This document shows, one piece after another, positions 1 to 54,112 of a stretch of DNA of 54,112 bases (the stretch's first letter is position 1; each line of letters opens with the position of its first letter). Under the pieces are notes generated by a model. It worked only from the letters and a program-made list of their open reading frames with translations. It had not been told where the DNA came from and made no database searches. Source of the stretch: a virus; IMG/VR virus record IMGVR_UViG_3300002131_000051, positions 1 to 54,112 of that record; one strand, written 5' to 3'. Made by a program: the position numbers and the translations under genes.

Positions 1-2
1 CT

Positions 3-818
3 GAGACTGAGCCGTATACAATGCAAGACATATTAGATACTGTACCTGCTGGTGCTCAGGGTCCTCAAGGTCCAGTAGGACAAACAGGTGCTCAAGGTAT
101 TCAGGGGGTAGACGGTGCAGTAGGACCAGCTGGGTTAAACTGGCAAGGAGCTTTTGTTGGAGGCACATCATATGTTTTAGATGATGCTGTAAGTTTTGGT
201 GGTGCATCTTGGTTTTGCATTAATCCAACTTCTTCAGCTGTAACTCCAGATATTAATACTACTGACTGGGCTTTATTAGCAAGTCAAGGAGCTGCTGGAC
301 CACAAGGTATACAAGGTGTACCTGGTGTAAATGGGGTAGTTGCTGGGTTAGCAAACTTAGGATCTATTGTAGAGGGGACAACCACTACAGGAGGAAATGG
401 TTCCACATCACAAATTTCTGGTAGTATTTTAGTTCCTGCAAATACACTTGCAACTAATTCAATTTTAGAGACATCATGGGGTACATATAGAGTTGGTACT
501 TCTGGCATAGTACAATCACAAGTTTATGTTAATACAACCAATTCATTAATTGGCGCAACTAGAATTGGAACTGGTGCTAATCAACAAAATGATGGAGGGT
601 GGACAAGAAATATAAGAGATTTTCAAAAAATTGGAAATACAATATACGGTTATAATTTTAATTATCAAGCCAGTAATGATCTTGGTGCATCACAAAACGT
701 TAGAAGTCAAGTTACTATTGATCCAACTGCTGATTTATACATTATTTTTGCAATACTAAGAACAGGCATTGCTGATTCAGCTACTATTAATAGAGTAAGA
801 ATCGTAGAACATTTTTAA
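3..818 (+). CDS. Collagen-like tail fibre protein, 5'-truncated
   Basis: The reading frame is open to the window edge, so the true start is probably outside; the first ATG in the window is at 21. Counted from that ATG, residues 11-39 are Gly-X-Y collagen-like triplets. Residues about 40-88 form a WQGAF...YVLDDAVSFGGASWFC...W segment typical of the small CBM5/12-like carbohydrate-binding module common in phage fibres. A second short Gly-X-Y run follows at about 90-105. The remainder (110-265) is polar and beta-rich, like a receptor-binding tip. It heads a run of appendage genes on the same strand. Tail fibre is a family-level inference; the receptor is unknown. Confidence 0.75.
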   Translation, partial: ETEPYTMQDILDTVPAGAQGPQGPVGQTGAQGIQGVDGAVGPAGLNWQGAFVGGTSYVLDDAVSFGGASWFCINPTSSAVTPDINTTDWALLASQGAAGPQGIQGVPGVNGVVAGLANLGSIVEGTTTTGGNGSTSQISGSILVPANTLATNSILETSWGTYRVGTSGIVQSQVYVNTTNSLIGATRIGTGANQQNDGGWTRNIRDFQKIGNTIYGYNFNYQASNDLGASQNVRSQVTIDPTADLYIIFAILRTGIADSATINRVRIVEHF

Positions 819-836
819 ATAAATAAATAAATAAAC

Positions 837-1100
837 ATGGCAAATCAAAAATTACAAATCAATAGAGCTGTACCAGTTGTCTTGAGTGACACTGTAGACA
901 TACCAAACCCAGGTTCTTTAGAGACACCTAACGAGGGGTGTGTTTTATACGTTGGAACTGGTGGTGACTTAAGAGTTTTAACAGTTGCTGGTGATGATGT
1001 TACTTTTAAAAACATATATGGTGGTTCATTTTTACCTATACAAGTATTGCGTGTTTTCTCTACTGGTACAGTTGCTAGCGACATTGTAGCTCTTTGGTAA
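837..1100 (+). CDS. Spike-base-like small virion protein
   Basis: 87 residues. The C-terminal pattern (DLRVLTVAGDDVTF...GSFLPIQVLRV then TGTVASDIVALW) matches what I recall of the short spike base family named after RCAP_Rcc01079 of the Rhodobacter gene transfer agent, a head-spike component. The assignment is from memory of the motif and was not searched. The gene starts after an A-rich AAATAAATAAATAAATAAAC leader, 18 bases past the preceding fibre gene. It is followed by a tiny ORF and more fibre genes, consistent with a virion surface role. It could equally be a tail-appendage connector. Confidence 0.5.
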   Translation: MANQKLQINRAVPVVLSDTVDIPNPGSLETPNEGCVLYVGTGGDLRVLTVAGDDVTFKNIYGGSFLPIQVLRVFSTGTVASDIVALW

Positions 1101-1104
1101 TATT

Positions 1105-1239
1105 ATGGGACTAGGAATTGGCATAGGAAACGGCATACCATTTATTAATATAAATGGGTTAAACTTGGGTATCTACAGGGTCACTGAAGACTCTAATGTA
1201 AGGGTTACAGAGGATGGTATTAATAGAGTAATAGAATAA
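1105..1239 (+). CDS. Small protein (44 aa) next to spike-base-like gene
   Basis: A 44-codon ORF begins ATG at 1105, only 4 bases after the preceding stop, and ends 2 bases before the next start. It fills the gap exactly between two genes on the same strand, which supports it being real. The product starts MGLGIGIGNGIPF and ends in a short charged repeat-like stretch (RVTEDSNVRVTEDGINRVIE). Glycine-rich N-termini of this kind occur in small virion proteins beside spike genes, but I cannot name a family. Confidence 0.5.
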   Translation: MGLGIGIGNGIPFININGLNLGIYRVTEDSNVRVTEDGINRVIE

Positions 1240-1241
1240 AA

Positions 1242-1940
1242 ATGGCAAACAAAAAAATAAGTGAATTAATACCTAAAGGGTCTAGCTTATCTGCTACTGA
1301 CTTAGTTGAGGTATCTGTAGATTTGGGGGGCGGTTTATTTTCAAGTAATAGCGTAACAGGTCAAGAGATAAAAGATTTTGCTGTGGGTAGTGTGTTAAGT
1401 GGACTGAATAGCCCTAATGTAGGAGGGTTATTTAACTTTCCAACAACGGCAGCAGTAACGGGAGGTAATCTACAATTGAAGACAATGGTTGTTGATGAAA
1501 TATTATACATTCAATATATACCAATGGTTAATTTGACTTCGGTATCTTTTAGTGTTAATATTCAAAATACAGTCGCAAGTGGATTAGGAAGAATATCGGT
1601 ATATGACAATGCTAACCCAAATGTAAACGATGGTAGACCAGGCTCGTTGCTATATGCTTCAGCTGATTTAGACATGTCTACAAGCGGTCTTAAATCAGCA
1701 GTAAATACATTTAACTTTTCGGCTGGTGAAGTCTATTGGTTGGCTTTTCAAGCTGATTGTACAGTGGGGGTTGCTGGTCACGCTGCCAGTGACTTAATAC
1801 CTATTGGAGTTGCCAGTCTTCTTAATGTTTCAGGTTTTAGACAACTTGCATCAGTTTATTCAAGTGGTGCTCCAGCTGTTGCTGCTGTAAACACTTTTTC
1901 TTCAGGTCCTTATCCAGCTATATTAATTCAAAAACAATAA
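1242..1940 (+). CDS. Tail fibre/appendage protein
   Basis: 232 residues. The N-terminus (KKISELIPKGSSLSATDLVEV) fits the KISEL...L..TDLV anchoring motif often found at the start of phage fibre or adaptor proteins. After a linker (about 45-65) the rest is predicted beta-rich, with Ser/Thr/Val/Gly-heavy sequence and aromatic residues near the C-terminus, like a small receptor-binding domain. The start codon lies 2 bases past the previous stop after AATAAAA. It is co-transcribed with neighbouring appendage genes. The receptor and exact position on the virion cannot be told. Confidence 0.6.
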   Translation: MANKKISELIPKGSSLSATDLVEVSVDLGGGLFSSNSVTGQEIKDFAVGSVLSGLNSPNVGGLFNFPTTAAVTGGNLQLKTMVVDEILYIQYIPMVNLTSVSFSVNIQNTVASGLGRISVYDNANPNVNDGRPGSLLYASADLDMSTSGLKSAVNTFNFSAGEVYWLAFQADCTVGVAGHAASDLIPIGVASLLNVSGFRQLASVYSSGAPAVAAVNTFSSGPYPAILIQKQ

Positions 1941-1946
1941 AACAAC

Positions 1947-2099
1947 ATGCAAGTAAGACAAGAAATGTACGATGATAATGGACTCTTTGAAGTTAAATTT
2001 ATCGAAATAGACGGACCAACATTAGAAGAGCAAATTGCAGAAAAGGAAGCGCAACTTTTAAAGATATACGCTGAACTCAACGCATTGAAAGAACAGTAA
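1947..2099 (+). CDS. Small coiled-coil protein (50 aa)
   Basis: A 50-codon ORF from ATG 1947 whose TAA stop shares one base with the ATG of the holin-like gene (TAATG), indicating translational coupling. The N-terminal half (MQVRQEMYDDNGLFEVKF) looks like a beta hairpin. The C-terminal half (LEEQIAEKEAQLLKIYAEL) has a heptad pattern suggesting a short coiled coil. Its function is unknown; position suggests an appendage accessory or a lysis-timing partner. Confidence 0.5.
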   Translation: MQVRQEMYDDNGLFEVKFIEIDGPTLEEQIAEKEAQLLKIYAELNALKEQ

Positions 2100-2551
2100 T
2101 GAAAACAACTATTTTTTTCAACTTTTCTGCAGGTCTTATGACCTCACTTTTGGCTTTTTATGCACCGATTTATGCAACCTTACTGGTTGTGTTATTAATA
2201 ATAACATTTAGATTCACTCTTGATGTACTTATTGTTCATAGGTCCAAAAAAAGCAGAGGTACAAAATGCGAAATGTATAAGGATTCTGGACAATTTTTTT
2301 TTAAATTCGTAATTGCCTACCTTGCTATATTGGTTTTGATGTATCCAACAGATATTCATCTATTGTCATTTTTTGGATCTAAGCATTTTATCGTTACTAG
2401 ATTTGCAGCATTGCTTATAACGGTTTATGAGGCTATGATAATAAATATTCGATTCAAAATTCTTACAGGTAAAAGTTTATCGTCAAGAGCAATGGAGTCA
2501 ATAGGTGCTTTAATGAAATTAAAAAACATTAAGGAAAAATTGCAAAAATAG
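2099..2551 (+). CDS. Putative holin
   Basis: 150 residues with about four hydrophobic segments (near 8-23, 26-46, 66-82 and 98-116) and a basic C-terminal tail ending LKNIKEKLQK. Size, membrane topology and the position directly upstream of a probable endolysin fit a phage holin that permeabilises the inner membrane at the end of infection. The overall look resembles the toxin-secretion/phage-lysis holin class (Phage_holin_4-like) but no signature was confirmed. It is coupled to the upstream small gene by TAATG and sits 2 bases before the endolysin start. Confidence 0.65.
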   Translation: MKTTIFFNFSAGLMTSLLAFYAPIYATLLVVLLIITFRFTLDVLIVHRSKKSRGTKCEMYKDSGQFFFKFVIAYLAILVLMYPTDIHLLSFFGSKHFIVTRFAALLITVYEAMIINIRFKILTGKSLSSRAMESIGALMKLKNIKEKLQK

Positions 2552-2553
2552 GT

Positions 2554-3141
2554 ATGACAAACGTAAGGAACTATTCAGATGCTGACTTGATAAATTCGGC
2601 TCGAAAAACAAATGGGTTCAAGGATATACCGAAAGGTTACTGGCTTTTGTTTGTTAGATCTAACGAAGATGAGCCGAACAAGTACGATGACAAGTTGTAT
2701 TTTATGAACGGTTATAAGTGTCGAGCCGTCACTTCATGCACAACCAATTCAGGGACATACGGTTTACTTAACTTTAAAAAATGGAACAGCAAAGGAACTG
2801 CTATAATAAAGTTTGACGAGTGGTATTATGATACTTATCAATACGGACTCCATAGAGGCAAGATGGGCGCACTTAGACAAGTCAAACCTATGAAGTATTA
2901 CCGTGACGGAAATAAAGACCTTAAAAGCGATGAAAAGGGCAAGGTTTATGAAGAAATTGCGTACACGAATATTCACTTTAATAGCTACACCAATAAAAGT
3001 AAGCTATTGACTTGGATTATTGGCGGCTGGTCGGTTGGTTGTATGGTTATGAATGATGCGTTTTTTTATTGGAACATTCTTGTTCCAGCTTTTAAAGGAA
3101 AAAAAGATTTAATATCTGTTTGTTGTATTAAAGAAAATTAA
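2554..3141 (+). CDS. Putative endolysin, L,D-transpeptidase/peptidase-like
   Basis: 195 residues. Conserved-looking elements appear in order: GLHRG (His100), RDGN (about 117-120), TNIHFNSY (His141) and GGWSVGCMV (Cys163). This His...His...S-x-G-C arrangement resembles YkuD-type L,D-transpeptidase-related cell-wall enzymes seen as lysins in Bacteroidota phages, with Cys163 as the likely nucleophile. No signal peptide is visible, so release would depend on the adjacent holin. A promoter-like element and an intrinsic terminator follow the gene. Peptidoglycan cleavage is inferred from motif order and neighbourhood; the exact bond is unknown. Confidence 0.6.
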   Translation: MTNVRNYSDADLINSARKTNGFKDIPKGYWLLFVRSNEDEPNKYDDKLYFMNGYKCRAVTSCTTNSGTYGLLNFKKWNSKGTAIIKFDEWYYDTYQYGLHRGKMGALRQVKPMKYYRDGNKDLKSDEKGKVYEEIAYTNIHFNSYTNKSKLLTWIIGGWSVGCMVMNDAFFYWNILVPAFKGKKDLISVCCIKEN

Positions 3142-3152
3142 TATTATATTTG
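3123..3152 (+). promoter_or_regulatory. Bacteroidota-type promoter TTG-N19-TATATTTG
   Basis: TTG at 3123-3125 and TATATTTG at 3145-3152 match the -33/-7 consensus with 19-base spacing. It overlaps the end of the endolysin gene and fires towards a terminator only about 45 bases away, so its transcript would be short. Confidence 0.45.
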
Positions 3153-3194
3153 TATAATTGTTATTAATTAATTGTTTTGATGTATGTTTTATTA

Positions 3195-3225
3195 CCCCAC
3201 AGTAAAATGTGGGGTTTTTTATTTT
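3195..3225 (+). terminator. Intrinsic terminator after lysis genes
   Basis: A 7-bp perfect stem CCCCACA (3195-3201) / TGTGGGG (3208-3214) with a 6-base loop is followed by TTTTTTATTTTT. It closes the transcription unit carrying the holin and endolysin genes. Confidence 0.85.
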
Positions 3226-3247
3226 TAAAATATTTAATTTAAAGCAT

Positions 3248-3255
3248 TATCTTTG
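3248..3255 (+). promoter_or_regulatory. Promoter -7 element TATCTTTG for fibre operon
   Basis: TATCTTTG fits TAnnTTTG and lies 20 bases upstream of the next ATG and directly after a terminator. The following TGATTAAATTAA is also seen after the elements at 7643 and 14539. No clear -33 TTG is present. Confidence 0.7.
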
Positions 3256-3275
3256 TGATTAAATTAAGAATCTAA

Positions 3276-3998
3276 ATGGCAAGAATAAGCACATACCCGT
3301 TAGACAAAGATATAAAAGGAGACGATAAATGGATTGGGTCAGATGCTCAGTCTTATGGTGCTACTAAAAACTTTACTGTTGATAAGGTTGCTGCGTATTT
3401 GAATTCTTCTGCTAGTATCCAATCTCAGTCTCTAAGATATACCTATCAGGATGTATTGGTTGGAGAGGATAGAGAACCTAGTACGATTTCATTTAATCCA
3501 TCGATAGGGAATACTGTTCTGTTTTCAAGCATTACAACTTGGATGCTTAGTATGTATTCAAATTCTTCTGATGTACATACGTTCTATACGAACCCATTAA
3601 TTGGATCGTATGTTCTTGTGACTGATGCGGAGAATATTTCAAATTGGGCTATATATATGTGGGATAGTTCCACTCAAGACATTACTGAGTTAGATTTTTA
3701 TAATATAGGTTTAACTCACATGGGGTCTTCTGGGGGTCTTGTGGATGGGAAGGATTACCTTATATCGCTTTTTCAGGCTGATTCAATAATACCAATTGAA
3801 GGGGATAAAAACTTTGTGTATACTCAAAACGTAGCTTCTTCTACTTGGGTCATACCACACAACCTAAATAAGTATTGTTCCGTAAGCGTAGTAGATTCTG
3901 CTGGAACATCTGTATTTGGTAATGTAACATATGATGATTTGAACCAGTGTACTATTTCGTTTACATCTCAATTTTCAGGACAAGCATTTTGCAATTAA
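3276..3998 (+). CDS. Tail fibre protein with shared ISTYPLD N-terminus
   Basis: 240 residues. The first 45 residues (MARISTYPLDKDIKGDDKWIG...) closely resemble the start of the gene at 7928, implying a common anchor to the virion. The C-terminal 60 residues (FVYTQNVASSTWVIPHNLNKY...SGQAFCN) match a widespread phage fibre tip pattern in which a VYTQ..SS.W.I.HNL start leads to a beta sandwich. It follows its own promoter (3248-3255) with a very short leader. It is a probable receptor-binding appendage. Confidence 0.7.
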   Translation: MARISTYPLDKDIKGDDKWIGSDAQSYGATKNFTVDKVAAYLNSSASIQSQSLRYTYQDVLVGEDREPSTISFNPSIGNTVLFSSITTWMLSMYSNSSDVHTFYTNPLIGSYVLVTDAENISNWAIYMWDSSTQDITELDFYNIGLTHMGSSGGLVDGKDYLISLFQADSIIPIEGDKNFVYTQNVASSTWVIPHNLNKYCSVSVVDSAGTSVFGNVTYDDLNQCTISFTSQFSGQAFCN

Positions 3999-4023
3999 AA
4001 AAAAATAAGTAAAAAAATAAATT

Positions 4024-5544
4024 ATGGCTATTAAATATTTAAACAATATATCCTTAGAAGGGAATCAATTACAGAATGCCTCCCTTCAGCAGCTAGGATC
4101 TGATCCAGCTGGATACCTTGGTCAAATCATAATCAATACTACAAGTAATACGTTTAAGTATTATAATGGATCAGTATGGATAGAACTTACTGGTGGAGGT
4201 GGAGGAACGGTAACTAGTGTTGGTGGTGGCTCAAGCACATTTGTTAGTATAGCAGGTGGTCCAATCACAACATCAGGCACTCTTACAGCATCTTTGAGTG
4301 CAACTGGGACTCCAAGTTCATTAACTTTCTTACGAGGTGATAATACATGGGCAGCTGTCAGCAGTTACTCTGGTTGGACATTGACAGGTAGTGCTGGGAC
4401 TCCTCAAACTATTGGTTCGGGTGACACTGCAACAATTGCTGGAGGTACGTATATAACTACTACAGCGAGTGCAACTGACACATTAACTGTTGCCCACAAT
4501 ACCACATCTAGGTCTGACACAACATCGTCTACATCCCCAGCGTCAGGAGGAACATTTACTGCCGTTGATAGCGTTACAACTAATTCAACTGGTCACCTAA
4601 CATCTTTAAACCTAAAGACTGTTACCATTCCAGTTAATACTCCTCAAACAGTAACTCTTACTGGAGATGTAACAGGGACGGGAACGACTTCAATTACCAC
4701 AACAATAGCAGCAGGCGCAGTTGACTTTGCAATGATTAACCCAGTAGCTGTAATTACTTCATCAGAAGGCATAGCTAATAATGATGTTGATACAGCATTA
4801 CCTACATCGGCAGCTGTAAAGGCTTATGTTGACTCTTCAGTTGCTGGAGGATTAATATATCAAGGAGGATATAATGCAGCTACTAATACCCCTAATCTTG
4901 ACTCTACTCCAATTGCAGGTATAAAGAAAGGTTGGACATATACGGTTACGGTAGATGGATTGTTTTTCACTGAGCAGGTTAGGGTTGGTGATGTAATAAT
5001 CGCTGAGATTGACTCTCCAACAACTTTGGCTGATTGGACAACTGTTCAAAACAATATTGATGTTGCGTCATTATCTGTCGTTGGTATTGGGAATGTAAAC
5101 GCAGGTACAGGTACAAGTGTTTCGTATAGTAACGGAACTGCTACTGTAACGAATACTGACTTGGGTTCTTCCCAGTCTATATTTAAAAATGTCGCAGTAT
5201 CGGGTCAGTCTACTGTTGTTGCTGGTAACAATAATGATACGTTAACATTTGCAGCTGGTTCAGGTGTAGCTATAACAACAAACGCAGGAACTGATACAGT
5301 AACAATATCACAATCTGGAACTAGTGCAACATCATCATACGCAACTACAATATCTGTAAGTGGCACTATTACTTATTCATTCACAGCATCTACAGCAAAT
5401 GATGTAATGATTCAGCTTGTTGATACTGTTACAGGAGAAACTGTTTACGCTGATGTGTCTAGAACATCTACAACACAAGCAGCTATAACATTTGCTTCAG
5501 CTCCAACAAATCCAATTAGAGTATTAGCTCAAAAAATAGCATAA
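4024..5544 (+). CDS. Large tail fibre protein
   Basis: 506 residues, rich in Thr, Ser, Gly and Val. The N-terminal motif GQIIINTTSNTFKYYNGSVWIEL (near 33-55) is a recurrent fibre entry module. A GGGGGTVTSVGGG linker follows, then repeated beta-strand segments with TVTSV, TGTTS and TVTI patterns typical of trimeric beta-helical shafts. The segment NDVDTALPTSAAVKAYVDS (about 257-275) is a common fibre motif. The C-terminal 90 residues form a distinct beta domain. An A-rich leader precedes the ATG, with no promoter of its own. Confidence 0.75.
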   Translation: MAIKYLNNISLEGNQLQNASLQQLGSDPAGYLGQIIINTTSNTFKYYNGSVWIELTGGGGGTVTSVGGGSSTFVSIAGGPITTSGTLTASLSATGTPSSLTFLRGDNTWAAVSSYSGWTLTGSAGTPQTIGSGDTATIAGGTYITTTASATDTLTVAHNTTSRSDTTSSTSPASGGTFTAVDSVTTNSTGHLTSLNLKTVTIPVNTPQTVTLTGDVTGTGTTSITTTIAAGAVDFAMINPVAVITSSEGIANNDVDTALPTSAAVKAYVDSSVAGGLIYQGGYNAATNTPNLDSTPIAGIKKGWTYTVTVDGLFFTEQVRVGDVIIAEIDSPTTLADWTTVQNNIDVASLSVVGIGNVNAGTGTSVSYSNGTATVTNTDLGSSQSIFKNVAVSGQSTVVAGNNNDTLTFAAGSGVAITTNAGTDTVTISQSGTSATSSYATTISVSGTITYSFTASTANDVMIQLVDTVTGETVYADVSRTSTTQAAITFASAPTNPIRVLAQKIA

Positions 5545-5547
5545 TGA

Positions 5548-6651
5548 ATGAAGTTTAAAAATAATATAGAGGTACAGGCTGGCTTGAAAGATTCTTCTGG
5601 ATCAATAGGGTCGAGCAGTCAAGTTCTTTCGTCTAACGGCACAAATGTAGCTTGGGTTAGTTTGTCTAGTTATGTTTCGGGTACAGGCACAACAAACTAC
5701 GTGTCTAAGTTTACTGGAGCAACATCGGTAGGGAACTCTCAAATATTTGACAATGGAACTAATGTAGGGATTAATACCGCTACACCTGGAGCTAAATTAG
5801 AGGTAAATGGAGATTTTATAACAAATCCAACTTCAGCAACATCAAATAGAATAAGGATTGGACAACCTGCAACGCCAAATGCAGTTGGTCGTGGTATATG
5901 GTTTGGCAATATCACTGCTGATTTTACTAATTTCTCATTCTTAAAATATAATAATGAAACAATTTTAAACACAGACGCTGGAGGTGCTGTTTATATTAGA
6001 GTTGGTAACTCTAATAAATTGGCAATTTTAGATTCTGGTAATGTAGGAGTTGGCACAATAACACCTGGAGCTAAATTGGAGGTAAATGGTACTATTAAAA
6101 CCACTAACAATAATCTCAGCTTTACTGGAACTTCACTATATGCGGGTAATGCAGATGGGACAGCATTTGGGTACACTCCAGCGGACGGTATTAGTTCAAT
6201 AACAGACCTACCTGCAATTGAAAGTGGTTGGGTATCTAGTTTTAAATACAATGGACAAACTTTAGAAAAATGTACTGCTGGAGAAGACATAACAAAAGGA
6301 CAACTACTTTATCTGAGATCAAATGGGACTTGGGAATTAGCAGATGCTAATGCCACAGCATCTTCTACCCCACTATTAGGCATTGCATTAGATACGGTTA
6401 GTGCTGCAGGATCACTTGCAGTATTACTAGATGGAATTATTATAACAAAAGAACATGCACAAGCTGGTTCAGTCACAGTAGGCGCACCTTTATATATAGA
6501 AACATCCAGTGTTGGTTCAGCTGGAGATATTACAGAAACAGCTCCAACAGCAACTGGTGAGGTTGTTAGATTGATAGGGCATAATATTTCAGATATTACT
6601 GGAGGTGTCATAATAAGATTCCAGCCTGATAATACTTGGGTAGAACTATAA
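5548..6651 (+). CDS. Tail fibre protein with decoration-like C-terminal domain
   Basis: 367 residues. Residues about 65-95 and 160-180 carry the repeated GVG/GIN...TPGAKLEVNG element common in Bacteroidota fibre shafts; the copies are almost identical at the DNA level. From about 235 the sequence changes to KGQLLYLRSNGTWELADANA...LLGIAL...GGVIIRFQPDNTWVEL, resembling the small beta-barrel of capsid-decoration or fibre-base proteins (DUF2190-like in pattern only). The start is 3 bases after the previous stop. It is probably part of the same appendage as its upstream neighbour. Confidence 0.65.
   Translation: MKFKNNIEVQAGLKDSSGSIGSSSQVLSSNGTNVAWVSLSSYVSGTGTTNYVSKFTGATSVGNSQIFDNGTNVGINTATPGAKLEVNGDFITNPTSATSNRIRIGQPATPNAVGRGIWFGNITADFTNFSFLKYNNETILNTDAGGAVYIRVGNSNKLAILDSGNVGVGTITPGAKLEVNGTIKTTNNNLSFTGTSLYAGNADGTAFGYTPADGISSITDLPAIESGWVSSFKYNGQTLEKCTAGEDITKGQLLYLRSNGTWELADANATASSTPLLGIALDTVSAAGSLAVLLDGIIITKEHAQAGSVTVGAPLYIETSSVGSAGDITETAPTATGEVVRLIGHNISDITGGVIIRFQPDNTWVEL
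5782..6089 (+). repeat. Direct repeat encoding TPGAKLEVNG
   Basis: 29-base copies at 5782-5810 and 6061-6089 differ by one base. They encode the same fibre-shaft motif and could allow in-frame deletion or duplication by recombination. Confidence 0.85.
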
Positions 6652-6678
6652 AGCATATTTAAAATAAACAATAAATAT

Positions 6679-7014
6679 ATGGCTGATATTACTAAAGTAT
6701 CTGGTGTTTTATTTGAATCAATATCTAAAGTAGGACCAACATTAAAAAGCTCCATTTCTAAAATAAGTGGAAAAACAACACCTCCTGCGATTACATGCGT
6801 TGAATACACATTTATATATGCAGATGATGTGAAAGTAATTTGTGACGAAAAGAGAACTTCTACATATTTCCATGATGAAACAAGTGGAACCCTCTACTCT
6901 GATATCTGTGGCGGTACAGAAGCAGATGTTGGCTACTATCTTGATAGTAGTGGATATCGTCAATACACAGGAGGTAGTTTATCAAAGGTACTAGGGGAGT
7001 GCAGAAAAAGATAA
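6679..7014 (+). CDS. Small tail-associated protein
   Basis: 111 residues. The N-terminus (MADITKVSGVLFESISKVGPTLKSSISKISGK) contains three loose VSGV/ISKVG/ISKISG repeats of a kind found at the start of Bacteroidota phage fibre-associated proteins. The rest includes four Cys (about residues 40, 54, 76 and 108) and a YYLDSSGYRQYTGG segment. It lies 27 bases after the fibre gene in the same unit. I infer a virion appendage component; no catalytic motif is visible. Confidence 0.55.
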   Translation: MADITKVSGVLFESISKVGPTLKSSISKISGKTTPPAITCVEYTFIYADDVKVICDEKRTSTYFHDETSGTLYSDICGGTEADVGYYLDSSGYRQYTGGSLSKVLGECRKR

Positions 7015-7047
7015 AATTGATGTAGATTTTAGAAAACTTTAATTACT

Positions 7048-7055
7048 TAATTTTG
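7048..7055 (+). promoter_or_regulatory. Possible -7 element TAATTTTG before spanin-like gene
   Basis: TAATTTTG fits TAnnTTTG and lies 10 bases before the ATG at 7066 (49 before the internal ATG at 7105). No good -33 element is visible, so this is a weak call. Confidence 0.35.
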
Positions 7056-7065
7056 ATATAACATT

Positions 7066-7611
7066 ATGATGAGGTCAACTGGTTTATATAAGATAAAATG
7101 GACAATGAACACTTTAAGATGGTTCATATTATTTTGTGTGGTTTTTTTGTTGGGTTATATTTCCAACTGTAAGCAATGTGAAAAACCAATACAAGACAAG
7201 GTTATAAAGGAGAAGATTAAAGAGCGCAAAGAAGAGGTTAAGGAAATAGAGGCAAAGACCGAAATTAAACGTGCGGAATTAAAACCGCTTAAACGGGAAA
7301 ATACCAATTTAGTTACTCAAATCTTACAAGCAAAAGAGCGCAAAGATACCATTACAATAGTTGTTACTCAGGATAGCCTTATCGAAGTGCAACGGATGCA
7401 AGTTAAGACATTAGAAAGCGTTGTATTCATGCAGGACAAAACGATACTCGGTTTAAAGGAAATCATCGAGTTTCAAGAAATAGAGACAAACTCTCTGCAA
7501 ATAGATATTGAGGATAGGGACAGAGATTTAAAAAAGTTTAAGCGACAAAAAAACTTAGCCTTAATAGGTAGTGCAATTTTCAGTGGATTATTAATTTATA
7601 TTTTAAAGTAG
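7066..7611 (+). CDS. Spanin-like (Rz-like) membrane coiled-coil protein
   Basis: 181 residues if started at 7066. An internal ATG at 7105 (Met14) would give a shorter product with a cleaner N-terminal membrane anchor. A hydrophobic segment (18-33) is followed by CKQCEKP, then a long charged coiled coil (about 45-160) and a second hydrophobic segment at the C-terminus (163-180). N-anchor plus periplasmic coiled coil is the layout of an inner-membrane spanin, which disrupts the outer membrane after endolysis. The C-terminal membrane segment could make it a single-protein spanin, or a different membrane-bridging protein. It sits within 5 kb of the holin and endolysin. Confidence 0.5.
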   Translation: MMRSTGLYKIKWTMNTLRWFILFCVVFLLGYISNCKQCEKPIQDKVIKEKIKERKEEVKEIEAKTEIKRAELKPLKRENTNLVTQILQAKERKDTITIVVTQDSLIEVQRMQVKTLESVVFMQDKTILGLKEIIEFQEIETNSLQIDIEDRDRDLKKFKRQKNLALIGSAIFSGLLIYILK

Positions 7612-7642
7612 GTGTATAAAATAAGTAAAAGAAATATTGTAT

Positions 7643-7650
7643 TATCTTTG
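7643..7650 (+). promoter_or_regulatory. Promoter -7 element TATCTTTG before 7681 gene
   Basis: TATCTTTG followed by TGATATTAAATT lies 30 bases upstream of the ATG at 7681. It matches TAnnTTTG and shares downstream sequence with the elements at 3248 and 14539. No clear -33 TTG. Confidence 0.7.
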
Positions 7651-7680
7651 TGATATTAAATTCAAATTAAATAAATTATT

Positions 7681-7941
7681 ATGATAAAATTATCAGAACA
7701 AGAGTTAGAGTCATTTAGAAAATTAGTAAGTGATTTTAATGAAACAAAAATGAAGCTTGCTGATACAGTTATGGCACAAAGCTCATTGATGAAAGAAGTA
7801 GATGAATTGAAAAAAGTATACTCTACAGAGGAAGCTTTACTTATTGAGAAATATGGAAAGGATTCAGTTATTAATATTCAAACAGGAGAAGTAAAAAATT
7901 CTGAATACGTAGAAAAAGAAAAAGAAAATGGCAAAGATTAG
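7681..7941 (+). CDS. Small coiled-coil protein with INIQTGE motif
   Basis: 86 residues, mostly an amphipathic helix (about 5-60, SEQELESFRKLVSDFNETKMKL...), then EKYGKDSVINIQTGEVK. The YG...V.I..QTGE ending is one I recognise from many small Bacteroidota phage proteins of unknown role. It has its own promoter and overlaps the following fibre gene by 14 bases, so translation is probably coupled. A fibre-assembly chaperone or virion coiled coil is possible but not shown. Confidence 0.6.
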   Translation: MIKLSEQELESFRKLVSDFNETKMKLADTVMAQSSLMKEVDELKKVYSTEEALLIEKYGKDSVINIQTGEVKNSEYVEKEKENGKD

Positions 7942-8722
7942 TACGTACCCATTAGATCAAACTCCAAGCTTATTAGATAAAGTTATAGGAACTGATGAAG
8001 ATGGATCTGGAGTAACAAGTAACTATTTAATATCTGATATAGTTGGATTAACTCCAGCATCTACTTTAGATGAAGTCTTGTCTGTTGGAAATACATCAGC
8101 TCAAGATATCACACTATCTGGGGTTAGTACATTCTCTGAATTAGCTGTTATTGGAACATTAACAGATGAAAGTGGACTTTCAGGAACAACTGGTCAGGTC
8201 TTATCGTCTGTTGGAACAAATGTAGAATGGATTGATATTCCTGTACAGCCAGTAAATTTAACCTCAGTGTTAAAAGCGTCATCTTTTGTTAATCAGATTC
8301 CTTCTGGATTAGGAGTTCCTCTTCAGGTAACATTTGGATCTGCGCAAGGTACTGTTTCTGATCCTGTGCAAATTGATGAATATGGACTTATTCGATTTAA
8401 TGAAGTTGGTACTTATTTCTTAAGCGGATATGCAAATGTTCAAAGAATAGGTAGTAATGGTGGTTTTTGTCGTTTTTTATATAGATTTTTAGTTAATTCT
8501 TTACAGCATGGAATAACAAAAGGAGTTGATTTAACTAATACAAATGAAATGTTACCTTTAGAAACATCTGAACTTATAGAGGTTACATCTCCTGCAACAG
8601 TTGGTACTTTTGAGATAATGAGAGATTTAGCAGGAGTAAATCAGGGTAGTTTAATTACTCAATCAGCTTCTGCATGGTCGTCCATTCCTTCCGCTTCAAT
8701 TTATATACAGAAATTAAACTAA
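7928..8722 (+). CDS. Tail fibre protein, C1q/TNF-like tip, ISTYPLD N-terminus
   Basis: 264 residues. The N-terminus (MAKISTYPLDQTPSLLDKVIGTDEDGSGVTSNY) is clearly related to that of the gene at 3276. The middle has a SGTTGQVLSSVGTNVEWIDI element typical of fibres. The last 130 residues (FNEVGTYFLSGYANVQRIG...PSASIYIQKLN) have the strand pattern of a C1q/TNF-like trimeric jelly roll often used for receptor binding. Overlap with the preceding gene suggests coupled expression. Two proteins with the same anchor suggest alternative receptor-binding proteins. Confidence 0.7.
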   Translation: MAKISTYPLDQTPSLLDKVIGTDEDGSGVTSNYLISDIVGLTPASTLDEVLSVGNTSAQDITLSGVSTFSELAVIGTLTDESGLSGTTGQVLSSVGTNVEWIDIPVQPVNLTSVLKASSFVNQIPSGLGVPLQVTFGSAQGTVSDPVQIDEYGLIRFNEVGTYFLSGYANVQRIGSNGGFCRFLYRFLVNSLQHGITKGVDLTNTNEMLPLETSELIEVTSPATVGTFEIMRDLAGVNQGSLITQSASAWSSIPSASIYIQKLN

Positions 8723-8723
8723 T

Positions 8724-8948
8724 ATGGATATTAGAAAAATATCTATAGGACCAGACTACAAGTCTGGAGCGATGCACTACATAGTGGGTCAGCAGGTGCT
8801 TGGCTCGTCTTATAAAATACACCTGATAAAGTTAGATATCAATACAATGTATATAAAGATTTGGATTGAGAAAAATGACGAGATACTGTTGTGGAAAGAA
8901 TTCACAGATACAGTCCCAGTATCTATAGAGTACAATATAAACTTCTAG
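8724..8948 (+). CDS. Conserved small phage protein (MDIRKISIGPDYK family)
   Basis: 74 residues starting MDIRKISIGPDYKSGAMHYIVGQ and ending WKEFTDTVPVSIEYNINF. I recognise this as a small protein recurring next to packaging genes in Bacteroidota phages, without a known function. It is predicted as an alpha/beta fold with no membrane segment or catalytic motif. Its start is one base after the preceding stop (TAATATG). Confidence 0.65.
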   Translation: MDIRKISIGPDYKSGAMHYIVGQQVLGSSYKIHLIKLDINTMYIKIWIEKNDEILLWKEFTDTVPVSIEYNINF

Positions 8949-8995
8949 TACCATATAAGTGGTATCTTAGTGGTTGTATAAATTAAATTAAATTA

Positions 8996-9607
8996 ATGAA
9001 ATCACCATTTGACTTTATAGTCAAACCACTTGATGGCAAGAGATATAGTAATATCAAAAAAATTGGTAACGTAGATCTCATTGTAAGCACATCCGAGGAG
9101 GACCATAAATTCTCAAATAGATATGCAGAGGTTATAGATGTTCCGATTGGATATGATGGTCATATAAAATCTGGAGATATACTTCTTGTTCACCATAATG
9201 TATTTAAGTTCTATAATGACATGAGAGGAAACCAAAGAAGTGGCAGAAGCTATTTCAAGGATGACCTATTCTTTGTTGATACCGAACAGTTCTTTATGTA
9301 TTACAATGGAGACGAGTGGAATGCATACGATAGATATTGCTTCATTAAACCTATTCCCCCAGTTGATTCATATATATTTAAACCATTAAGTGAAGAGCCG
9401 CTTATAGGTGAGATGAAGTACCCGAATGATTACTTAAAAAGCAAGGGGGTTATGCCAGGTGACTTGGTTACTTTTATGCCTGGGACTGAGTATGAGTTTA
9501 ATGTTGACGGAGAGAAACTTTATAGAATGTACGACCACCATATAAGTATGGTTATACCTAAATTATTTTGCGATGGATTCAAAGGAAATAAAGTTAAAGA
9601 TAATTGA
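8996..9607 (+). CDS. Conserved protein upstream of terminase genes
   Basis: 203 residues with a recurring beta pattern: GYDGHIKSGDILLVHHNVFKF, then a GDEWNAYDRYCFIKPI segment, then MPGDLVTFMPGTEYEFNVDGEKLYRMYDHHISMVIP. The GD...L/V and final 'Y.MYDHHI.MVI' pattern vaguely recalls GroES-type co-chaperonin barrels, but this is only an impression. The gene overlaps the next one by 35 bases and has a short AAATTAAATTAAATTA leader. It lies immediately upstream of packaging genes, so a role in assembly is plausible but unproven. Confidence 0.55.
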   Translation: MKSPFDFIVKPLDGKRYSNIKKIGNVDLIVSTSEEDHKFSNRYAEVIDVPIGYDGHIKSGDILLVHHNVFKFYNDMRGNQRSGRSYFKDDLFFVDTEQFFMYYNGDEWNAYDRYCFIKPIPPVDSYIFKPLSEEPLIGEMKYPNDYLKSKGVMPGDLVTFMPGTEYEFNVDGEKLYRMYDHHISMVIPKLFCDGFKGNKVKDN

Positions 9608-9854
9608 AGCTGGTCATGCGGCTGTTGAGCAATTAATAAAAGTTGCGAAGGAGTCTATTATAAAGATTGACCCCGAAGATGCATTGTCAGCGGATAGACT
9701 AAAAAACGCAGCGGCTACTAAGAAGCTTGCTATATTTGATGCATTTGAGATACTAAGTAGGATAGAGTCCGAGAAAGAAGCTATAGAGTCAGCATCAGGA
9801 CCAGTAAGTAAGACATATACAAAACAAGGATTTGCAGAACGAAGATCAAAATAG
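9573..9854 (+). CDS. Possible small terminase subunit
   Basis: 93 residues, mostly helical (KLKIIEAGHAAVEQLIKVAKESI..., AADRLKNAAATKKLAIFDAFEILSRIE pattern). The position directly upstream of TerL with 23-base overlap, the size and the helical content fit a small terminase or TerS-like DNA-recognition subunit. I recall close relatives in other Bacteroidota phages in the same place. No helix-turn-helix is obvious, so the call rests on context. Confidence 0.5.
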   Translation: MDSKEIKLKIIEAGHAAVEQLIKVAKESIIKIDPEDALSADRLKNAAATKKLAIFDAFEILSRIESEKEAIESASGPVSKTYTKQGFAERRSK

Positions 9855-12078
9855 TTTATATATACAGCTTGAGAATGTAATACCTAATAGTGTTATATCA
9901 AGCAAGAATAAGGCTAAGTCTTGGGCGTATGGATACGACAAGAAGTATGATGTTATTGTTATATCTAAGACAGGTGAGATTGGAGATATAGTATCAATAC
10001 AGGGTCTTGTTGTTGCGTTACCAAAAACTCCAAAAGAATATATACAAAGAAGTTCAGTCAAGAAGGATCAGTATTGGGAAAGATCTGAACTACCTAATGA
10101 GCTATCAAAGATTCAATCAATATTTCAGTGGAATGAGAAGCCGTCAGAGTTTAAGGATAGATGGGTTGATTACATAGAGTCTGAATTTGACAAAAGAGAG
10201 GATGGTGTTTGGTTTATGAATAATGGAGTTCCAACTTACATCACTGGAGCTCATTATATGTACCTACAATGGGCTAGTATAGATATTGGATACCCAGATT
10301 ATCGAGAAGCAAACAGAGTTCTTTACATCTACTGGGAAGCATGCAGAGCAGATAATAGATCATTCGGCATAGACTACTTGAAGATTAGACGTTCAGGATT
10401 TTCGTTTATGAGTTCTTCTGAGTGTTCTAACATAGGAACGCTTGCTAAAGATGCAAGGGTTGGCATACTTTCAAAGACAGGGGCTGATGCTAAGAAGATG
10501 TTTACCGATAAGGTTGTCCCTATAACAAATAGGCTTCCATTCTTCTTTAAACCTATAAAAGATGGTATGGATAAGCCAAAGACTGAATTGGCGTTTAGAA
10601 TTCCTGCATCAAAGATTACTAAAAAAAATATGTATACCCAAGAGGCTGATGATGTCGAGGGTCTTGACACAACAATAGATTGGAAAAATACAGATGATAA
10701 TAGCTATGATGGTGAGAAATTGCTACTACTGGTTCATGACGAAAGTGGCAAGTGGATTAAGCCAAATAATATTCTTAATAACTGGAGGGTAACAAAGACC
10801 TGTCTACGTTTAGGATCTAAAATTATTGGCAAGTGTATGATGGGTTCGACATCAAATGCATTGTCAAAGGGTGGAGATAACTTCAAGAAGCTATATGAGG
10901 ATTCAAATGTAAATAATCGCAATATGAATGGTCAGACTAAGAGTGGTCTGTACTCGTTGTTCATTCCGATGGAATGGAATATGGAGGGCTTTATTGATAG
11001 ATATGGTATGCCAGTGTTCCGTAGACCTGAGAAACCTGTACTTGGTATTGACAATGAGATGATACACAATGGTGCTATTGACTATTGGGAGGCTGAGGTA
11101 GATTCGCTAAAGAACGATGCTGATGCATTAAATGAATTCTATAGACAGTTTCCTAGAACAGAGTCTCATGCATTTAGAGACGAGAGCAAACTATCCCTAT
11201 TCAACTTAACAAAGATATACCAGCAAATTGACTATAATGACTCATTAATAAAAGACCATCACGTAACCAGAGGTTCATTTTCTTGGAAGGATGGCATAAA
11301 TGATACTAAGGTAATATTTAGTCCAAATAATAGTGGAAGATTTTATATAAGCTGGAATCCAAAAGCACACATGCAAAATAAGATCATAGTTAAGAATGGG
11401 ATTAAGTTTCCAGGAAATGATCATATAGGAGCGTTTGGGTGTGATAGCTACGACATATCAGGTGTGGTTGGAGGAGGAGGATCTAATGGTGCTCTTCATG
11501 GGTTAACTACATACCATATGGATGAAGCTCCAGTTAATACTTTTTTCTTGGAATATATAGCTAGACCACAGACTGCTGAGATATTCTATGAAGACGTATT
11601 GATGGCTTGTGTTTTTTATGGTATGCCGATACTTATTGAGAACAATAAACCTAGACTTCTTTACCATTTTAAAAATAGAGGATATAGGGGTTTTTGTATG
11701 AACAGACCAGATAAACATTACACAAATCTATCTAAGACAGAAAAAGAACTGGGTGGAATACCTAACTCTAGTGAGGATATTAAACAAGCTCACGCATCAG
11801 CTATAGAATCATACATAGAAAAGTACGTAGGCATGGATAATGACGGAACGTATAGAGATGTGGGAGATATGGGAGATATGATATTTATTAGGACATTAGA
11901 AGATTGGGCTAAGTTTGATATTTCAGACAGAACAAAGCATGATGCGTCTATTAGTTCTGGGCTAGCTATAATGGCTACACAGAAAAATCTTTACCTACCG
12001 CAGAAAAAACAATCAAAAATAAAGATTAACTTTGCAAGGTATAGTAATAAAGGAACAATAAGCGAGATAATTAGATGA
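9832..12078 (+). CDS. terL: Terminase large subunit
   Basis: 748 residues; the ATPase-nuclease motor that packages DNA through the portal. The N-terminal ATPase has a deviant P-loop (RRSGFSF, about 186-192) and a clear Walker B LLLLVHDE with Asp303-Glu304. The C-terminal RNase H-like nuclease has candidate metal-binding acids at Asp538 (GCDSYD), Glu603 (LIENN) and Asp704 (KHDAS). The reading frame has no upstream ATG; the first usable start is TTG at 9832, inside the end of the preceding gene. The 3' end overlaps the portal start by 4 bases (ATGA). The family call is strong; the start is less sure. Confidence 0.9.
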   Translation: MQNEDQNSLYIQLENVIPNSVISSKNKAKSWAYGYDKKYDVIVISKTGEIGDIVSIQGLVVALPKTPKEYIQRSSVKKDQYWERSELPNELSKIQSIFQWNEKPSEFKDRWVDYIESEFDKREDGVWFMNNGVPTYITGAHYMYLQWASIDIGYPDYREANRVLYIYWEACRADNRSFGIDYLKIRRSGFSFMSSSECSNIGTLAKDARVGILSKTGADAKKMFTDKVVPITNRLPFFFKPIKDGMDKPKTELAFRIPASKITKKNMYTQEADDVEGLDTTIDWKNTDDNSYDGEKLLLLVHDESGKWIKPNNILNNWRVTKTCLRLGSKIIGKCMMGSTSNALSKGGDNFKKLYEDSNVNNRNMNGQTKSGLYSLFIPMEWNMEGFIDRYGMPVFRRPEKPVLGIDNEMIHNGAIDYWEAEVDSLKNDADALNEFYRQFPRTESHAFRDESKLSLFNLTKIYQQIDYNDSLIKDHHVTRGSFSWKDGINDTKVIFSPNNSGRFYISWNPKAHMQNKIIVKNGIKFPGNDHIGAFGCDSYDISGVVGGGGSNGALHGLTTYHMDEAPVNTFFLEYIARPQTAEIFYEDVLMACVFYGMPILIENNKPRLLYHFKNRGYRGFCMNRPDKHYTNLSKTEKELGGIPNSSEDIKQAHASAIESYIEKYVGMDNDGTYRDVGDMGDMIFIRTLEDWAKFDISDRTKHDASISSGLAIMATQKNLYLPQKKQSKIKINFARYSNKGTISEIIR

Positions 12079-14510
12079 AAGACGTTAAAATAAACATTAC
12101 ATCTTCAGCGTTTCCTGATCAGTTTGCCTCAGACTCAGTGAAATCAAGCGATGAATTCGGTCTTCAGATTGGTCAAGCCATTCAATATGAGTGGTTTAAA
12201 AAAGACGGAAGTGGTAGCAGATACTATAGTCAATGGAAAGAATTTCATAGATTAAGATTATATGCTCGTGGAGAGCAGTCGATTGCGAAATATAAGAATG
12301 AATTATCTGTAGATGGTGACTTGTCTTATCTTAATTTAGATTGGACACCAATTCCTGTGCTTCCTAAATTTATTGACATTGTCGTAAACGGAATGTCTGA
12401 TAGATTATTTAAAGTTAAGGCATACGCTCAAGATGCGATGTCTCAAAATAATAGAAGCTCTTATCAAGATATGATTGAGGGACAGATGGTTGCCAAGCCT
12501 ATTCTTCAAAATATTATGGATAAGACTGGGGCTAATCCCTTTATGACTGATCCAGATGATCTCCCTAGCACAGACGAAGAACTTTCATTGTATATGCAGC
12601 TTAACTATAAGCCTGCAATTGAGATTGCTGAGGAAACTGCTATAAATACATTATTTGATGCCAGTCATTATGATGACATCAGAAAAAGGATTGACTATGA
12701 TATTACTGTACTTGGTATAGGGATAGCGAAGCATGAATTCTTAATGGGTGACGGAGTAAAAATATCTTATGTTGATCCAGCAAATGTTGTATATAGTTAT
12801 ACTGAAGACCCAAACTTCAAGGATTGTTTCTATTGGGGTGAGGTAAAGACAGTATCTGTAAATGAGCTTAGAAAAATAGATACAACCTTAACAAGTGATG
12901 ACTTGAAAGAAATTTCAAAATATAGTCAGAGCTGGGCAGACTACTATAATACATCTCAGATGTATCAGAATGATATATTTAACAATGATACAGCTACGTT
13001 ATTATACTTTAACTATAAGACAACAAAGAATGTTGTATACAAGAAAAAGATTACTGATTCTGGAAATACAAACATGGTTGAGAAGGATGACTCATTCAAC
13101 CCACCTACTGAAATGATGGAGGAAGGAAACTTTGAAAAGGTTTCTAAAGTTATCGATGTATGGTATGAGGGAGTCATGGTAATGGGAACTAACTACCTAT
13201 TGAAGTGGAAGATGGCTGAGAATATGGTTCGACCTAAGTCAGCTAGTCAGTATGCAATGGCGAATTATGTAGCTTGTGCACCAAGAATGTACAAAGGTGT
13301 TATTGAGTCTCTTACGAGAAGAATGATCCCATTTGCTGATTTGATTCAGATGACTCACCTAAAACTTCAACAGGTAATATCAAGAGTTGTTCCTGATGGG
13401 GTATTTATTGATGCTGATGGTTTAAATGAAGTTGACCTCGGTACAGGTGCAGCGTATAGTCCAGAGGACGCATTAAGATTATACTTCCAGACAGGTAGCG
13501 TTATTGGTAGATCGTACACTCAAGATGGCGATTACAATAATGCAAAAGTTCCAATTACTCAGCTTACAGCAAACTCTGGAGCTGCAAAAACTCAGATGCT
13601 GTTAGGAAACTATAACCATTACCTTAATCAGATAAGACAGGTGACGGGTCTTAATGAAGCTAGAGATGGAAGTATGCCAGATCCTAATGCATTAGTTGGT
13701 ATCCAAAAGTTAGCTGCGCTGAATTCAAATACAGCTACTAGACATATTCTTGATTCAAGTCTATATATCTATAGAACATTAGCTGAAGCATTAACGTATA
13801 GAATTGCTGATATATTAGAATACGCTGACTTTAAAGATGAGTTCATAAATCAGATCGGAAAATACAACATAAATATTCTTAATAGCATTAAAGACTTATA
13901 TATCCATGACTTTGGTATTTTTATCGAAGTATCTCCAGATGAAGAGCAAAGATCTCAGCTTGAACAGAATATAAATATGGCTTTATCTAAAGGCGATATT
14001 AATCTTGAGGATGCTATTGATATTCGTGAGATGAGAAATATTAAGCTTGCTAACCAATTGCTTAAGCTTAAACGGAAAGCTAAGCAGGATAGAGAAGAGA
14101 AGATCGCTAAGCAACAACAGGAAATGCAGGGTCAGCTTCAACAACAATCACAACAGATGGCGGCAGAAGCATCTATGCAGAAAATTCAAATGGAAACTCA
14201 ATCTAAGATGCAGTTTAAGCAAGCTGAGATATCTTTTGAAATAGAAAAAATGAAACAAGAAGCTATGCTGAAATCTCAGTTGATGCAAGAAGAGTTTAAT
14301 CTTAATATGCAACTTAGAGGGATAGAGGTAACTGCTCAAAATAAAAGAGAAGAAGATAAAGAGAAAGCTAAGGATAAAAGGATTGGTATTCAGAATACTC
14401 AACAATCAAAATTAATTAACCAACGAAAAAATAATTTGCCACCATTGAACTTTGAATCAAACGAGGATAGTCTTGATGGATTTGACTTAGCAGAATTCAA
14501 TCCTAGATAG
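12075..14510 (+). CDS. Portal protein
   Basis: 811 residues directly after TerL with an ATGA overlap. Size and position match the portal of crAss-like and related podoviruses, the dodecameric ring at the capsid vertex. Features seen: an N-terminal alpha/beta region, a central segment with LTRRMIPFADLIQMTHLKLQQVI, a VTGLNEARDGS loop, and a long Gln/Lys/Glu-rich C-terminal helix (about 660-785, with QQQ and MQ runs) that could form the barrel or crown. It ends in an acidic tail. No enzymatic motif is expected. Confidence 0.85.
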   Translation: MKDVKINITSSAFPDQFASDSVKSSDEFGLQIGQAIQYEWFKKDGSGSRYYSQWKEFHRLRLYARGEQSIAKYKNELSVDGDLSYLNLDWTPIPVLPKFIDIVVNGMSDRLFKVKAYAQDAMSQNNRSSYQDMIEGQMVAKPILQNIMDKTGANPFMTDPDDLPSTDEELSLYMQLNYKPAIEIAEETAINTLFDASHYDDIRKRIDYDITVLGIGIAKHEFLMGDGVKISYVDPANVVYSYTEDPNFKDCFYWGEVKTVSVNELRKIDTTLTSDDLKEISKYSQSWADYYNTSQMYQNDIFNNDTATLLYFNYKTTKNVVYKKKITDSGNTNMVEKDDSFNPPTEMMEEGNFEKVSKVIDVWYEGVMVMGTNYLLKWKMAENMVRPKSASQYAMANYVACAPRMYKGVIESLTRRMIPFADLIQMTHLKLQQVISRVVPDGVFIDADGLNEVDLGTGAAYSPEDALRLYFQTGSVIGRSYTQDGDYNNAKVPITQLTANSGAAKTQMLLGNYNHYLNQIRQVTGLNEARDGSMPDPNALVGIQKLAALNSNTATRHILDSSLYIYRTLAEALTYRIADILEYADFKDEFINQIGKYNINILNSIKDLYIHDFGIFIEVSPDEEQRSQLEQNINMALSKGDINLEDAIDIREMRNIKLANQLLKLKRKAKQDREEKIAKQQQEMQGQLQQQSQQMAAEASMQKIQMETQSKMQFKQAEISFEIEKMKQEAMLKSQLMQEEFNLNMQLRGIEVTAQNKREEDKEKAKDKRIGIQNTQQSKLINQRKNNLPPLNFESNEDSLDGFDLAEFNPR

Positions 14511-14538
14511 GATTTTAAAAGGGAAATATTTTTTTAAG

Positions 14539-14546
14539 TAACTTTG
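14539..14546 (+). promoter_or_regulatory. Promoter -7 element TAACTTTG before scaffold/capsid genes
   Basis: TAACTTTG followed by TAATTAAATTAAATT lies 19 bases upstream of the ATG at 14566. It fits TAnnTTTG and the extended motif shared with 3248 and 7643. It would boost scaffold and capsid transcription. Confidence 0.7.
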
Positions 14547-14565
14547 TAATTAAATTAAATTCAAT

Positions 14566-15666
14566 ATGGAAATTAAAGTAAGAGAATTAGATGGTGTTGA
14601 ACAGAAATCAATGCAAGAGGTTGAACAAGTTTTATTAGATAAGCATGATAGCGAGTTTAATGATGACGGTTCGGATAGTGTGGGCGAAGATAATGTCGAT
14701 GCCGATGAGAAAATAAGTCTTGATGAGCCTAATGATGGCTATGAGATTAAAGAAGAAGACGTTCTTTCATTTATTAAAAATAGATACGGAAAAGAGATCA
14801 ACTCTATAGAAGAATTAACTAGAGAAAGAGAGGAAGCTGAAGAGCTACCTGGAGATGTCTCTGCTTATTTCAAATATAAAAAAGAAACAGGGCGTGGGAT
14901 TGAAGACTTTGTAAAACTAAATAGAGATTTAGATGAAGTAAGTCCAGACAGCTTGTTAAAAGAGTATTTGACTATTACCGAAAAGGGGTTGGATCAAGAT
15001 GATATTGAATCTATGATGGATGAATATGATTATGATGAAGACCTTGACGATGATAGCACAATTAAAAAAGCTAGATTAGCTAAAAAGAAAATGGTTGCTA
15101 AAGCCAAAGATTATTTTGAATCTGAAAAGGAAAAGTACAAAGCTCCTGTTGAGTCAATGGGTGCTTCTGTTTCTAATGAAGATAAACAAAAGATCGAGGA
15201 ATACAACCAGTATGTTAAAGAGTCAATGTCTTTGGGTGAGCAAATGCAACGTAAGGAGCAGTGGTTTAAAGAAAAGACTAGTGAAGTATTCGGAAGTGAG
15301 TTCAAAGGTTTTGAGTTCACGCTTGACGATAACAAACTTGTTTTTACCCCAGGTGATGCAGCTGAGATGAATAAGATTCATAGTGATCCTTCAAACTTTA
15401 CGAAGAAGTTTTTAGGTGAAGATGGTCTCTTAGTCGATCCTGTAGGATACCACAAAGCATTGTCAGTCGCAATGAACCCTGAGAAATTTGCCGAGTTCTT
15501 TTATAAGCAAGGCAAATCAGCAGCAGTTGATGACGTTATGCGTAAGACTAAAAACATAAACATGTCTGAGCAGAATGTACCTCAAAATATTGCTAAGGGG
15601 GGAACGACAATTAGGGAGATTGGACAAGACTCAGGTCGAGGTCTAAAAATTAGGAGTAAAAAATAA
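14566..15666 (+). CDS. Scaffold-like protein
   Basis: 366 residues, strongly charged. Acidic stretches occur near 30-65 and 140-155 (DEYDYDEDLDDD), followed by basic and helical coiled segments (ARLAKKKMVAKAKDYFESEKEKYK) and a basic C-terminus (GRGLKIRSKK). Between portal and capsid genes, this composition is typical of a head scaffolding protein that guides capsid assembly, with the basic tail contacting the capsid protein. No protease motif is seen, so scaffold removal by this protein itself is not supported. It has its own promoter. Confidence 0.7.
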   Translation: MEIKVRELDGVEQKSMQEVEQVLLDKHDSEFNDDGSDSVGEDNVDADEKISLDEPNDGYEIKEEDVLSFIKNRYGKEINSIEELTREREEAEELPGDVSAYFKYKKETGRGIEDFVKLNRDLDEVSPDSLLKEYLTITEKGLDQDDIESMMDEYDYDEDLDDDSTIKKARLAKKKMVAKAKDYFESEKEKYKAPVESMGASVSNEDKQKIEEYNQYVKESMSLGEQMQRKEQWFKEKTSEVFGSEFKGFEFTLDDNKLVFTPGDAAEMNKIHSDPSNFTKKFLGEDGLLVDPVGYHKALSVAMNPEKFAEFFYKQGKSAAVDDVMRKTKNINMSEQNVPQNIAKGGTTIREIGQDSGRGLKIRSKK

Positions 15667-15684
15667 AAACTAAAAAGAAAAATT

Positions 15685-17106
15685 ATGTCAGTACAAGCAG
15701 TACCAGGATACCAATTGCAGCCAAGTGCACAACAAGTTCCTTTGAAGTCAAATTACATTAGTAATTTTGATTTCTTAAATCAATATTTACCAGATACTTA
15801 CGAAAAAGAATTCGAAAGATATGGTAACAGAACAGTATCTTCTTTCTTACGTATGGTAGGAGCAGAGATGCCGACTAACTCTGACCTTATCAAATGGGCA
15901 GAACAAGGTCGTTTACATACTAAGTATGTTGACTGTACAACTACAGTTCTTACAAACTCAGATGTTGCGACATTCACAGTTAATGACACATTGAACCCAG
16001 CTGCATCAGGTGCTATTGCGGTTCGTGCTGGTCAAACACTTATGATCACAGCTAACGCAGGTGGAGCTAACTACAAAGCAATCGTAACAGCAGTAAACAC
16101 TACAGCTGGTACTTTTGATGTAGCATTCTACAATGCAGCTGGTATCACAAATGCAACAGCTACAGATAAATGGTCAATTTTCATCTATGGTTCTGAGTTC
16201 AAAAAAGGAACAAATGGAATGCAGGGTTCTTTGGAAGCTGACGATGAGATCTTCGAGAACTCTCCAATCATCATCAAAGATAAGTATGCAGTATCAGGTT
16301 CTGATATGGCTCAAATCGGATGGGTTGAAGTAACAACTGAGAATGGTGCTAATGGTTATTTGTGGTACATGAAGTCAGAGCACGAAACTCGTTTGCGTTT
16401 CGATGACTACTTGGAAACTGCAATGATCGAAGCTGTTCCTGCTGAAACTGGTTCAGGTGCTGCGGCAACTGCTGGTGATGTTGGTAACAAAGGTTCTGAA
16501 GGTGTATTCTATTCGGTAAACCAACGTGGAAACGTATGGGGTGGTGGTTATCCAACAACATTGGCTGACTTCGATGCTATCGTATCTCGTCTTGACAAAC
16601 AAGGATCAATTGAAGAAAACGCATTATTTGTTGATAGAGCATTTAGCTTTAGCATCGATGATATGTTAGCTGCACAAAACTCTTATGGAGCAGGCGGTAC
16701 TTCTTATGGTTTGTTTGAAAACGACAAAGAAATGGCTTTGAACTTAGGGTTCTCAGGATTCCGTAGAGGTTACGATTTCTACAAATCTGATTGGAAATAC
16801 TTGAACGATCCAACAATGCGTGGTGGTTTGCCAACAGCAGCTGGTTCAGGTAAAGTAAACGGATTGTTAGTTCCAGCTGGATCTACAACTGTTTATGACC
16901 AAATCCTTGGTAAGAACGCAAAACGTCCATTCTTACATGTACGTTACAGAGCTTCAGAAACTGAAGATCGCCGTTACAAAACTTGGATTACAGGTTCAGC
17001 AGGTGGTGCAGAAACATCTGATCTTGATGCAATGGAGGTTAACTTCTTGTCTGAAAGAGCAGTATGTACACTAGGTGCAAACAACTTCTTCTTGTTCCAA
17101 AACTAA
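15685..17106 (+). CDS. Major capsid protein
   Basis: 473 residues downstream of the scaffold gene and followed by a strong terminator, the usual place for the capsid gene. Residues about 88-170 (TTVLTNSDVATFTV...DKWSIFIYGSEF) are beta-rich and look like an inserted domain; the rest fits an HK97-fold length. Codon choice differs from neighbours, with more AAC, TTC, ATC and CGT codons, consistent with very high expression. The leader AAAAACTAAAAAGAAAAATT is A-rich. The HK97 fold is inferred from context, not from an explicit motif. Confidence 0.85.
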   Translation: MSVQAVPGYQLQPSAQQVPLKSNYISNFDFLNQYLPDTYEKEFERYGNRTVSSFLRMVGAEMPTNSDLIKWAEQGRLHTKYVDCTTTVLTNSDVATFTVNDTLNPAASGAIAVRAGQTLMITANAGGANYKAIVTAVNTTAGTFDVAFYNAAGITNATATDKWSIFIYGSEFKKGTNGMQGSLEADDEIFENSPIIIKDKYAVSGSDMAQIGWVEVTTENGANGYLWYMKSEHETRLRFDDYLETAMIEAVPAETGSGAAATAGDVGNKGSEGVFYSVNQRGNVWGGGYPTTLADFDAIVSRLDKQGSIEENALFVDRAFSFSIDDMLAAQNSYGAGGTSYGLFENDKEMALNLGFSGFRRGYDFYKSDWKYLNDPTMRGGLPTAAGSGKVNGLLVPAGSTTVYDQILGKNAKRPFLHVRYRASETEDRRYKTWITGSAGGAETSDLDAMEVNFLSERAVCTLGANNFFLFQN

Positions 17107-17119
17107 GAGGAATTAATAA

Positions 17120-17152
17120 AAGGGGGTGGGCAGTCTGCCCCCTTATTTTTTT
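17120..17152 (+). terminator. Intrinsic terminator after major capsid gene
   Basis: AAGGGGG (17120-17126) pairs with CCCCCTT (17138-17144) around an 11-base loop that can itself fold (GGGCA/TGCCC). TATTTTTTT follows. No recognised promoter lies between it and the next gene, so some read-through is likely. Confidence 0.85.
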
Positions 17153-17170
17153 AAATTTTAATTATATCAA

Positions 17171-17917
17171 ATGAAAGCACAAAAAAAAGTATTAACCGAC
17201 AAGGTTTACAAATTAACAAAGTCTGAAGCTCCTTTATCATTTTTGATTCCAACGAGACACTCAGCGCAATTTCCATTATTATATTTTGATGAAGAGTCTG
17301 GGACTAACAGAGCATTACGCTATGCTAGAAACCAAAAAACTCCTTTTGAGGATGAACAAGATGGGAATGCAATTTTAGAGCCAGTTACTTTTGAGGATGG
17401 GTTCTTATCTGTTCCAAGAACTAATCCAGTTCTGCAACAATTTCTTTATTATCACCCACTGAATGGAGTTAAATTCATTGAGGTTAATGAGGAGAAAGAT
17501 GCCTCAGTAGAGGTTGACAAATTAAATATTGAAGTTGATGCTCTTATTGAAGCAAGACAACTTAGTGTTGACCAATTAGAGATGGTATCAAGAGTATTAT
17601 TTAATAGAGATGTAACTAAGATGTCTACAGCTGAATTAAAAAGAGATATCTTGGTATTTGCTAAAAATGATCCACGTACATTCCTAAGTGCTGTAAATGA
17701 CCCAGCATTAAAGTTTCAATCAACTGTTTCTTTAATTTTTGAAAAAGGATTCCTTACGTTCAGAAAGAGCAACAAGGAAGTGTGGTTTAATATAGATTCA
17801 AACAAAACAAAAATGCTAAACATTCCATACGGAGAAAATCCAATGGATATTGTTGTGTCATATTTGCAATCAGACAGTGGTTTAGATACTTATAAAATTC
17901 TTGAAAAACTATTATAA
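17171..17917 (+). CDS. Conserved virion-block protein, unknown function
   Basis: 248 residues. The N-terminal half (about 18-110) is beta-rich and includes PTRHSAQFPLLYFDEESGTNRALRYARNQ split by an acidic loop. The middle (about 130-170, LSVDQLEMVSRVLFN...MSTAELKRDILVFAK) has a helix-extended-helix look similar to Rho-N/SAP nucleic-acid-binding motifs. The gene lies between the capsid and connector genes and is isolated by terminators on both sides. It may be a minor head or DNA-contact protein. I cannot name a family. Confidence 0.5.
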   Translation: MKAQKKVLTDKVYKLTKSEAPLSFLIPTRHSAQFPLLYFDEESGTNRALRYARNQKTPFEDEQDGNAILEPVTFEDGFLSVPRTNPVLQQFLYYHPLNGVKFIEVNEEKDASVEVDKLNIEVDALIEARQLSVDQLEMVSRVLFNRDVTKMSTAELKRDILVFAKNDPRTFLSAVNDPALKFQSTVSLIFEKGFLTFRKSNKEVWFNIDSNKTKMLNIPYGENPMDIVVSYLQSDSGLDTYKILEKLL

Positions 17918-17940
17918 TATCTGAAAAACAATTAAAATAC

Positions 17941-17977
17941 AAGACCCAATCCAAAAAATGATTGGGTCTTTTTTTTT
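17941..17977 (+). terminator. Intrinsic terminator abutting next promoter
   Basis: A perfect 11-bp stem AAGACCCAATC (17941-17951) / GATTGGGTCTT (17960-17970) with an 8-base loop and seven T residues. The -7 element of the next promoter starts 3 bases after the T run. Confidence 0.9.
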
Positions 17978-17979
17978 GC

Positions 17980-17987
17980 TATCTTTG
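17980..17987 (+). promoter_or_regulatory. Promoter -7 element TATCTTTG for connector/tail operon
   Basis: TATCTTTG lies 17 bases before the ATG at 18005, immediately after a terminator T run. Its -33 region falls within the terminator hairpin. A short leader (about 10 bases) is predicted. Confidence 0.75.
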
Positions 17988-18004
17988 TAAAAAATGTTTT
18001 ATAG

Positions 18005-18985
18005 ATGATTAACTCAGTTAGAAATACAGTATTATCTATACTTAATAAAAATAATTACGGGTACATTTCTCCTTCTGATTTCAATTTATTTGCAAAGCAG
18101 TCGCAGTTAGATTTGTTCGAGACGTATTTTTATCAGTATAACTATCAGATAAACAAGGAGAACGCTAGGCAGTCTGGCGAAGGATATGCCAATATCACTA
18201 AAGGGATAGAGGAGTTGATTGATATTTTTTCTGTCACAAGCCCGTTGAGTTTAAGCACACTTCAACCAACAATTAACAATACATATTACCTTCCATCCCC
18301 TACAACAACTGGTGATGACTACTACTTACTGAACAAAGTATTAGTATATTCTGATTTAATTACAAGTGGAGTTACAACGGCTATTGGTGCTGGTCTTGAA
18401 TTAATTGACTCAAATGCTACATTTCAAACAAATGGAGTTCAAGCTGGAGACATCATAGGGCTTGTTAGCGGAGGTATTACTCAATATGTGACTGTTGCAT
18501 TAGTAAATAGTCAAACGTCCATTACAACGACTGCCAGCATCATAACTTTAACTCCTTGGAATGTACCAGGTATATCGTATAGTGTATATGATGACAAGAC
18601 GAGCGAAGTAGAGAAAGTTTCTCACAACAAGATAACAATGTTGAATAGTTCAAAGCTAACTAAGCCAACACTGACATACCCTGCTTATACGGAAGAAGCA
18701 ATTACTCTTACAGCATTTCCATCTACAATAAATAATATTGGTCAAGTGGTATCTCAGTACATACGATACCCAAAAGCTCCGAAGTGGACATTCGTTTCCT
18801 TAACAAATGGAGAGCCTACATTTGATCAATCACAACCTGACTATCAGGATTTTGAATTATCATTAGATTGCGAACCTGACTTGGTTAGTAAAATTCTTCA
18901 GTATGCAGGTATGTCAATACGTGAAGTTGGTGCAGTTCAGTTTGGACAAAGCCTAGAACAGGTTGACAATCAATCTCAACAATAA
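18005..18985 (+). CDS. Head-tail connector/ring-like structural protein
   Basis: 326 residues. The N-terminus (MINSVRNTVLSILNKNNYGYI... then SDFNLFAKQSQLDLFE) is helical and is a pattern I recognise from the gene following the capsid block in Bacteroidota podoviruses. Residues about 85-200 are beta-rich; the C-terminal part includes FELSLDCEPDLVSKILQYAGMSIRE and a Gln-rich tail. Position between capsid and nozzle genes suggests an adaptor ring below the portal. It begins a new transcription unit. Exact equivalence to a crAss-like ring protein is a guess. Confidence 0.6.
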   Translation: MINSVRNTVLSILNKNNYGYISPSDFNLFAKQSQLDLFETYFYQYNYQINKENARQSGEGYANITKGIEELIDIFSVTSPLSLSTLQPTINNTYYLPSPTTTGDDYYLLNKVLVYSDLITSGVTTAIGAGLELIDSNATFQTNGVQAGDIIGLVSGGITQYVTVALVNSQTSITTTASIITLTPWNVPGISYSVYDDKTSEVEKVSHNKITMLNSSKLTKPTLTYPAYTEEAITLTAFPSTINNIGQVVSQYIRYPKAPKWTFVSLTNGEPTFDQSQPDYQDFELSLDCEPDLVSKILQYAGMSIREVGAVQFGQSLEQVDNQSQQ

Positions 18986-18991
18986 TAGTTT

Positions 18992-19915
18992 ATGAGTTAT
19001 ATATCGCAGTATCAGTATTATGAGAATGGGGGTCTTCAGCCTGAAGATGCTAATTGGGGTTCATTTCAGTATGTATCTCTATATGATGTAGTAAATAACT
19101 TTATGTTGATGTACTCTGGAAACCATAGCTTGGTGAACAATGAGGAAAGATTTAAGATACTATTCCATGCAAAGAGAGCAATACAAGAATTGAACTATGA
19201 TGCATTTAAAGAAATTAAAATACTAGAGCTTAGTGTTGATGATCAGTTGAGATTTATCTTGCCGTCAGACTATGTAAATTGGGTTAGAATCTCTATTGAA
19301 AAACAAGGCATACTTTATCCGTTAAGTGAGAACATACAAACAAACTGGTCATCGGCATACTTGCAAGATAACACTGGCAAGATATTATTTGACCAAGATG
19401 GAAACGCATTGTCTCCTCAGTTCTCGCAATTAGATTACGACAGAATATTTACTATACAGCCAACTATATATTTAAACAGCTTATCACCGTATAACGGTAT
19501 GTCTGGGTATAATGATAACGGGGTTTGGTATTTCTCTAAAAGTATTGGTGGAAGTTTCGGATTAAACACTGAGACAGCTAATGCTAATCCTACATTTAGC
19601 ATCAATAAAAAAGGCGGTGTAATTAACTTCAGCTCAGGAATACAAGGTGAGTTAGTTGTTCTTGAGTATGTATCAGACGGGATGGAGAATGGTGACGATA
19701 GCATAGTTACTGTAAATAAAATGTTTGAAGATTATATATATGCTGCTATTGAGTACGCTTTATTAAGCTCTAAACTTAATGTTCAAGAGTATGTTATAAA
19801 TAGAGTTAGAAAAAGAAAGACCGCATTGTTAAGAAATGCTAAAATAAGAATTAGTAATATCCACCCAGGAAGATTATTAATGAATATGAGGGGTCAAAAT
19901 AAGTGGCTAAAATAA
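18992..19915 (+). CDS. Tail tubular/ring protein-like
   Basis: 307 residues. Helical region at about 25-75 (VVNNFMLMYSGNHSLV...FKILFHAKRAIQELNYD), then a beta-rich centre, then a C-terminal helical stretch ending ISNIHPGRLLMNMRG, which I recall from crAss-like connector proteins. The layout (helix bundle, beta domain, helices) is like T7 gp11-type tail tubular protein A. It lies 6 bases after the previous gene and is followed immediately by the nozzle-like gene. Function is inferred from order and pattern. Confidence 0.6.
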   Translation: MSYISQYQYYENGGLQPEDANWGSFQYVSLYDVVNNFMLMYSGNHSLVNNEERFKILFHAKRAIQELNYDAFKEIKILELSVDDQLRFILPSDYVNWVRISIEKQGILYPLSENIQTNWSSAYLQDNTGKILFDQDGNALSPQFSQLDYDRIFTIQPTIYLNSLSPYNGMSGYNDNGVWYFSKSIGGSFGLNTETANANPTFSINKKGGVINFSSGIQGELVVLEYVSDGMENGDDSIVTVNKMFEDYIYAAIEYALLSSKLNVQEYVINRVRKRKTALLRNAKIRISNIHPGRLLMNMRGQNKWLK

Positions 19916-19916
19916 T

Positions 19917-22900
19917 ATGGCAAATTTAACTAGAAGTTTTTCGTTAGGCAAAATGAACAAGAGTGTTGATGAACGCCTTGTTCCAAATGGGGAATATATC
20001 GATGCCTTGAATGTTAGGATGGGTTCAACCGAAGAATCCGAACAAGGCGTTATAGAAAACGCTAAGGGTAATACGGGGCTTACCCAACTTGAATATAACG
20101 GAACTCCATTAAGCTCTTCAGCTAAATGTATAGGGGCATTTGATGACGGCACGAATGAGACAATCTATTGGTTTGTCCATGATGAAAACTTTGCACCATC
20201 TCCTACTGGAAAAATAGATTTAGTTGTATCATACAATGTAAATACATTTGTTCTTATATATCACTTAATAAGTCTACAAGATGGAACATCCACAAGTAGC
20301 ACCTTAAACTTTAGTGATAAGTATCTGATAACTGGTGTTGATAAAGTTGAAAATTTATTGTATTGGACAGATGACTATAATCCTCCAAGACAGATAAATA
20401 TAAATAATAACTACGCCAACCCAATAGCTGGAGTAGATCAGTTTTCTTACGAGTCAATACTTGTTATTAAAAAACCACCAGTGGCTGCTCCAGGTGTTAC
20501 GCCAATGGCTACCTCTAGTCAAGATAATTATCTTGAGGATAGGTTTATTTGTTTTGCGTATAGATACAAGTACGCAGATGGAGAATACTCAGCAACATCT
20601 CAGTGGAGTAAGCCAGCATTTATACCAAATTATTTCTCTTATAATTCAGCAACAGCTTTAAATGATGGAATGAAAGGCATTTCCAATATGGCTTCTGTAA
20701 CTTATAACTCAGGAGGACCATTAGTGAAGTCTATTGATTTACTATTTAAAGAGATGGACTCCCCTATAATTAGAGTAATTGATAAGGTAAACAAATTAAA
20801 GGATGGTTTATCTAATAATACTAATTATAGTTTTCAGTTTGAAAATAGTAAAATATTTACAATACTTAGTGAGTCGGAAATACTAAGACTATACGACAAT
20901 GTCCCATTATTATCTAAGTCTCAAACTGTTATGGGAAACAGAATGATGTACGGAAACTACGTAGATGGATATGATTTAATTGATCAGTATGGAGCCTCAA
21001 CAAGATTAGAGTATAGTGCAGAGTTATTGTCAGCTGAAGTTGGAGAAGTAGAAATAAGTCATTCTTTTTCTAGTGCAAATTATTCAATTAATGGGTCGGT
21101 TTCAGTACCCAGTTCTAAAGTAAACTTTGATTTCTCAGTAGCAAATCAAAGCCTTGTGTCTGGTGGAATTATTTCATTTGAAATAAGATATACTTGGGCT
21201 CAGTACAACGGTGACCTTCCATCTCCAATAGATAAGCAACAGCCAACAACTATAAATTTTTCATATATTCTGCAGCAAGACTTTAATAGCGTTTATGATT
21301 TATCAATAGATCCTGACTTTGTTGAAAAGATTGGGACAGCTTTACCTAACCCTCCAGGGACGATACAAACTGTTGCAAATTCTTGCTCTGGTACTACTTT
21401 TACAGATATATTTAACTGCTTAATAGAACAAACCCTCGCAGGAGGAGGTCCAACGGTTTATAAGTATGAAAGTGGAATATCAGCAGCTGGGCAGCCAATT
21501 CAGATATTTTCTAGCCCTGGTAGTGATACAATTTCTCTTCAGATTCCAGCAATTCGATATGTTGACGATCCATTATTCACAACAATTACGAAGAACGTAT
21601 ACGCATACTACAAAATGGAGGATGCTCAAGCGATATATTCAGAGAACGGAAACCCAACCAGCCTTCACAGCAATAGAGGTTATGAGGTTGGAATGGTGTA
21701 TATGGATGAATTTAATAGATCATCAACTCCGTTAGTAAGCAAGTATAACGCTATACACGTACCATGCTCAGCATCAGAATATCAAAATAGAATACAGGTA
21801 ACAATTCCAGCCATTCAAGAAGCACCATATTGGGCTAAGAGGTATAAATTTGTGGTAAAGCCTGATAAAGAGTTATATGAAGTAATATACTCTAATTTTT
21901 TTGTTAGAGACTCAATAACTGGAGCTGACTATTTCCTTCTTGAAGGACAGAACTCTCAGAAGGTTGAAGTGGGCGATGAGCTTATTGTAAAAGTTGATAC
22001 TACTGGAGCTTTAAATACTTGTACGTATACATCTGTTCTTGATAAACAAGCATACGCTGCTGACTTTTTAGATCCAGCTCCACAAGATCAATATGGAAAT
22101 CCAATTCCCGTTCCAACTGGAGTGTATATTAAGATTCAATCAAATAATTTTAGTACAGATATTAACAATACTGGGGGCATACCAAATTATATAACATACG
22201 GAATAAAGAAAAACAATACTACCAACGCACCTTGTGCTAATGTATCCTATCCAGTATCTACTGTAGACCCGAATAACCCAGGCGTAATTATCCCCATCCC
22301 AATTCCAGCTGGGTCATCAATATACCTCAATTTTAAAAGTGATAGGGAAGGGAAGTATAATGTTGCTGGTAAACATTATGAATACGAAAACACACTAACA
22401 GCATCTCAAGATTACAATAGTTTTAAAGAATGGTGGGATGGAGATAATGTTGCATTAACATTAAATGGCAGCAATTCAACATCGTCTTCGACTAGTGGTC
22501 CTGCTCCAGTAGCGTACTATGACCCTATAGTAAATCCAACTGTTGGTATTTGCAACTCATTAGATGTTTTTTTCCATTTTTTTAGTCCGTATCAGTTGGT
22601 TATGAATGGTATACTTGGGTACACAAAAGGAAAAAAGGTTACATACAACTCAGTTCAAATTGTTATAATTAGAGCAGGAGCAAGCGTTGTATTTGAGACA
22701 AAACCATTAGATGCAGCTCCAAATATTTGGTACGAATCATCTGAGGTATTTGATATAAATAGCGATGGTGAGCATATGGGTAATAAGCAAGACCAGGATA
22801 TAGCTACAAACACGCCAGCCATTATTAATACTGATTTTTTTAACTGCTATGCTTTTGGAAATGGAGTAGAAAGTTATAAAATACAAGACTCAATTATAGG

Positions 22901-24566
22901 CAAGGCATTATCATTAGGTAATAGAGTTTATGCTACAACAGATCTTGACTATAGAAGAACAAGAAGATATTACGACATAACATATAGTGGTATATACAAT
23001 GAAGAGTCAAATATAAATAGGCTCAATGAGTTTAACCTTGGCTTACTTAATTATAAATCACTTGACCAATCATTTGGTCCTATAAATAAGATGTTTGCCA
23101 GAGAGACTGATATCCTTGCTTTACAAGAGGATAAAATATCTTATGTGCTTCAAGGAAAAACAATACTTCAAAGCCCAGGCGTACAAAGTACGCTTATGGC
23201 TGTGCCAGAGATACTTGGTCAGCAAGTGGCTAGAATTGAAGAATACGGAATATCACATAACCCTGAAAGCTTTGTCCAATGGGGAGCAGATAAATACTTT
23301 ACAGATGCAAAACGTGGGGCTGTAATACAGTTAAAAGGCTCTTCATATTCTAATGATCAGTTGACCCCAATATCAAATCAAGGAATGAGAACTTGGTTCA
23401 GAGACTTGTTTAATGAATCGTTCAATACGCAAAAGATTGGCGGATTTGACCCATACATGAATGAGTATGTATTATCTTCAAATGATACGCCAATTCCTCA
23501 AGATAGCATAGCTACTGATTGTGGTATAACTACCGTCATAGATATAGAAAGTGAAGCTGCTGTATTTAATCAATCTATTGATTTAGGCAACTTAGTTGGG
23601 AATGTAGATATAGATTACAATATAACATTATTAACTGGAACAGCTACTATAACAGTAACATATAACGGAATAACATATACAACTGGACCCGTTACTACAA
23701 GTGGCACGTTAACTATATTGAAAAACTTAGTAAATGTTTCTTTGGCTGAGTTGACAATATCTACAACTGGAAGCGTAGCCATGTCTTATACTGTAAACTG
23801 TCCTGATGCTGATGATATAACAATTATACTTGTCACACTGACTAGTAATAGTGAGCAAGGATTACAAACCACGAATCAATATAGATGGACTTCTGGAACA
23901 TTTATATCTCCAATTCATAGCGATACAATAATATTTCCAGCAGGCACATCTCCAGTAGTAGCTCAATACAACTTAGTAACTGGACCACAAGGTGGTGGGG
24001 TGATACCTATAAATGGAGCCACAGTCACAATGCTAAATAATACATATGGATCAGATAATTTTAACTTTGATCAATCTCAAGATAAGTTTAAATACTTAAG
24101 AACAAATACTTTGTATGCGAATAATGCTACAGATATTAACTCATTAATTTTAGCTTCTAATAATTTAACTCCAATAATCCCTCCAACAAGTGGGAATACA
24201 GCTTATTATGCTGATTTTATAATGCCATCGGTTGGTTCATATTTGTATTTAATATGGGATTACAGAGAAAAAACTCAAATAAATTTATGTTTTGATGATG
24301 ATTCAGCTCATGATGTATGCTGTATATGTGAGGGTGGACCAGAACCTAGCCCTCCAACTTATAAAATTATAGATTGCACAACAGCCGTAGAGCAGATTGC
24401 ATTGCTTACATCATCGTTTAGCGTAGGTGATGTAGTTAAATATAAAATAGGAGCAGGAGGCGGAACGGGAGTTGACAAATATGGAACAATTTCATCTATA
24501 TCAATTTCATATGCAGTTGTAGATGCAACAATTCAATCAACTAGCACATTTGACTGCCCATCTTAA
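19917..24566 (+). CDS. Tail nozzle/stabilisation protein (beta-propeller type)
   Basis: 1549 residues, starting one base after the upstream stop. The N-terminus (RSFSLGKMNKSVDERLVPNGEYIDALNVRMGS, split here for length) has the NGEY.DALNVR pattern of P22 gp10/T7 gp12-like tail nozzle or DNA-stabilisation proteins. The next ~1100 residues are repetitive beta-rich sequence with blades such as KCIGAFDDGTNETIYWFVHD and KYFTDAKRGAVIQL, consistent with a beta-propeller. The C-terminal ~350 residues look like an extra adhesin-like beta domain containing a CVCCICE-like Cys cluster (VCCICEGG) near residue 1465. It should close the short tail and retain DNA. Confidence 0.75.
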   Translation: MANLTRSFSLGKMNKSVDERLVPNGEYIDALNVRMGSTEESEQGVIENAKGNTGLTQLEYNGTPLSSSAKCIGAFDDGTNETIYWFVHDENFAPSPTGKIDLVVSYNVNTFVLIYHLISLQDGTSTSSTLNFSDKYLITGVDKVENLLYWTDDYNPPRQININNNYANPIAGVDQFSYESILVIKKPPVAAPGVTPMATSSQDNYLEDRFICFAYRYKYADGEYSATSQWSKPAFIPNYFSYNSATALNDGMKGISNMASVTYNSGGPLVKSIDLLFKEMDSPIIRVIDKVNKLKDGLSNNTNYSFQFENSKIFTILSESEILRLYDNVPLLSKSQTVMGNRMMYGNYVDGYDLIDQYGASTRLEYSAELLSAEVGEVEISHSFSSANYSINGSVSVPSSKVNFDFSVANQSLVSGGIISFEIRYTWAQYNGDLPSPIDKQQPTTINFSYILQQDFNSVYDLSIDPDFVEKIGTALPNPPGTIQTVANSCSGTTFTDIFNCLIEQTLAGGGPTVYKYESGISAAGQPIQIFSSPGSDTISLQIPAIRYVDDPLFTTITKNVYAYYKMEDAQAIYSENGNPTSLHSNRGYEVGMVYMDEFNRSSTPLVSKYNAIHVPCSASEYQNRIQVTIPAIQEAPYWAKRYKFVVKPDKELYEVIYSNFFVRDSITGADYFLLEGQNSQKVEVGDELIVKVDTTGALNTCTYTSVLDKQAYAADFLDPAPQDQYGNPIPVPTGVYIKIQSNNFSTDINNTGGIPNYITYGIKKNNTTNAPCANVSYPVSTVDPNNPGVIIPIPIPAGSSIYLNFKSDREGKYNVAGKHYEYENTLTASQDYNSFKEWWDGDNVALTLNGSNSTSSSTSGPAPVAYYDPIVNPTVGICNSLDVFFHFFSPYQLVMNGILGYTKGKKVTYNSVQIVIIRAGASVVFETKPLDAAPNIWYESSEVFDINSDGEHMGNKQDQDIATNTPAIINTDFFNCYAFGNGVESYKIQDSIIGKALSLGNRVYATTDLDYRRTRRYYDITYSGIYNEESNINRLNEFNLGLLNYKSLDQSFGPINKMFARETDILALQEDKISYVLQGKTILQSPGVQSTLMAVPEILGQQVARIEEYGISHNPESFVQWGADKYFTDAKRGAVIQLKGSSYSNDQLTPISNQGMRTWFRDLFNESFNTQKIGGFDPYMNEYVLSSNDTPIPQDSIATDCGITTVIDIESEAAVFNQSIDLGNLVGNVDIDYNITLLTGTATITVTYNGITYTTGPVTTSGTLTILKNLVNVSLAELTISTTGSVAMSYTVNCPDADDITIILVTLTSNSEQGLQTTNQYRWTSGTFISPIHSDTIIFPAGTSPVVAQYNLVTGPQGGGVIPINGATVTMLNNTYGSDNFNFDQSQDKFKYLRTNTLYANNATDINSLILASNNLTPIIPPTSGNTAYYADFIMPSVGSYLYLIWDYREKTQINLCFDDDSAHDVCCICEGGPEPSPPTYKIIDCTTAVEQIALLTSSFSVGDVVKYKIGAGGGTGVDKYGTISSISISYAVVDATIQSTSTFDCPS

Positions 24567-24585
24567 TTAATTAAAAATAAAATAA

Positions 24586-25527
24586 ATGGCAACTTATTAT
24601 TTAGACGGAAATACATTAGCGAACTCAGCAGCTGTATATACAAATGTAAATCTTACATCGTGTGCACCTGATGGATATTATTCCGATGGTGTTATATCAA
24701 GGCAGCAGATTGGCTGTGTATTATCTCCTGCAGAGGAATGTGCAGCATGCCACTTAGATTGCGACCAAATATTAATAGCAAATGATACAGCGGAAGGAGT
24801 GTACTCAATTAGTACAGACATAAATTCCACCAGCATTGGGGCTGTTGTTATAACCTTCAAGTCTACTGTTGGAGGTGTGTCTTTTGGGAATCAACCTTTA
24901 GGTGTGAGAGCAATATATAACAATGTTACATACAATGAGTTAAGTGAACCTATGGCTGGATACCACGCATCATCATCTCCTGCTAATTTTACATTTGTAT
25001 CTCCATTTACCCCTTCCTGTTCGATAACTGGAGTAACATTCCCATCTGTCCCATCATTTTATTATGATGGGTTATCTTTCTTCACAACAGGAGCGACTCA
25101 ATCAATATCAGTTGCTGCTAGTGATGTATCAACGGTAAACTATGTAGCAGGTAGAATGGTAGTACCAAAAATAACAACTTCTCCAGATATGTTAATGTTT
25201 GAAATTGCAAGTCTATGTGATTTAACAAGTGAATTTCAATTAGAAGTATCATGCCCTATATCTTTAACTGGATTTGGGATTTCTGCCGTTTATAGTTCGC
25301 CTCCTGATCAGAATTTCTGCAATAATCCGATACTATATACAGCTTATAATGTCCCAGTTAGCAGTCCAGAAGTATACGGGGTTCCTGGGCTTTTTGATTG
25401 GGTATTTTCAGATCCTAATGGCGAATATGTTTTAGCGGATGGGTATTATCTCGTTCAGCATCCTAGCCAAAACTATATTATTGAAGTTGGGAATGGAGTT
25501 GTATCACAATTATTAACATGTCCATAA
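24586..25527 (+). CDS. Tail-associated beta-rich protein with Cys-rich N-terminus
   Basis: 313 residues. Residues 20-65 contain six or more Cys (SCAPDG, IGCVL, EECAACHLDCDQ), suggesting a metal-stabilised or disulfide knot. The remainder is beta-rich with few charged residues. The N-terminal DGYYSDG pattern echoes the C-terminal 'GEYVLADGYYLVQHP' of the same protein. The Cys-rich region recalls the end of the preceding nozzle protein. It follows that gene by 19 bases and is probably attached to the nozzle; no enzyme motif is visible. Confidence 0.5.
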   Translation: MATYYLDGNTLANSAAVYTNVNLTSCAPDGYYSDGVISRQQIGCVLSPAEECAACHLDCDQILIANDTAEGVYSISTDINSTSIGAVVITFKSTVGGVSFGNQPLGVRAIYNNVTYNELSEPMAGYHASSSPANFTFVSPFTPSCSITGVTFPSVPSFYYDGLSFFTTGATQSISVAASDVSTVNYVAGRMVVPKITTSPDMLMFEIASLCDLTSEFQLEVSCPISLTGFGISAVYSSPPDQNFCNNPILYTAYNVPVSSPEVYGVPGLFDWVFSDPNGEYVLADGYYLVQHPSQNYIIEVGNGVVSQLLTCP

Positions 25528-25537
25528 ATAAAATAAA

Positions 25538-26365
25538 ATGGCAGATTACACATTGACATATTCGGAATGGGCGCAGGGATTCCCATCTTTCTACTCGTAT
25601 ACTCCTGATTGGATGATAGGTATGAATAACTACTTCTATACTTTTAAGGGTGGTAATTTATATAGACACAACGTAAACAACATAAGAAATAACTTCTATG
25701 GGATTCAGTACAACTCAACACTGAAAAGCGTATTTAATGACTTGCCATTAGAGAACAAGTTATTTAAAACAATAAACCTTGAGGGTGATAATTCTTGGCA
25801 AGCTAATTTAATTACTGATATTCAAGACTCAGGATTTATAGATGCATCGTGGTTTGAGAAAAAGGAGCAGTCATGGTATGGTTTTGTTCGTAATACTGGA
25901 ACAGTCCCATCTCAAACATCTGAGTACGCATTGCGATCATTGAATGGTATTGGTAAGAGTGCGACAGTTACATTTGGTGTAAACACAGCAACTATATCAT
26001 TTTCTACAAATATCAGCATAGGAAACATTATAAGTATTGGCGATATGATGTACTTTTCATTGCCACCAAACTACGGCACACCGTCACTAGCTGGTCAAAT
26101 TACAGCAGTCAACATAAATCTTAGGGCAGGTATAAACGAGATAGTTATAAACACTGATGGGAATACATTTATTCCAGTGGTAACACCAGCTCCAACAACT
26201 ATACCAATCCCTATTAATGATGCGTACTTCTTATACATTAAGAACTCAGTAGCTGAGTCGCATGGTGTGTTAGGACACTATTGTGTGTTTGATATCACAA
26301 ACTCAAACACAAATAAGACAGAATTGTTCACAGTTGAGTCAGAAGTTATGAAATCGTTTCCTTAA
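25538..26365 (+). CDS. Tail structural protein
   Basis: 275 residues. The N-terminal half (FPSFYSYTPDWMIGMNNYFYTFKGG, divided as FPSFYSYTPDWM and MNNYFYTFKGGNLYRHN) is a pattern I recognise from tail proteins of crAss-like phages, with NFYGIQYNS and FNDLP..NKLFKTINLEG following. A beta-rich insert with Pro-rich segment (VTPAPTTIPIPI) lies near 220-235. It is in the same unit as the nozzle gene. A tail hub or fibre-attachment role is suspected. Confidence 0.6.
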   Translation: MADYTLTYSEWAQGFPSFYSYTPDWMIGMNNYFYTFKGGNLYRHNVNNIRNNFYGIQYNSTLKSVFNDLPLENKLFKTINLEGDNSWQANLITDIQDSGFIDASWFEKKEQSWYGFVRNTGTVPSQTSEYALRSLNGIGKSATVTFGVNTATISFSTNISIGNIISIGDMMYFSLPPNYGTPSLAGQITAVNINLRAGINEIVINTDGNTFIPVVTPAPTTIPIPINDAYFLYIKNSVAESHGVLGHYCVFDITNSNTNKTELFTVESEVMKSFP

Positions 26366-26371
26366 ATTTCT

Positions 26372-26379
26372 TATCTTTG
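26372..26379 (+). promoter_or_regulatory. Promoter -7 element TATCTTTG abutting start codon
   Basis: TATCTTTG sits 8 bases before the ATG at 26388, so transcription would begin at or just before the start codon, giving a leaderless or nearly leaderless message. No strong -33 element is visible. Confidence 0.55.
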
Positions 26380-26387
26380 CGATACGT

Positions 26388-26912
26388 ATGGGAGTATTTA
26401 ACTTGTTCAGAAAGAAAAAAGAGAATCCTGAAGACTTACTAAAGTTTATATCAGTAGACAGAGGTATACTTTGGGAAGCTATTTCTGATTTTAAAGATAC
26501 CATTAAAAATATAGATGGAGCAATAAATCACAATACTGATGAGATGGCTGAGGTGTTTCCTCTGGAGCATCATATTCAGGATGGTTTATATACAAGAGAA
26601 ATACTTATGCCAAAGGGATCGTTAGTTGTTAGCTTCATACATAAGACAAATCATCCGTCATTTTTTATGTCAGGAGAGATGTCTATATTAGCTGATAATG
26701 GAGAAATTAAAAGAATAAAAGCTCCAATGAAGGTTATGACTGAAATTGGAACACAAAGAGTTGCCTATATGCATGAAGATTGCGTATGGGTTTGCGTATA
26801 TAAAACAGATAAAGAAACAGTTGAAGAGGCGGAGAAAGAGGTTTATACTGAAGACTATCTCGACCTTCCTGAACACATCATTTTAAATAAAAAATTACAA
26901 TGGCAGGATTAA
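26388..26912 (+). CDS. Cupin-like small virion-block protein
   Basis: 174 residues. The core PLEHHIQDGLYTREILMPKGS (split as PLEHHIQDGLY/TREILMPKGS) followed by IHKTNHPSFFMSGEMSIL and GTQRVAYMHEDCVWVCV is a small cupin-type beta barrel pattern (H-x..., G-x-Y-x-R-E, M-x-x-G) found in many phages. The His residues near 61-62 and 85-89 could bind metal. The C-terminal tail is acidic. It has its own promoter and overlaps the next gene by 13 bases. The biological role of these phage cupins is unknown. Confidence 0.6.
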   Translation: MGVFNLFRKKKENPEDLLKFISVDRGILWEAISDFKDTIKNIDGAINHNTDEMAEVFPLEHHIQDGLYTREILMPKGSLVVSFIHKTNHPSFFMSGEMSILADNGEIKRIKAPMKVMTEIGTQRVAYMHEDCVWVCVYKTDKETVEEAEKEVYTEDYLDLPEHIILNKKLQWQD

Positions 26913-27724
26913 TAGCAGGCATTGCAGGTTTAGTTATACAGGCAGGGACAACTGCTGTATCGTTTGCTCAGGCAAATAAAGAGAAAAATAAACAGCTCGA
27001 ATTCCAGAATGAAGCGGATAAGGCACTAGCCGAGGCTAGAAAAGCTTTGCAGGTAAACTATGCGGAGCAGATGTCAATCAAGAAAGAGCCGTACAATGCA
27101 GAGAGAATGGCTCTACTTGCTCAAGGAGCTATGATTACTCAGGCTGCTGCTGAGAGCGATAGAGGAGCTGCCTCTGCTGCTGGTCAAATATATGCAGGTC
27201 AACAGATGGGTCAGGCTAACATAGCTGAGAGACAATCAAATGATTTAACTAATATTGAGAATGCAATTCTTGAAGAAGACTCAAGACTAAGAGATATAAA
27301 TGTCGGGCTTGACACAATGGAGATTCAAGGAAATCAACAGGCTGCTGCTGATGCGAGATTTGCTTCTCAGCAAGCACTGCAGGCAGGTATCCAAGGTGTG
27401 GCAAATACAACTCAGCAAGCAATAGCAATGCCAAGCCTATATCCTAAATCAAAATCTAAGGTAGTAACAGGTGTTGTTGGTGCAGGTGAAGCAGCACCTC
27501 AACAAGGTAAAGCAGCAGGTCAAGGTATGCCAAATCCATATATATCAAGCAATTCAGTATTTGATTTGTATTCTAACCCATTTTCAGTAAACAATTCAGT
27601 ATTTGCTCCTCCAAGTGCTCCGAATCCATACGCAGTAAACAATCCAGCAACTCCAGGTATGCCGAATCCATACGCAGTAAACAATTCAATATTTGATTTG
27701 TATTCTAACCCATTTTCAATATAG
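26900..27724 (+). CDS. Internal virion protein, gp14-like
   Basis: 274 residues. The N-terminus (MAGLIAGIAGLVIQAGTTAVSFA) is hydrophobic and small-residue-rich; a long Ala/Gln-rich helix follows (25-180). This is the layout of podovirus ejection proteins such as T7 gp14. The C-terminal 75 residues hold repeats: MPNPY...NSVFDLYSNPFS twice and NPYAVNN twice, which could be docking motifs. It is flanked by two larger internal-virion-like genes. The ejection role is inferred from composition and context. Confidence 0.6.
   Translation: MAGLIAGIAGLVIQAGTTAVSFAQANKEKNKQLEFQNEADKALAEARKALQVNYAEQMSIKKEPYNAERMALLAQGAMITQAAAESDRGAASAAGQIYAGQQMGQANIAERQSNDLTNIENAILEEDSRLRDINVGLDTMEIQGNQQAAADARFASQQALQAGIQGVANTTQQAIAMPSLYPKSKSKVVTGVVGAGEAAPQQGKAAGQGMPNPYISSNSVFDLYSNPFSVNNSVFAPPSAPNPYAVNNPATPGMPNPYAVNNSIFDLYSNPFSI
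27551..27721 (+). repeat. Direct repeats encoding VFDLYSNPFS
   Basis: A 39-base unit at 27551-27589 recurs at 27683-27721 with two or three changes. A second 24-base unit encoding NPYAVNN occurs at 27620-27643 and 27662-27685. All lie in the 3' end of one gene and arose by local duplication. Confidence 0.85.
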
Positions 27725-27731
27725 TTAACAC

Positions 27732-29669
27732 ATGGCAACAAAGATAGGATATGTAGGCAGAGATGCTTCTGAACAGATAAACTGGGCAGAGGTTGGGTCA
27801 AACTTCTCAGGAATTCTTAAAGAAGAGGCTCGTGTACGTGAGGAGAAGAAGGCTGAGATAGATAGGGCTACTCGTGAAGCGATGAACTCTTATAAGAACA
27901 CAGTAACAGGTGACTCTGGAAATATGAACACCTGGGCATTAAAGGGGGGCGATGGTGCTCAACAACAGCTTTTAATGGCGAATTCTTTACTAAAGAGTGG
28001 TCAGCTGAAGCCAAAAGACTACATAACAATGCGCCAAAATTTAACAGATGGATTTGACCAGGCGATGACACTAGCCCAAGAATATCAAAATGAATATGCT
28101 GATAAGATGGAACGATACAAGGCTAATCCAGGCACAGCTGTTGGTCCTGATGGTAAGCCGATTACAGGAGCTCAAAAACTTGAGTCTTTCTTGATGGAGT
28201 CAGCAGAGGGGTTTGGTAATTTCAACAATTCAGAAATTGTAATAAATAATGAGACAGGCAATGTACTAGTTGGATTTAAAGATCCTGCGACAGGTAAAAT
28301 TGAGACTGATCCAAATAAGTTAGTTGGTATAAATAATCTTAGAAATAGAATCAAAGGGAAATTTGATGCTTATGATATGGCATCAGCTGTAACCAAAGCC
28401 AAAGCAGAAGTATTTGGTCAGTTCCAAGCGATTGACGCTAAGTTAGGCACACTATATCAGAAGGGATTAATCACTACTATGAGTGGTGCTGCATTTAGAA
28501 GCGAGTCTAATATTGCAGATATGGTTAAAAAAGGATACATTACTAAGGAAGATGCGAAGTTGATTGGTATGCAAGAAGATACTGAGAACCTTTGGGCAGA
28601 AAGCCAATTATCAAACGTATACAATATTAGTTCTTTATTGACTAATAATTTAGGTGGTTTTGCTTCTAATGGTAAAGAATATACATTTACTTTCGATGCT
28701 AGCGAAGAAGACGAAAATCATATTTTAGTTGATCAAGTTGACGGTAATGTTGTTCCTAATTTCGATAGTGCAATAGGTAAGGCTCATAGGGACAAGGCAA
28801 AAGAAGGTTTAATCACTGTTCTTAGAGGTGCGCTTAATGTCGCTATTGAAGGGCAAGCAATTAGCGGAGCAACTCCTCCTCAGCGTCCACAACAGCAACA
28901 GTGGCAAGCGTTACGAAGTGATGAGAGGAGAGATAAATACTCAGCAGTAGGTGCTTGGGGTAAACTTTATTATGGGAACGAATCAGAACAAATTTCCGCA
29001 ACACAACAAATATTAGGAACGCAAGCCGCACAAAACCAAGGTATATATGATGTAGACATAAAAAGTAAACCTGGTTATGTTATTCTGAAATTTGATGGGA
29101 ATGGAAGTGTACCGAAGGGTAGCAGGTCCGTGCCGATGATAAAAGCTAATGGAGAACCTATTCCTTATAGAGACTTTGTTATATCAGGAAACCAAATACA
29201 CGGAGTAGATAATACTGAGCAGGCATTAGCGGCTTCTGGAGGTAGTGCAAACCAAACTTATTATGAGAAAAAAACAGGACGAGCAATTAGAGAACAGGGT
29301 CAAGGTGGTGAGACATACAGAGATAAAATCATTAAAGAAGTAAATACTCCTAGGTATAAAGGCAGTTTTCAGTATGGAGCATTCAAGGACAAGGAGGTAA
29401 AATACGTTCTACAGAGTATTAATAATCAAGCAGTGAAATTTGGAGGCTCAGTTGCCGCTGTAGAGGGGTCCAAAACTGATTTTGAAGTTACAACGGCATC
29501 AGGAAGAAAAATTATATATAGTGTAAATAATAGAGATAACAAATCAGCTCAAGAAACAAGAGATAGTTTCTTAAATGAATTAGCTACAGATATGTCTTTA
29601 ACAATAGCGGAGCAAAAGTTTCGTCAATTCAATCTGAGTAGCGGTGGCAATAGCATGGCACCTCATTAA
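27732..29669 (+). CDS. Internal virion/ejection protein
   Basis: 645 residues, mainly helical in the first 330 with charged repeats (KEEARVREEKKAEIDRATRE), then a mixed region with a Gln-rich linker near 383-390 (PQRPQQQQWQ) and a beta-rich C-terminal part (FQYGAFKDKEVKYVL...). It starts 7 bases after the preceding ejection-like gene. No lysozyme or transglycosylase motif was seen. The position between the gp14-like gene and the giant polyvalent gene suggests packaged or injected cargo. Confidence 0.55.
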   Translation: MATKIGYVGRDASEQINWAEVGSNFSGILKEEARVREEKKAEIDRATREAMNSYKNTVTGDSGNMNTWALKGGDGAQQQLLMANSLLKSGQLKPKDYITMRQNLTDGFDQAMTLAQEYQNEYADKMERYKANPGTAVGPDGKPITGAQKLESFLMESAEGFGNFNNSEIVINNETGNVLVGFKDPATGKIETDPNKLVGINNLRNRIKGKFDAYDMASAVTKAKAEVFGQFQAIDAKLGTLYQKGLITTMSGAAFRSESNIADMVKKGYITKEDAKLIGMQEDTENLWAESQLSNVYNISSLLTNNLGGFASNGKEYTFTFDASEEDENHILVDQVDGNVVPNFDSAIGKAHRDKAKEGLITVLRGALNVAIEGQAISGATPPQRPQQQQWQALRSDERRDKYSAVGAWGKLYYGNESEQISATQQILGTQAAQNQGIYDVDIKSKPGYVILKFDGNGSVPKGSRSVPMIKANGEPIPYRDFVISGNQIHGVDNTEQALAASGGSANQTYYEKKTGRAIREQGQGGETYRDKIIKEVNTPRYKGSFQYGAFKDKEVKYVLQSINNQAVKFGGSVAAVEGSKTDFEVTTASGRKIIYSVNNRDNKSAQETRDSFLNELATDMSLTIAEQKFRQFNLSSGGNSMAPH

Positions 29670-29703
29670 ATGGCACACAAAAAAAATTAAATAATAAAAA
29701 GTA

Positions 29704-32700
29704 ATGAACGAAGAAGCATTAAATACACTATATTCTTTGGCAAAAGAAGAAGGTTACTCAAAATCATTTGATGAATTCAAATTGTTAATGTCATCGAATA
29801 ATGAGGCTATTAATACTATGTATAACGTATCTAAAAATAATGGGTACACTAAAACAATAGATGATTTTAAAGTATTAGTTGGTAATAAAAAACAACAAGC
29901 TGATTCTAATCCTGTAAAAAAAAAAGGTTCTACGAAGCCTTCATCGCAGGCTACAAAGCCTTCAAAGAATCCTTGGACAGATCAAGACCTTACAGGGGGT
30001 AATGATCCGAAGCAGAAAACAACCTTTACAGCTCCTTTAAAGCGTGAATCTCAAAATGTAACCCCAAAGGATCCATATAGCAGCAATGAAAGCGATTGGA
30101 AACAAAAAACAACCTTTACAGCTCCTTTAAAGTATGATCCTGAAAAGGAGAGAGCTGATGCTGATGCAAAATATTTTGCTGAGAACCCACCGCCAATGAC
30201 TTTGGATCAACTAAAAGCAAAGCAGGCAGCGGAAATGCCTAATGGAGATCCCTATGCTGGGACTATACTAGCAGGAAATATTTCAGACCAATTTGAAAAA
30301 TCTCAAAAAGAAATTAATAGTGATTTAATTGAGAAGAATGAAGAGTTTGTAGTGCCTAAGTTGCAGTATGAATATGGTCAGTACGGTTTTAAGTTTGAGC
30401 AAACTGGCATGGGTGATGCTATGACTGTAACAGCTCAAAATAAAAAAGTTCTATATGTTGACCTTGATCCTTGGTCGGGGTCGAGTTCAAAAGAATCAGC
30501 TAATGAATTAAAAAAATTCCTAAGAGAAAATAAAACAACTGATGGTGCAAATAAGGCTAAACAAAGAGTTCAGAGTCAAGATGAAGTCTTAAGGGCTGTC
30601 AGGGTATTGAATGATCAAGTAAAATATTTTGAAGATCGGGTGGAGAAATTTTCAATATTAAAATCCAAATACGAAAAACAATATGAGGATGAGTTTAAAG
30701 GTGTGCCTCCTAGCGAAATACAAAACAACCCTGAATTATTAGATAAGCTCAACGTATGGAGTGCTGAGTATCAAAAAATCATTGATAAGGGAAATAATCT
30801 TAATAATATAGATAAAACTTTAAGATACAAGGGAGCGAAACTTGATAGGCTTACAGGTGAATACGCAAGGATGCAATCAAAACAAGGCACACTTTTTCAA
30901 GGAATGACGAAGGAATTCATGAAGAACTTTGCTGGCTCTTCGGCAGAGATGGCAAGTGAGACTATAGATTTGGTGACTTATGGGAGTGGTCTAATGGGAG
31001 CACCAGCTGGGATGAGTAAGGAAGAGTACAAGAGAGAACTTATTCGTGTAGCTAAAGAGGAAAACTTAATACCAGAAAAATATAAAGGCAAGGGGCTAAA
31101 CGGCTATTCGTTAGAAAAAATTACTTCCATACTTGGCGGAGATACCAATGATGCCTATTCCATAACAAAATCACTCAAGGATAGGGCGTTAATGATGGCA
31201 AAGGATATGTTTGGATCACCATCTGTGCAGGATTTCATAAACTTAGATTCAGAAAAAACTGCATTTGACATAGCTAATTCAAAGGTATTAGACTTAGTCA
31301 GAAAATCAATAAAATATAACAAAAATTATAAAGACGCAGTAGAAGGAAGACAAAGAAACAGGTACTCTTATACCGCAGACAAAACAGATGTTTCTTTGGG
31401 TATTGTCGATGTTACGAGAACAGCATTAGCTGATAGATTTATGGATACTTTTTCTGATAGCGATATTTCTGAGGCATATTTAAGCCTACAACAAGAAAGC
31501 ACATGGAGCAGAGCCTTATTAGGTATTTCTGGGTCATTACCATCTATGATTGGAGGTCCTGGAGCAGTAGGTGGTCTCGTTAGAAAAGCTAAACTATTTA
31601 CAAGCACAGCTAGCGCAATGGACAAAGAGATGGCTGATAATCCAGAATTTGACGATGTGCCTGAAAGTGAAAAGTATCTGATTAAGGTCCCAGTGGCGTT
31701 AGCTGTTAGTAGACTTGAAGATATTGGATTCAGAAATGTTATATCACAAAAGGGTCTTTTAAACAAGTACCTAGCAAAAGCAATAGGTAAGTCTACAGCC
31801 ACAACAACGGCAAAAACTTTTTCTGAATTTATAGCGCAGGATGTGAAGAGTTCATTTGCTAGAGGAGCACTTACAATTACAGCCGCAGGACTAGCTGAGT
31901 TTGAGACTGGAGTCGAGCAAGAGCTTACTGAAAGTTTCTTAAAAGAACTTTATAATGATGTGAAGGGCAAGGATATGTTTGAAACGCCTAACACACTTAC
32001 TGAATGGTTCAGTGATGCGTTGATGGCAGGTGTTGACGAGATGATTGGTGGATTTATAATGGGAGTTCCAGGTGCTGTAAAAAACGCTATAACAAAACAA
32101 AAGACTAATACTCTTCCAGATGGTGTATTTGAAACATTTGAGGCAATCAGAAATGATCCTAACTTTATTGAGATGCACGAGGCTAAATTAAACATTCAAG
32201 TTGATGAAGGTGAAATTACAAGAGAAGAGGCAGATTCGGAATTAGAAATAACAAAAAAACTTATAGGTCAATCAAGATCCATACCAACTGACTATACTAC
32301 TGATCAAAGAAAGAGGGCTTTAGCAATAATATACGAGAGAGACAATTTAATGGATGATATAAAAGTATCTGATCCAAAGCTTGTTACAAAAAAGCAGGCT
32401 CGTGTTGATCAATTAAATAATCAATTAGAAAGTATTATAGATGAACCTAAAACAGCACCACAAACTAGTGAGGTTGATATAGAAGCGAAATATGATAAAA
32501 TAATAGAAGATGAGGGTTTAAATATTTTAGCACCTATCTCTATTGATGAAGAGGGTTTGTCAAGTCAAGAAATACAAGATGTTAAGAAAAAACAAGAAGA
32601 ACAAATACAACGAGATAAAAGACTTGAAGAATTAGAAAAATTAAAACAAGCAGAACTAGCTGCTTTAGCACCAACATCACGAGCTGGTATAAATGAAGAA

Positions 32701-35700
32701 AACTCATCAAATTTTGCTAACCTTACAGAGGATGCAGATGGTAATTTTGTATTCTTCCATAGAGGGAAAAAAGGATACGATAAAGTAAAGAAGTCATCGG
32801 GAACAACTAAAGGATCTAAGGGTGAATCGATTGCTCTAGGTAAGATTGGTGGGGCTGCTATGTACTATACGGACCAGAATGACTCAGAACAAATGGTTAC
32901 TGGTAACGCTCAGTATTCAGTAAAAGTAGCTAAGGATAAAGTATACGATGCTAATTCTGATCCTTTAGGATTCAGAGAAGAAGCCAAGGCTATGCATGAG
33001 GAAGAATTCCCAGGGCAGTCATTTGATAGTAATACTGAGTTAGCATACATAACTAAGGTTGCTGGGAATAATGGTTTTGAAATGGTTGTCGGTCAATGGG
33101 GTGGTAAAACTAGGGCTCAAACGACATCTGAGTTAGCACCTAATGATAGTCGTGAGTTTGATGGTGACGTAATGACGAAAGACTTCTCTGAGAAGTATAT
33201 AGGCAATAGAGATAAGGGATACGAGGCTGTAATTCCAAAGTCAAAATTCACTAATCTAAAGGCTTTATATGATAAAATAAATGACATCAGAAACAAAGAA
33301 GCCTTGAAAGGCATGAAGGGTAGATATGATGAATTGTATAAATTAAACTCAAGCTTTGACAAGTATACGCAAGAAGAAATTACTGAGCTTATAGATAAAT
33401 CAGACTTATCTCAAGAAATAAAAGATGAGTATAAAGCCATAATATCTGAACCTACTAAAACAAGGTCTACATATAAGGGTAAGACTGGTACTGTAAAGGT
33501 TGACAATATTCCGAAGGGTACGTTTTTGAACATTGGTTTAGAGATAAAAGGGGAAAAAGGATTAACGGAAGCTGATATTGTTGCTGCATTACCGAGTGAT
33601 GTTAAAATACTCAATAAAGCGGAGATTAAAAAAGAAGGTGGCAAGGTTGATGAAGATACAATGTCATTAGAAATCTCAAGAGAACTGACTGATTATGAGA
33701 TGGCTAGGCTGAGAGAGAGCACTAAGCAGGATGGTATACCTCAGATATCAAATGGTTTTGGTACAATGTACGGCAATATGTCGGCTATATCTATATGGGG
33801 TGATTTTGCACCTAAGCACTTCATAATGCCTGACGGCAGAAAAGCTAGTGAATTTAAAGGAACAAAAGCAAAAGTATCTAAAAAGTTAGATAAGGAAACT
33901 AAACAAGAAGCATCAGATATAGCCAGCTTTTTTGGTGATGATGTTAGTGAAAACATAACCATAAATACAAAAAATAAAGGTGACCTTTCCCCAGCACAAC
34001 AACGAAATAGAGAATTAATTATATCTATTGCAACCAAAGCTGCTAAAGCTGTTAAGAAGTTACTACCAGATTTAAAGATAGTCATGCATGATAGCAATGA
34101 TGAGTATGTTAAATATGCAGGAGCAGAAGGAAGGGGAGCATATATCTATAATGGCAATGAAAAGGTTATACATATAAATCTTACAAATGCAACTAAGTCA
34201 ACTGTTGCGCACGAAATATTTCACGCTGTACTTCTTGACAGAGTGAAGAATGATGAGAATCTAGCAATGGCGATATCCAAAAAAATGGTTGGATCAGTTA
34301 GGAAAGCACTGCCTAAAAACAGCAAGTTAGGATTGGCGATTGATAAATTTGCAGAAAAGTATATTAACGAACAAGGTGAACTTCAGAATGAAGAAAGATT
34401 GGCTGAGTTAATTGGATTATTATCATCAAATGAGTATGGATATAGAACATTAGATAAGCCATCAAAAAATGTAATCATAGAATTCTTTAAGTCATTAGCC
34501 AAAAAACTTGGCGTAAATCTAGGAGAGAGCTTCGGGAAAAAGGATGATAGTGTTATTGACTTGATCAATACATTATCAACTAAAGTTTATTCAGGTGAAA
34601 CAATAACTGAGCAAGATGTTGAGATATTAAACGTGGAGCAAGGAGGACTTGTAGAGGGCGCAGATGGCATAATACCTAATGACATAAATGATGATGGTCC
34701 AACCATTAATTTCTCATCAAGACAGCAAAAGTCTGTTAGCGAAGTTATTACTGAAGCGAGACAGAACAACTTTAGAGATGTTGCGATTAGAGACTATTTA
34801 ATTAGACTTAAAGGGTTTAACGCAAAAGATGTTGATAGTGCCTTGAGCATAAATATAAATCTATTTGATGAACTGCCAAATAGCTTTAAGAATATAGATG
34901 GAGGTGCTGTATCTGGAGCTAAACTATTCAAAAGAGTTATTGATTTCAAAGCTAAATTGATAGCTAGTAATAATTCAAATACTAGATTGACAGCAATTGA
35001 GTTGGACGAAAAGGTAAAAGAATTTGCAAAAAAACAAAAGGAAACATATAAAAATCCAACTCAGATAAATAATGATGTAAGGGTGTTTAAGGGTGAACTT
35101 TTAGATAAAAATTCAAAATCAAAAACTCCACTTAATACTAAGGAAATAAATGAAAAGGTAAGAGATTTTAGAGATAAAGCAAATGAATCTAATAAACAAC
35201 TAAAAGATAAGGCTGCTGACAACATCGATAAGTACCTAAAGAAAGAACTTGGTATAAATAATTCAAAGTCTGCACTTCTATCTAATCAAGATATAATAGA
35301 TAAGACTATTGAGTTCCTTGAAAAACAACCAGAATATATTAATGAAAGTAACACTTATACAGTTGGAAGTAAAAAGAAAGGTACAAAACAGACCTTAAAC
35401 AGAAAAGGACTATCTACTCAGCAGGCAAAAATGCTAAGTGATCTTCAGAAGTCTTCCGACATTAGACCATCAAAAAACATGGCTAAGAAGATAAGAGATG
35501 CTAGAAGATTAATAATTGGTGTGGCTAAAGGAAAGAGAGACTTGTTGGCTATTAAGCGTGAACTTAGAAACTTTATTAGAAAGACAATTGATACCAATGA
35601 GTATTCCAAGAAAGACGTAATGGATATGGTTAGGTCCATTGAAATTGCTAATCAAGATAATATTGATAATATATATAACGAAGTACTAGAATTTTCAACT

Positions 35701-38547
35701 AAAAGAAATGTATTATCATTATCTAAAAAAATAACTGATATACTTACAAATGAATACGTAGATAAATCTTCTGGCAAACCTAAAGCAAAGAAAATTAATT
35801 TATCTGCAAAGGATAGAATTAAAGGAATAACAGAATTATTATTAAGCGAAAAATCCACTGATAAAGAAATTGAAGACTTAATAGTTGCTCATCAAACCGA
35901 GATGGAGGATCTACTTAAACAGGAATTTCAAGATGACAAAACTTTATCAAGAATCGAGGATCTATCAATTGCTATTGAATACAATTCGTCACTTCAGTTA
36001 GATAACGATAGCATCAATAAAGTTGGTTTATTAGATTCTGTAAGTAATTCTCTTGAAAGTATTATTAATATTGGTAGGACAGATTTAAGAAATGAAATAA
36101 AAGAGGATAACGAAAAAAGAGATAGAGACTTTGAGTATGTATATGAGGACATAACTGGTAATGCTATAGATCTAAAATCTGAACGTGCAAAATCACAACT
36201 ATCTGAACAAAAATATAAGAGAGATAGAGAGGCGGCTAAGAAAAAATCAAGATTTGTACTAATCCAATATGTAGATATGCTAGGTAATTTTTTATCCAAG
36301 AATATATTTGGAACAGCCGAAGCATTAGATGGTTTAATGGATAGAATATCTTCATTGCCAGGTGATCTATTTGGGGGAAGAACTCAAGAGGTAGTTACTG
36401 AAAAAATGGATGAGTCGACAATAATTGAGAAAAAAAGAATAATGTATGTCGAGACATTGATAAAAACAAAAATGCAAGAGATATACGGAAAAAGATGGGG
36501 TAAATTAGCTAGACAAAACAGAAAGGTAAATGTAGAGATAACAAATCAGTTTGGAGACATAGATATGTGGAGTCAAGATCAGATGTATTATATGTATAAT
36601 ATGTATAAAGATCCTGCAAATAGAAGAGCATTCCAAAATATAGAAATGTTTGGAGTAGAATTGGTTGAAGGAAATGAGTCAAAAGCTGAACTTGAGCGAA
36701 TAAAAGAAGCCAATAAAAAAAGTGCTGAAAGCATGATGGAGCAAATAGAGTCTAAGCTTACAAAAGAAGTTAAAGAATTTGCTGACTGGCAGGTTAATGA
36801 ACTATTCCCAGAATTATATGAAACATATAATGAGACGTATAAAAAAATAAATAGAACAAACCTACCAAATAATAAATTCTATGCAGGTAAGGTTTACAGG
36901 GATGGAGTAGAAAATGATTCTGATCCAATGATAGGGAAAGATAGCGCATTTATGAGTAATTATGTAAGCGCATCTTCAACAAAGAGTAAGGTTCTTAGTT
37001 CAAAGCCGATTAAAAAAATGAACGGGAATGATGCTCTTGCTACATATGTAGCTGAGATGGAGCATTATGCTGCATTTGCTGTGAATATTAGAAATATAAA
37101 TAGACTATTCACTAATAAGAATATTAAGCATGCAATAGAAAATATATATGGTGATAAAATATATAAGCTTATAGACCACTCGATAAATACAATAGCAAAT
37201 AGAGGCATTAAAAAGGGAATGTTAGATCATGCTGTCAATGCTCTAAACTCAGGGTTTATTCTGGCAAAACTAGCAATATCTCCAGTGGTTATGGTTAAAC
37301 AGCTAACCTCAACATTTACATATATGGCTGATATAGGTCTAGTAAATTGGTTAAAATATGGAGCCAAAAACAAATTTGAGCAGGCTAAGGTATGGAAAGA
37401 GTTAAGAGATAACTCTGTATATCTGCAAGATAGAAAGTATAACGGTATAGCTAAAAATATTGAGACATATTCTGATGATGGTACTAGAAGATTGATACCA
37501 TCTCGGTCAAAAGAATTTATTGTTAACGCATTAATGTATACAACTAAGTTTGGGGACATGACTGCAATCATGGTGGGGGGGCTTCCAAACTACTCATACT
37601 ATAAGGCGCAAGCAATAAAAAATGGTAAGACAGAAGCGCAAGCAATTGAGATAGCAGTTAGTAAATTTGAAAGCGATACAAAGAGAACTCAGCAGTCTGG
37701 TGATTTACAAGACAAAGATATTACCCAAACAAGCGGAGCGTTAACCAGACTATTTGGTATGTTCTTAACTACACCAAAACAGTACCTCAGAAAAGAAATA
37801 ATGGCAGTCAGAAACTTAGGCAGAAAGCTTCTTAAACTTGACAGAAAAGCAGGTAAGGGAACTATCACTGAGAACCTAAGGGTATTTGCTATGTACCATG
37901 TGTTGATGCCCGTGCTGTACCAGTTTGTAGCAAGTGGTATGCCTGGACTTTTAGCAGACTGGGATGAAGAGGATGAGGATGACTTGATAAGAGCTGCCGT
38001 TGTAGGTAACTTAAATGCACTTTTTATTGTTGGAGATATGATTAATATAATATCAGACGTACTTACGGATAAGCCTTGGGCTGGGAATGTAGGAAGAAAC
38101 GTAGGGATAATCTCAATATCAGAAGAGGTAGGTAAAAATGCAGTTAAATACAGAAACACTAAAGATTTAGCAAAAAAAGAGCAGTATGGGTATGATTTAA
38201 TATTCTCTTCACTTCAATTTGCAGGAGTTCCAGGACCAACCCTTCAAAAGTTCTATAAAAACTATCCAGCTATTGGTAGTGATGATGATGCAAGAAAGGA
38301 TATAATGAGAATCCTAAATTATTCAGATTATGCTATTAATGGCGCAAAGAAAGAAAACAAATCAACAAGAGGGAAGGCAATAAGTTATAACGATATGATG
38401 GAAACAAAAGGAAAAGTAAGTAAAGGTGGCTCAAAATCATTAAATTATAACGATATGATGGAAACAAGAAACAAGGAGAGTCTTGAAAGCGAGAAAGAGA
38501 TTAGAAGAGAAGCAGATATGATAGATTATAATCTTTTAACTGATTAA
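29704..38547 (+). CDS. Giant polyvalent virion protein with ART-like and metallopeptidase domains
   Basis: 2947 residues, the largest gene. Seen in order: two ~35-residue N-terminal repeats (YSLAKEEGYSKSFDEFKLL and YNVSKNNGYTKTIDDFKVL); a doubled KTTFTAPLK motif (about 105-140); a helical region with hydrophobic patches (about 640-800); an FFHRG segment at about 1016-1020 with AMYYTD and RAQTT, like the ART-PolyVal ADP-ribosyltransferase family; HEIFHA at 1503-1508, a zincin-like metallopeptidase motif; long Lys/Glu coiled coils; and a C-terminal region like large polyvalent-protein-associated domains, ending in doubled YNDMMET. Such proteins are thought to enter the host with phage DNA and act on host targets. 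Domain names are from memory of motifs. Confidence 0.7.
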   Translation: MNEEALNTLYSLAKEEGYSKSFDEFKLLMSSNNEAINTMYNVSKNNGYTKTIDDFKVLVGNKKQQADSNPVKKKGSTKPSSQATKPSKNPWTDQDLTGGNDPKQKTTFTAPLKRESQNVTPKDPYSSNESDWKQKTTFTAPLKYDPEKERADADAKYFAENPPPMTLDQLKAKQAAEMPNGDPYAGTILAGNISDQFEKSQKEINSDLIEKNEEFVVPKLQYEYGQYGFKFEQTGMGDAMTVTAQNKKVLYVDLDPWSGSSSKESANELKKFLRENKTTDGANKAKQRVQSQDEVLRAVRVLNDQVKYFEDRVEKFSILKSKYEKQYEDEFKGVPPSEIQNNPELLDKLNVWSAEYQKIIDKGNNLNNIDKTLRYKGAKLDRLTGEYARMQSKQGTLFQGMTKEFMKNFAGSSAEMASETIDLVTYGSGLMGAPAGMSKEEYKRELIRVAKEENLIPEKYKGKGLNGYSLEKITSILGGDTNDAYSITKSLKDRALMMAKDMFGSPSVQDFINLDSEKTAFDIANSKVLDLVRKSIKYNKNYKDAVEGRQRNRYSYTADKTDVSLGIVDVTRTALADRFMDTFSDSDISEAYLSLQQESTWSRALLGISGSLPSMIGGPGAVGGLVRKAKLFTSTASAMDKEMADNPEFDDVPESEKYLIKVPVALAVSRLEDIGFRNVISQKGLLNKYLAKAIGKSTATTTAKTFSEFIAQDVKSSFARGALTITAAGLAEFETGVEQELTESFLKELYNDVKGKDMFETPNTLTEWFSDALMAGVDEMIGGFIMGVPGAVKNAITKQKTNTLPDGVFETFEAIRNDPNFIEMHEAKLNIQVDEGEITREEADSELEITKKLIGQSRSIPTDYTTDQRKRALAIIYERDNLMDDIKVSDPKLVTKKQARVDQLNNQLESIIDEPKTAPQTSEVDIEAKYDKIIEDEGLNILAPISIDEEGLSSQEIQDVKKKQEEQIQRDKRLEELEKLKQAELAALAPTSRAGINEENSSNFANLTEDADGNFVFFHRGKKGYDKVKKSSGTTKGSKGESIALGKIGGAAMYYTDQNDSEQMVTGNAQYSVKVAKDKVYDANSDPLGFREEAKAMHEEEFPGQSFDSNTELAYITKVAGNNGFEMVVGQWGGKTRAQTTSELAPNDSREFDGDVMTKDFSEKYIGNRDKGYEAVIPKSKFTNLKALYDKINDIRNKEALKGMKGRYDELYKLNSSFDKYTQEEITELIDKSDLSQEIKDEYKAIISEPTKTRSTYKGKTGTVKVDNIPKGTFLNIGLEIKGEKGLTEADIVAALPSDVKILNKAEIKKEGGKVDEDTMSLEISRELTDYEMARLRESTKQDGIPQISNGFGTMYGNMSAISIWGDFAPKHFIMPDGRKASEFKGTKAKVSKKLDKETKQEASDIASFFGDDVSENITINTKNKGDLSPAQQRNRELIISIATKAAKAVKKLLPDLKIVMHDSNDEYVKYAGAEGRGAYIYNGNEKVIHINLTNATKSTVAHEIFHAVLLDRVKNDENLAMAISKKMVGSVRKALPKNSKLGLAIDKFAEKYINEQGELQNEERLAELIGLLSSNEYGYRTLDKPSKNVIIEFFKSLAKKLGVNLGESFGKKDDSVIDLINTLSTKVYSGETITEQDVEILNVEQGGLVEGADGIIPNDINDDGPTINFSSRQQKSVSEVITEARQNNFRDVAIRDYLIRLKGFNAKDVDSALSININLFDELPNSFKNIDGGAVSGAKLFKRVIDFKAKLIASNNSNTRLTAIELDEKVKEFAKKQKETYKNPTQINNDVRVFKGELLDKNSKSKTPLNTKEINEKVRDFRDKANESNKQLKDKAADNIDKYLKKELGINNSKSALLSNQDIIDKTIEFLEKQPEYINESNTYTVGSKKKGTKQTLNRKGLSTQQAKMLSDLQKSSDIRPSKNMAKKIRDARRLIIGVAKGKRDLLAIKRELRNFIRKTIDTNEYSKKDVMDMVRSIEIANQDNIDNIYNEVLEFSTKRNVLSLSKKITDILTNEYVDKSSGKPKAKKINLSAKDRIKGITELLLSEKSTDKEIEDLIVAHQTEMEDLLKQEFQDDKTLSRIEDLSIAIEYNSSLQLDNDSINKVGLLDSVSNSLESIINIGRTDLRNEIKEDNEKRDRDFEYVYEDITGNAIDLKSERAKSQLSEQKYKRDREAAKKKSRFVLIQYVDMLGNFLSKNIFGTAEALDGLMDRISSLPGDLFGGRTQEVVTEKMDESTIIEKKRIMYVETLIKTKMQEIYGKRWGKLARQNRKVNVEITNQFGDIDMWSQDQMYYMYNMYKDPANRRAFQNIEMFGVELVEGNESKAELERIKEANKKSAESMMEQIESKLTKEVKEFADWQVNELFPELYETYNETYKKINRTNLPNNKFYAGKVYRDGVENDSDPMIGKDSAFMSNYVSASSTKSKVLSSKPIKKMNGNDALATYVAEMEHYAAFAVNIRNINRLFTNKNIKHAIENIYGDKIYKLIDHSINTIANRGIKKGMLDHAVNALNSGFILAKLAISPVVMVKQLTSTFTYMADIGLVNWLKYGAKNKFEQAKVWKELRDNSVYLQDRKYNGIAKNIETYSDDGTRRLIPSRSKEFIVNALMYTTKFGDMTAIMVGGLPNYSYYKAQAIKNGKTEAQAIEIAVSKFESDTKRTQQSGDLQDKDITQTSGALTRLFGMFLTTPKQYLRKEIMAVRNLGRKLLKLDRKAGKGTITENLRVFAMYHVLMPVLYQFVASGMPGLLADWDEEDEDDLIRAAVVGNLNALFIVGDMINIISDVLTDKPWAGNVGRNVGIISISEEVGKNAVKYRNTKDLAKKEQYGYDLIFSSLQFAGVPGPTLQKFYKNYPAIGSDDDARKDIMRILNYSDYAINGAKKENKSTRGKAISYNDMMETKGKVSKGGSKSLNYNDMMETRNKESLESEKEIRREADMIDYNLLTD
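30016..30132 (+). repeat. Direct repeat encoding KTTFTAPLK
   Basis: A 27-base sequence at 30016-30042 is repeated at 30106-30132, exactly 90 bases apart and in frame. The encoded motif sits in a Pro/Asp-rich linker and may be a short docking peptide. Confidence 0.85.
38385..38467 (+). repeat. Direct repeat encoding YNDMMET
   Basis: A 23-base sequence at 38385-38407 recurs at 38445-38467, exactly 60 bases apart, near the C-terminus of the giant protein. It is in frame, so it duplicates a peptide motif. Confidence 0.85.
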
Positions 38548-38559
38548 AAACTAAAAGTT

Positions 38560-38697
38560 ATGCCGTTTAAAAGTGAAGCACAGAAAAGGTTTATGTATAA
38601 GAATAAGCCAGAGATAGCTAAGAGATGGGAGCAAGAAGCGAAGTGGGATAAGATCCCAGAGAAACTTCCTAAAAGAGTTATGAAGACAAAGAAGTGA
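38560..38697 (+). CDS. Small conserved phage protein MPFKSEAQKRFMY (45 aa)
   Basis: A 45-codon ORF from ATG 38560 to TGA 38697, 12 bases after the giant gene. The start MPFKSEAQKRFMYKNKPEIA belongs to a widespread family of tiny, basic phage proteins beginning MPFKS..Q.R.M that I recognise but whose function is unknown. The product is strongly basic (about 14 Lys/Arg), suggesting nucleic-acid binding. It is the last gene of the plus-strand block, immediately before the convergent terminator. Confidence 0.7.
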   Translation: MPFKSEAQKRFMYKNKPEIAKRWEQEAKWDKIPEKLPKRVMKTKK

Positions 38698-38732
38698 TAA
38701 AAAAAAAGGGCAGTGGTGTTATCACTGCCCTT
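38698..38732 (-). terminator. Terminator at the convergent boundary
   Basis: A perfect 10-bp stem AAGGGCAGTG (38706-38715) / CACTGCCCTT (38723-38732) with a 7-base loop. On the minus strand it is followed by a run of at least seven T, ending the replication array. The hairpin could also slow plus-strand transcription, though the plus-side T run is poor. Confidence 0.9.
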
Positions 38733-38742
38733 ACCCTTTCCA

Positions 38743-38925
38743 CTACTCTACTGATGACTTCAATCTCTTTAGTTCAGCGATTAAGACATTCAAGACTGGT
38801 ATCAAGTCATCGAACTCACCATCAACAAGGTGCTCGTAGATATTGTTACATGAGTCATGTATGCCATCCATAAGAATATTTATACGGATTAATCGCTCTG
38901 AATCAAATGCTGATATTTTTTTCAT
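38743..38925 (-). CDS. Small helical protein, unknown
   Basis: 60 residues if started at the ATG at 38925; the frame extends to a TTG at 38931 but that overlaps a promoter element, so the ATG is preferred. Mostly helical and acidic (DDLIPVLNVLIAELKRLKSSVE). It is the last minus-strand gene and has its own promoter, separating it from the upstream unit. No family recognised. Confidence 0.65.
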   Translation of the reverse strand: MKKISAFDSERLIRINILMDGIHDSCNNIYEHLVDGEFDDLIPVLNVLIAELKRLKSSVE

Positions 38926-38928
38926 TGT

Positions 38929-38957
38929 CAAATATATAAATTTTATTTTAAATACAA
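38929..38957 (-). promoter_or_regulatory. Promoter TTG-N18-TATATTTG, leaderless
   Basis: On the minus strand TTG (38957-38955) and TATATTTG (38936-38929) are 18 bases apart. The -7 element ends 3 bases before the ATG at 38925, so the message would lack a leader. Confidence 0.6.
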
Positions 38958-39500
38958 GCCATTATAGAATTCTTTTATTCCGCACAGGACCAACTCCTTA
39001 TCAGAAACTCTTGTTCTTTCATTAACGACATCATATATCTTACCAAACTTTTGAAACTTTTTTAGCTCACCTTCAAGTTCCTCAGTTCTTTCAATTAGTA
39101 ATCTATTACTAATTTTTAAATCAATAGCAATCTCCTCTAAAGACGCAATTCTTTCTGATTCAATTGCCTCATTAGAAAAGGCAATCAAGTCTTCTGTGGT
39201 GCTAATAAATCTATCGTGAACATCTTTATATATTTTAAGAAATTCTGCATCCTTAGCCCTCCACCCGTCAATATTACGCAGGTAGTGAATTATTGTAGCG
39301 TGATCTTTTTCTATTGAATGACCTATTGATAAAAGACTATGCCCCCTCTCACGAAGTATGTGTGAGTATATTATTCTAGCATTAACAATATCTTCAGTTC
39401 TTTTCTTTTCACATACATCGATACATAATGTATCCTGTATTATTCCCTTTAATCTTTTTGCATCTCTTTTCTGAAATTCAATTTTATCTATTTTTTCCAT
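38943..39500 (-). CDS. DnaA domain IV-like protein with coiled coil
   Basis: 185 residues. Residues 33-75 (RTEDIVNARIIYSHILRERG...LLSIGHSIEKDHATIIHYL) match the DNA-binding domain IV of DnaA, including the R..D.V.AR.I and DHATI.H signatures. There is no AAA+ ATPase. A coiled coil (about 105-150) follows, then a small C-terminal region. Likely a DNA-binding protein that reads DnaA-box-like sites, perhaps in replication or regulation. A second such protein lies at 49020-49316. It is separated by 9 bases from the phosphoesterase gene upstream. Confidence 0.65.
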   Translation of the reverse strand: MEKIDKIEFQKRDAKRLKGIIQDTLCIDVCEKKRTEDIVNARIIYSHILRERGHSLLSIGHSIEKDHATIIHYLRNIDGWRAKDAEFLKIYKDVHDRFISTTEDLIAFSNEAIESERIASLEEIAIDLKISNRLLIERTEELEGELKKFQKFGKIYDVVNERTRVSDKELVLCGIKEFYNGLYLK

Positions 39501-39509
39501 TGTGTTTAA

Positions 39510-40679
39510 TTAAAATATGTGTGTAATTCTTGACACCTGACCCTGCGTTGGGTGGTGTATAAACGCCTCAATTGCTTTTGGGGCATGCTGAAATCCGTTT
39601 CTATGATGCCATCCATCTGTACCGCTAGGACTTCTGAGCGTCTCTATACATACGCTAAAGAAATCTTTACTTGTTTTATGGTGTATATGATGCCCATAAA
39701 TATATCTATGCTTACAGTTATGCCAGTGTTCACTAGCCTCTTCAGCCATAAGACCATGGAGCTTATCAATCTTTGCGCCATCCATGTGTGTTGTTCCGAT
39801 TAGGTTCTGACCATAAACAGTATACTTTCTGTGTCTCATATCGTTGTCGAATGTGACTTGTTCGCAATTATGAAACCAACTTGAAACAGAGTCAAGTAGC
39901 ATAAAACCATGGGTAAAATCGTGATTAGATGGATTAAAAACAACCTTAACATCAGCTATGGTTAGAAGTTTTTCAATTACCTCAATAAGTAATCTCTTAG
40001 CCATCATGAAATTATCATACCACATCCCGTCTGTATCCTGCGCAGTCCCACTTGTTGTTGTTCGTTTTGGGTTGTCAATATGAAGGATGTCGTTTCCAGC
40101 AACAAATATTACTTGATCAAAATTAAATCCCTTGGCTTTGTTTAATATGCCATCTAATCCTTCTTTAACTCTTTTAACGGCAATCTGAGAGTTGTAGTCC
40201 TCACCAGTCTCAAAAGAGCTGCAAATCTTTCCTATGTGGATATCCGCTGCATCGAATAGCAAACAGTGTGGATCGTTTGATTTTTCATGCTTAAACTCTG
40301 GATACTTAAATGCATAATCCTTCTGTTCTTTCATTGATCTATCATGAAGAATCTTCATGTCTTCAATTGCATCTCTTATATCTGGCTCTATGTATAGTGG
40401 GTTTTTCACAAACACAGATGACTCCTTATCCTTTTTCCATAGATGCTTTACTGTAGTAGGATCTATGTCTTTTGATTCGCAGGATGATATAACTCCTTTG
40501 CTTCTAAGTTCCTTTAGTTGAATAAGTTGATTTTTATTTAGTCTATATTTACCGTTTCCATCCGTACCTATTTTTAACTCTAAGCCTAGTGCGCTAGCCT
40601 CCATTGGCTTTAATCTTTTTCGTATAGTCATTTTTAAATTATTAGGGTTTATACTTGGTTGAGATAACTTATATGTCAC
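39510..40679 (-). CDS. Calcineurin-like metallophosphoesterase with N-terminal DNA-binding-like region
   Basis: Up to 389 residues. The GTG at 40679 overlaps the upstream stop (GTGA); an ATG at 40631 (Met17) after AATTTAAAA may be the better start, giving 373. Phosphoesterase motifs are complete: D-x-H at 146-148, GND at 195-197, NHD at 252-254, GHHIHH at 329-334. The first ~90 residues resemble a helix-turn-helix-type region (NQLIQLKELRSKGVIS). The enzyme probably acts on nucleic acid, like SbcD/Mre11-type nucleases, since its neighbour is a VRR-NUC nuclease; small-molecule phosphate esters remain possible. Confidence 0.75.
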   Translation of the reverse strand: MTYKLSQPSINPNNLKMTIRKRLKPMEASALGLELKIGTDGNGKYRLNKNQLIQLKELRSKGVISSCESKDIDPTTVKHLWKKDKESSVFVKNPLYIEPDIRDAIEDMKILHDRSMKEQKDYAFKYPEFKHEKSNDPHCLLFDAADIHIGKICSSFETGEDYNSQIAVKRVKEGLDGILNKAKGFNFDQVIFVAGNDILHIDNPKRTTTSGTAQDTDGMWYDNFMMAKRLLIEVIEKLLTIADVKVVFNPSNHDFTHGFMLLDSVSSWFHNCEQVTFDNDMRHRKYTVYGQNLIGTTHMDGAKIDKLHGLMAEEASEHWHNCKHRYIYGHHIHHKTSKDFFSVCIETLRSPSGTDGWHHRNGFQHAPKAIEAFIHHPTQGQVSRITHIF

Positions 40680-40918
40680 TCACCTCTATATACTTCTGTT
40701 TTAAAACCGTATTCACTCAGCTCTTTCAGTCTATAATCCTGAAGAGGTGATGTCTTTCCTTTTAGCGTTTTTACCTCACTGAAAACTACATCAGCATTTG
40801 GAGCTATAGCGACTATGTCGGGTATCCCATTTTTGTTGGTCTTTACCAGTTTTAGTACGTAGTACCCCTCTGCCTCTAATTGCTTAATCCTCTTGCTTTG
40901 TATCTGCTGTTCGGTCAT
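40676..40918 (-). CDS. VRR-NUC domain nuclease
   Basis: 80 residues, the length of a stand-alone phage VRR-NUC. The order E(QQ)..., K....NGIPDIVAI, FSEVKT and SPLQ..RL..L fits the family: the GIPD Asp and EVK Glu-Lys are the PD-(D/E)XK catalytic set. These act on branched or flapped DNA, including Holliday-junction-like structures. It overlaps the gene on each side by about 4 bases, indicating a tightly coupled operon. Confidence 0.85.
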   Translation of the reverse strand: MTEQQIQSKRIKQLEAEGYYVLKLVKTNKNGIPDIVAIAPNADVVFSEVKTLKGKTSPLQDYRLKELSEYGFKTEVYRGE

Positions 40919-41205
40919 TTCTTTTTTGTGGTTTTACCATTCTGACCATTACGTGCTCTGTTCTTAGACTGAGGCTCACTACTTAGCTTCCCGTTTTTGC
41001 CATGACTCATATCCTTGTCATCTCCATTGCCATACGTACCTGCCTTTTTATTGGCGGCATTTAGTTCAGCTCTATACTTTTTTCTAGCAGCCGATGCTCC
41101 ATACTCCTTATCATACGCCAACTTCTTTTTGCGTCTTTCTTCAGACATATTTAGCTTGTCATATGACGGGTGCTTGCCTGCGTTTTTGTTTTTCTTGCTT
41201 TCCAT
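40915..41205 (-). CDS. Conserved basic phage protein (YRAEL...GNGDDKDMSH family)
   Basis: 96 residues, very basic and low in hydrophobics. The order RRKKKLAYDKEYGAS..RKKYRAELNAANKKAGTYGNGDD then KDMSH and a C-terminal NRARNG is a pattern I recognise from many unrelated phages. Function is unknown; composition suggests nucleic-acid binding or a disordered assembly factor. It lies between the VRR-NUC gene and a small unknown. Confidence 0.7.
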   Translation of the reverse strand: MESKKNKNAGKHPSYDKLNMSEERRKKKLAYDKEYGASAARKKYRAELNAANKKAGTYGNGDDKDMSHGKNGKLSSEPQSKNRARNGQNGKTTKKK

Positions 41206-41207
41206 AA

Positions 41208-41489
41208 TTATTTATTATTATCAAATTTAAACTCATTGAATACCCAATCGTGAAACTTTAATGATATATCATTAATCTGTTCAGCGACTCCTGTTCTCTG
41301 TTCACCCTCTAATCCCATGAATATTCTCTCATGCTGTTTCTCAATCTCAGATACAGCATTTTTTAACGATTTCTTTAACCCGTATCTAATTAAATTAGGG
41401 TGGTCAAATGATATATCTTCAATGTATTGTATCATTATGTTAGTAATTCCTAACAAAACTACTGTTTTTATTTGGTTTTCTTCATTCAT
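41208..41489 (-). CDS. Small helical protein, unknown
   Basis: 93 residues, predicted mostly helical (VVLLGITNIMIQYIEDI, LKKSLKNAVSEIEKQHERIF). It overlaps the end of the helicase gene upstream by 8 bases, suggesting coupled translation. No motif or family recognised. Confidence 0.65.
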   Translation of the reverse strand: MNEENQIKTVVLLGITNIMIQYIEDISFDHPNLIRYGLKKSLKNAVSEIEKQHERIFMGLEGEQRTGVAEQINDISLKFHDWVFNEFKFDNNK

Positions 41490-42939
41490 TTGTGTTATTT
41501 TTTTTAAAATGATTTAATGTATAATCTTTTTTCTCTATAACTGTTTTGTATATATCCCTTTCTATTCCTCCTTTTGCGAATATCCAATAGACATCGCTTT
41601 CCAATCTATCCTTGGTAGTCATCCTATCTCTGCTCTGCCAGTAACTAGTTGCGCTAAAGTCTATATTGAAGTACACAAGCGCATCAGCTTTCTTTAGGCT
41701 TATGCCTTCACGACCAGAAACTATCTGCAATGCTATTGACTTATCAGTGGTGTCAAACTCGCTAAGATCTGTTGTTAAGTATTCCTTACCGTATATCTGC
41801 ATGAGTGCATTCAGTTCCTCTTTAAATTTATAAAAGATACCAATCTTTACATTGCAGAAGTTATCGTATATAAACTGAGCCTTTGATGGATCAATAATCA
41901 TTGATGCTCCAGACTCAAACTTAATTGTTCCTGAGTACAACTGATGGAGCTTCATCATTAGTTTCACTGGTGTGTCGGCAAGAATAACTTCGTCTTTACC
42001 TTCAACAACAAGGTCCTTCTTTAGCTTCTTAGCAATTCGATAAACAGTATCACTCATTTCTACCTCCATGATATGCTCACGAGTATCAACCTTGAAACCA
42101 GCTTGCTTCTGCGTATAGTTTATTGTGTATGGTGACATCGCATTAATGATCGACTCCAGACCATCTTTATAGTCCTTAATCATTAGCCCATTTATCTTTC
42201 TCTCCTTCACATTAACATACTTGTCACAGAATCTGTAAAAGTTTTTAAACTCACTGAATGGATTATTCCGTATGCCATATACCTGGTGATACATCTGACT
42301 ATACGACTCTGGAGTCGGAGTACCTGACAAAAGTATTACGTATGGATAACCATTCTTCATGATCATCTCCTTGACTTGTTTCGCCCTTTTGCTTGGCTTA
42401 GGTATAGCCCCCATGCCATGGGCTTCATCAAGTATGATTAGATCAAAACTATCATTTACCAGATGTAATGATTCGTAATTTATAATCACAATTCTATACG
42501 AGGGAAGCAGTAAATCATAATCATCCTGTATGCTGCTTATCGCTTTCTTTTTAGTTACGAATAGTACGCTTGTCGCTCCTACTGAATTAGCTATACCGAG
42601 ACTAGTGAGTGTCTTACCAGTCCTAACCTCCATTGCTAAATACACAAATCTATGCTTAAGCATTAAGCTACTACCCCTTGATATTATATCATTCTGATAG
42701 TCTCTAAATTCTACTTTACATTTTGGTTTTTCCATTAGTTCTTTATAATAATCAACACTATTGTTTATTTTCTCAATAGCATCTTTATGAGTAGAGTGCT
42801 TAAGAACTCTTGTAATTGTCACGTTCTTCCCTCTCCCAGTCTTTACGTCTATTGTTTTATTCACAACTGAGGCAAGAATCTGACAGTAACTATACATCAT
42901 TTCATCAGAATACCCTAGCTTTCTATCAATCACTAACAT
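41482..42939 (-). CDS. SNF2/DEAH-type helicase
   Basis: 485 residues. Superfamily 2 motifs are in order: Walker A EVRTGKT (104-110), DEAH (170-173), SGTPTPES, and the C-terminal IALQIVSGREGISLKKAD plus NIDFSATSYWQSRDRM helicase motifs V and VI. The length is that of compact phage SNF2-like translocases involved in replication, recombination or transcription clearing. A -7 element and a perfect 28-bp palindrome lie just upstream of the start. It begins a sub-unit continuing through the VRR-NUC and phosphoesterase genes. Confidence 0.85.
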   Translation of the reverse strand: MLVIDRKLGYSDEMMYSYCQILASVVNKTIDVKTGRGKNVTITRVLKHSTHKDAIEKINNSVDYYKELMEKPKCKVEFRDYQNDIISRGSSLMLKHRFVYLAMEVRTGKTLTSLGIANSVGATSVLFVTKKKAISSIQDDYDLLLPSYRIVIINYESLHLVNDSFDLIILDEAHGMGAIPKPSKRAKQVKEMIMKNGYPYVILLSGTPTPESYSQMYHQVYGIRNNPFSEFKNFYRFCDKYVNVKERKINGLMIKDYKDGLESIINAMSPYTINYTQKQAGFKVDTREHIMEVEMSDTVYRIAKKLKKDLVVEGKDEVILADTPVKLMMKLHQLYSGTIKFESGASMIIDPSKAQFIYDNFCNVKIGIFYKFKEELNALMQIYGKEYLTTDLSEFDTTDKSIALQIVSGREGISLKKADALVYFNIDFSATSYWQSRDRMTTKDRLESDVYWIFAKGGIERDIYKTVIEKKDYTLNHFKKNNTNE

Positions 42940-42955
42940 ATATTTATTTTTAAAT

Positions 42956-42983
42956 GTCCAGTTTTTTGCGCAAAAAACTGGAC
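42956..42983. repeat. Perfect 28-bp palindrome at helicase promoter
   Basis: Half-site GTCCAGTTTTTTGC (42956-42969) is followed directly by its exact complement GCAAAAAACTGGAC (42970-42983). It spans the predicted transcription start of the helicase unit and lies 17 bases upstream of its ATG. It may be a dimeric repressor operator, or a hairpin in the message leader. Confidence 0.9.
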
Positions 42984-42990
42984 AAAGTTA
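42983..42990 (-). promoter_or_regulatory. Promoter -7 element TAACTTTG for helicase unit
   Basis: TAACTTTG on the minus strand touches the edge of the 28-bp palindrome and would start transcription within it. No -33 TTG at the usual spacing is seen. Confidence 0.55.
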
Positions 42991-43008
42991 CGCCATTTAA
43001 ACGGCTCA

Positions 43009-43054
43009 TAACAGTCAACAAGAAACATTAAAACATTTTCTTGTTTTGGTGTTA
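43009..43054 (-). repeat. Inverted repeat between cassette-like genes (element 2)
   Basis: On the minus strand this segment begins TAACACC (the TAA is the stop of the 43052 gene) and ends TGTTA. Inside is a 9-bp stem, AACAAGAAA (43017-43025) / TTTCTTGTT (43037-43045). The boundaries match those of the larger element at 43350-43441. It has no T run, so it is not an ordinary terminator. Confidence 0.5.
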
Positions 43055-43333
43055 TAAACAATAAGTTCTAGGTGCTTTCAACTCTCTAATTCTAAAAAAA
43101 CCATCAAACTCATCTGGAAAATCAGTCATCATTTTTCTAGCGTAATCAGGTCTATAATTATTGCCAATTTTAAAATTATCTCTAGCTGAAACTTCAGTAT
43201 GCCATCTAATTATTTCAAATATTCCATTGGCTGAGTAATGTTTAAATCCTCTATCTTTTGCTTGGCGAGCAAATTTTTGAAAAGCCTCCCATATTTGTGG
43301 GTTTTTTTCGTGGTAACTTTTAAAATCAATCAT
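43052..43333 (-). CDS. Conserved small protein (YHEKNP...RGFKHYSA family)
   Basis: 93 residues. The pattern FKSYHEKNPQIWEAFQKFA...RGFKHYSANGIFEIIRWHTEV...YARKMM...FDGFFRIREL is one I recognise from phages and from bacterial genomes, with no known function. It is predicted as a helical fold with many aromatic and basic residues, possibly nucleic-acid binding. It is flanked on both sides by attC-like inverted repeats, suggesting it travels as a cassette. Confidence 0.65.
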   Translation of the reverse strand: MIDFKSYHEKNPQIWEAFQKFARQAKDRGFKHYSANGIFEIIRWHTEVSARDNFKIGNNYRPDYARKMMTDFPDEFDGFFRIRELKAPRTYCL

Positions 43334-43349
43334 ATTATTAAATGTTTGC

Positions 43350-43441
43350 TAACAATGGCTATAAATAAAAGCCGTTGTTGGGGTTGTTTTTTTTGAATCA
43401 ATCATTTGTTATACGGCTTTAATTCATAGCCGTAGGTGTTA
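43350..43441 (-). repeat. attC-like long inverted repeat (element 1)
   Basis: On the minus strand it begins TAACACC and ends TTGTTA. Two arms that are near-complements of each other, TACGGCTATGAATTAAAGCC and GGCTTTTATTTATAGCC, flank a central loop with an AAAAAAAA run. Each arm also folds on itself (GGCT...AGCC). The structure and TAACA/TGTTA ends resemble integron attC sites, but canonical R boxes (RYYYAAC/GTTRRRY) are only partly matched. Confidence 0.5.
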
Positions 43442-43450
43442 TCTGATGCC

Positions 43451-43738
43451 CTAAAGAAACTCCTCAATCTTATGTGTGTCTAATCCAGTGTAAGTATGGA
43501 TTAAGTTTCTCAATGCAAAGCCACAACTTTCAGTCATTTTTATTCTATCCTCAATATCCATTTTATCGTAATCTTGATTATCATACATCTTATCCATCAA
43601 TGCTGTTTGAAAAATAATCAGCCCATTCATAAAATCTCTTTTGGAATAATTCGGCTTATTCTCATTGCCTTCTGCATGAGCGTTTTGATTTAACAAATCA
43701 CTTGCAATTTCTTCTAATTCTTTTTTGTAACTTCTCAT
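43451..43738 (-). CDS. Small conserved protein, unknown
   Basis: 95 residues, acidic and helical (KKELEEIASDLLNQ, KRDFMNGLIIFQTALMDKMYD, DIEDRIKMTESCGFALRNLI). The ...MTESCG..LR.LI.TYTGLDT pattern is familiar from other Bacteroidota elements but not assigned a function. An attC-like repeat lies 10 bases downstream of its stop. It separates the primase-helicase from the SNF2-helicase sub-unit. Confidence 0.6.
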   Translation of the reverse strand: MRSYKKELEEIASDLLNQNAHAEGNENKPNYSKRDFMNGLIIFQTALMDKMYDNQDYDKMDIEDRIKMTESCGFALRNLIHTYTGLDTHKIEEFL

Positions 43739-43816
43739 TTTATTTGTTTTAAATTGTTAATTAATAATCACTAATTATACTATATTTTCATTGAATTAAA
43801 TCGCCAAATAAGCGTG

Positions 43817-46249
43817 TTATTTGTCGTTGATTACCGATTTGCTTAAAACTTTTGGCGAATCACCCAATGACCTCCTAATGTACATCCATTTACCATGCAT
43901 GTCTCTTCCAATCTCAGGAGCTACGTCAGTCATGAATAATGCATATGCATATACCCATTTTGCAAACTTCATCCTGCTTACGCTATACCTTGACTTTGGA
44001 GCATAATCAGGGTACTCAGAAATAAATTCATTATAGGCATCTTGTAGCCTAACCTTGAAACCTACTCTAAGCTCGTGATTCGCCTCAGCACCATTAACTA
44101 ACCCACACCACTCAATGAAATCAGGTGATGTCTCTGCTGATAAATTTCTAATTTCAAGATTAACAAATGAACCCTTAATCAGTCCTTTACCAAGATATAA
44201 TTGAAGACATGATATCATATAATTGTCAAACTGACACCACTCAAACTCATCCCAATCAGCAAAGAAATGTTTCCCAAACTCATCTAATGGAGTATAATCC
44301 TTACTGTAGTGCTGGTGAAGTTCAACCTCCCACTTACGTCTTGCAAATGAGTTACCACTACCTTTGATGGCATAGTTTGTTGTAATAGCGATCTTTGGAG
44401 ACCTGCTAAATGGGATCTTAATAGCATCTTTATTCTTCTTCTCAAGCGTTAAACCTTCTGTTACCACACTGAACAATCTTTCAAAATCAAAGTGTTTCTT
44501 AACATCATCAAAACATAAAGCTTGTGTGTCTGCTGATACCAATTGATACGGGAATGATTTCTCAAACGCAAATGCCTTGCCATCAATTACAACCAACTTC
44601 TTCATTTTTCCTATTGCGCTCATGAATAATCCTTTACCCGTTCCACCCTCTGGATTGTCGCTAATCATCTCATCATTTAGAATTATAGCTGGACAATATG
44701 ATAAATTCTTATAACCATGCAGCAAGAATCCAATGGTACTTTCCAATGTCTTTACCCTAGCCTCATCGTTAGCACATATGCGTCCAATGAACTGTTTGTA
44801 ATCGCATGAGTTATCGTCACATATATCAAAAACTCTATCAACAACATGGTCCTTCCAAACGTAACCACCTAAGTCAAGGTAGTCAATTGGCTCTACTGTG
44901 TTTTCAGTAATCTTAACTGCACAATTAATATAGTACAAATACGATGTATCCTTAGTATCTTCTATGAAGTAGATGTCAATGGTAGACAACAGAGTCAAGA
45001 AATCTTCCTTAAAGAATCTCGTCTGGTCTGCGAAGTAATTATAAATAGCCATATCATCCATGGTCTCAAGATAATTCAATATGAAATCCTTAATATCTTT
45101 CTCAGAAGTGTGGTCAACTAAATTATTTGTAACCTTTACGAATACATAATTTTTTCCTCCCTCTGGACAAAACTTATAGAATCCACTGTCTTCAAGAAAT
45201 GTTTTGAATTTGTGATGAATTATTTTAACTAAACCTTTATCGTTTTTAGTCCAAAAAACATCCAATGAATCACTATTCTCAATTCTATTTAGAACTAATT
45301 CAATTATCTCGCTATCAATATCTGACCCCTTTAACTGATAGCGAATATCATTTTTTGATACACCATTGTTAAGTTGTGACTTTATCTCACTTATTTTTTC
45401 AGTATCCTCATAATACTTAGAACCAAAGTTTCCTGTATTTGCATATGCGGAATCAATTGTGCGAGATATCTCACTAATTGGGAAGTCGGTGTCTGAGTAC
45501 TGGTTCAAGACATAACCAGCTAATGACTTTGCAATTCCATAATCATTGAACGCCATAGCCAAAACAAATACATTATGATTTCTCTGACCATCTACCATCG
45601 GATACTTCTTTGTCCACCATTTCACAAGAATCTCAACTATCTTGTTCTCATCTGTTATTGCTATCGTTGGCGCATCAACATTCTTAACTACCTCGATATA
45701 CTCTGGATCATCAAGAACAGTCCATATCTTTGAATCATAGTTGATGTAAATCAAAGGGTCAAACGACTCGTAACATACACGAGACACATTCTTAACCACT
45801 GAATCAAAGTGTGGTGAGTTGAAGTGTTTGCCAATTGCGTTGAAGTAGCTAACGTGGTTGTTGACCTCTGTCGGGATCTTCATCAAGACCTTAAGCCCAT
45901 TTCCTGAAGGAGATACGAACACAGAGAATACAAACTTATCCTTTGACAATTTATCCTTGTCAAAAAGTAAGTCTCTGGTTCTGTCGTACCCATCAAAGTC
46001 CAAACATATCAATCCGCTATGCTCGACCAATGAACTATCATTTCTTTTATTAAACTTACCGCTAAAACAAATCGCTGGAAGTAATTTTTTTAATTCATTA
46101 CGCTCAGACTTATCTTTTTCTGCACGTATTTTTTTAACTAAATTCTTTGACTCTCCGTTCTTTACCCTATCAAGGAGAACCTTTACGTCTCGGTAGAACG
46201 GTGTATCCGTCTCCTTTATGTTCTTGAAAATTGTTACATTATATGTCAT
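43817..46249 (-). CDS. Primase-helicase (VirE/BT4734-like N-terminus, SF3-like ATPase)
   Basis: 810 residues. The N-terminus has an archaeo-eukaryotic-primase-like domain of the BT4734/VirE-N type, with HSGLICLDFDGYD (Asp84, Asp86) and VSPSGNGLKVLM as the catalytic-fold markers. A helical linker follows (about 210-290). The C-terminal ATPase shows GGTGKG at 535-540, CFDDVKKHF as Walker B, ITTNYAIKG as sensor and SFARRKWEVEL as arginine finger, like SF3 or D5-type replicative helicases. It probably primes and unwinds phage DNA. Three TCAACATAA repeats precede the start. Confidence 0.85.
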   Translation of the reverse strand: MTYNVTIFKNIKETDTPFYRDVKVLLDRVKNGESKNLVKKIRAEKDKSERNELKKLLPAICFSGKFNKRNDSSLVEHSGLICLDFDGYDRTRDLLFDKDKLSKDKFVFSVFVSPSGNGLKVLMKIPTEVNNHVSYFNAIGKHFNSPHFDSVVKNVSRVCYESFDPLIYINYDSKIWTVLDDPEYIEVVKNVDAPTIAITDENKIVEILVKWWTKKYPMVDGQRNHNVFVLAMAFNDYGIAKSLAGYVLNQYSDTDFPISEISRTIDSAYANTGNFGSKYYEDTEKISEIKSQLNNGVSKNDIRYQLKGSDIDSEIIELVLNRIENSDSLDVFWTKNDKGLVKIIHHKFKTFLEDSGFYKFCPEGGKNYVFVKVTNNLVDHTSEKDIKDFILNYLETMDDMAIYNYFADQTRFFKEDFLTLLSTIDIYFIEDTKDTSYLYYINCAVKITENTVEPIDYLDLGGYVWKDHVVDRVFDICDDNSCDYKQFIGRICANDEARVKTLESTIGFLLHGYKNLSYCPAIILNDEMISDNPEGGTGKGLFMSAIGKMKKLVVIDGKAFAFEKSFPYQLVSADTQALCFDDVKKHFDFERLFSVVTEGLTLEKKNKDAIKIPFSRSPKIAITTNYAIKGSGNSFARRKWEVELHQHYSKDYTPLDEFGKHFFADWDEFEWCQFDNYMISCLQLYLGKGLIKGSFVNLEIRNLSAETSPDFIEWCGLVNGAEANHELRVGFKVRLQDAYNEFISEYPDYAPKSRYSVSRMKFAKWVYAYALFMTDVAPEIGRDMHGKWMYIRRSLGDSPKVLSKSVINDK

Positions 46250-46250
46250 C

Positions 46251-46311
46251 TTATGTTGATTTTATGTTGATTTTTAATACCTAACTATCTGATTACTAAT
46301 TGTTATGTTGA
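46251..46311 (-). repeat. Three direct repeats TCAACATAA before primase
   Basis: Copies (minus strand) lie at 46259-46251, 46270-46262 and 46311-46303. Two are 11 bases apart, about one helical turn, and abut the start region of the primase gene. They may bind an initiator or repressor. Confidence 0.7.
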
Positions 46312-46415
46312 AAATGCTTGTTTTTTATTCCCCCTATGTAGGGAAAAAATAATAAAGTTATATATTTCTATATATATATAAGTAGAGAGGGGGGATTTTG
46401 TGTTTTGTTTGGTTT

Positions 46416-46440
46416 AAAAGGGGGAAATTAATCCCCCTTT
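46416..46440 (-). terminator. Weak hairpin terminator after 46458 gene
   Basis: AAAGGGGG/CCCCCTTT form an 8-bp stem (46433-46440 with 46417-46424) and 8-base loop. The T run is only TTTT and partly inside the stem, so termination may be inefficient. It lies 18 bases downstream of the stop. Confidence 0.45.
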
Positions 46441-46457
46441 CTTTAGGTTATTTAGTG

Positions 46458-46682
46458 CTAAAATTCATCCTTAGCTACTGGTTCATAGGTATCTAACTCG
46501 CAATAGTAGTTTCCATTCTTTGCTTGTTTGATATCAATGTTGATCCAACCCTTTTTAACATGGGATTGGATGAACTCAACCGCCTCATCTGCTTTAATGG
46601 ACAGTTTACCAACTACAAATTCTGGTGCAGCTGCATTTTTCTTGAATGAAAACCCATTCGCAAAAACTTTTTCTTGATTCAT
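46458..46682 (-). CDS. Small protein near recombination genes (KVFANGFSFKK family)
   Basis: 74 residues: VFANGFSFKKN...PEFVVGKLSIKADEAVEFIQSHVKKGWINIDIKQAKNG.YYCELDTYEP. I recognise this small family next to single-strand-annealing genes in Bacteroidota phages; its beta-rich pattern could be an OB-like single-stranded DNA-binding fold. It is the last gene of the annealing/exonuclease unit. Function is inferred from neighbours. Confidence 0.6.
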   Translation of the reverse strand: MNQEKVFANGFSFKKNAAAPEFVVGKLSIKADEAVEFIQSHVKKGWINIDIKQAKNGNYYCELDTYEPVAKDEF

Positions 46683-46769
46683 AATAAAATATTTATTTGA
46701 TTTATGCTTCGGAATTAATAATAGTTAACCCAGCCCCGAAACTTAAACTGAGATAACTATGTAAAAGTA

Positions 46770-47504
46770 TTATAAATATTCGTTAATGAAGTATGTTTCG
46801 ATTTTTTCTGTGGCATTTTCTCCAAAGAATTTTTCGTATACATCAATTGCTCTCTCAACTTTATCCTCACCTCTCTTGATGAATTCTTCAGTTGGTCTAA
46901 AGATACCTAACCTACCATCTGTTTTGTCTACCACGTAGAATACTAATGGCTTACCGAAGAGTTCTTGGTAGATGTAGCATTGGCTATCATAGTTGTACTT
47001 CCTTGCCGACCATTTGAAGTCGTTGATGTTGCTCGTTGTCTTAAGGTCAATAAGCTTATCCTTGCAAACGATATCAGCCTTACCCTTCCACATCTTTCCT
47101 TTTATCTCCTTGATAGCTGGAACCTCGTACTGATTGCCATCCTCACGTATACCCTCAAAGAACTCAAAGTTTTGAATCATGTTGTCAACGCAACCTCTAA
47201 TCTCCTCGCCCTCTTTGCTTAAAAGAATGAAGCCTAAATTAAGCTCCTCAACCGCTTCTTTATATATTTTAGTAGTACGGGTAGACGCATCAACAAATAT
47301 CGTCTCCATCGCCTTCTCAGGCTCTAATATTAATTGATGAAAGTATCTTCCCTTTGCGTAGTTTACATTATCATCTTCTTGCTTTCCAAAGTCAAGTGGG
47401 TTACCTAATAATGATCCGATGTCTGAATTAGATAAAAACTGCTTACCAAATTTTCCGTAATAATCTTCGTCATTGCGAAGCTTTTCTATTATTTCCTTGC
47501 TCAT
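46770..47504 (-). CDS. PD-(D/E)XK exonuclease, phage recombination type
   Basis: 244 residues. His56 (GRYFHQLIL), Glu127 (YEVPAI), Asp144 (GKADIV), Asp153-Leu-Lys155 (LIDLKTT) and the YDSQCYIYQ motif make the set of the RecE/lambda-exonuclease-like PDDEXK family (DUF3799 type). It probably resects double-stranded DNA to expose ends for the annealing protein whose gene overlaps it by 4 bases upstream. Good family confidence; substrate polarity is inferred from the family. Confidence 0.85.
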   Translation of the reverse strand: MSKEIIEKLRNDEDYYGKFGKQFLSNSDIGSLLGNPLDFGKQEDDNVNYAKGRYFHQLILEPEKAMETIFVDASTRTTKIYKEAVEELNLGFILLSKEGEEIRGCVDNMIQNFEFFEGIREDGNQYEVPAIKEIKGKMWKGKADIVCKDKLIDLKTTSNINDFKWSARKYNYDSQCYIYQELFGKPLVFYVVDKTDGRLGIFRPTEEFIKRGEDKVERAIDVYEKFFGENATEKIETYFINEYL

Positions 47505-48145
47505 TTCGTAGTAATTAGTTTTATTAATTCTTCTTTTGACTTAGCTGAGATTGAATACTTGGAGGATAGCGTATTAATTAATTGCTCCTCTCCTACCGCT
47601 TTGTTCTCGGTAACGTACTTAGATGCCTTTGCCCAATTCTCATCACCTGGCTTTAGGGTAAGCTTTCCAGCTGGTTTTTTCTGTATCTCTTTAGCCACAG
47701 TCTGAACCGCCTCTTCGCCCTCTGGCAAATCTTCACCTGCATAGATGTAGATGCCTAAACCAAACATTGCAAGATTCTTAACAAGACACCTCATGATAGT
47801 TTTGTTGATATCAAAAGTGGTTGCACCCTCAACTGACTTCTCCCCATAACGAGTCGTGTACTTGTACGCTCTTTTCTTCATTGACTTGTTCGCCCCATCC
47901 ATCACTGGAAGCCACATCTCTAATGTCTCACCACCGATGCATACTTGAGTATGGCACATAAATCCAAGGTCATCATCGTACTCAGTATCATTGATATAGT
48001 ACACGGCATCAGGACAAGACTTCTTCACCTCTGACCATGCCCATGCCCATGAGAGGTATGTTAGTCCGTTCTTCTTCTCTACTCTGTCGTTAACATTGAT
48101 TGCTGATAGCTTCTCAAATGTTGTTAATTGTTTTTCGTTACTCAT
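47501..48145 (-). CDS. Single-strand annealing protein, DUF1071/Sak3-like
   Basis: 214 residues. The NGLTYLSWAWAWSEVKK...CPDAVYYI start, the HTQVCIGGETLEMWLPVMD core and TTFDINKTIMRCLVKNLAMFGLGIYIYAGEDLPE match the DUF1071/Sak3-type annealing proteins. It should pair complementary single strands produced by the adjacent exonuclease, so the two genes form a phage recombination pair. A helical C-terminal tail (about 160-214) may contact a single-strand-binding protein. Confidence 0.85.
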   Translation of the reverse strand: MSNEKQLTTFEKLSAINVNDRVEKKNGLTYLSWAWAWSEVKKSCPDAVYYINDTEYDDDLGFMCHTQVCIGGETLEMWLPVMDGANKSMKKRAYKYTTRYGEKSVEGATTFDINKTIMRCLVKNLAMFGLGIYIYAGEDLPEGEEAVQTVAKEIQKKPAGKLTLKPGDENWAKASKYVTENKAVGEEQLINTLSSKYSISAKSKEELIKLITTK

Positions 48146-48170
48146 TTTGATTTGATTTTAAATTGTTATT

Positions 48171-48617
48171 TTACTCATTAATTATAAACTTTAATGCTGA
48201 TGTACTACCAGACATATTAAACTGATAAATTTCAGAGCCACACGTAGTATCATTTATTCTGATTTTTACAGAGGTACACTCTTTGAAGTCAACTAAACAG
48301 TTTTGACTTGCCAGATCATTTATAAAGAATACACTCTCTCTGTTAGTAGATGTGAACGCACTGAAGGCGTACTTTTTGGCTACTCCATTAACTATGAAAG
48401 ATATGTCTACTGTTAAATCATCATCACACGTATATCCATTACTTACGTATACCCATACTTTACCCTCTACATTCTCTAACTTAAGAAGCATATCATCTCT
48501 TTGAGTATATGCAATTCTGTAAGGGTCATCAAAATCATTGTTTACTGTTCTTGTTACCCATTGTGCATTTGCTGTATAGCTTAATGCTAATCCTACTACT
48601 ACTAATAAATTTTTCAT
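48171..48617 (-). CDS. Predicted secreted protein in replication array
   Basis: 148 residues. Residues 1-18 (MKNLLVVVGLALSYTANA) are a signal peptide with an A-x-A cleavage site. The mature part is beta-rich with Cys residues near 64, 106, 113 and 125 that could form disulfides. It is encoded between the annealing protein and a small unknown. An exported phage protein made with early genes could be involved in superinfection exclusion or surface change, but no family was recognised. Confidence 0.65.
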   Translation of the reverse strand: MKNLLVVVGLALSYTANAQWVTRTVNNDFDDPYRIAYTQRDDMLLKLENVEGKVWVYVSNGYTCDDDLTVDISFIVNGVAKKYAFSAFTSTNRESVFFINDLASQNCLVDFKECTSVKIRINDTTCGSEIYQFNMSGSTSALKFIINE

Positions 48618-49027
48618 TTTTGATTTGATTTTAAATTGTTAAACTTAATTGTTACCTCCATTTTCTTCTCCATTAAGTAGTCTCTATCCTCCATGATGGA
48701 CATTATCGACTTCTTGCTCATCTTTGTACCCAAACTTAGCTGATAAGATAACAACTGACCTAGTCTGTCTATATTTGCACAATAGTTCACCAAAGATAAC
48801 ACATATACTCCATATCTCCAACCATTATTTAAAAATATTTCATAACTTTCTTTGTCAATCTCCTTGTAGTGGTCTCCATACGTACTGAATATCTGTATCT
48901 CAGATGTTGTTTCATCCTTTACTATCTTAATACCATACAGCATTGAAGATTCGTATGAACTTGAGTCCATCTTACTTGCGTATCTATCATTTGATGCTAT
49001 CAAAAATATTTCCTCTAAACTATACAT
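48614..49027 (-). CDS. Unknown protein (137 aa)
   Basis: 137 residues with an N-terminal acidic/aromatic region and a helical, basic C-terminus (MEKKMEVTIKFNNLKSNQK). It overlaps the next gene's start by 4 bases and the upstream DnaA-like gene's end by 8, so expression is coupled. No motif seen. Confidence 0.6.
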   Translation of the reverse strand: MYSLEEIFLIASNDRYASKMDSSSYESSMLYGIKIVKDETTSEIQIFSTYGDHYKEIDKESYEIFLNNGWRYGVYVLSLVNYCANIDRLGQLLSYQLSLGTKMSKKSIMSIMEDRDYLMEKKMEVTIKFNNLKSNQK

Positions 49028-49316
49028 ATTTTTTTATTTTTTTTATAAGATTGGAGTAGTCTTTGTCTTTTTTCAAGACCTCGCTCATACGATCTATCCC
49101 TCTGATTATAGTTGAGTGGTCAGTTTCGTAATAATTGTTACTCATAAATTTTTGGATCTCATATGTTCTCATTGGTCTATTGAAGCATAGGTAGTACAAT
49201 AAATGTCTCGCCTTTACAACATCTGGCTTCTTTGTTTTTGCAAAAAAGTCTACGTTGTCTACTTTCATTTCCTTGCACACTGCGTATACGTACTGATTAA
49301 AGATTTCCTCTTTCAT
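49020..49316 (-). CDS. DnaA domain IV-like small protein
   Basis: 98 residues. VVKARHLLYYLCF followed by MRTYEIQKFM...ETDHSTIIRGIDRM fits the DnaA domain IV helix pattern with its DHSTI signature. It lacks any ATPase. It is the second such protein in the window, the other being at 38943-39500, and could bind DnaA-box-like sites. It overlaps the downstream gene by 8 bases and the upstream small gene by about 4. Confidence 0.65.
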   Translation of the reverse strand: MKEEIFNQYVYAVCKEMKVDNVDFFAKTKKPDVVKARHLLYYLCFNRPMRTYEIQKFMSNNYYETDHSTIIRGIDRMSEVLKKDKDYSNLIKKIKKYV

Positions 49317-49477
49317 ATTTTCTTTGGATTAAAGTTTTTAAATAAATTTTTTAAAATAATTGTTGATGTGCTTGACTGTTTAGGTCTTCGATTTTTAATT
49401 CTTGATTCAAACTCAAGCTCTAATGCTTGGCTATCTTCTTGTCTGATTTCTATAAAAATTTGTTTTGATTTTCCCAT
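49313..49477 (-). CDS. Small basic protein (54 aa), start revised
   Basis: The frame extends upstream to a TTG at 49516, but that would overlap the preceding gene by 28 bases. The ATG at 49477, just after TAAAAACAAATAAC, leaves an 11-base gap and gives 54 residues (MGKSKQIFIEIRQEDSQALELEFE...). The C-terminal half is basic. Ribbon-helix-helix or DNA binding is possible but not shown. Confidence 0.6.
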   Translation of the reverse strand: MGKSKQIFIEIRQEDSQALELEFESRIKNRRPKQSSTSTIILKNLFKNFNPKKI

Positions 49478-49488
49478 GTTATTTGTTT

Positions 49489-49758
49489 TTAAAGGTCTGA
49501 GTACTTTACGTACCAATAACCATCGATTAATACTTTCTCTGATTCTGAGAATTTTTTCTTTGGCAGATGTCCTCCAGCCAATACTATTTTATTACCTTCT
49601 CTGATTGCTTTTCTGATGTCGAAGACGTACTCCACGAGAGACTTGTGTTCGCCATCCCATATGAATAACTCATCTGAATCGATAAGTTTTTCTGCGATGT
49701 CTGTGACATCAATGAGTAAGAAATTGTCAGATTTGGTAATGATGAGTCTGTTGTCCAT
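49489..49758 (-). CDS. Small conserved protein, unknown
   Basis: 89 residues with an IDVTDIAEKLIDSDELFIWDGEHKSLVEY segment split by a charged loop, and a C-terminal GYWYVKYSDL. Alternating alpha/beta pattern, soluble. It lies 11 bases downstream of its neighbour in the minus array. No family recognised. Confidence 0.6.
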   Translation of the reverse strand: MDNRLIITKSDNFLLIDVTDIAEKLIDSDELFIWDGEHKSLVEYVFDIRKAIREGNKIVLAGGHLPKKKFSESEKVLIDGYWYVKYSDL

Positions 49759-49769
49759 ATCATAATTTA

Positions 49770-50009
49770 TTATTTTAAAAAATTAAAGTCATCCCTTGGA
49801 TCCCAATCTTCTTGGTCTTGAAGGTATCCTTGATCAATCATATCTTGCGCTATCTCTCCATGTATTTCAAAATTTTGCTTCGATACATTAACCCTTGCCT
49901 TATTTTCGATTATCATCTTCAATGTATTTCTCAGATGCTGAATATCCATATCGTCAACATCAATGCTATTGCCGTTTATCATTGTCCAATATACTTTTAT
50001 TTTTTCCAT
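49770..50009 (-). CDS. Small conserved protein, unknown
   Basis: 79 residues. The start MEKIKVYWTMING and the DMDIQHLRNTLKMIIENKARVN segment recall a small phage family that I cannot name functionally. The C-terminal part is acidic (QDQEDWDPRDDFNFLK). Confidence 0.6.
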   Translation of the reverse strand: MEKIKVYWTMINGNSIDVDDMDIQHLRNTLKMIIENKARVNVSKQNFEIHGEIAQDMIDQGYLQDQEDWDPRDDFNFLK

Positions 50010-50024
50010 ACTATTTATCTTTAT

Positions 50025-50207
50025 TTAATTTCTGTTTTTTTTAATATTCTCGTACAATTTGTAGTTGAAGTTTGTGAATATATTGTAGTCCTTGATACTA
50101 TTGCCCATCCATTTTGGATGGCTACCATCTCCAATGTATTCTGTGGTGACTTTAATCTCTGTTTTAGGTAGACCTGCTACCCTTCCAAGTAAAAATAATT
50201 TGCTCAT
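50025..50207 (-). CDS. Small protein (60 aa), unknown
   Basis: 60 residues, fits the minus array with 15 bases to the next gene and an A/T-rich leader. Sequence is mixed with several Tyr, Gly and Lys; no motif. Could also be a chance ORF, but its spacing supports it. Confidence 0.45.
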   Translation of the reverse strand: MSKLFLLGRVAGLPKTEIKVTTEYIGDGSHPKWMGNSIKDYNIFTNFNYKLYENIKKNRN

Positions 50208-50236
50208 TTGATTTGATTTTGTGTAAATATAGTGTT

Positions 50237-50482
50237 TTAATTGTATAAAAACTCACTTTCTTGTTTAAATATTTTTTCAGTCTGGATCGGCACGAATCGT
50301 TCTGCTCTGTAGCCTCTCCATTCCATGCCTAACTTCGTTCTACCTTGGTTATTAACGCCCTTAATAACATAGACCACTTGGTCGAGCATGTTCTTGTATT
50401 GGTCCATTACCTCGTACTCTTTGCCCTCTTGGACGTTTGCACCAGGAGGCAGTCTGTTGTCGTTGATACATAAAACTATCAT
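50237..50482 (-). CDS. Small conserved protein, start revised (81 aa)
   Basis: The frame runs up to a TTG at 50542 that would overlap the preceding gene by 56 bases. The ATG at 50482 gives MIVLCINDNRLPPGANVQEGKEYEV, typical of the way this family begins (a KOW/SH3-like beta barrel pattern: N..LP.GA.V.EGKEYEV...VVYVIKGV...GYRAERF). I recognise this small phage family; its role is unknown. Confidence 0.65.
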   Translation of the reverse strand: MIVLCINDNRLPPGANVQEGKEYEVMDQYKNMLDQVVYVIKGVNNQGRTKLGMEWRGYRAERFVPIQTEKIFKQESEFLYN

Positions 50483-50486
50483 CTTG

Positions 50487-50762
50487 TTATATATTATAAT
50501 ATCTTCTTTTTGAATCCATGAATATGTTTGAAACTCTTTCAAACTCAGCGTTTACGATCTTGAAATTGTTATAAACCTCTGCGTCTTTATCTATGATAAC
50601 ATCAGAATCGCCAAATCGATTAATGATATTTTTTTTGTAGTGGTCGAAATTTGACTCACTGTTAATTCTCTGTACAGTATCATCAGCATTCGGCATATGT
50701 ACACCATTCGGAAATATCTCACTTATCAGCGTCCATTCCACATCTTTTAAATTCATCTTCAT
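50487..50762 (-). CDS. Unknown protein (91 aa)
   Basis: 91 residues, with an ATGA overlap to the upstream gene. Mixed helical sequence; no motif recognised. The ATG three codons later (50756) is an alternative start. Confidence 0.55.
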   Translation of the reverse strand: MKMNLKDVEWTLISEIFPNGVHMPNADDTVQRINSESNFDHYKKNIINRFGDSDVIIDKDAEVYNNFKIVNAEFERVSNIFMDSKRRYYNI

Positions 50763-50977
50763 AATCTTCCTTTTTTTTGATTAAATTGTTTTCTTCCTTC
50801 GTTAATAATTACTTCCAACTGCACTGGGTTAACACCGTAGTCTTCAGCCATCTTATCAATCGTCAAGTAGTCGTTCCAATATATAAGGTACATATCAGAT
50901 GCCTTTGCACCATTGAACTTTGACCTTAATAAGTTACCAATAAGTCTTAACTTTTCATTTTTTACAAAACTTGTCAT
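50759..50977 (-). CDS. Small helix-turn-helix-like protein
   Basis: 72 residues. The segment LTIDKMAEDYGVNPVQLEVIINEGRKQ has the spacing of a helix-turn-helix (DKMAEDYGV then recognition helix). It could be a small regulator of the minus array, or a non-specific DNA binder. Its start follows 5 bases after the lipoprotein-like gene. Confidence 0.5.
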   Translation of the reverse strand: MTSFVKNEKLRLIGNLLRSKFNGAKASDMYLIYWNDYLTIDKMAEDYGVNPVQLEVIINEGRKQFNQKKGRL

Positions 50978-50982
50978 AATTT

Positions 50983-51213
50983 CTACTTTTTATATCTCTT
51001 GTTAAACATTTTTTGCGTTACCTCGTAAAATTCAATTCCCTCGTTAAACGCTACCTCATTAACAAACTCAGCATTCATTGGGTTATCTATCGAGTCTGAC
51101 CAATAGGCGTTGCCTAGGCTTGTATTCTGACTGCATGAGGTTGAGTTTACGACCACCAACGAACCCACTATGACAAACATTATTGTCGCATATATTTTTT
51201 CGATTCTTTTCAT
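50983..51213 (-). CDS. Putative lipoprotein-like secreted protein
   Basis: 76 residues. A basic start (MKRIEK) is followed by a hydrophobic stretch (YATIMFVIVGSLVVV) and NSTSC, a loose lipobox. The mature part is short and acidic. If lipidated it would sit on the cell envelope. A second exported phage protein is encoded at 48171-48617. Confidence 0.5.
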   Translation of the reverse strand: MKRIEKIYATIMFVIVGSLVVVNSTSCSQNTSLGNAYWSDSIDNPMNAEFVNEVAFNEGIEFYEVTQKMFNKRYKK

Positions 51214-51226
51214 GTTTTCTATTTTT

Positions 51227-51388
51227 TTAGTATTCTATTACCTTTATAATTGCTAAATCATTCATGTTGCTATTGGCAAACAATTTGTTTGCGAATATTT
51301 GCGCCTCCAAGGAGTCCTCAAAGTCGTATTTTTTTGAGTCTAATTCATTACCCTCGTAGTCTTCGTATATCAATTTAAAATTCTTCAT
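51227..51388 (-). CDS. Small acidic protein (53 aa)
   Basis: A 53-codon ORF from ATG 51388 to TAA at 51227, starting MKNFKLIYEDYEGNELDSKKY. It fills the gap between two genes of the array with normal spacing. Acidic N-terminal half and a hydrophobic C-terminus (NDLAIIKVIEY). No family. Confidence 0.6.
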   Translation of the reverse strand: MKNFKLIYEDYEGNELDSKKYDFEDSLEAQIFANKLFANSNMNDLAIIKVIEY

Positions 51389-51389
51389 G

Positions 51390-51461
51390 TTAATAAAATT
51401 GTCTGATTATGTTATATAATTTTTCACCGCCTTGGTAAAGCTTTGCCTTTAAGTATTTCAT
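51390..51461 (-). CDS. Possible microprotein (23 aa)
   Basis: A 23-codon ORF (MKYLKAKLYQGGEKLYNIIR...) exactly fills the space between the stop at 51463 and the next start at 51388. Basic and amphipathic. Too short to be sure it is translated. Confidence 0.25.
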   Translation of the reverse strand: MKYLKAKLYQGGEKLYNIIRQFY

Positions 51462-51462
51462 T

Positions 51463-51789
51463 TTAGTACGCACTACTTGGTCTTCCTTGTAACTCATCTA
51501 TTCCATTTTGATCAAAACCCATTCGCTCTGCGAAGTAAAGCTCAAGCTCCTCTGCTATCTCGTCCAGCTCCTTAAATCTATTGCTAAATTCAAGCTGAAG
51601 CCTTACATTGGACTCTTGTGAACGTATCGTGTCATTCGACTGAATGCTACCCAGCATTCCACCGCCTAAGTAGTTTTGGTATGCGCTCATCTTGTGGTTT
51701 TTGAAACCTAAACTTGTTAAGTCAATCTCAACCCCACCACCTCTAGATGATAGTTTTTCTCTCGTTGTTATATTTTTAAAATTTGTCAT
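51463..51789 (-). CDS. Conserved small protein (LTSLGFKNHKMSAYQ family)
   Basis: 108 residues: an N-terminal SSRGGGVEIDLTSLGFKNHKMSAYQNYLGGGMLGSI region and a helical C-terminus (FSNRFKELDEIAEELELYFAERMGF). The middle pattern is familiar from Bacteroidota phages but unassigned. Confidence 0.6.
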   Translation of the reverse strand: MTNFKNITTREKLSSRGGGVEIDLTSLGFKNHKMSAYQNYLGGGMLGSIQSNDTIRSQESNVRLQLEFSNRFKELDEIAEELELYFAERMGFDQNGIDELQGRPSSAY

Positions 51790-51822
51790 AATTTCTATTT
51801 TTTTATTTGTTTTTAAATTGAT

Positions 51823-52107
51823 TTATAAATGTCCTCCAAATGTGAATTTACCTTTAACTCCTTCATCAACCACATCGTATCTTGTTTCTGATTCGGATTC
51901 AGTTTCATCCATACCGCCACCAATCCCAAGACCGAAATTATATTCAGCTTCACTTAACCTTGTATCCAAGGTATCGGTGTATTCTAATTCATTATCGAAT
52001 AACCATTGTGAGATATCATCATCTTTGATATCATCGGGTATTTCTATTGTTACTTCTGCGTACTTATGGTACACACTACGATTGGATATTACTACTTGTC
52101 TTCCCAT
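51823..52107 (-). CDS. Acidic small protein, unknown
   Basis: 94 residues, strongly acidic C-terminal half (GGGMDETESESETRYDVVDEG) and a beta-rich N-terminus (YAEVTIEIPDDIKDDDISQWLFD). No motif recognised. It is preceded by an imperfect GGGG/CCCC hairpin in its leader region. Confidence 0.55.
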   Translation of the reverse strand: MGRQVVISNRSVYHKYAEVTIEIPDDIKDDDISQWLFDNELEYTDTLDTRLSEAEYNFGLGIGGGMDETESESETRYDVVDEGVKGKFTFGGHL

Positions 52108-52163
52108 AATATTTGTTTTTTAATTTGTTTATTAAATAGGGGACTTTCACCCCATTGTTTTTG

Positions 52164-52409
52164 TTATGCGTAATAATAATTAACCATCGACAAACCCTTT
52201 AAGATAATTCTAAATGCTATCACTTGAGCCTCTAATTGGTCAGTTATTTTTTCAATATATTCTTCATCTCCATCCTCAACCGCTTCATCCATCGTTTCGT
52301 AGTAGCCATCAATATCATACAGCATACTATCGTGGTGGCATTCTGTCCACTCCAACAAATCATCCTTGATCGTGAAGTATTCTTCCATTAACTTTTCGAA
52401 TTTTTTCAT
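52164..52409 (-). CDS. Acidic helical protein, unknown
   Basis: 81 residues, highly acidic and helical (MKKFEKLMEEYF, DGYYETMDEAVEDGDEEYIEKI). Could be a DNA mimic or a charged linker protein; composition alone supports this weakly. It lies 5 bases from the next gene's end. Confidence 0.5.
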   Translation of the reverse strand: MKKFEKLMEEYFTIKDDLLEWTECHHDSMLYDIDGYYETMDEAVEDGDEEYIEKITDQLEAQVIAFRIILKGLSMVNYYYA

Positions 52410-52414
52410 GTTTT

Positions 52415-52759
52415 CTAAATGTTTCCGTTTGCGAATAAATTACTATCAAATTTGAATTTCTTTTCCTTAAAATTAGGACTGAATGCGAGCGCATCCATTG
52501 TGTCGGAGCTTAGTGCAATACAATCTTGAGTCAATACAGAAGCTATATTTTCCCAATCGCTTAATACCTTTGAATCACGACTATAGCCATGCTCGAATGT
52601 TGCTATCATTGTCAATTCGTCCTCACCTTCGTACGTCATTACTGTTACCAATACTTCAATTGCTTTGTATTCTTTTAAATTCTCAACGTACTTCGTTAAT
52701 TCTTTGAATGTACCTTTGCTATTGTTCTTCATTCCAATGTTTACTGTTAACTTTCTCAT
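52415..52759 (-). CDS. Unknown protein (114 aa)
   Basis: 114 residues, with a basic start (MRKLTVNIGMKNN) and a mixed alpha/beta centre (YKAIEVLVTVMTYEGEDELTMIATF). No catalytic or membrane features. Follows the glycosylase-like gene by 19 bases. Confidence 0.55.
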   Translation of the reverse strand: MRKLTVNIGMKNNSKGTFKELTKYVENLKEYKAIEVLVTVMTYEGEDELTMIATFEHGYSRDSKVLSDWENIASVLTQDCIALSSDTMDALAFSPNFKEKKFKFDSNLFANGNI

Positions 52760-52778
52760 TTTTTCTATTTGTTTTGTT

Positions 52779-53351
52779 TTATCTATTTACTATTCTCTTG
52801 TAAGCTACCCACGTTATAGCTTGTACTTCGTGCGCTCTTAACTTGTTTTCTTTTGCTACCATTCTATAAGCCAATTCAGATTCTCTATATCTTAAGTCGG
52901 TTATAATTATTGGCTTCGCATTCATTTGTCCATAAGCTATTTTTATTGCGTGTCTGTCAATAACAACGGGGTCTGTAGTGTTGTCCTTTGCTTCCTCAAT
53001 GCATTTTGCGAATGCAAAAGTTTTCATTCTGTTTTGTGGTATTGTGAAACCTTGGTCAACAACAGCTACACATTCAGATAGTGTTTTTTTGGTTGAGAAT
53101 ATACTCCCCGTGTCACCGTTTAAAAAATTGACAACGTCTGATTTGTTTTGCTCCCACTTTTTTTGAGGTGAAAGTAAGCTTATCAATTGGGACACTTGAG
53201 ACACTGTCAAACCGTAGTCTATAGAAACCTCAAGCGCAAAATTATACGCATCAAGGTACCATTTTTTTCCGTTTTCAATTTCTGTTTTTGTAGCCAAATC
53301 CAATATCTTTTGGATTCTATTCGCTTGTTGTTTTATTGTCAATTTTTTCAT
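52779..53351 (-). CDS. DNA glycosylase-like protein (DUF7178 type)
   Basis: 190 residues. LISLLSPQKKWEQNKSDVVNFL (about 57-77) and DPVVIDRHAIKIAYG (about 127-141) match the phage DUF7178 family, which resembles helix-hairpin-helix DNA glycosylases: a helical bundle and a catalytic-type Asp (Asp132). It may process modified or damaged bases in phage or host DNA. No iron-sulfur cluster cysteines are evident. The substrate is unknown. Confidence 0.65.
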   Translation of the reverse strand: MKKLTIKQQANRIQKILDLATKTEIENGKKWYLDAYNFALEVSIDYGLTVSQVSQLISLLSPQKKWEQNKSDVVNFLNGDTGSIFSTKKTLSECVAVVDQGFTIPQNRMKTFAFAKCIEEAKDNTTDPVVIDRHAIKIAYGQMNAKPIIITDLRYRESELAYRMVAKENKLRAHEVQAITWVAYKRIVNR

Positions 53352-53420
53352 CTTGTTTTTTTTAATTGCTTAAGACGCTTCACAGCGTTTCGTCCATTAG
53401 GACTCGTCAGTTAAGCTTGT

Positions 53421-53636
53421 TTAATACTCCCCATTCGCCTCCGCTAGTAGGATTCTGTTCGTTTCTGTTAGGTTATCGAATATATATAATAAGTCATCCT
53501 TTCTTTCATATGATATAGAATATAGAACCTCGTCTGTAAATTTCAAGTCTTCGATTTCAAAACCTTTTTCGATTATATCAATCATGTTCCCGTTACGTAC
53601 CGCTTTGTGTGTTGTTATTTCTTTTAAGTTATTCAT
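53421..53636 (-). CDS. Small acidic protein, first gene of minus array
   Basis: 71 residues, acidic and helical (FEIEDLKFTDEVLYSISYERKDDLLYIFDNL). Its ATG is 4 bases after a TTTAAC-rich leader, and its leader includes a CTGTCG/CGACAG hairpin (53661-53686). It is the most upstream gene of the minus array in the window. No family recognised. Confidence 0.5.
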   Translation of the reverse strand: MNNLKEITTHKAVRNGNMIDIIEKGFEIEDLKFTDEVLYSISYERKDDLLYIFDNLTETNRILLAEANGEY

Positions 53637-54112
53637 GTTGTTAAATTTTTAACATTTTTGCTGTCGGGTGTTTCCCTTAGCGACAGGACAATGATAGGCA
53701 TAGTGTTTGGATTGTGCACCATCGGTGTAATTCTTTTAACATTCTTTAACATTTCAGAATCTCTGTATTCTCTCTGTATCCGTTGCTATCATTGGGCTCG
53801 ATAAGTATACGGAATATTTAGGCTTGATTAATTAGGCGGAGGGATTAGAGCATCTCTTCAAGTCTTTTTCATTTCGTTTTATGTTTACCTGGAGCGCATA
53901 ATTAGTTACCATGGTAGATGCTTTTGTTGTGCAGTGAATAAGATTAATACTATGCATGCATAGTAAATAGCTGCGATGTGGGGGCGGGGAAATGAGCGAA
54001 GGAACGAGGGGAGCCGACCACGATAAACGGACGAGGATGTTATGCAGTGCATAGCAATAATACTATGCATGCATAGGATATAATAGCTAGAATAAACGCC
54101 AAAAAGTCCAGC
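53637..54112. other. Noncoding control/origin-like region
   Basis: 476 bases with no gene. Contains a leader hairpin CTGTCG/CGACAG (53661-53666/53681-53686), TTTTAACATT at 53647-53656 and tandem TTTTAACATT/CTTTAACATT at 53734-53753, and an unusually G-rich island (about 53970-54035) between palindromes. No canonical promoter or DnaA-box TTATNCACA was seen on either strand. Confidence 0.6.
53950..54076. repeat. Palindromes CTATGCATGCATAG flanking a G-rich island
   Basis: The perfect 14-bp palindrome CTATGCATGCATAG occurs at 53950-53963 and 54063-54076, each inside an identical 18-base AATACTATGCATGCATAG. A third related site TATGCA-G-TGCATA lies at 54041-54053. Between them is a GC-rich stretch unlike the rest of the AT-rich phage. 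Confidence 0.85.

Follow-up and report, generated by a model that had tools for sequence, protein, structure and literature searches.

What role could a single protein of 2947 residues play for a phage that encodes it at the end of its virion genes, and how was such a chain put together? The gene (P0001; 29704..38547, + strand), described here from ORF calling and family mapping as a scaffold-plus-enzyme protein and hereafter referred to as the giant, belongs to IMG/VR record IMGVR_UViG_3300002131_000051, a viral record of 54,112 nt that comes without any host genome and at its full length constitutes the window analysed. The ORF begins with an ATG and is free of internal stops, and most of the protein's length is kept in more than 100 metagenomic phage proteins, indicating a real gene. 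The conservation of its enzyme motifs among the ART-like and zincin copies described below also far exceeds what chance would give. An earlier sequence-only reading had suggested a polyvalent protein with ADP-ribosyltransferase (ART) and metallopeptidase activities. The ORF size and every motif that it named were recovered at its positions, namely FFHRG (residue 1017), AMYYTD (1052), HEIFHA (1503) and the doubled peptides KTTFTAPLK (105 and 135) and YNDMMET (2895 and 2915). Scans of the whole protein against Pfam, PHROG and NCBIfam returned only sub-threshold noise, without any meaningful score.

The genomic context provides a first part of the answer. The giant gene closes a late block on the + strand, the next large ORFs being on the − strand, and this order agrees with its earlier description as the last gene of an internal virion protein run. 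Directly upstream, a 645-residue protein (27732..29669, +) is preceded by a small internal virion protein of 274 residues (26900..27724, +) matching phrog_13764, a virion structural protein. The latter was named gp14-like from its position and size and the former, presumptively, gp15-like; the best matches of both are in phages of the scaffold family described below, and the position of the gp15-like gene is matched by phi38:1 gp100 and in podovirus ctfjg026. The last ~70 residues of the gp14-like protein contain the repeats FDLYSNPFS, PNPYAVNN and GMPNPY, each present twice. The terminase shares 75% identity with that of ctfjg026 (Manatee Spring, MW202828) and 46% with those of elemo Flavobacterium phages, and the gene order parallels Cellulophaga phi38:1 gp90-gp101 and the elemo phages, with a shared succession of terminase, portal, capsid genes, a virion protein of ~1300-1550 residues, small genes, a gene of 450-650 residues and the giant. 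The phage carrying the giant is of flavobacterial type and probably a podovirus. On its − strand, positions 43817-46249 encode an 810-residue protein that matches phrog_28855 (function unknown) very strongly, at 1037 bits, and a primase/helicase family less strongly.

In elemo and Cellulophaga phages, the giant's counterparts occupy the same place and are annotated as structural proteins. This label is an annotation, derived for phi38:1 from similarity to another phage, and no proteomics paper on elemo phages was found in the library searched. Since the labels of relatives rest on annotation, the giant might be a late-expressed protein kept out of the virion and acting inside the infected cell. 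We hold this to be very improbable, as the giant is the last gene of a virion block whose order is conserved across several phages, is co-inherited with the gp14/15-like genes, and displays a long, hydrophobic and helical C-terminus.

The architecture of the protein was delineated by segment mapping of a scaffold family of 117 proteins fetched from collection searches (75 non-redundant). Complete members measure about 2,000-4,100 residues, and the modules N, Nb, MID, zincin, LINK and CT/CT2 are common to most of them, the middle part being helical. The studied giant starts with N-terminal repeats (residues 1-66; 29704..29901, +) made of two diverged ~30-residue units, kept in many relatives, where the two-unit pattern has a spacing of 27-31 residues. 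A linker with a doubled KQKTTFTAPLK (residues 103-113 and 133-143; 30010..30132, +) lies within a region (residues 81-160) for which no homologs were found among relatives, and is followed by the Nb module (residues 160-460; 30181..31083, +) and the MID module (residues 469-951; 31108..32556, +) of the scaffold family. Downstream of the zincin, the LINK module (residues 1671-1925; 34714..35478, +) leads to a helical C-terminal scaffold (residues 1925-2880; 35476..38343, +) common to Tenacibaculum phage Gundel_1.

The C-terminal ~1000 residues are the best-conserved part of the family. Their model is all-helical (pLDDT 76, pTM 0.71), with hydrophobic stretches at residues 2511-2535, 2725-2751 and 2762-2788. 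A PDB fold search with this model found no relative, so that an ejection role is suggested by position and hydrophobicity only. The C-terminus had been called polyvalent-associated: it is indeed common to many phage giants, but the only named polyvalent-associated C-terminal domain tried, LPD38 (PF18857), was not matched by HMM in 8 records, the control genomes being likewise silent. In one relative (L028), the giant is carried by two overlapping ORFs (7127-13600 and 13567-15951) split inside the C-terminal module, through a frameshift, a sequencing error or a real split.

The protein ends with a tail (38344..38544, +) bearing the doubled YNDMMET (residues 2895-2901 and 2915-2921; 38386-38466). 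Tails of the family (L144, L146, L147, L153, L158, L159, L161, L120, L132) consist of basic linkers with short lineage-specific motifs repeated 2-6 times, such as NPM, DNxIF or VFxP. These repeats are perhaps docking or packaging signals. The idea that the tail motifs form a signal common to several virion proteins was rejected, as within the sequence fetched around these loci no further ORF contained them in two copies.

Among the conserved modules, the zincin metallopeptidase domain (residues 1440-1645; 34021..34638, +), delimited by alignment, model and fold search, was identified in nearly all mapped family members, whereas the cargo varies. Nine positions (H1490, H1503, E1504, F1506, H1507, Y1553, E1563, E1564 and G1631) are invariant in 58/58 aligned zincins. 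Because relatives were retrieved partly by the patterns VAHE[IV]FH or IHIN, the invariance of HExxH and IHIN is partly selected; E1563/E1564, Y1553 and G1631 lie outside these patterns. The AlphaFold model is confident over the region, and solved zincins rank first in a PDB fold search, yet with E-values of 0.025 and above (Foldseek). The HExxH motif with a Glu on the following helix is present (H1503, E1504, H1507, E1564), as is the conserved His that closes core strand 2, the invariant H1490 being located at a modelled strand. An Asp three residues after HExxH marks one zincin sub-clade (Iyer et al. 2017, PMC5512222); the giant (HEIFHAVLLD) has a Leu there, placing its zincin outside that sub-clade. 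Overall, a zincin domain is well supported, and the earlier claim based on HEIFHA is borne out by the predicted fold and by the invariant residues.

A zincin that remains near-constant while the cargo varies is expected of a processing enzyme, and the giant could accordingly be a self-cleaving polyprotein, as the sequence-only reading had suggested, whose zincin mainly cuts its own chain, freeing the ART-like and other domains as separate effectors or trimming the protein for packaging. Auto-processing of polyvalent proteins has already been proposed by Iyer et al. (2017), and P1 DdrB is cut before packaging, but N4 virion RNAP, which also contains such a domain, is packaged uncut (PMC5512222). 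We regard this reading as rather unlikely, though worth more weight than the other rivals considered here.

The region preceding the zincin has a different history. Scanning the giant with 80-residue windows, we found that residues 161-880 and 1400-2920 have their best matches in the scaffold family (up to 78%), whereas residues ~990-1400 match giants of the ART-like clade (up to 68% identity), the scaffold family being absent or weak there; residues 881-1000 weakly match both. Among the fetched scaffold-family proteins, only the giant of the studied phage carries the ART-like domain. Judged by these similarities, the giant is a chimera, with residues ~990-1400 resembling another giant-protein lineage only. 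The gp14-like and gp15-like proteins encoded next to it likewise resemble the scaffold family most, so this cassette is probably the newcomer. Composition was uninformative as a sign of recent foreign DNA, the cassette having a GC content of 0.369 against 0.361 and 0.329.

A second site of variation follows the zincin. The zincin-to-LINK stretch spans 0 to 1851 residues in 67 family members, mostly about 280-1000, and is a near-empty cargo slot in the studied giant (residues ~1645-1671; 34636..34716, +). In relatives, this slot contains a methyltransferase (L032, with weaker matches in L026 and L043), a canonical ART-PolyVal domain (L058, L166, L037), a GNAT-like match (L114; weak in L067) or DUF3293 (L174). 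The pre-zincin slot of another relative (L171) holds a canonical ART-PolyVal domain (36 bits, above the cut-off) at the same site as the ART-like domain of the studied giant. Across 69 copies, the ART-like domain follows the zincin in 25/69 and precedes it in 21/69, including the studied giant. With 3859 residues, the giant of ctfjg026 matches the studied one only in residues 1-278 in a translated search, despite the 75% terminase identity, indicating a fast turnover. Enzymes thus seem to be exchanged on a delivery scaffold that is itself conserved.

The first part of the probably imported cassette is the ART-like domain (residues 1000-1180; 32701..33243, +), characterized by H1019, Y1055 and R1137-A-Q1139 and defined by AF2 model, Foldseek, conservation and the chimera scan. 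Its model is of high confidence (blocks mostly 80-97) and places H1019 on strand 1, Y1055 on strand 2 and R1137-A-Q1139 on a later strand. Using a three-domain model as query, Foldseek retrieved AcrIF11 (6kyf), an anti-CRISPR protein with proven ADP-ribosyltransferase activity, from the PDB with a probability of 0.97, a target TM of 0.54 and an E-value of 0.068; a predicted ART-superfamily fold for residues 1000-1180 has moderate support. Predicted-structure matches include phage proteins named ART-PolyVal-like or polyvalent-associated, the aligned domain not being reported. When profiles of the ART-like, zincin, DUF3293 and small domains were run against PDB sequences, no meaningful match emerged.

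The 69 distinct copies of this clade retain H1019 (69/69), Y1055 (68/68), R1137 (68/68) and Q1139 (65/67), and all are located in phage ORFs (1208-4145 residues when complete); none was detected by pattern scan in 84,980 prokaryote species genomes, nor by translated search in a plasmid collection. The HMM of ART-PolyVal (PF18760, cut-off 31.2 bits) matched neither the ART-like domain in a search of 18 records, including the studied one, nor any of 21 clade members, and a profile-profile comparison with five canonical ART-PolyVal domains, whose reference alignment was shallow and poor, was not significant. The polyvalent ART signature is H-Y-D (Iyer et al. 2017, PMC5512222): the invariant H1019 and Y1055 provide its His on strand 1 and Tyr on strand 2, but the strand-5 Asp appears to be replaced by Gln (Q1139), with the strand assigned from the model alone. 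The segment that the sequence-only reading had called ART-PolyVal-like therefore retains its predicted ART-type fold (AlphaFold/Foldseek) and loses its ART-PolyVal membership, and we treat it as a domain of ART fold that is distinct from ART-PolyVal. In the libraries searched, it forms a separate, phage-only and unnamed clade outside PF18760. A 2587-residue giant on a 107 kb phage contig (L014:5249-13009) carries both a canonical ART-PolyVal domain (E 3.8e-12) and an ART-like copy, indicating distinct modules.

With PF18760 unmatched and Gln at the third position, the domain may be inactive or perform another chemistry. The same features, the third residue not being acidic, are those expected if the giant were a purely structural ejection protein with its ART-like and zincin domains kept as structural relics devoid of catalysis. 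Nevertheless, no positions are better conserved among deeply diverged copies than the active-site-type residues (H1019, Y1055; HExxH, E1564), and recognisable enzymes occupy the slots of relatives, which makes the purely structural explanation unlikely.

The second part of the cassette, defined by model and chimera scan, is a small alpha-beta domain (residues 1265-1435; 33496..34008, +) modelled as strand-helix-strand-strand-helix-strand, which also accompanies the ART-like domain in other loci (L080, L025, L082, L016). In elemo-type giants, its position is occupied by DUF3293. The small domain matched neither the PF11697 nor the PF23780 HMM, whereas its elemo-type counterparts match both, and its alignment with the DUF3293 type was not significant; its likeness to DUF3293 or to an SAM lyase is at most positional. 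The DUF3293 of elemo-type giants itself reaches 32.3 (L009) and 28.9 bits (L003) against Pfam S-AdoMet_lyase (cut-off 28). S-AdoMet_lyase scores at or near the cut-off were observed at the DUF3293 loci L003:14374-14793, L001:11990-12406, L009:4667-5083 and L174:8834-9256. The elemo-type domain retains G-x-Y, E-x-S and mostly Q-E-S motifs, which were aligned by eye to Gly56/Tyr58, Glu69/Ser71 and Gln104/Glu105/Ser106 of Svi3-3, a phage SAM lyase (residues from PMC7877911). This DUF3293 is a candidate virion-carried SAM-degrading, anti-restriction domain.

Taken together, we consider it probable that the giant is a virion-delivered polyvalent protein in a T7 gp16-like position, carrying exchangeable enzymes on a conserved scaffold. 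The conserved modules of its N-terminus, its middle and its helical C-terminus would probably make up a DNA-ejection apparatus together with the gp14-like and gp15-like proteins. Enzymes would be carried at two slots flanking the conserved zincin, the pre-zincin one being filled here by the putatively imported ART-like and small alpha-beta cassette. The giant chain would be packaged, then enter the host with the first DNA; the ART-like domain would use NAD+ to modify a host protein of the transcription or defence machinery before phage gene expression, and the zincin would trim its own chain or a host target. We infer proteolysis along with packaging, injection, NAD+ chemistry and target, these last four from gene position, polyvalent-protein precedent and T4 Alt (discussed in PMC5512222). 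A more specific proposal, that a new H-Y-Q phage-only ART class, carried on an ejection chassis with two slots around a zincin, modifies a defence or transcription protein of the host by ADP-ribosylation as the DNA enters, is only tentative, with the balance leaning against it.

Injected chains that combine a zincin with an ART have already been proposed in print (PMC5512222). As far as the libraries searched show, our analysis adds a two-slot scaffold family with cassette exchange, an ART-like clade that is confined to phages and falls outside PF18760, and the resemblance to SAM lyases of the DUF3293 domains carried by elemo-type giants. The general idea of injected polyvalent proteins thereby becomes a defined and testable system, with one scaffold, two slots and natural cargo exchanges. 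The cargo identified so far (ART, methyltransferase, acetyltransferase-like and SAM-lyase-like) suggests that flavobacterial phages, and environmental phages beyond them, use it for early takeover and against restriction, and the unnamed ART-like clade represents a concrete candidate for a new phage enzyme that uses NAD+.

Comparison with known systems places the giant close to the polyvalent proteins, in which zincins are the commonest domain and ARTs the commonest protein-modifying domain (Iyer et al. 2017, PMC5512222), so that pairing a protease with an ART is not unusual. Like them, it is a very large chain in a virion-gene context that combines disparate enzyme domains, here predicted ART-like and zincin folds with conserved site residues. 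Unlike them (PMC5512222), its ART-like domain lies outside ART-PolyVal and is devoid of the strand-5 Asp, and it belongs to a defined two-slot scaffold family; no named LPD domain was detected, LPD38 being the one tried, with silent controls. The giant structural protein of elemo Flavobacterium phages (e.g. QMP85251.1) is encoded at the same place and has a related ART-like domain (44% identity) and a related zincin (39%), but has the zincin before the ART, a recognisable DUF3293 and another C-terminus. The giant structural protein of Gundel_1 (YP_010356829.1) has a homologous C-terminal module over ~950 residues (24% identity), but a weak GNAT match in place of the ART-like cassette, and its gene precedes the terminase gene. 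AcrIF11 (PDB 6kyf), the best ART-type fold match, is also phage-encoded with a His/Tyr pair, but is small, stand-alone and expressed in the cell, and its third residue is acidic (D115, or D146/E147 in Pae2); the AcrIF11Pae2 mutants H20A/Y46A and D146A/E147A lose activity (PMC12421852). No sequence similarity was detected between AcrIF11 and the ART-like domain, and neither by sequence nor, with its C-terminal model as query, by PDB fold did the giant match solved ejection proteins such as those of T7. The T7 ejection proteins gp14, gp15 and gp16 are encoded by three consecutive late genes of rising size that end the virion block. The giant is likewise the last of three consecutive late genes, with presumptive gp14 and gp15 equivalents upstream, but it is far larger than gp16 and carries effector-type domains.
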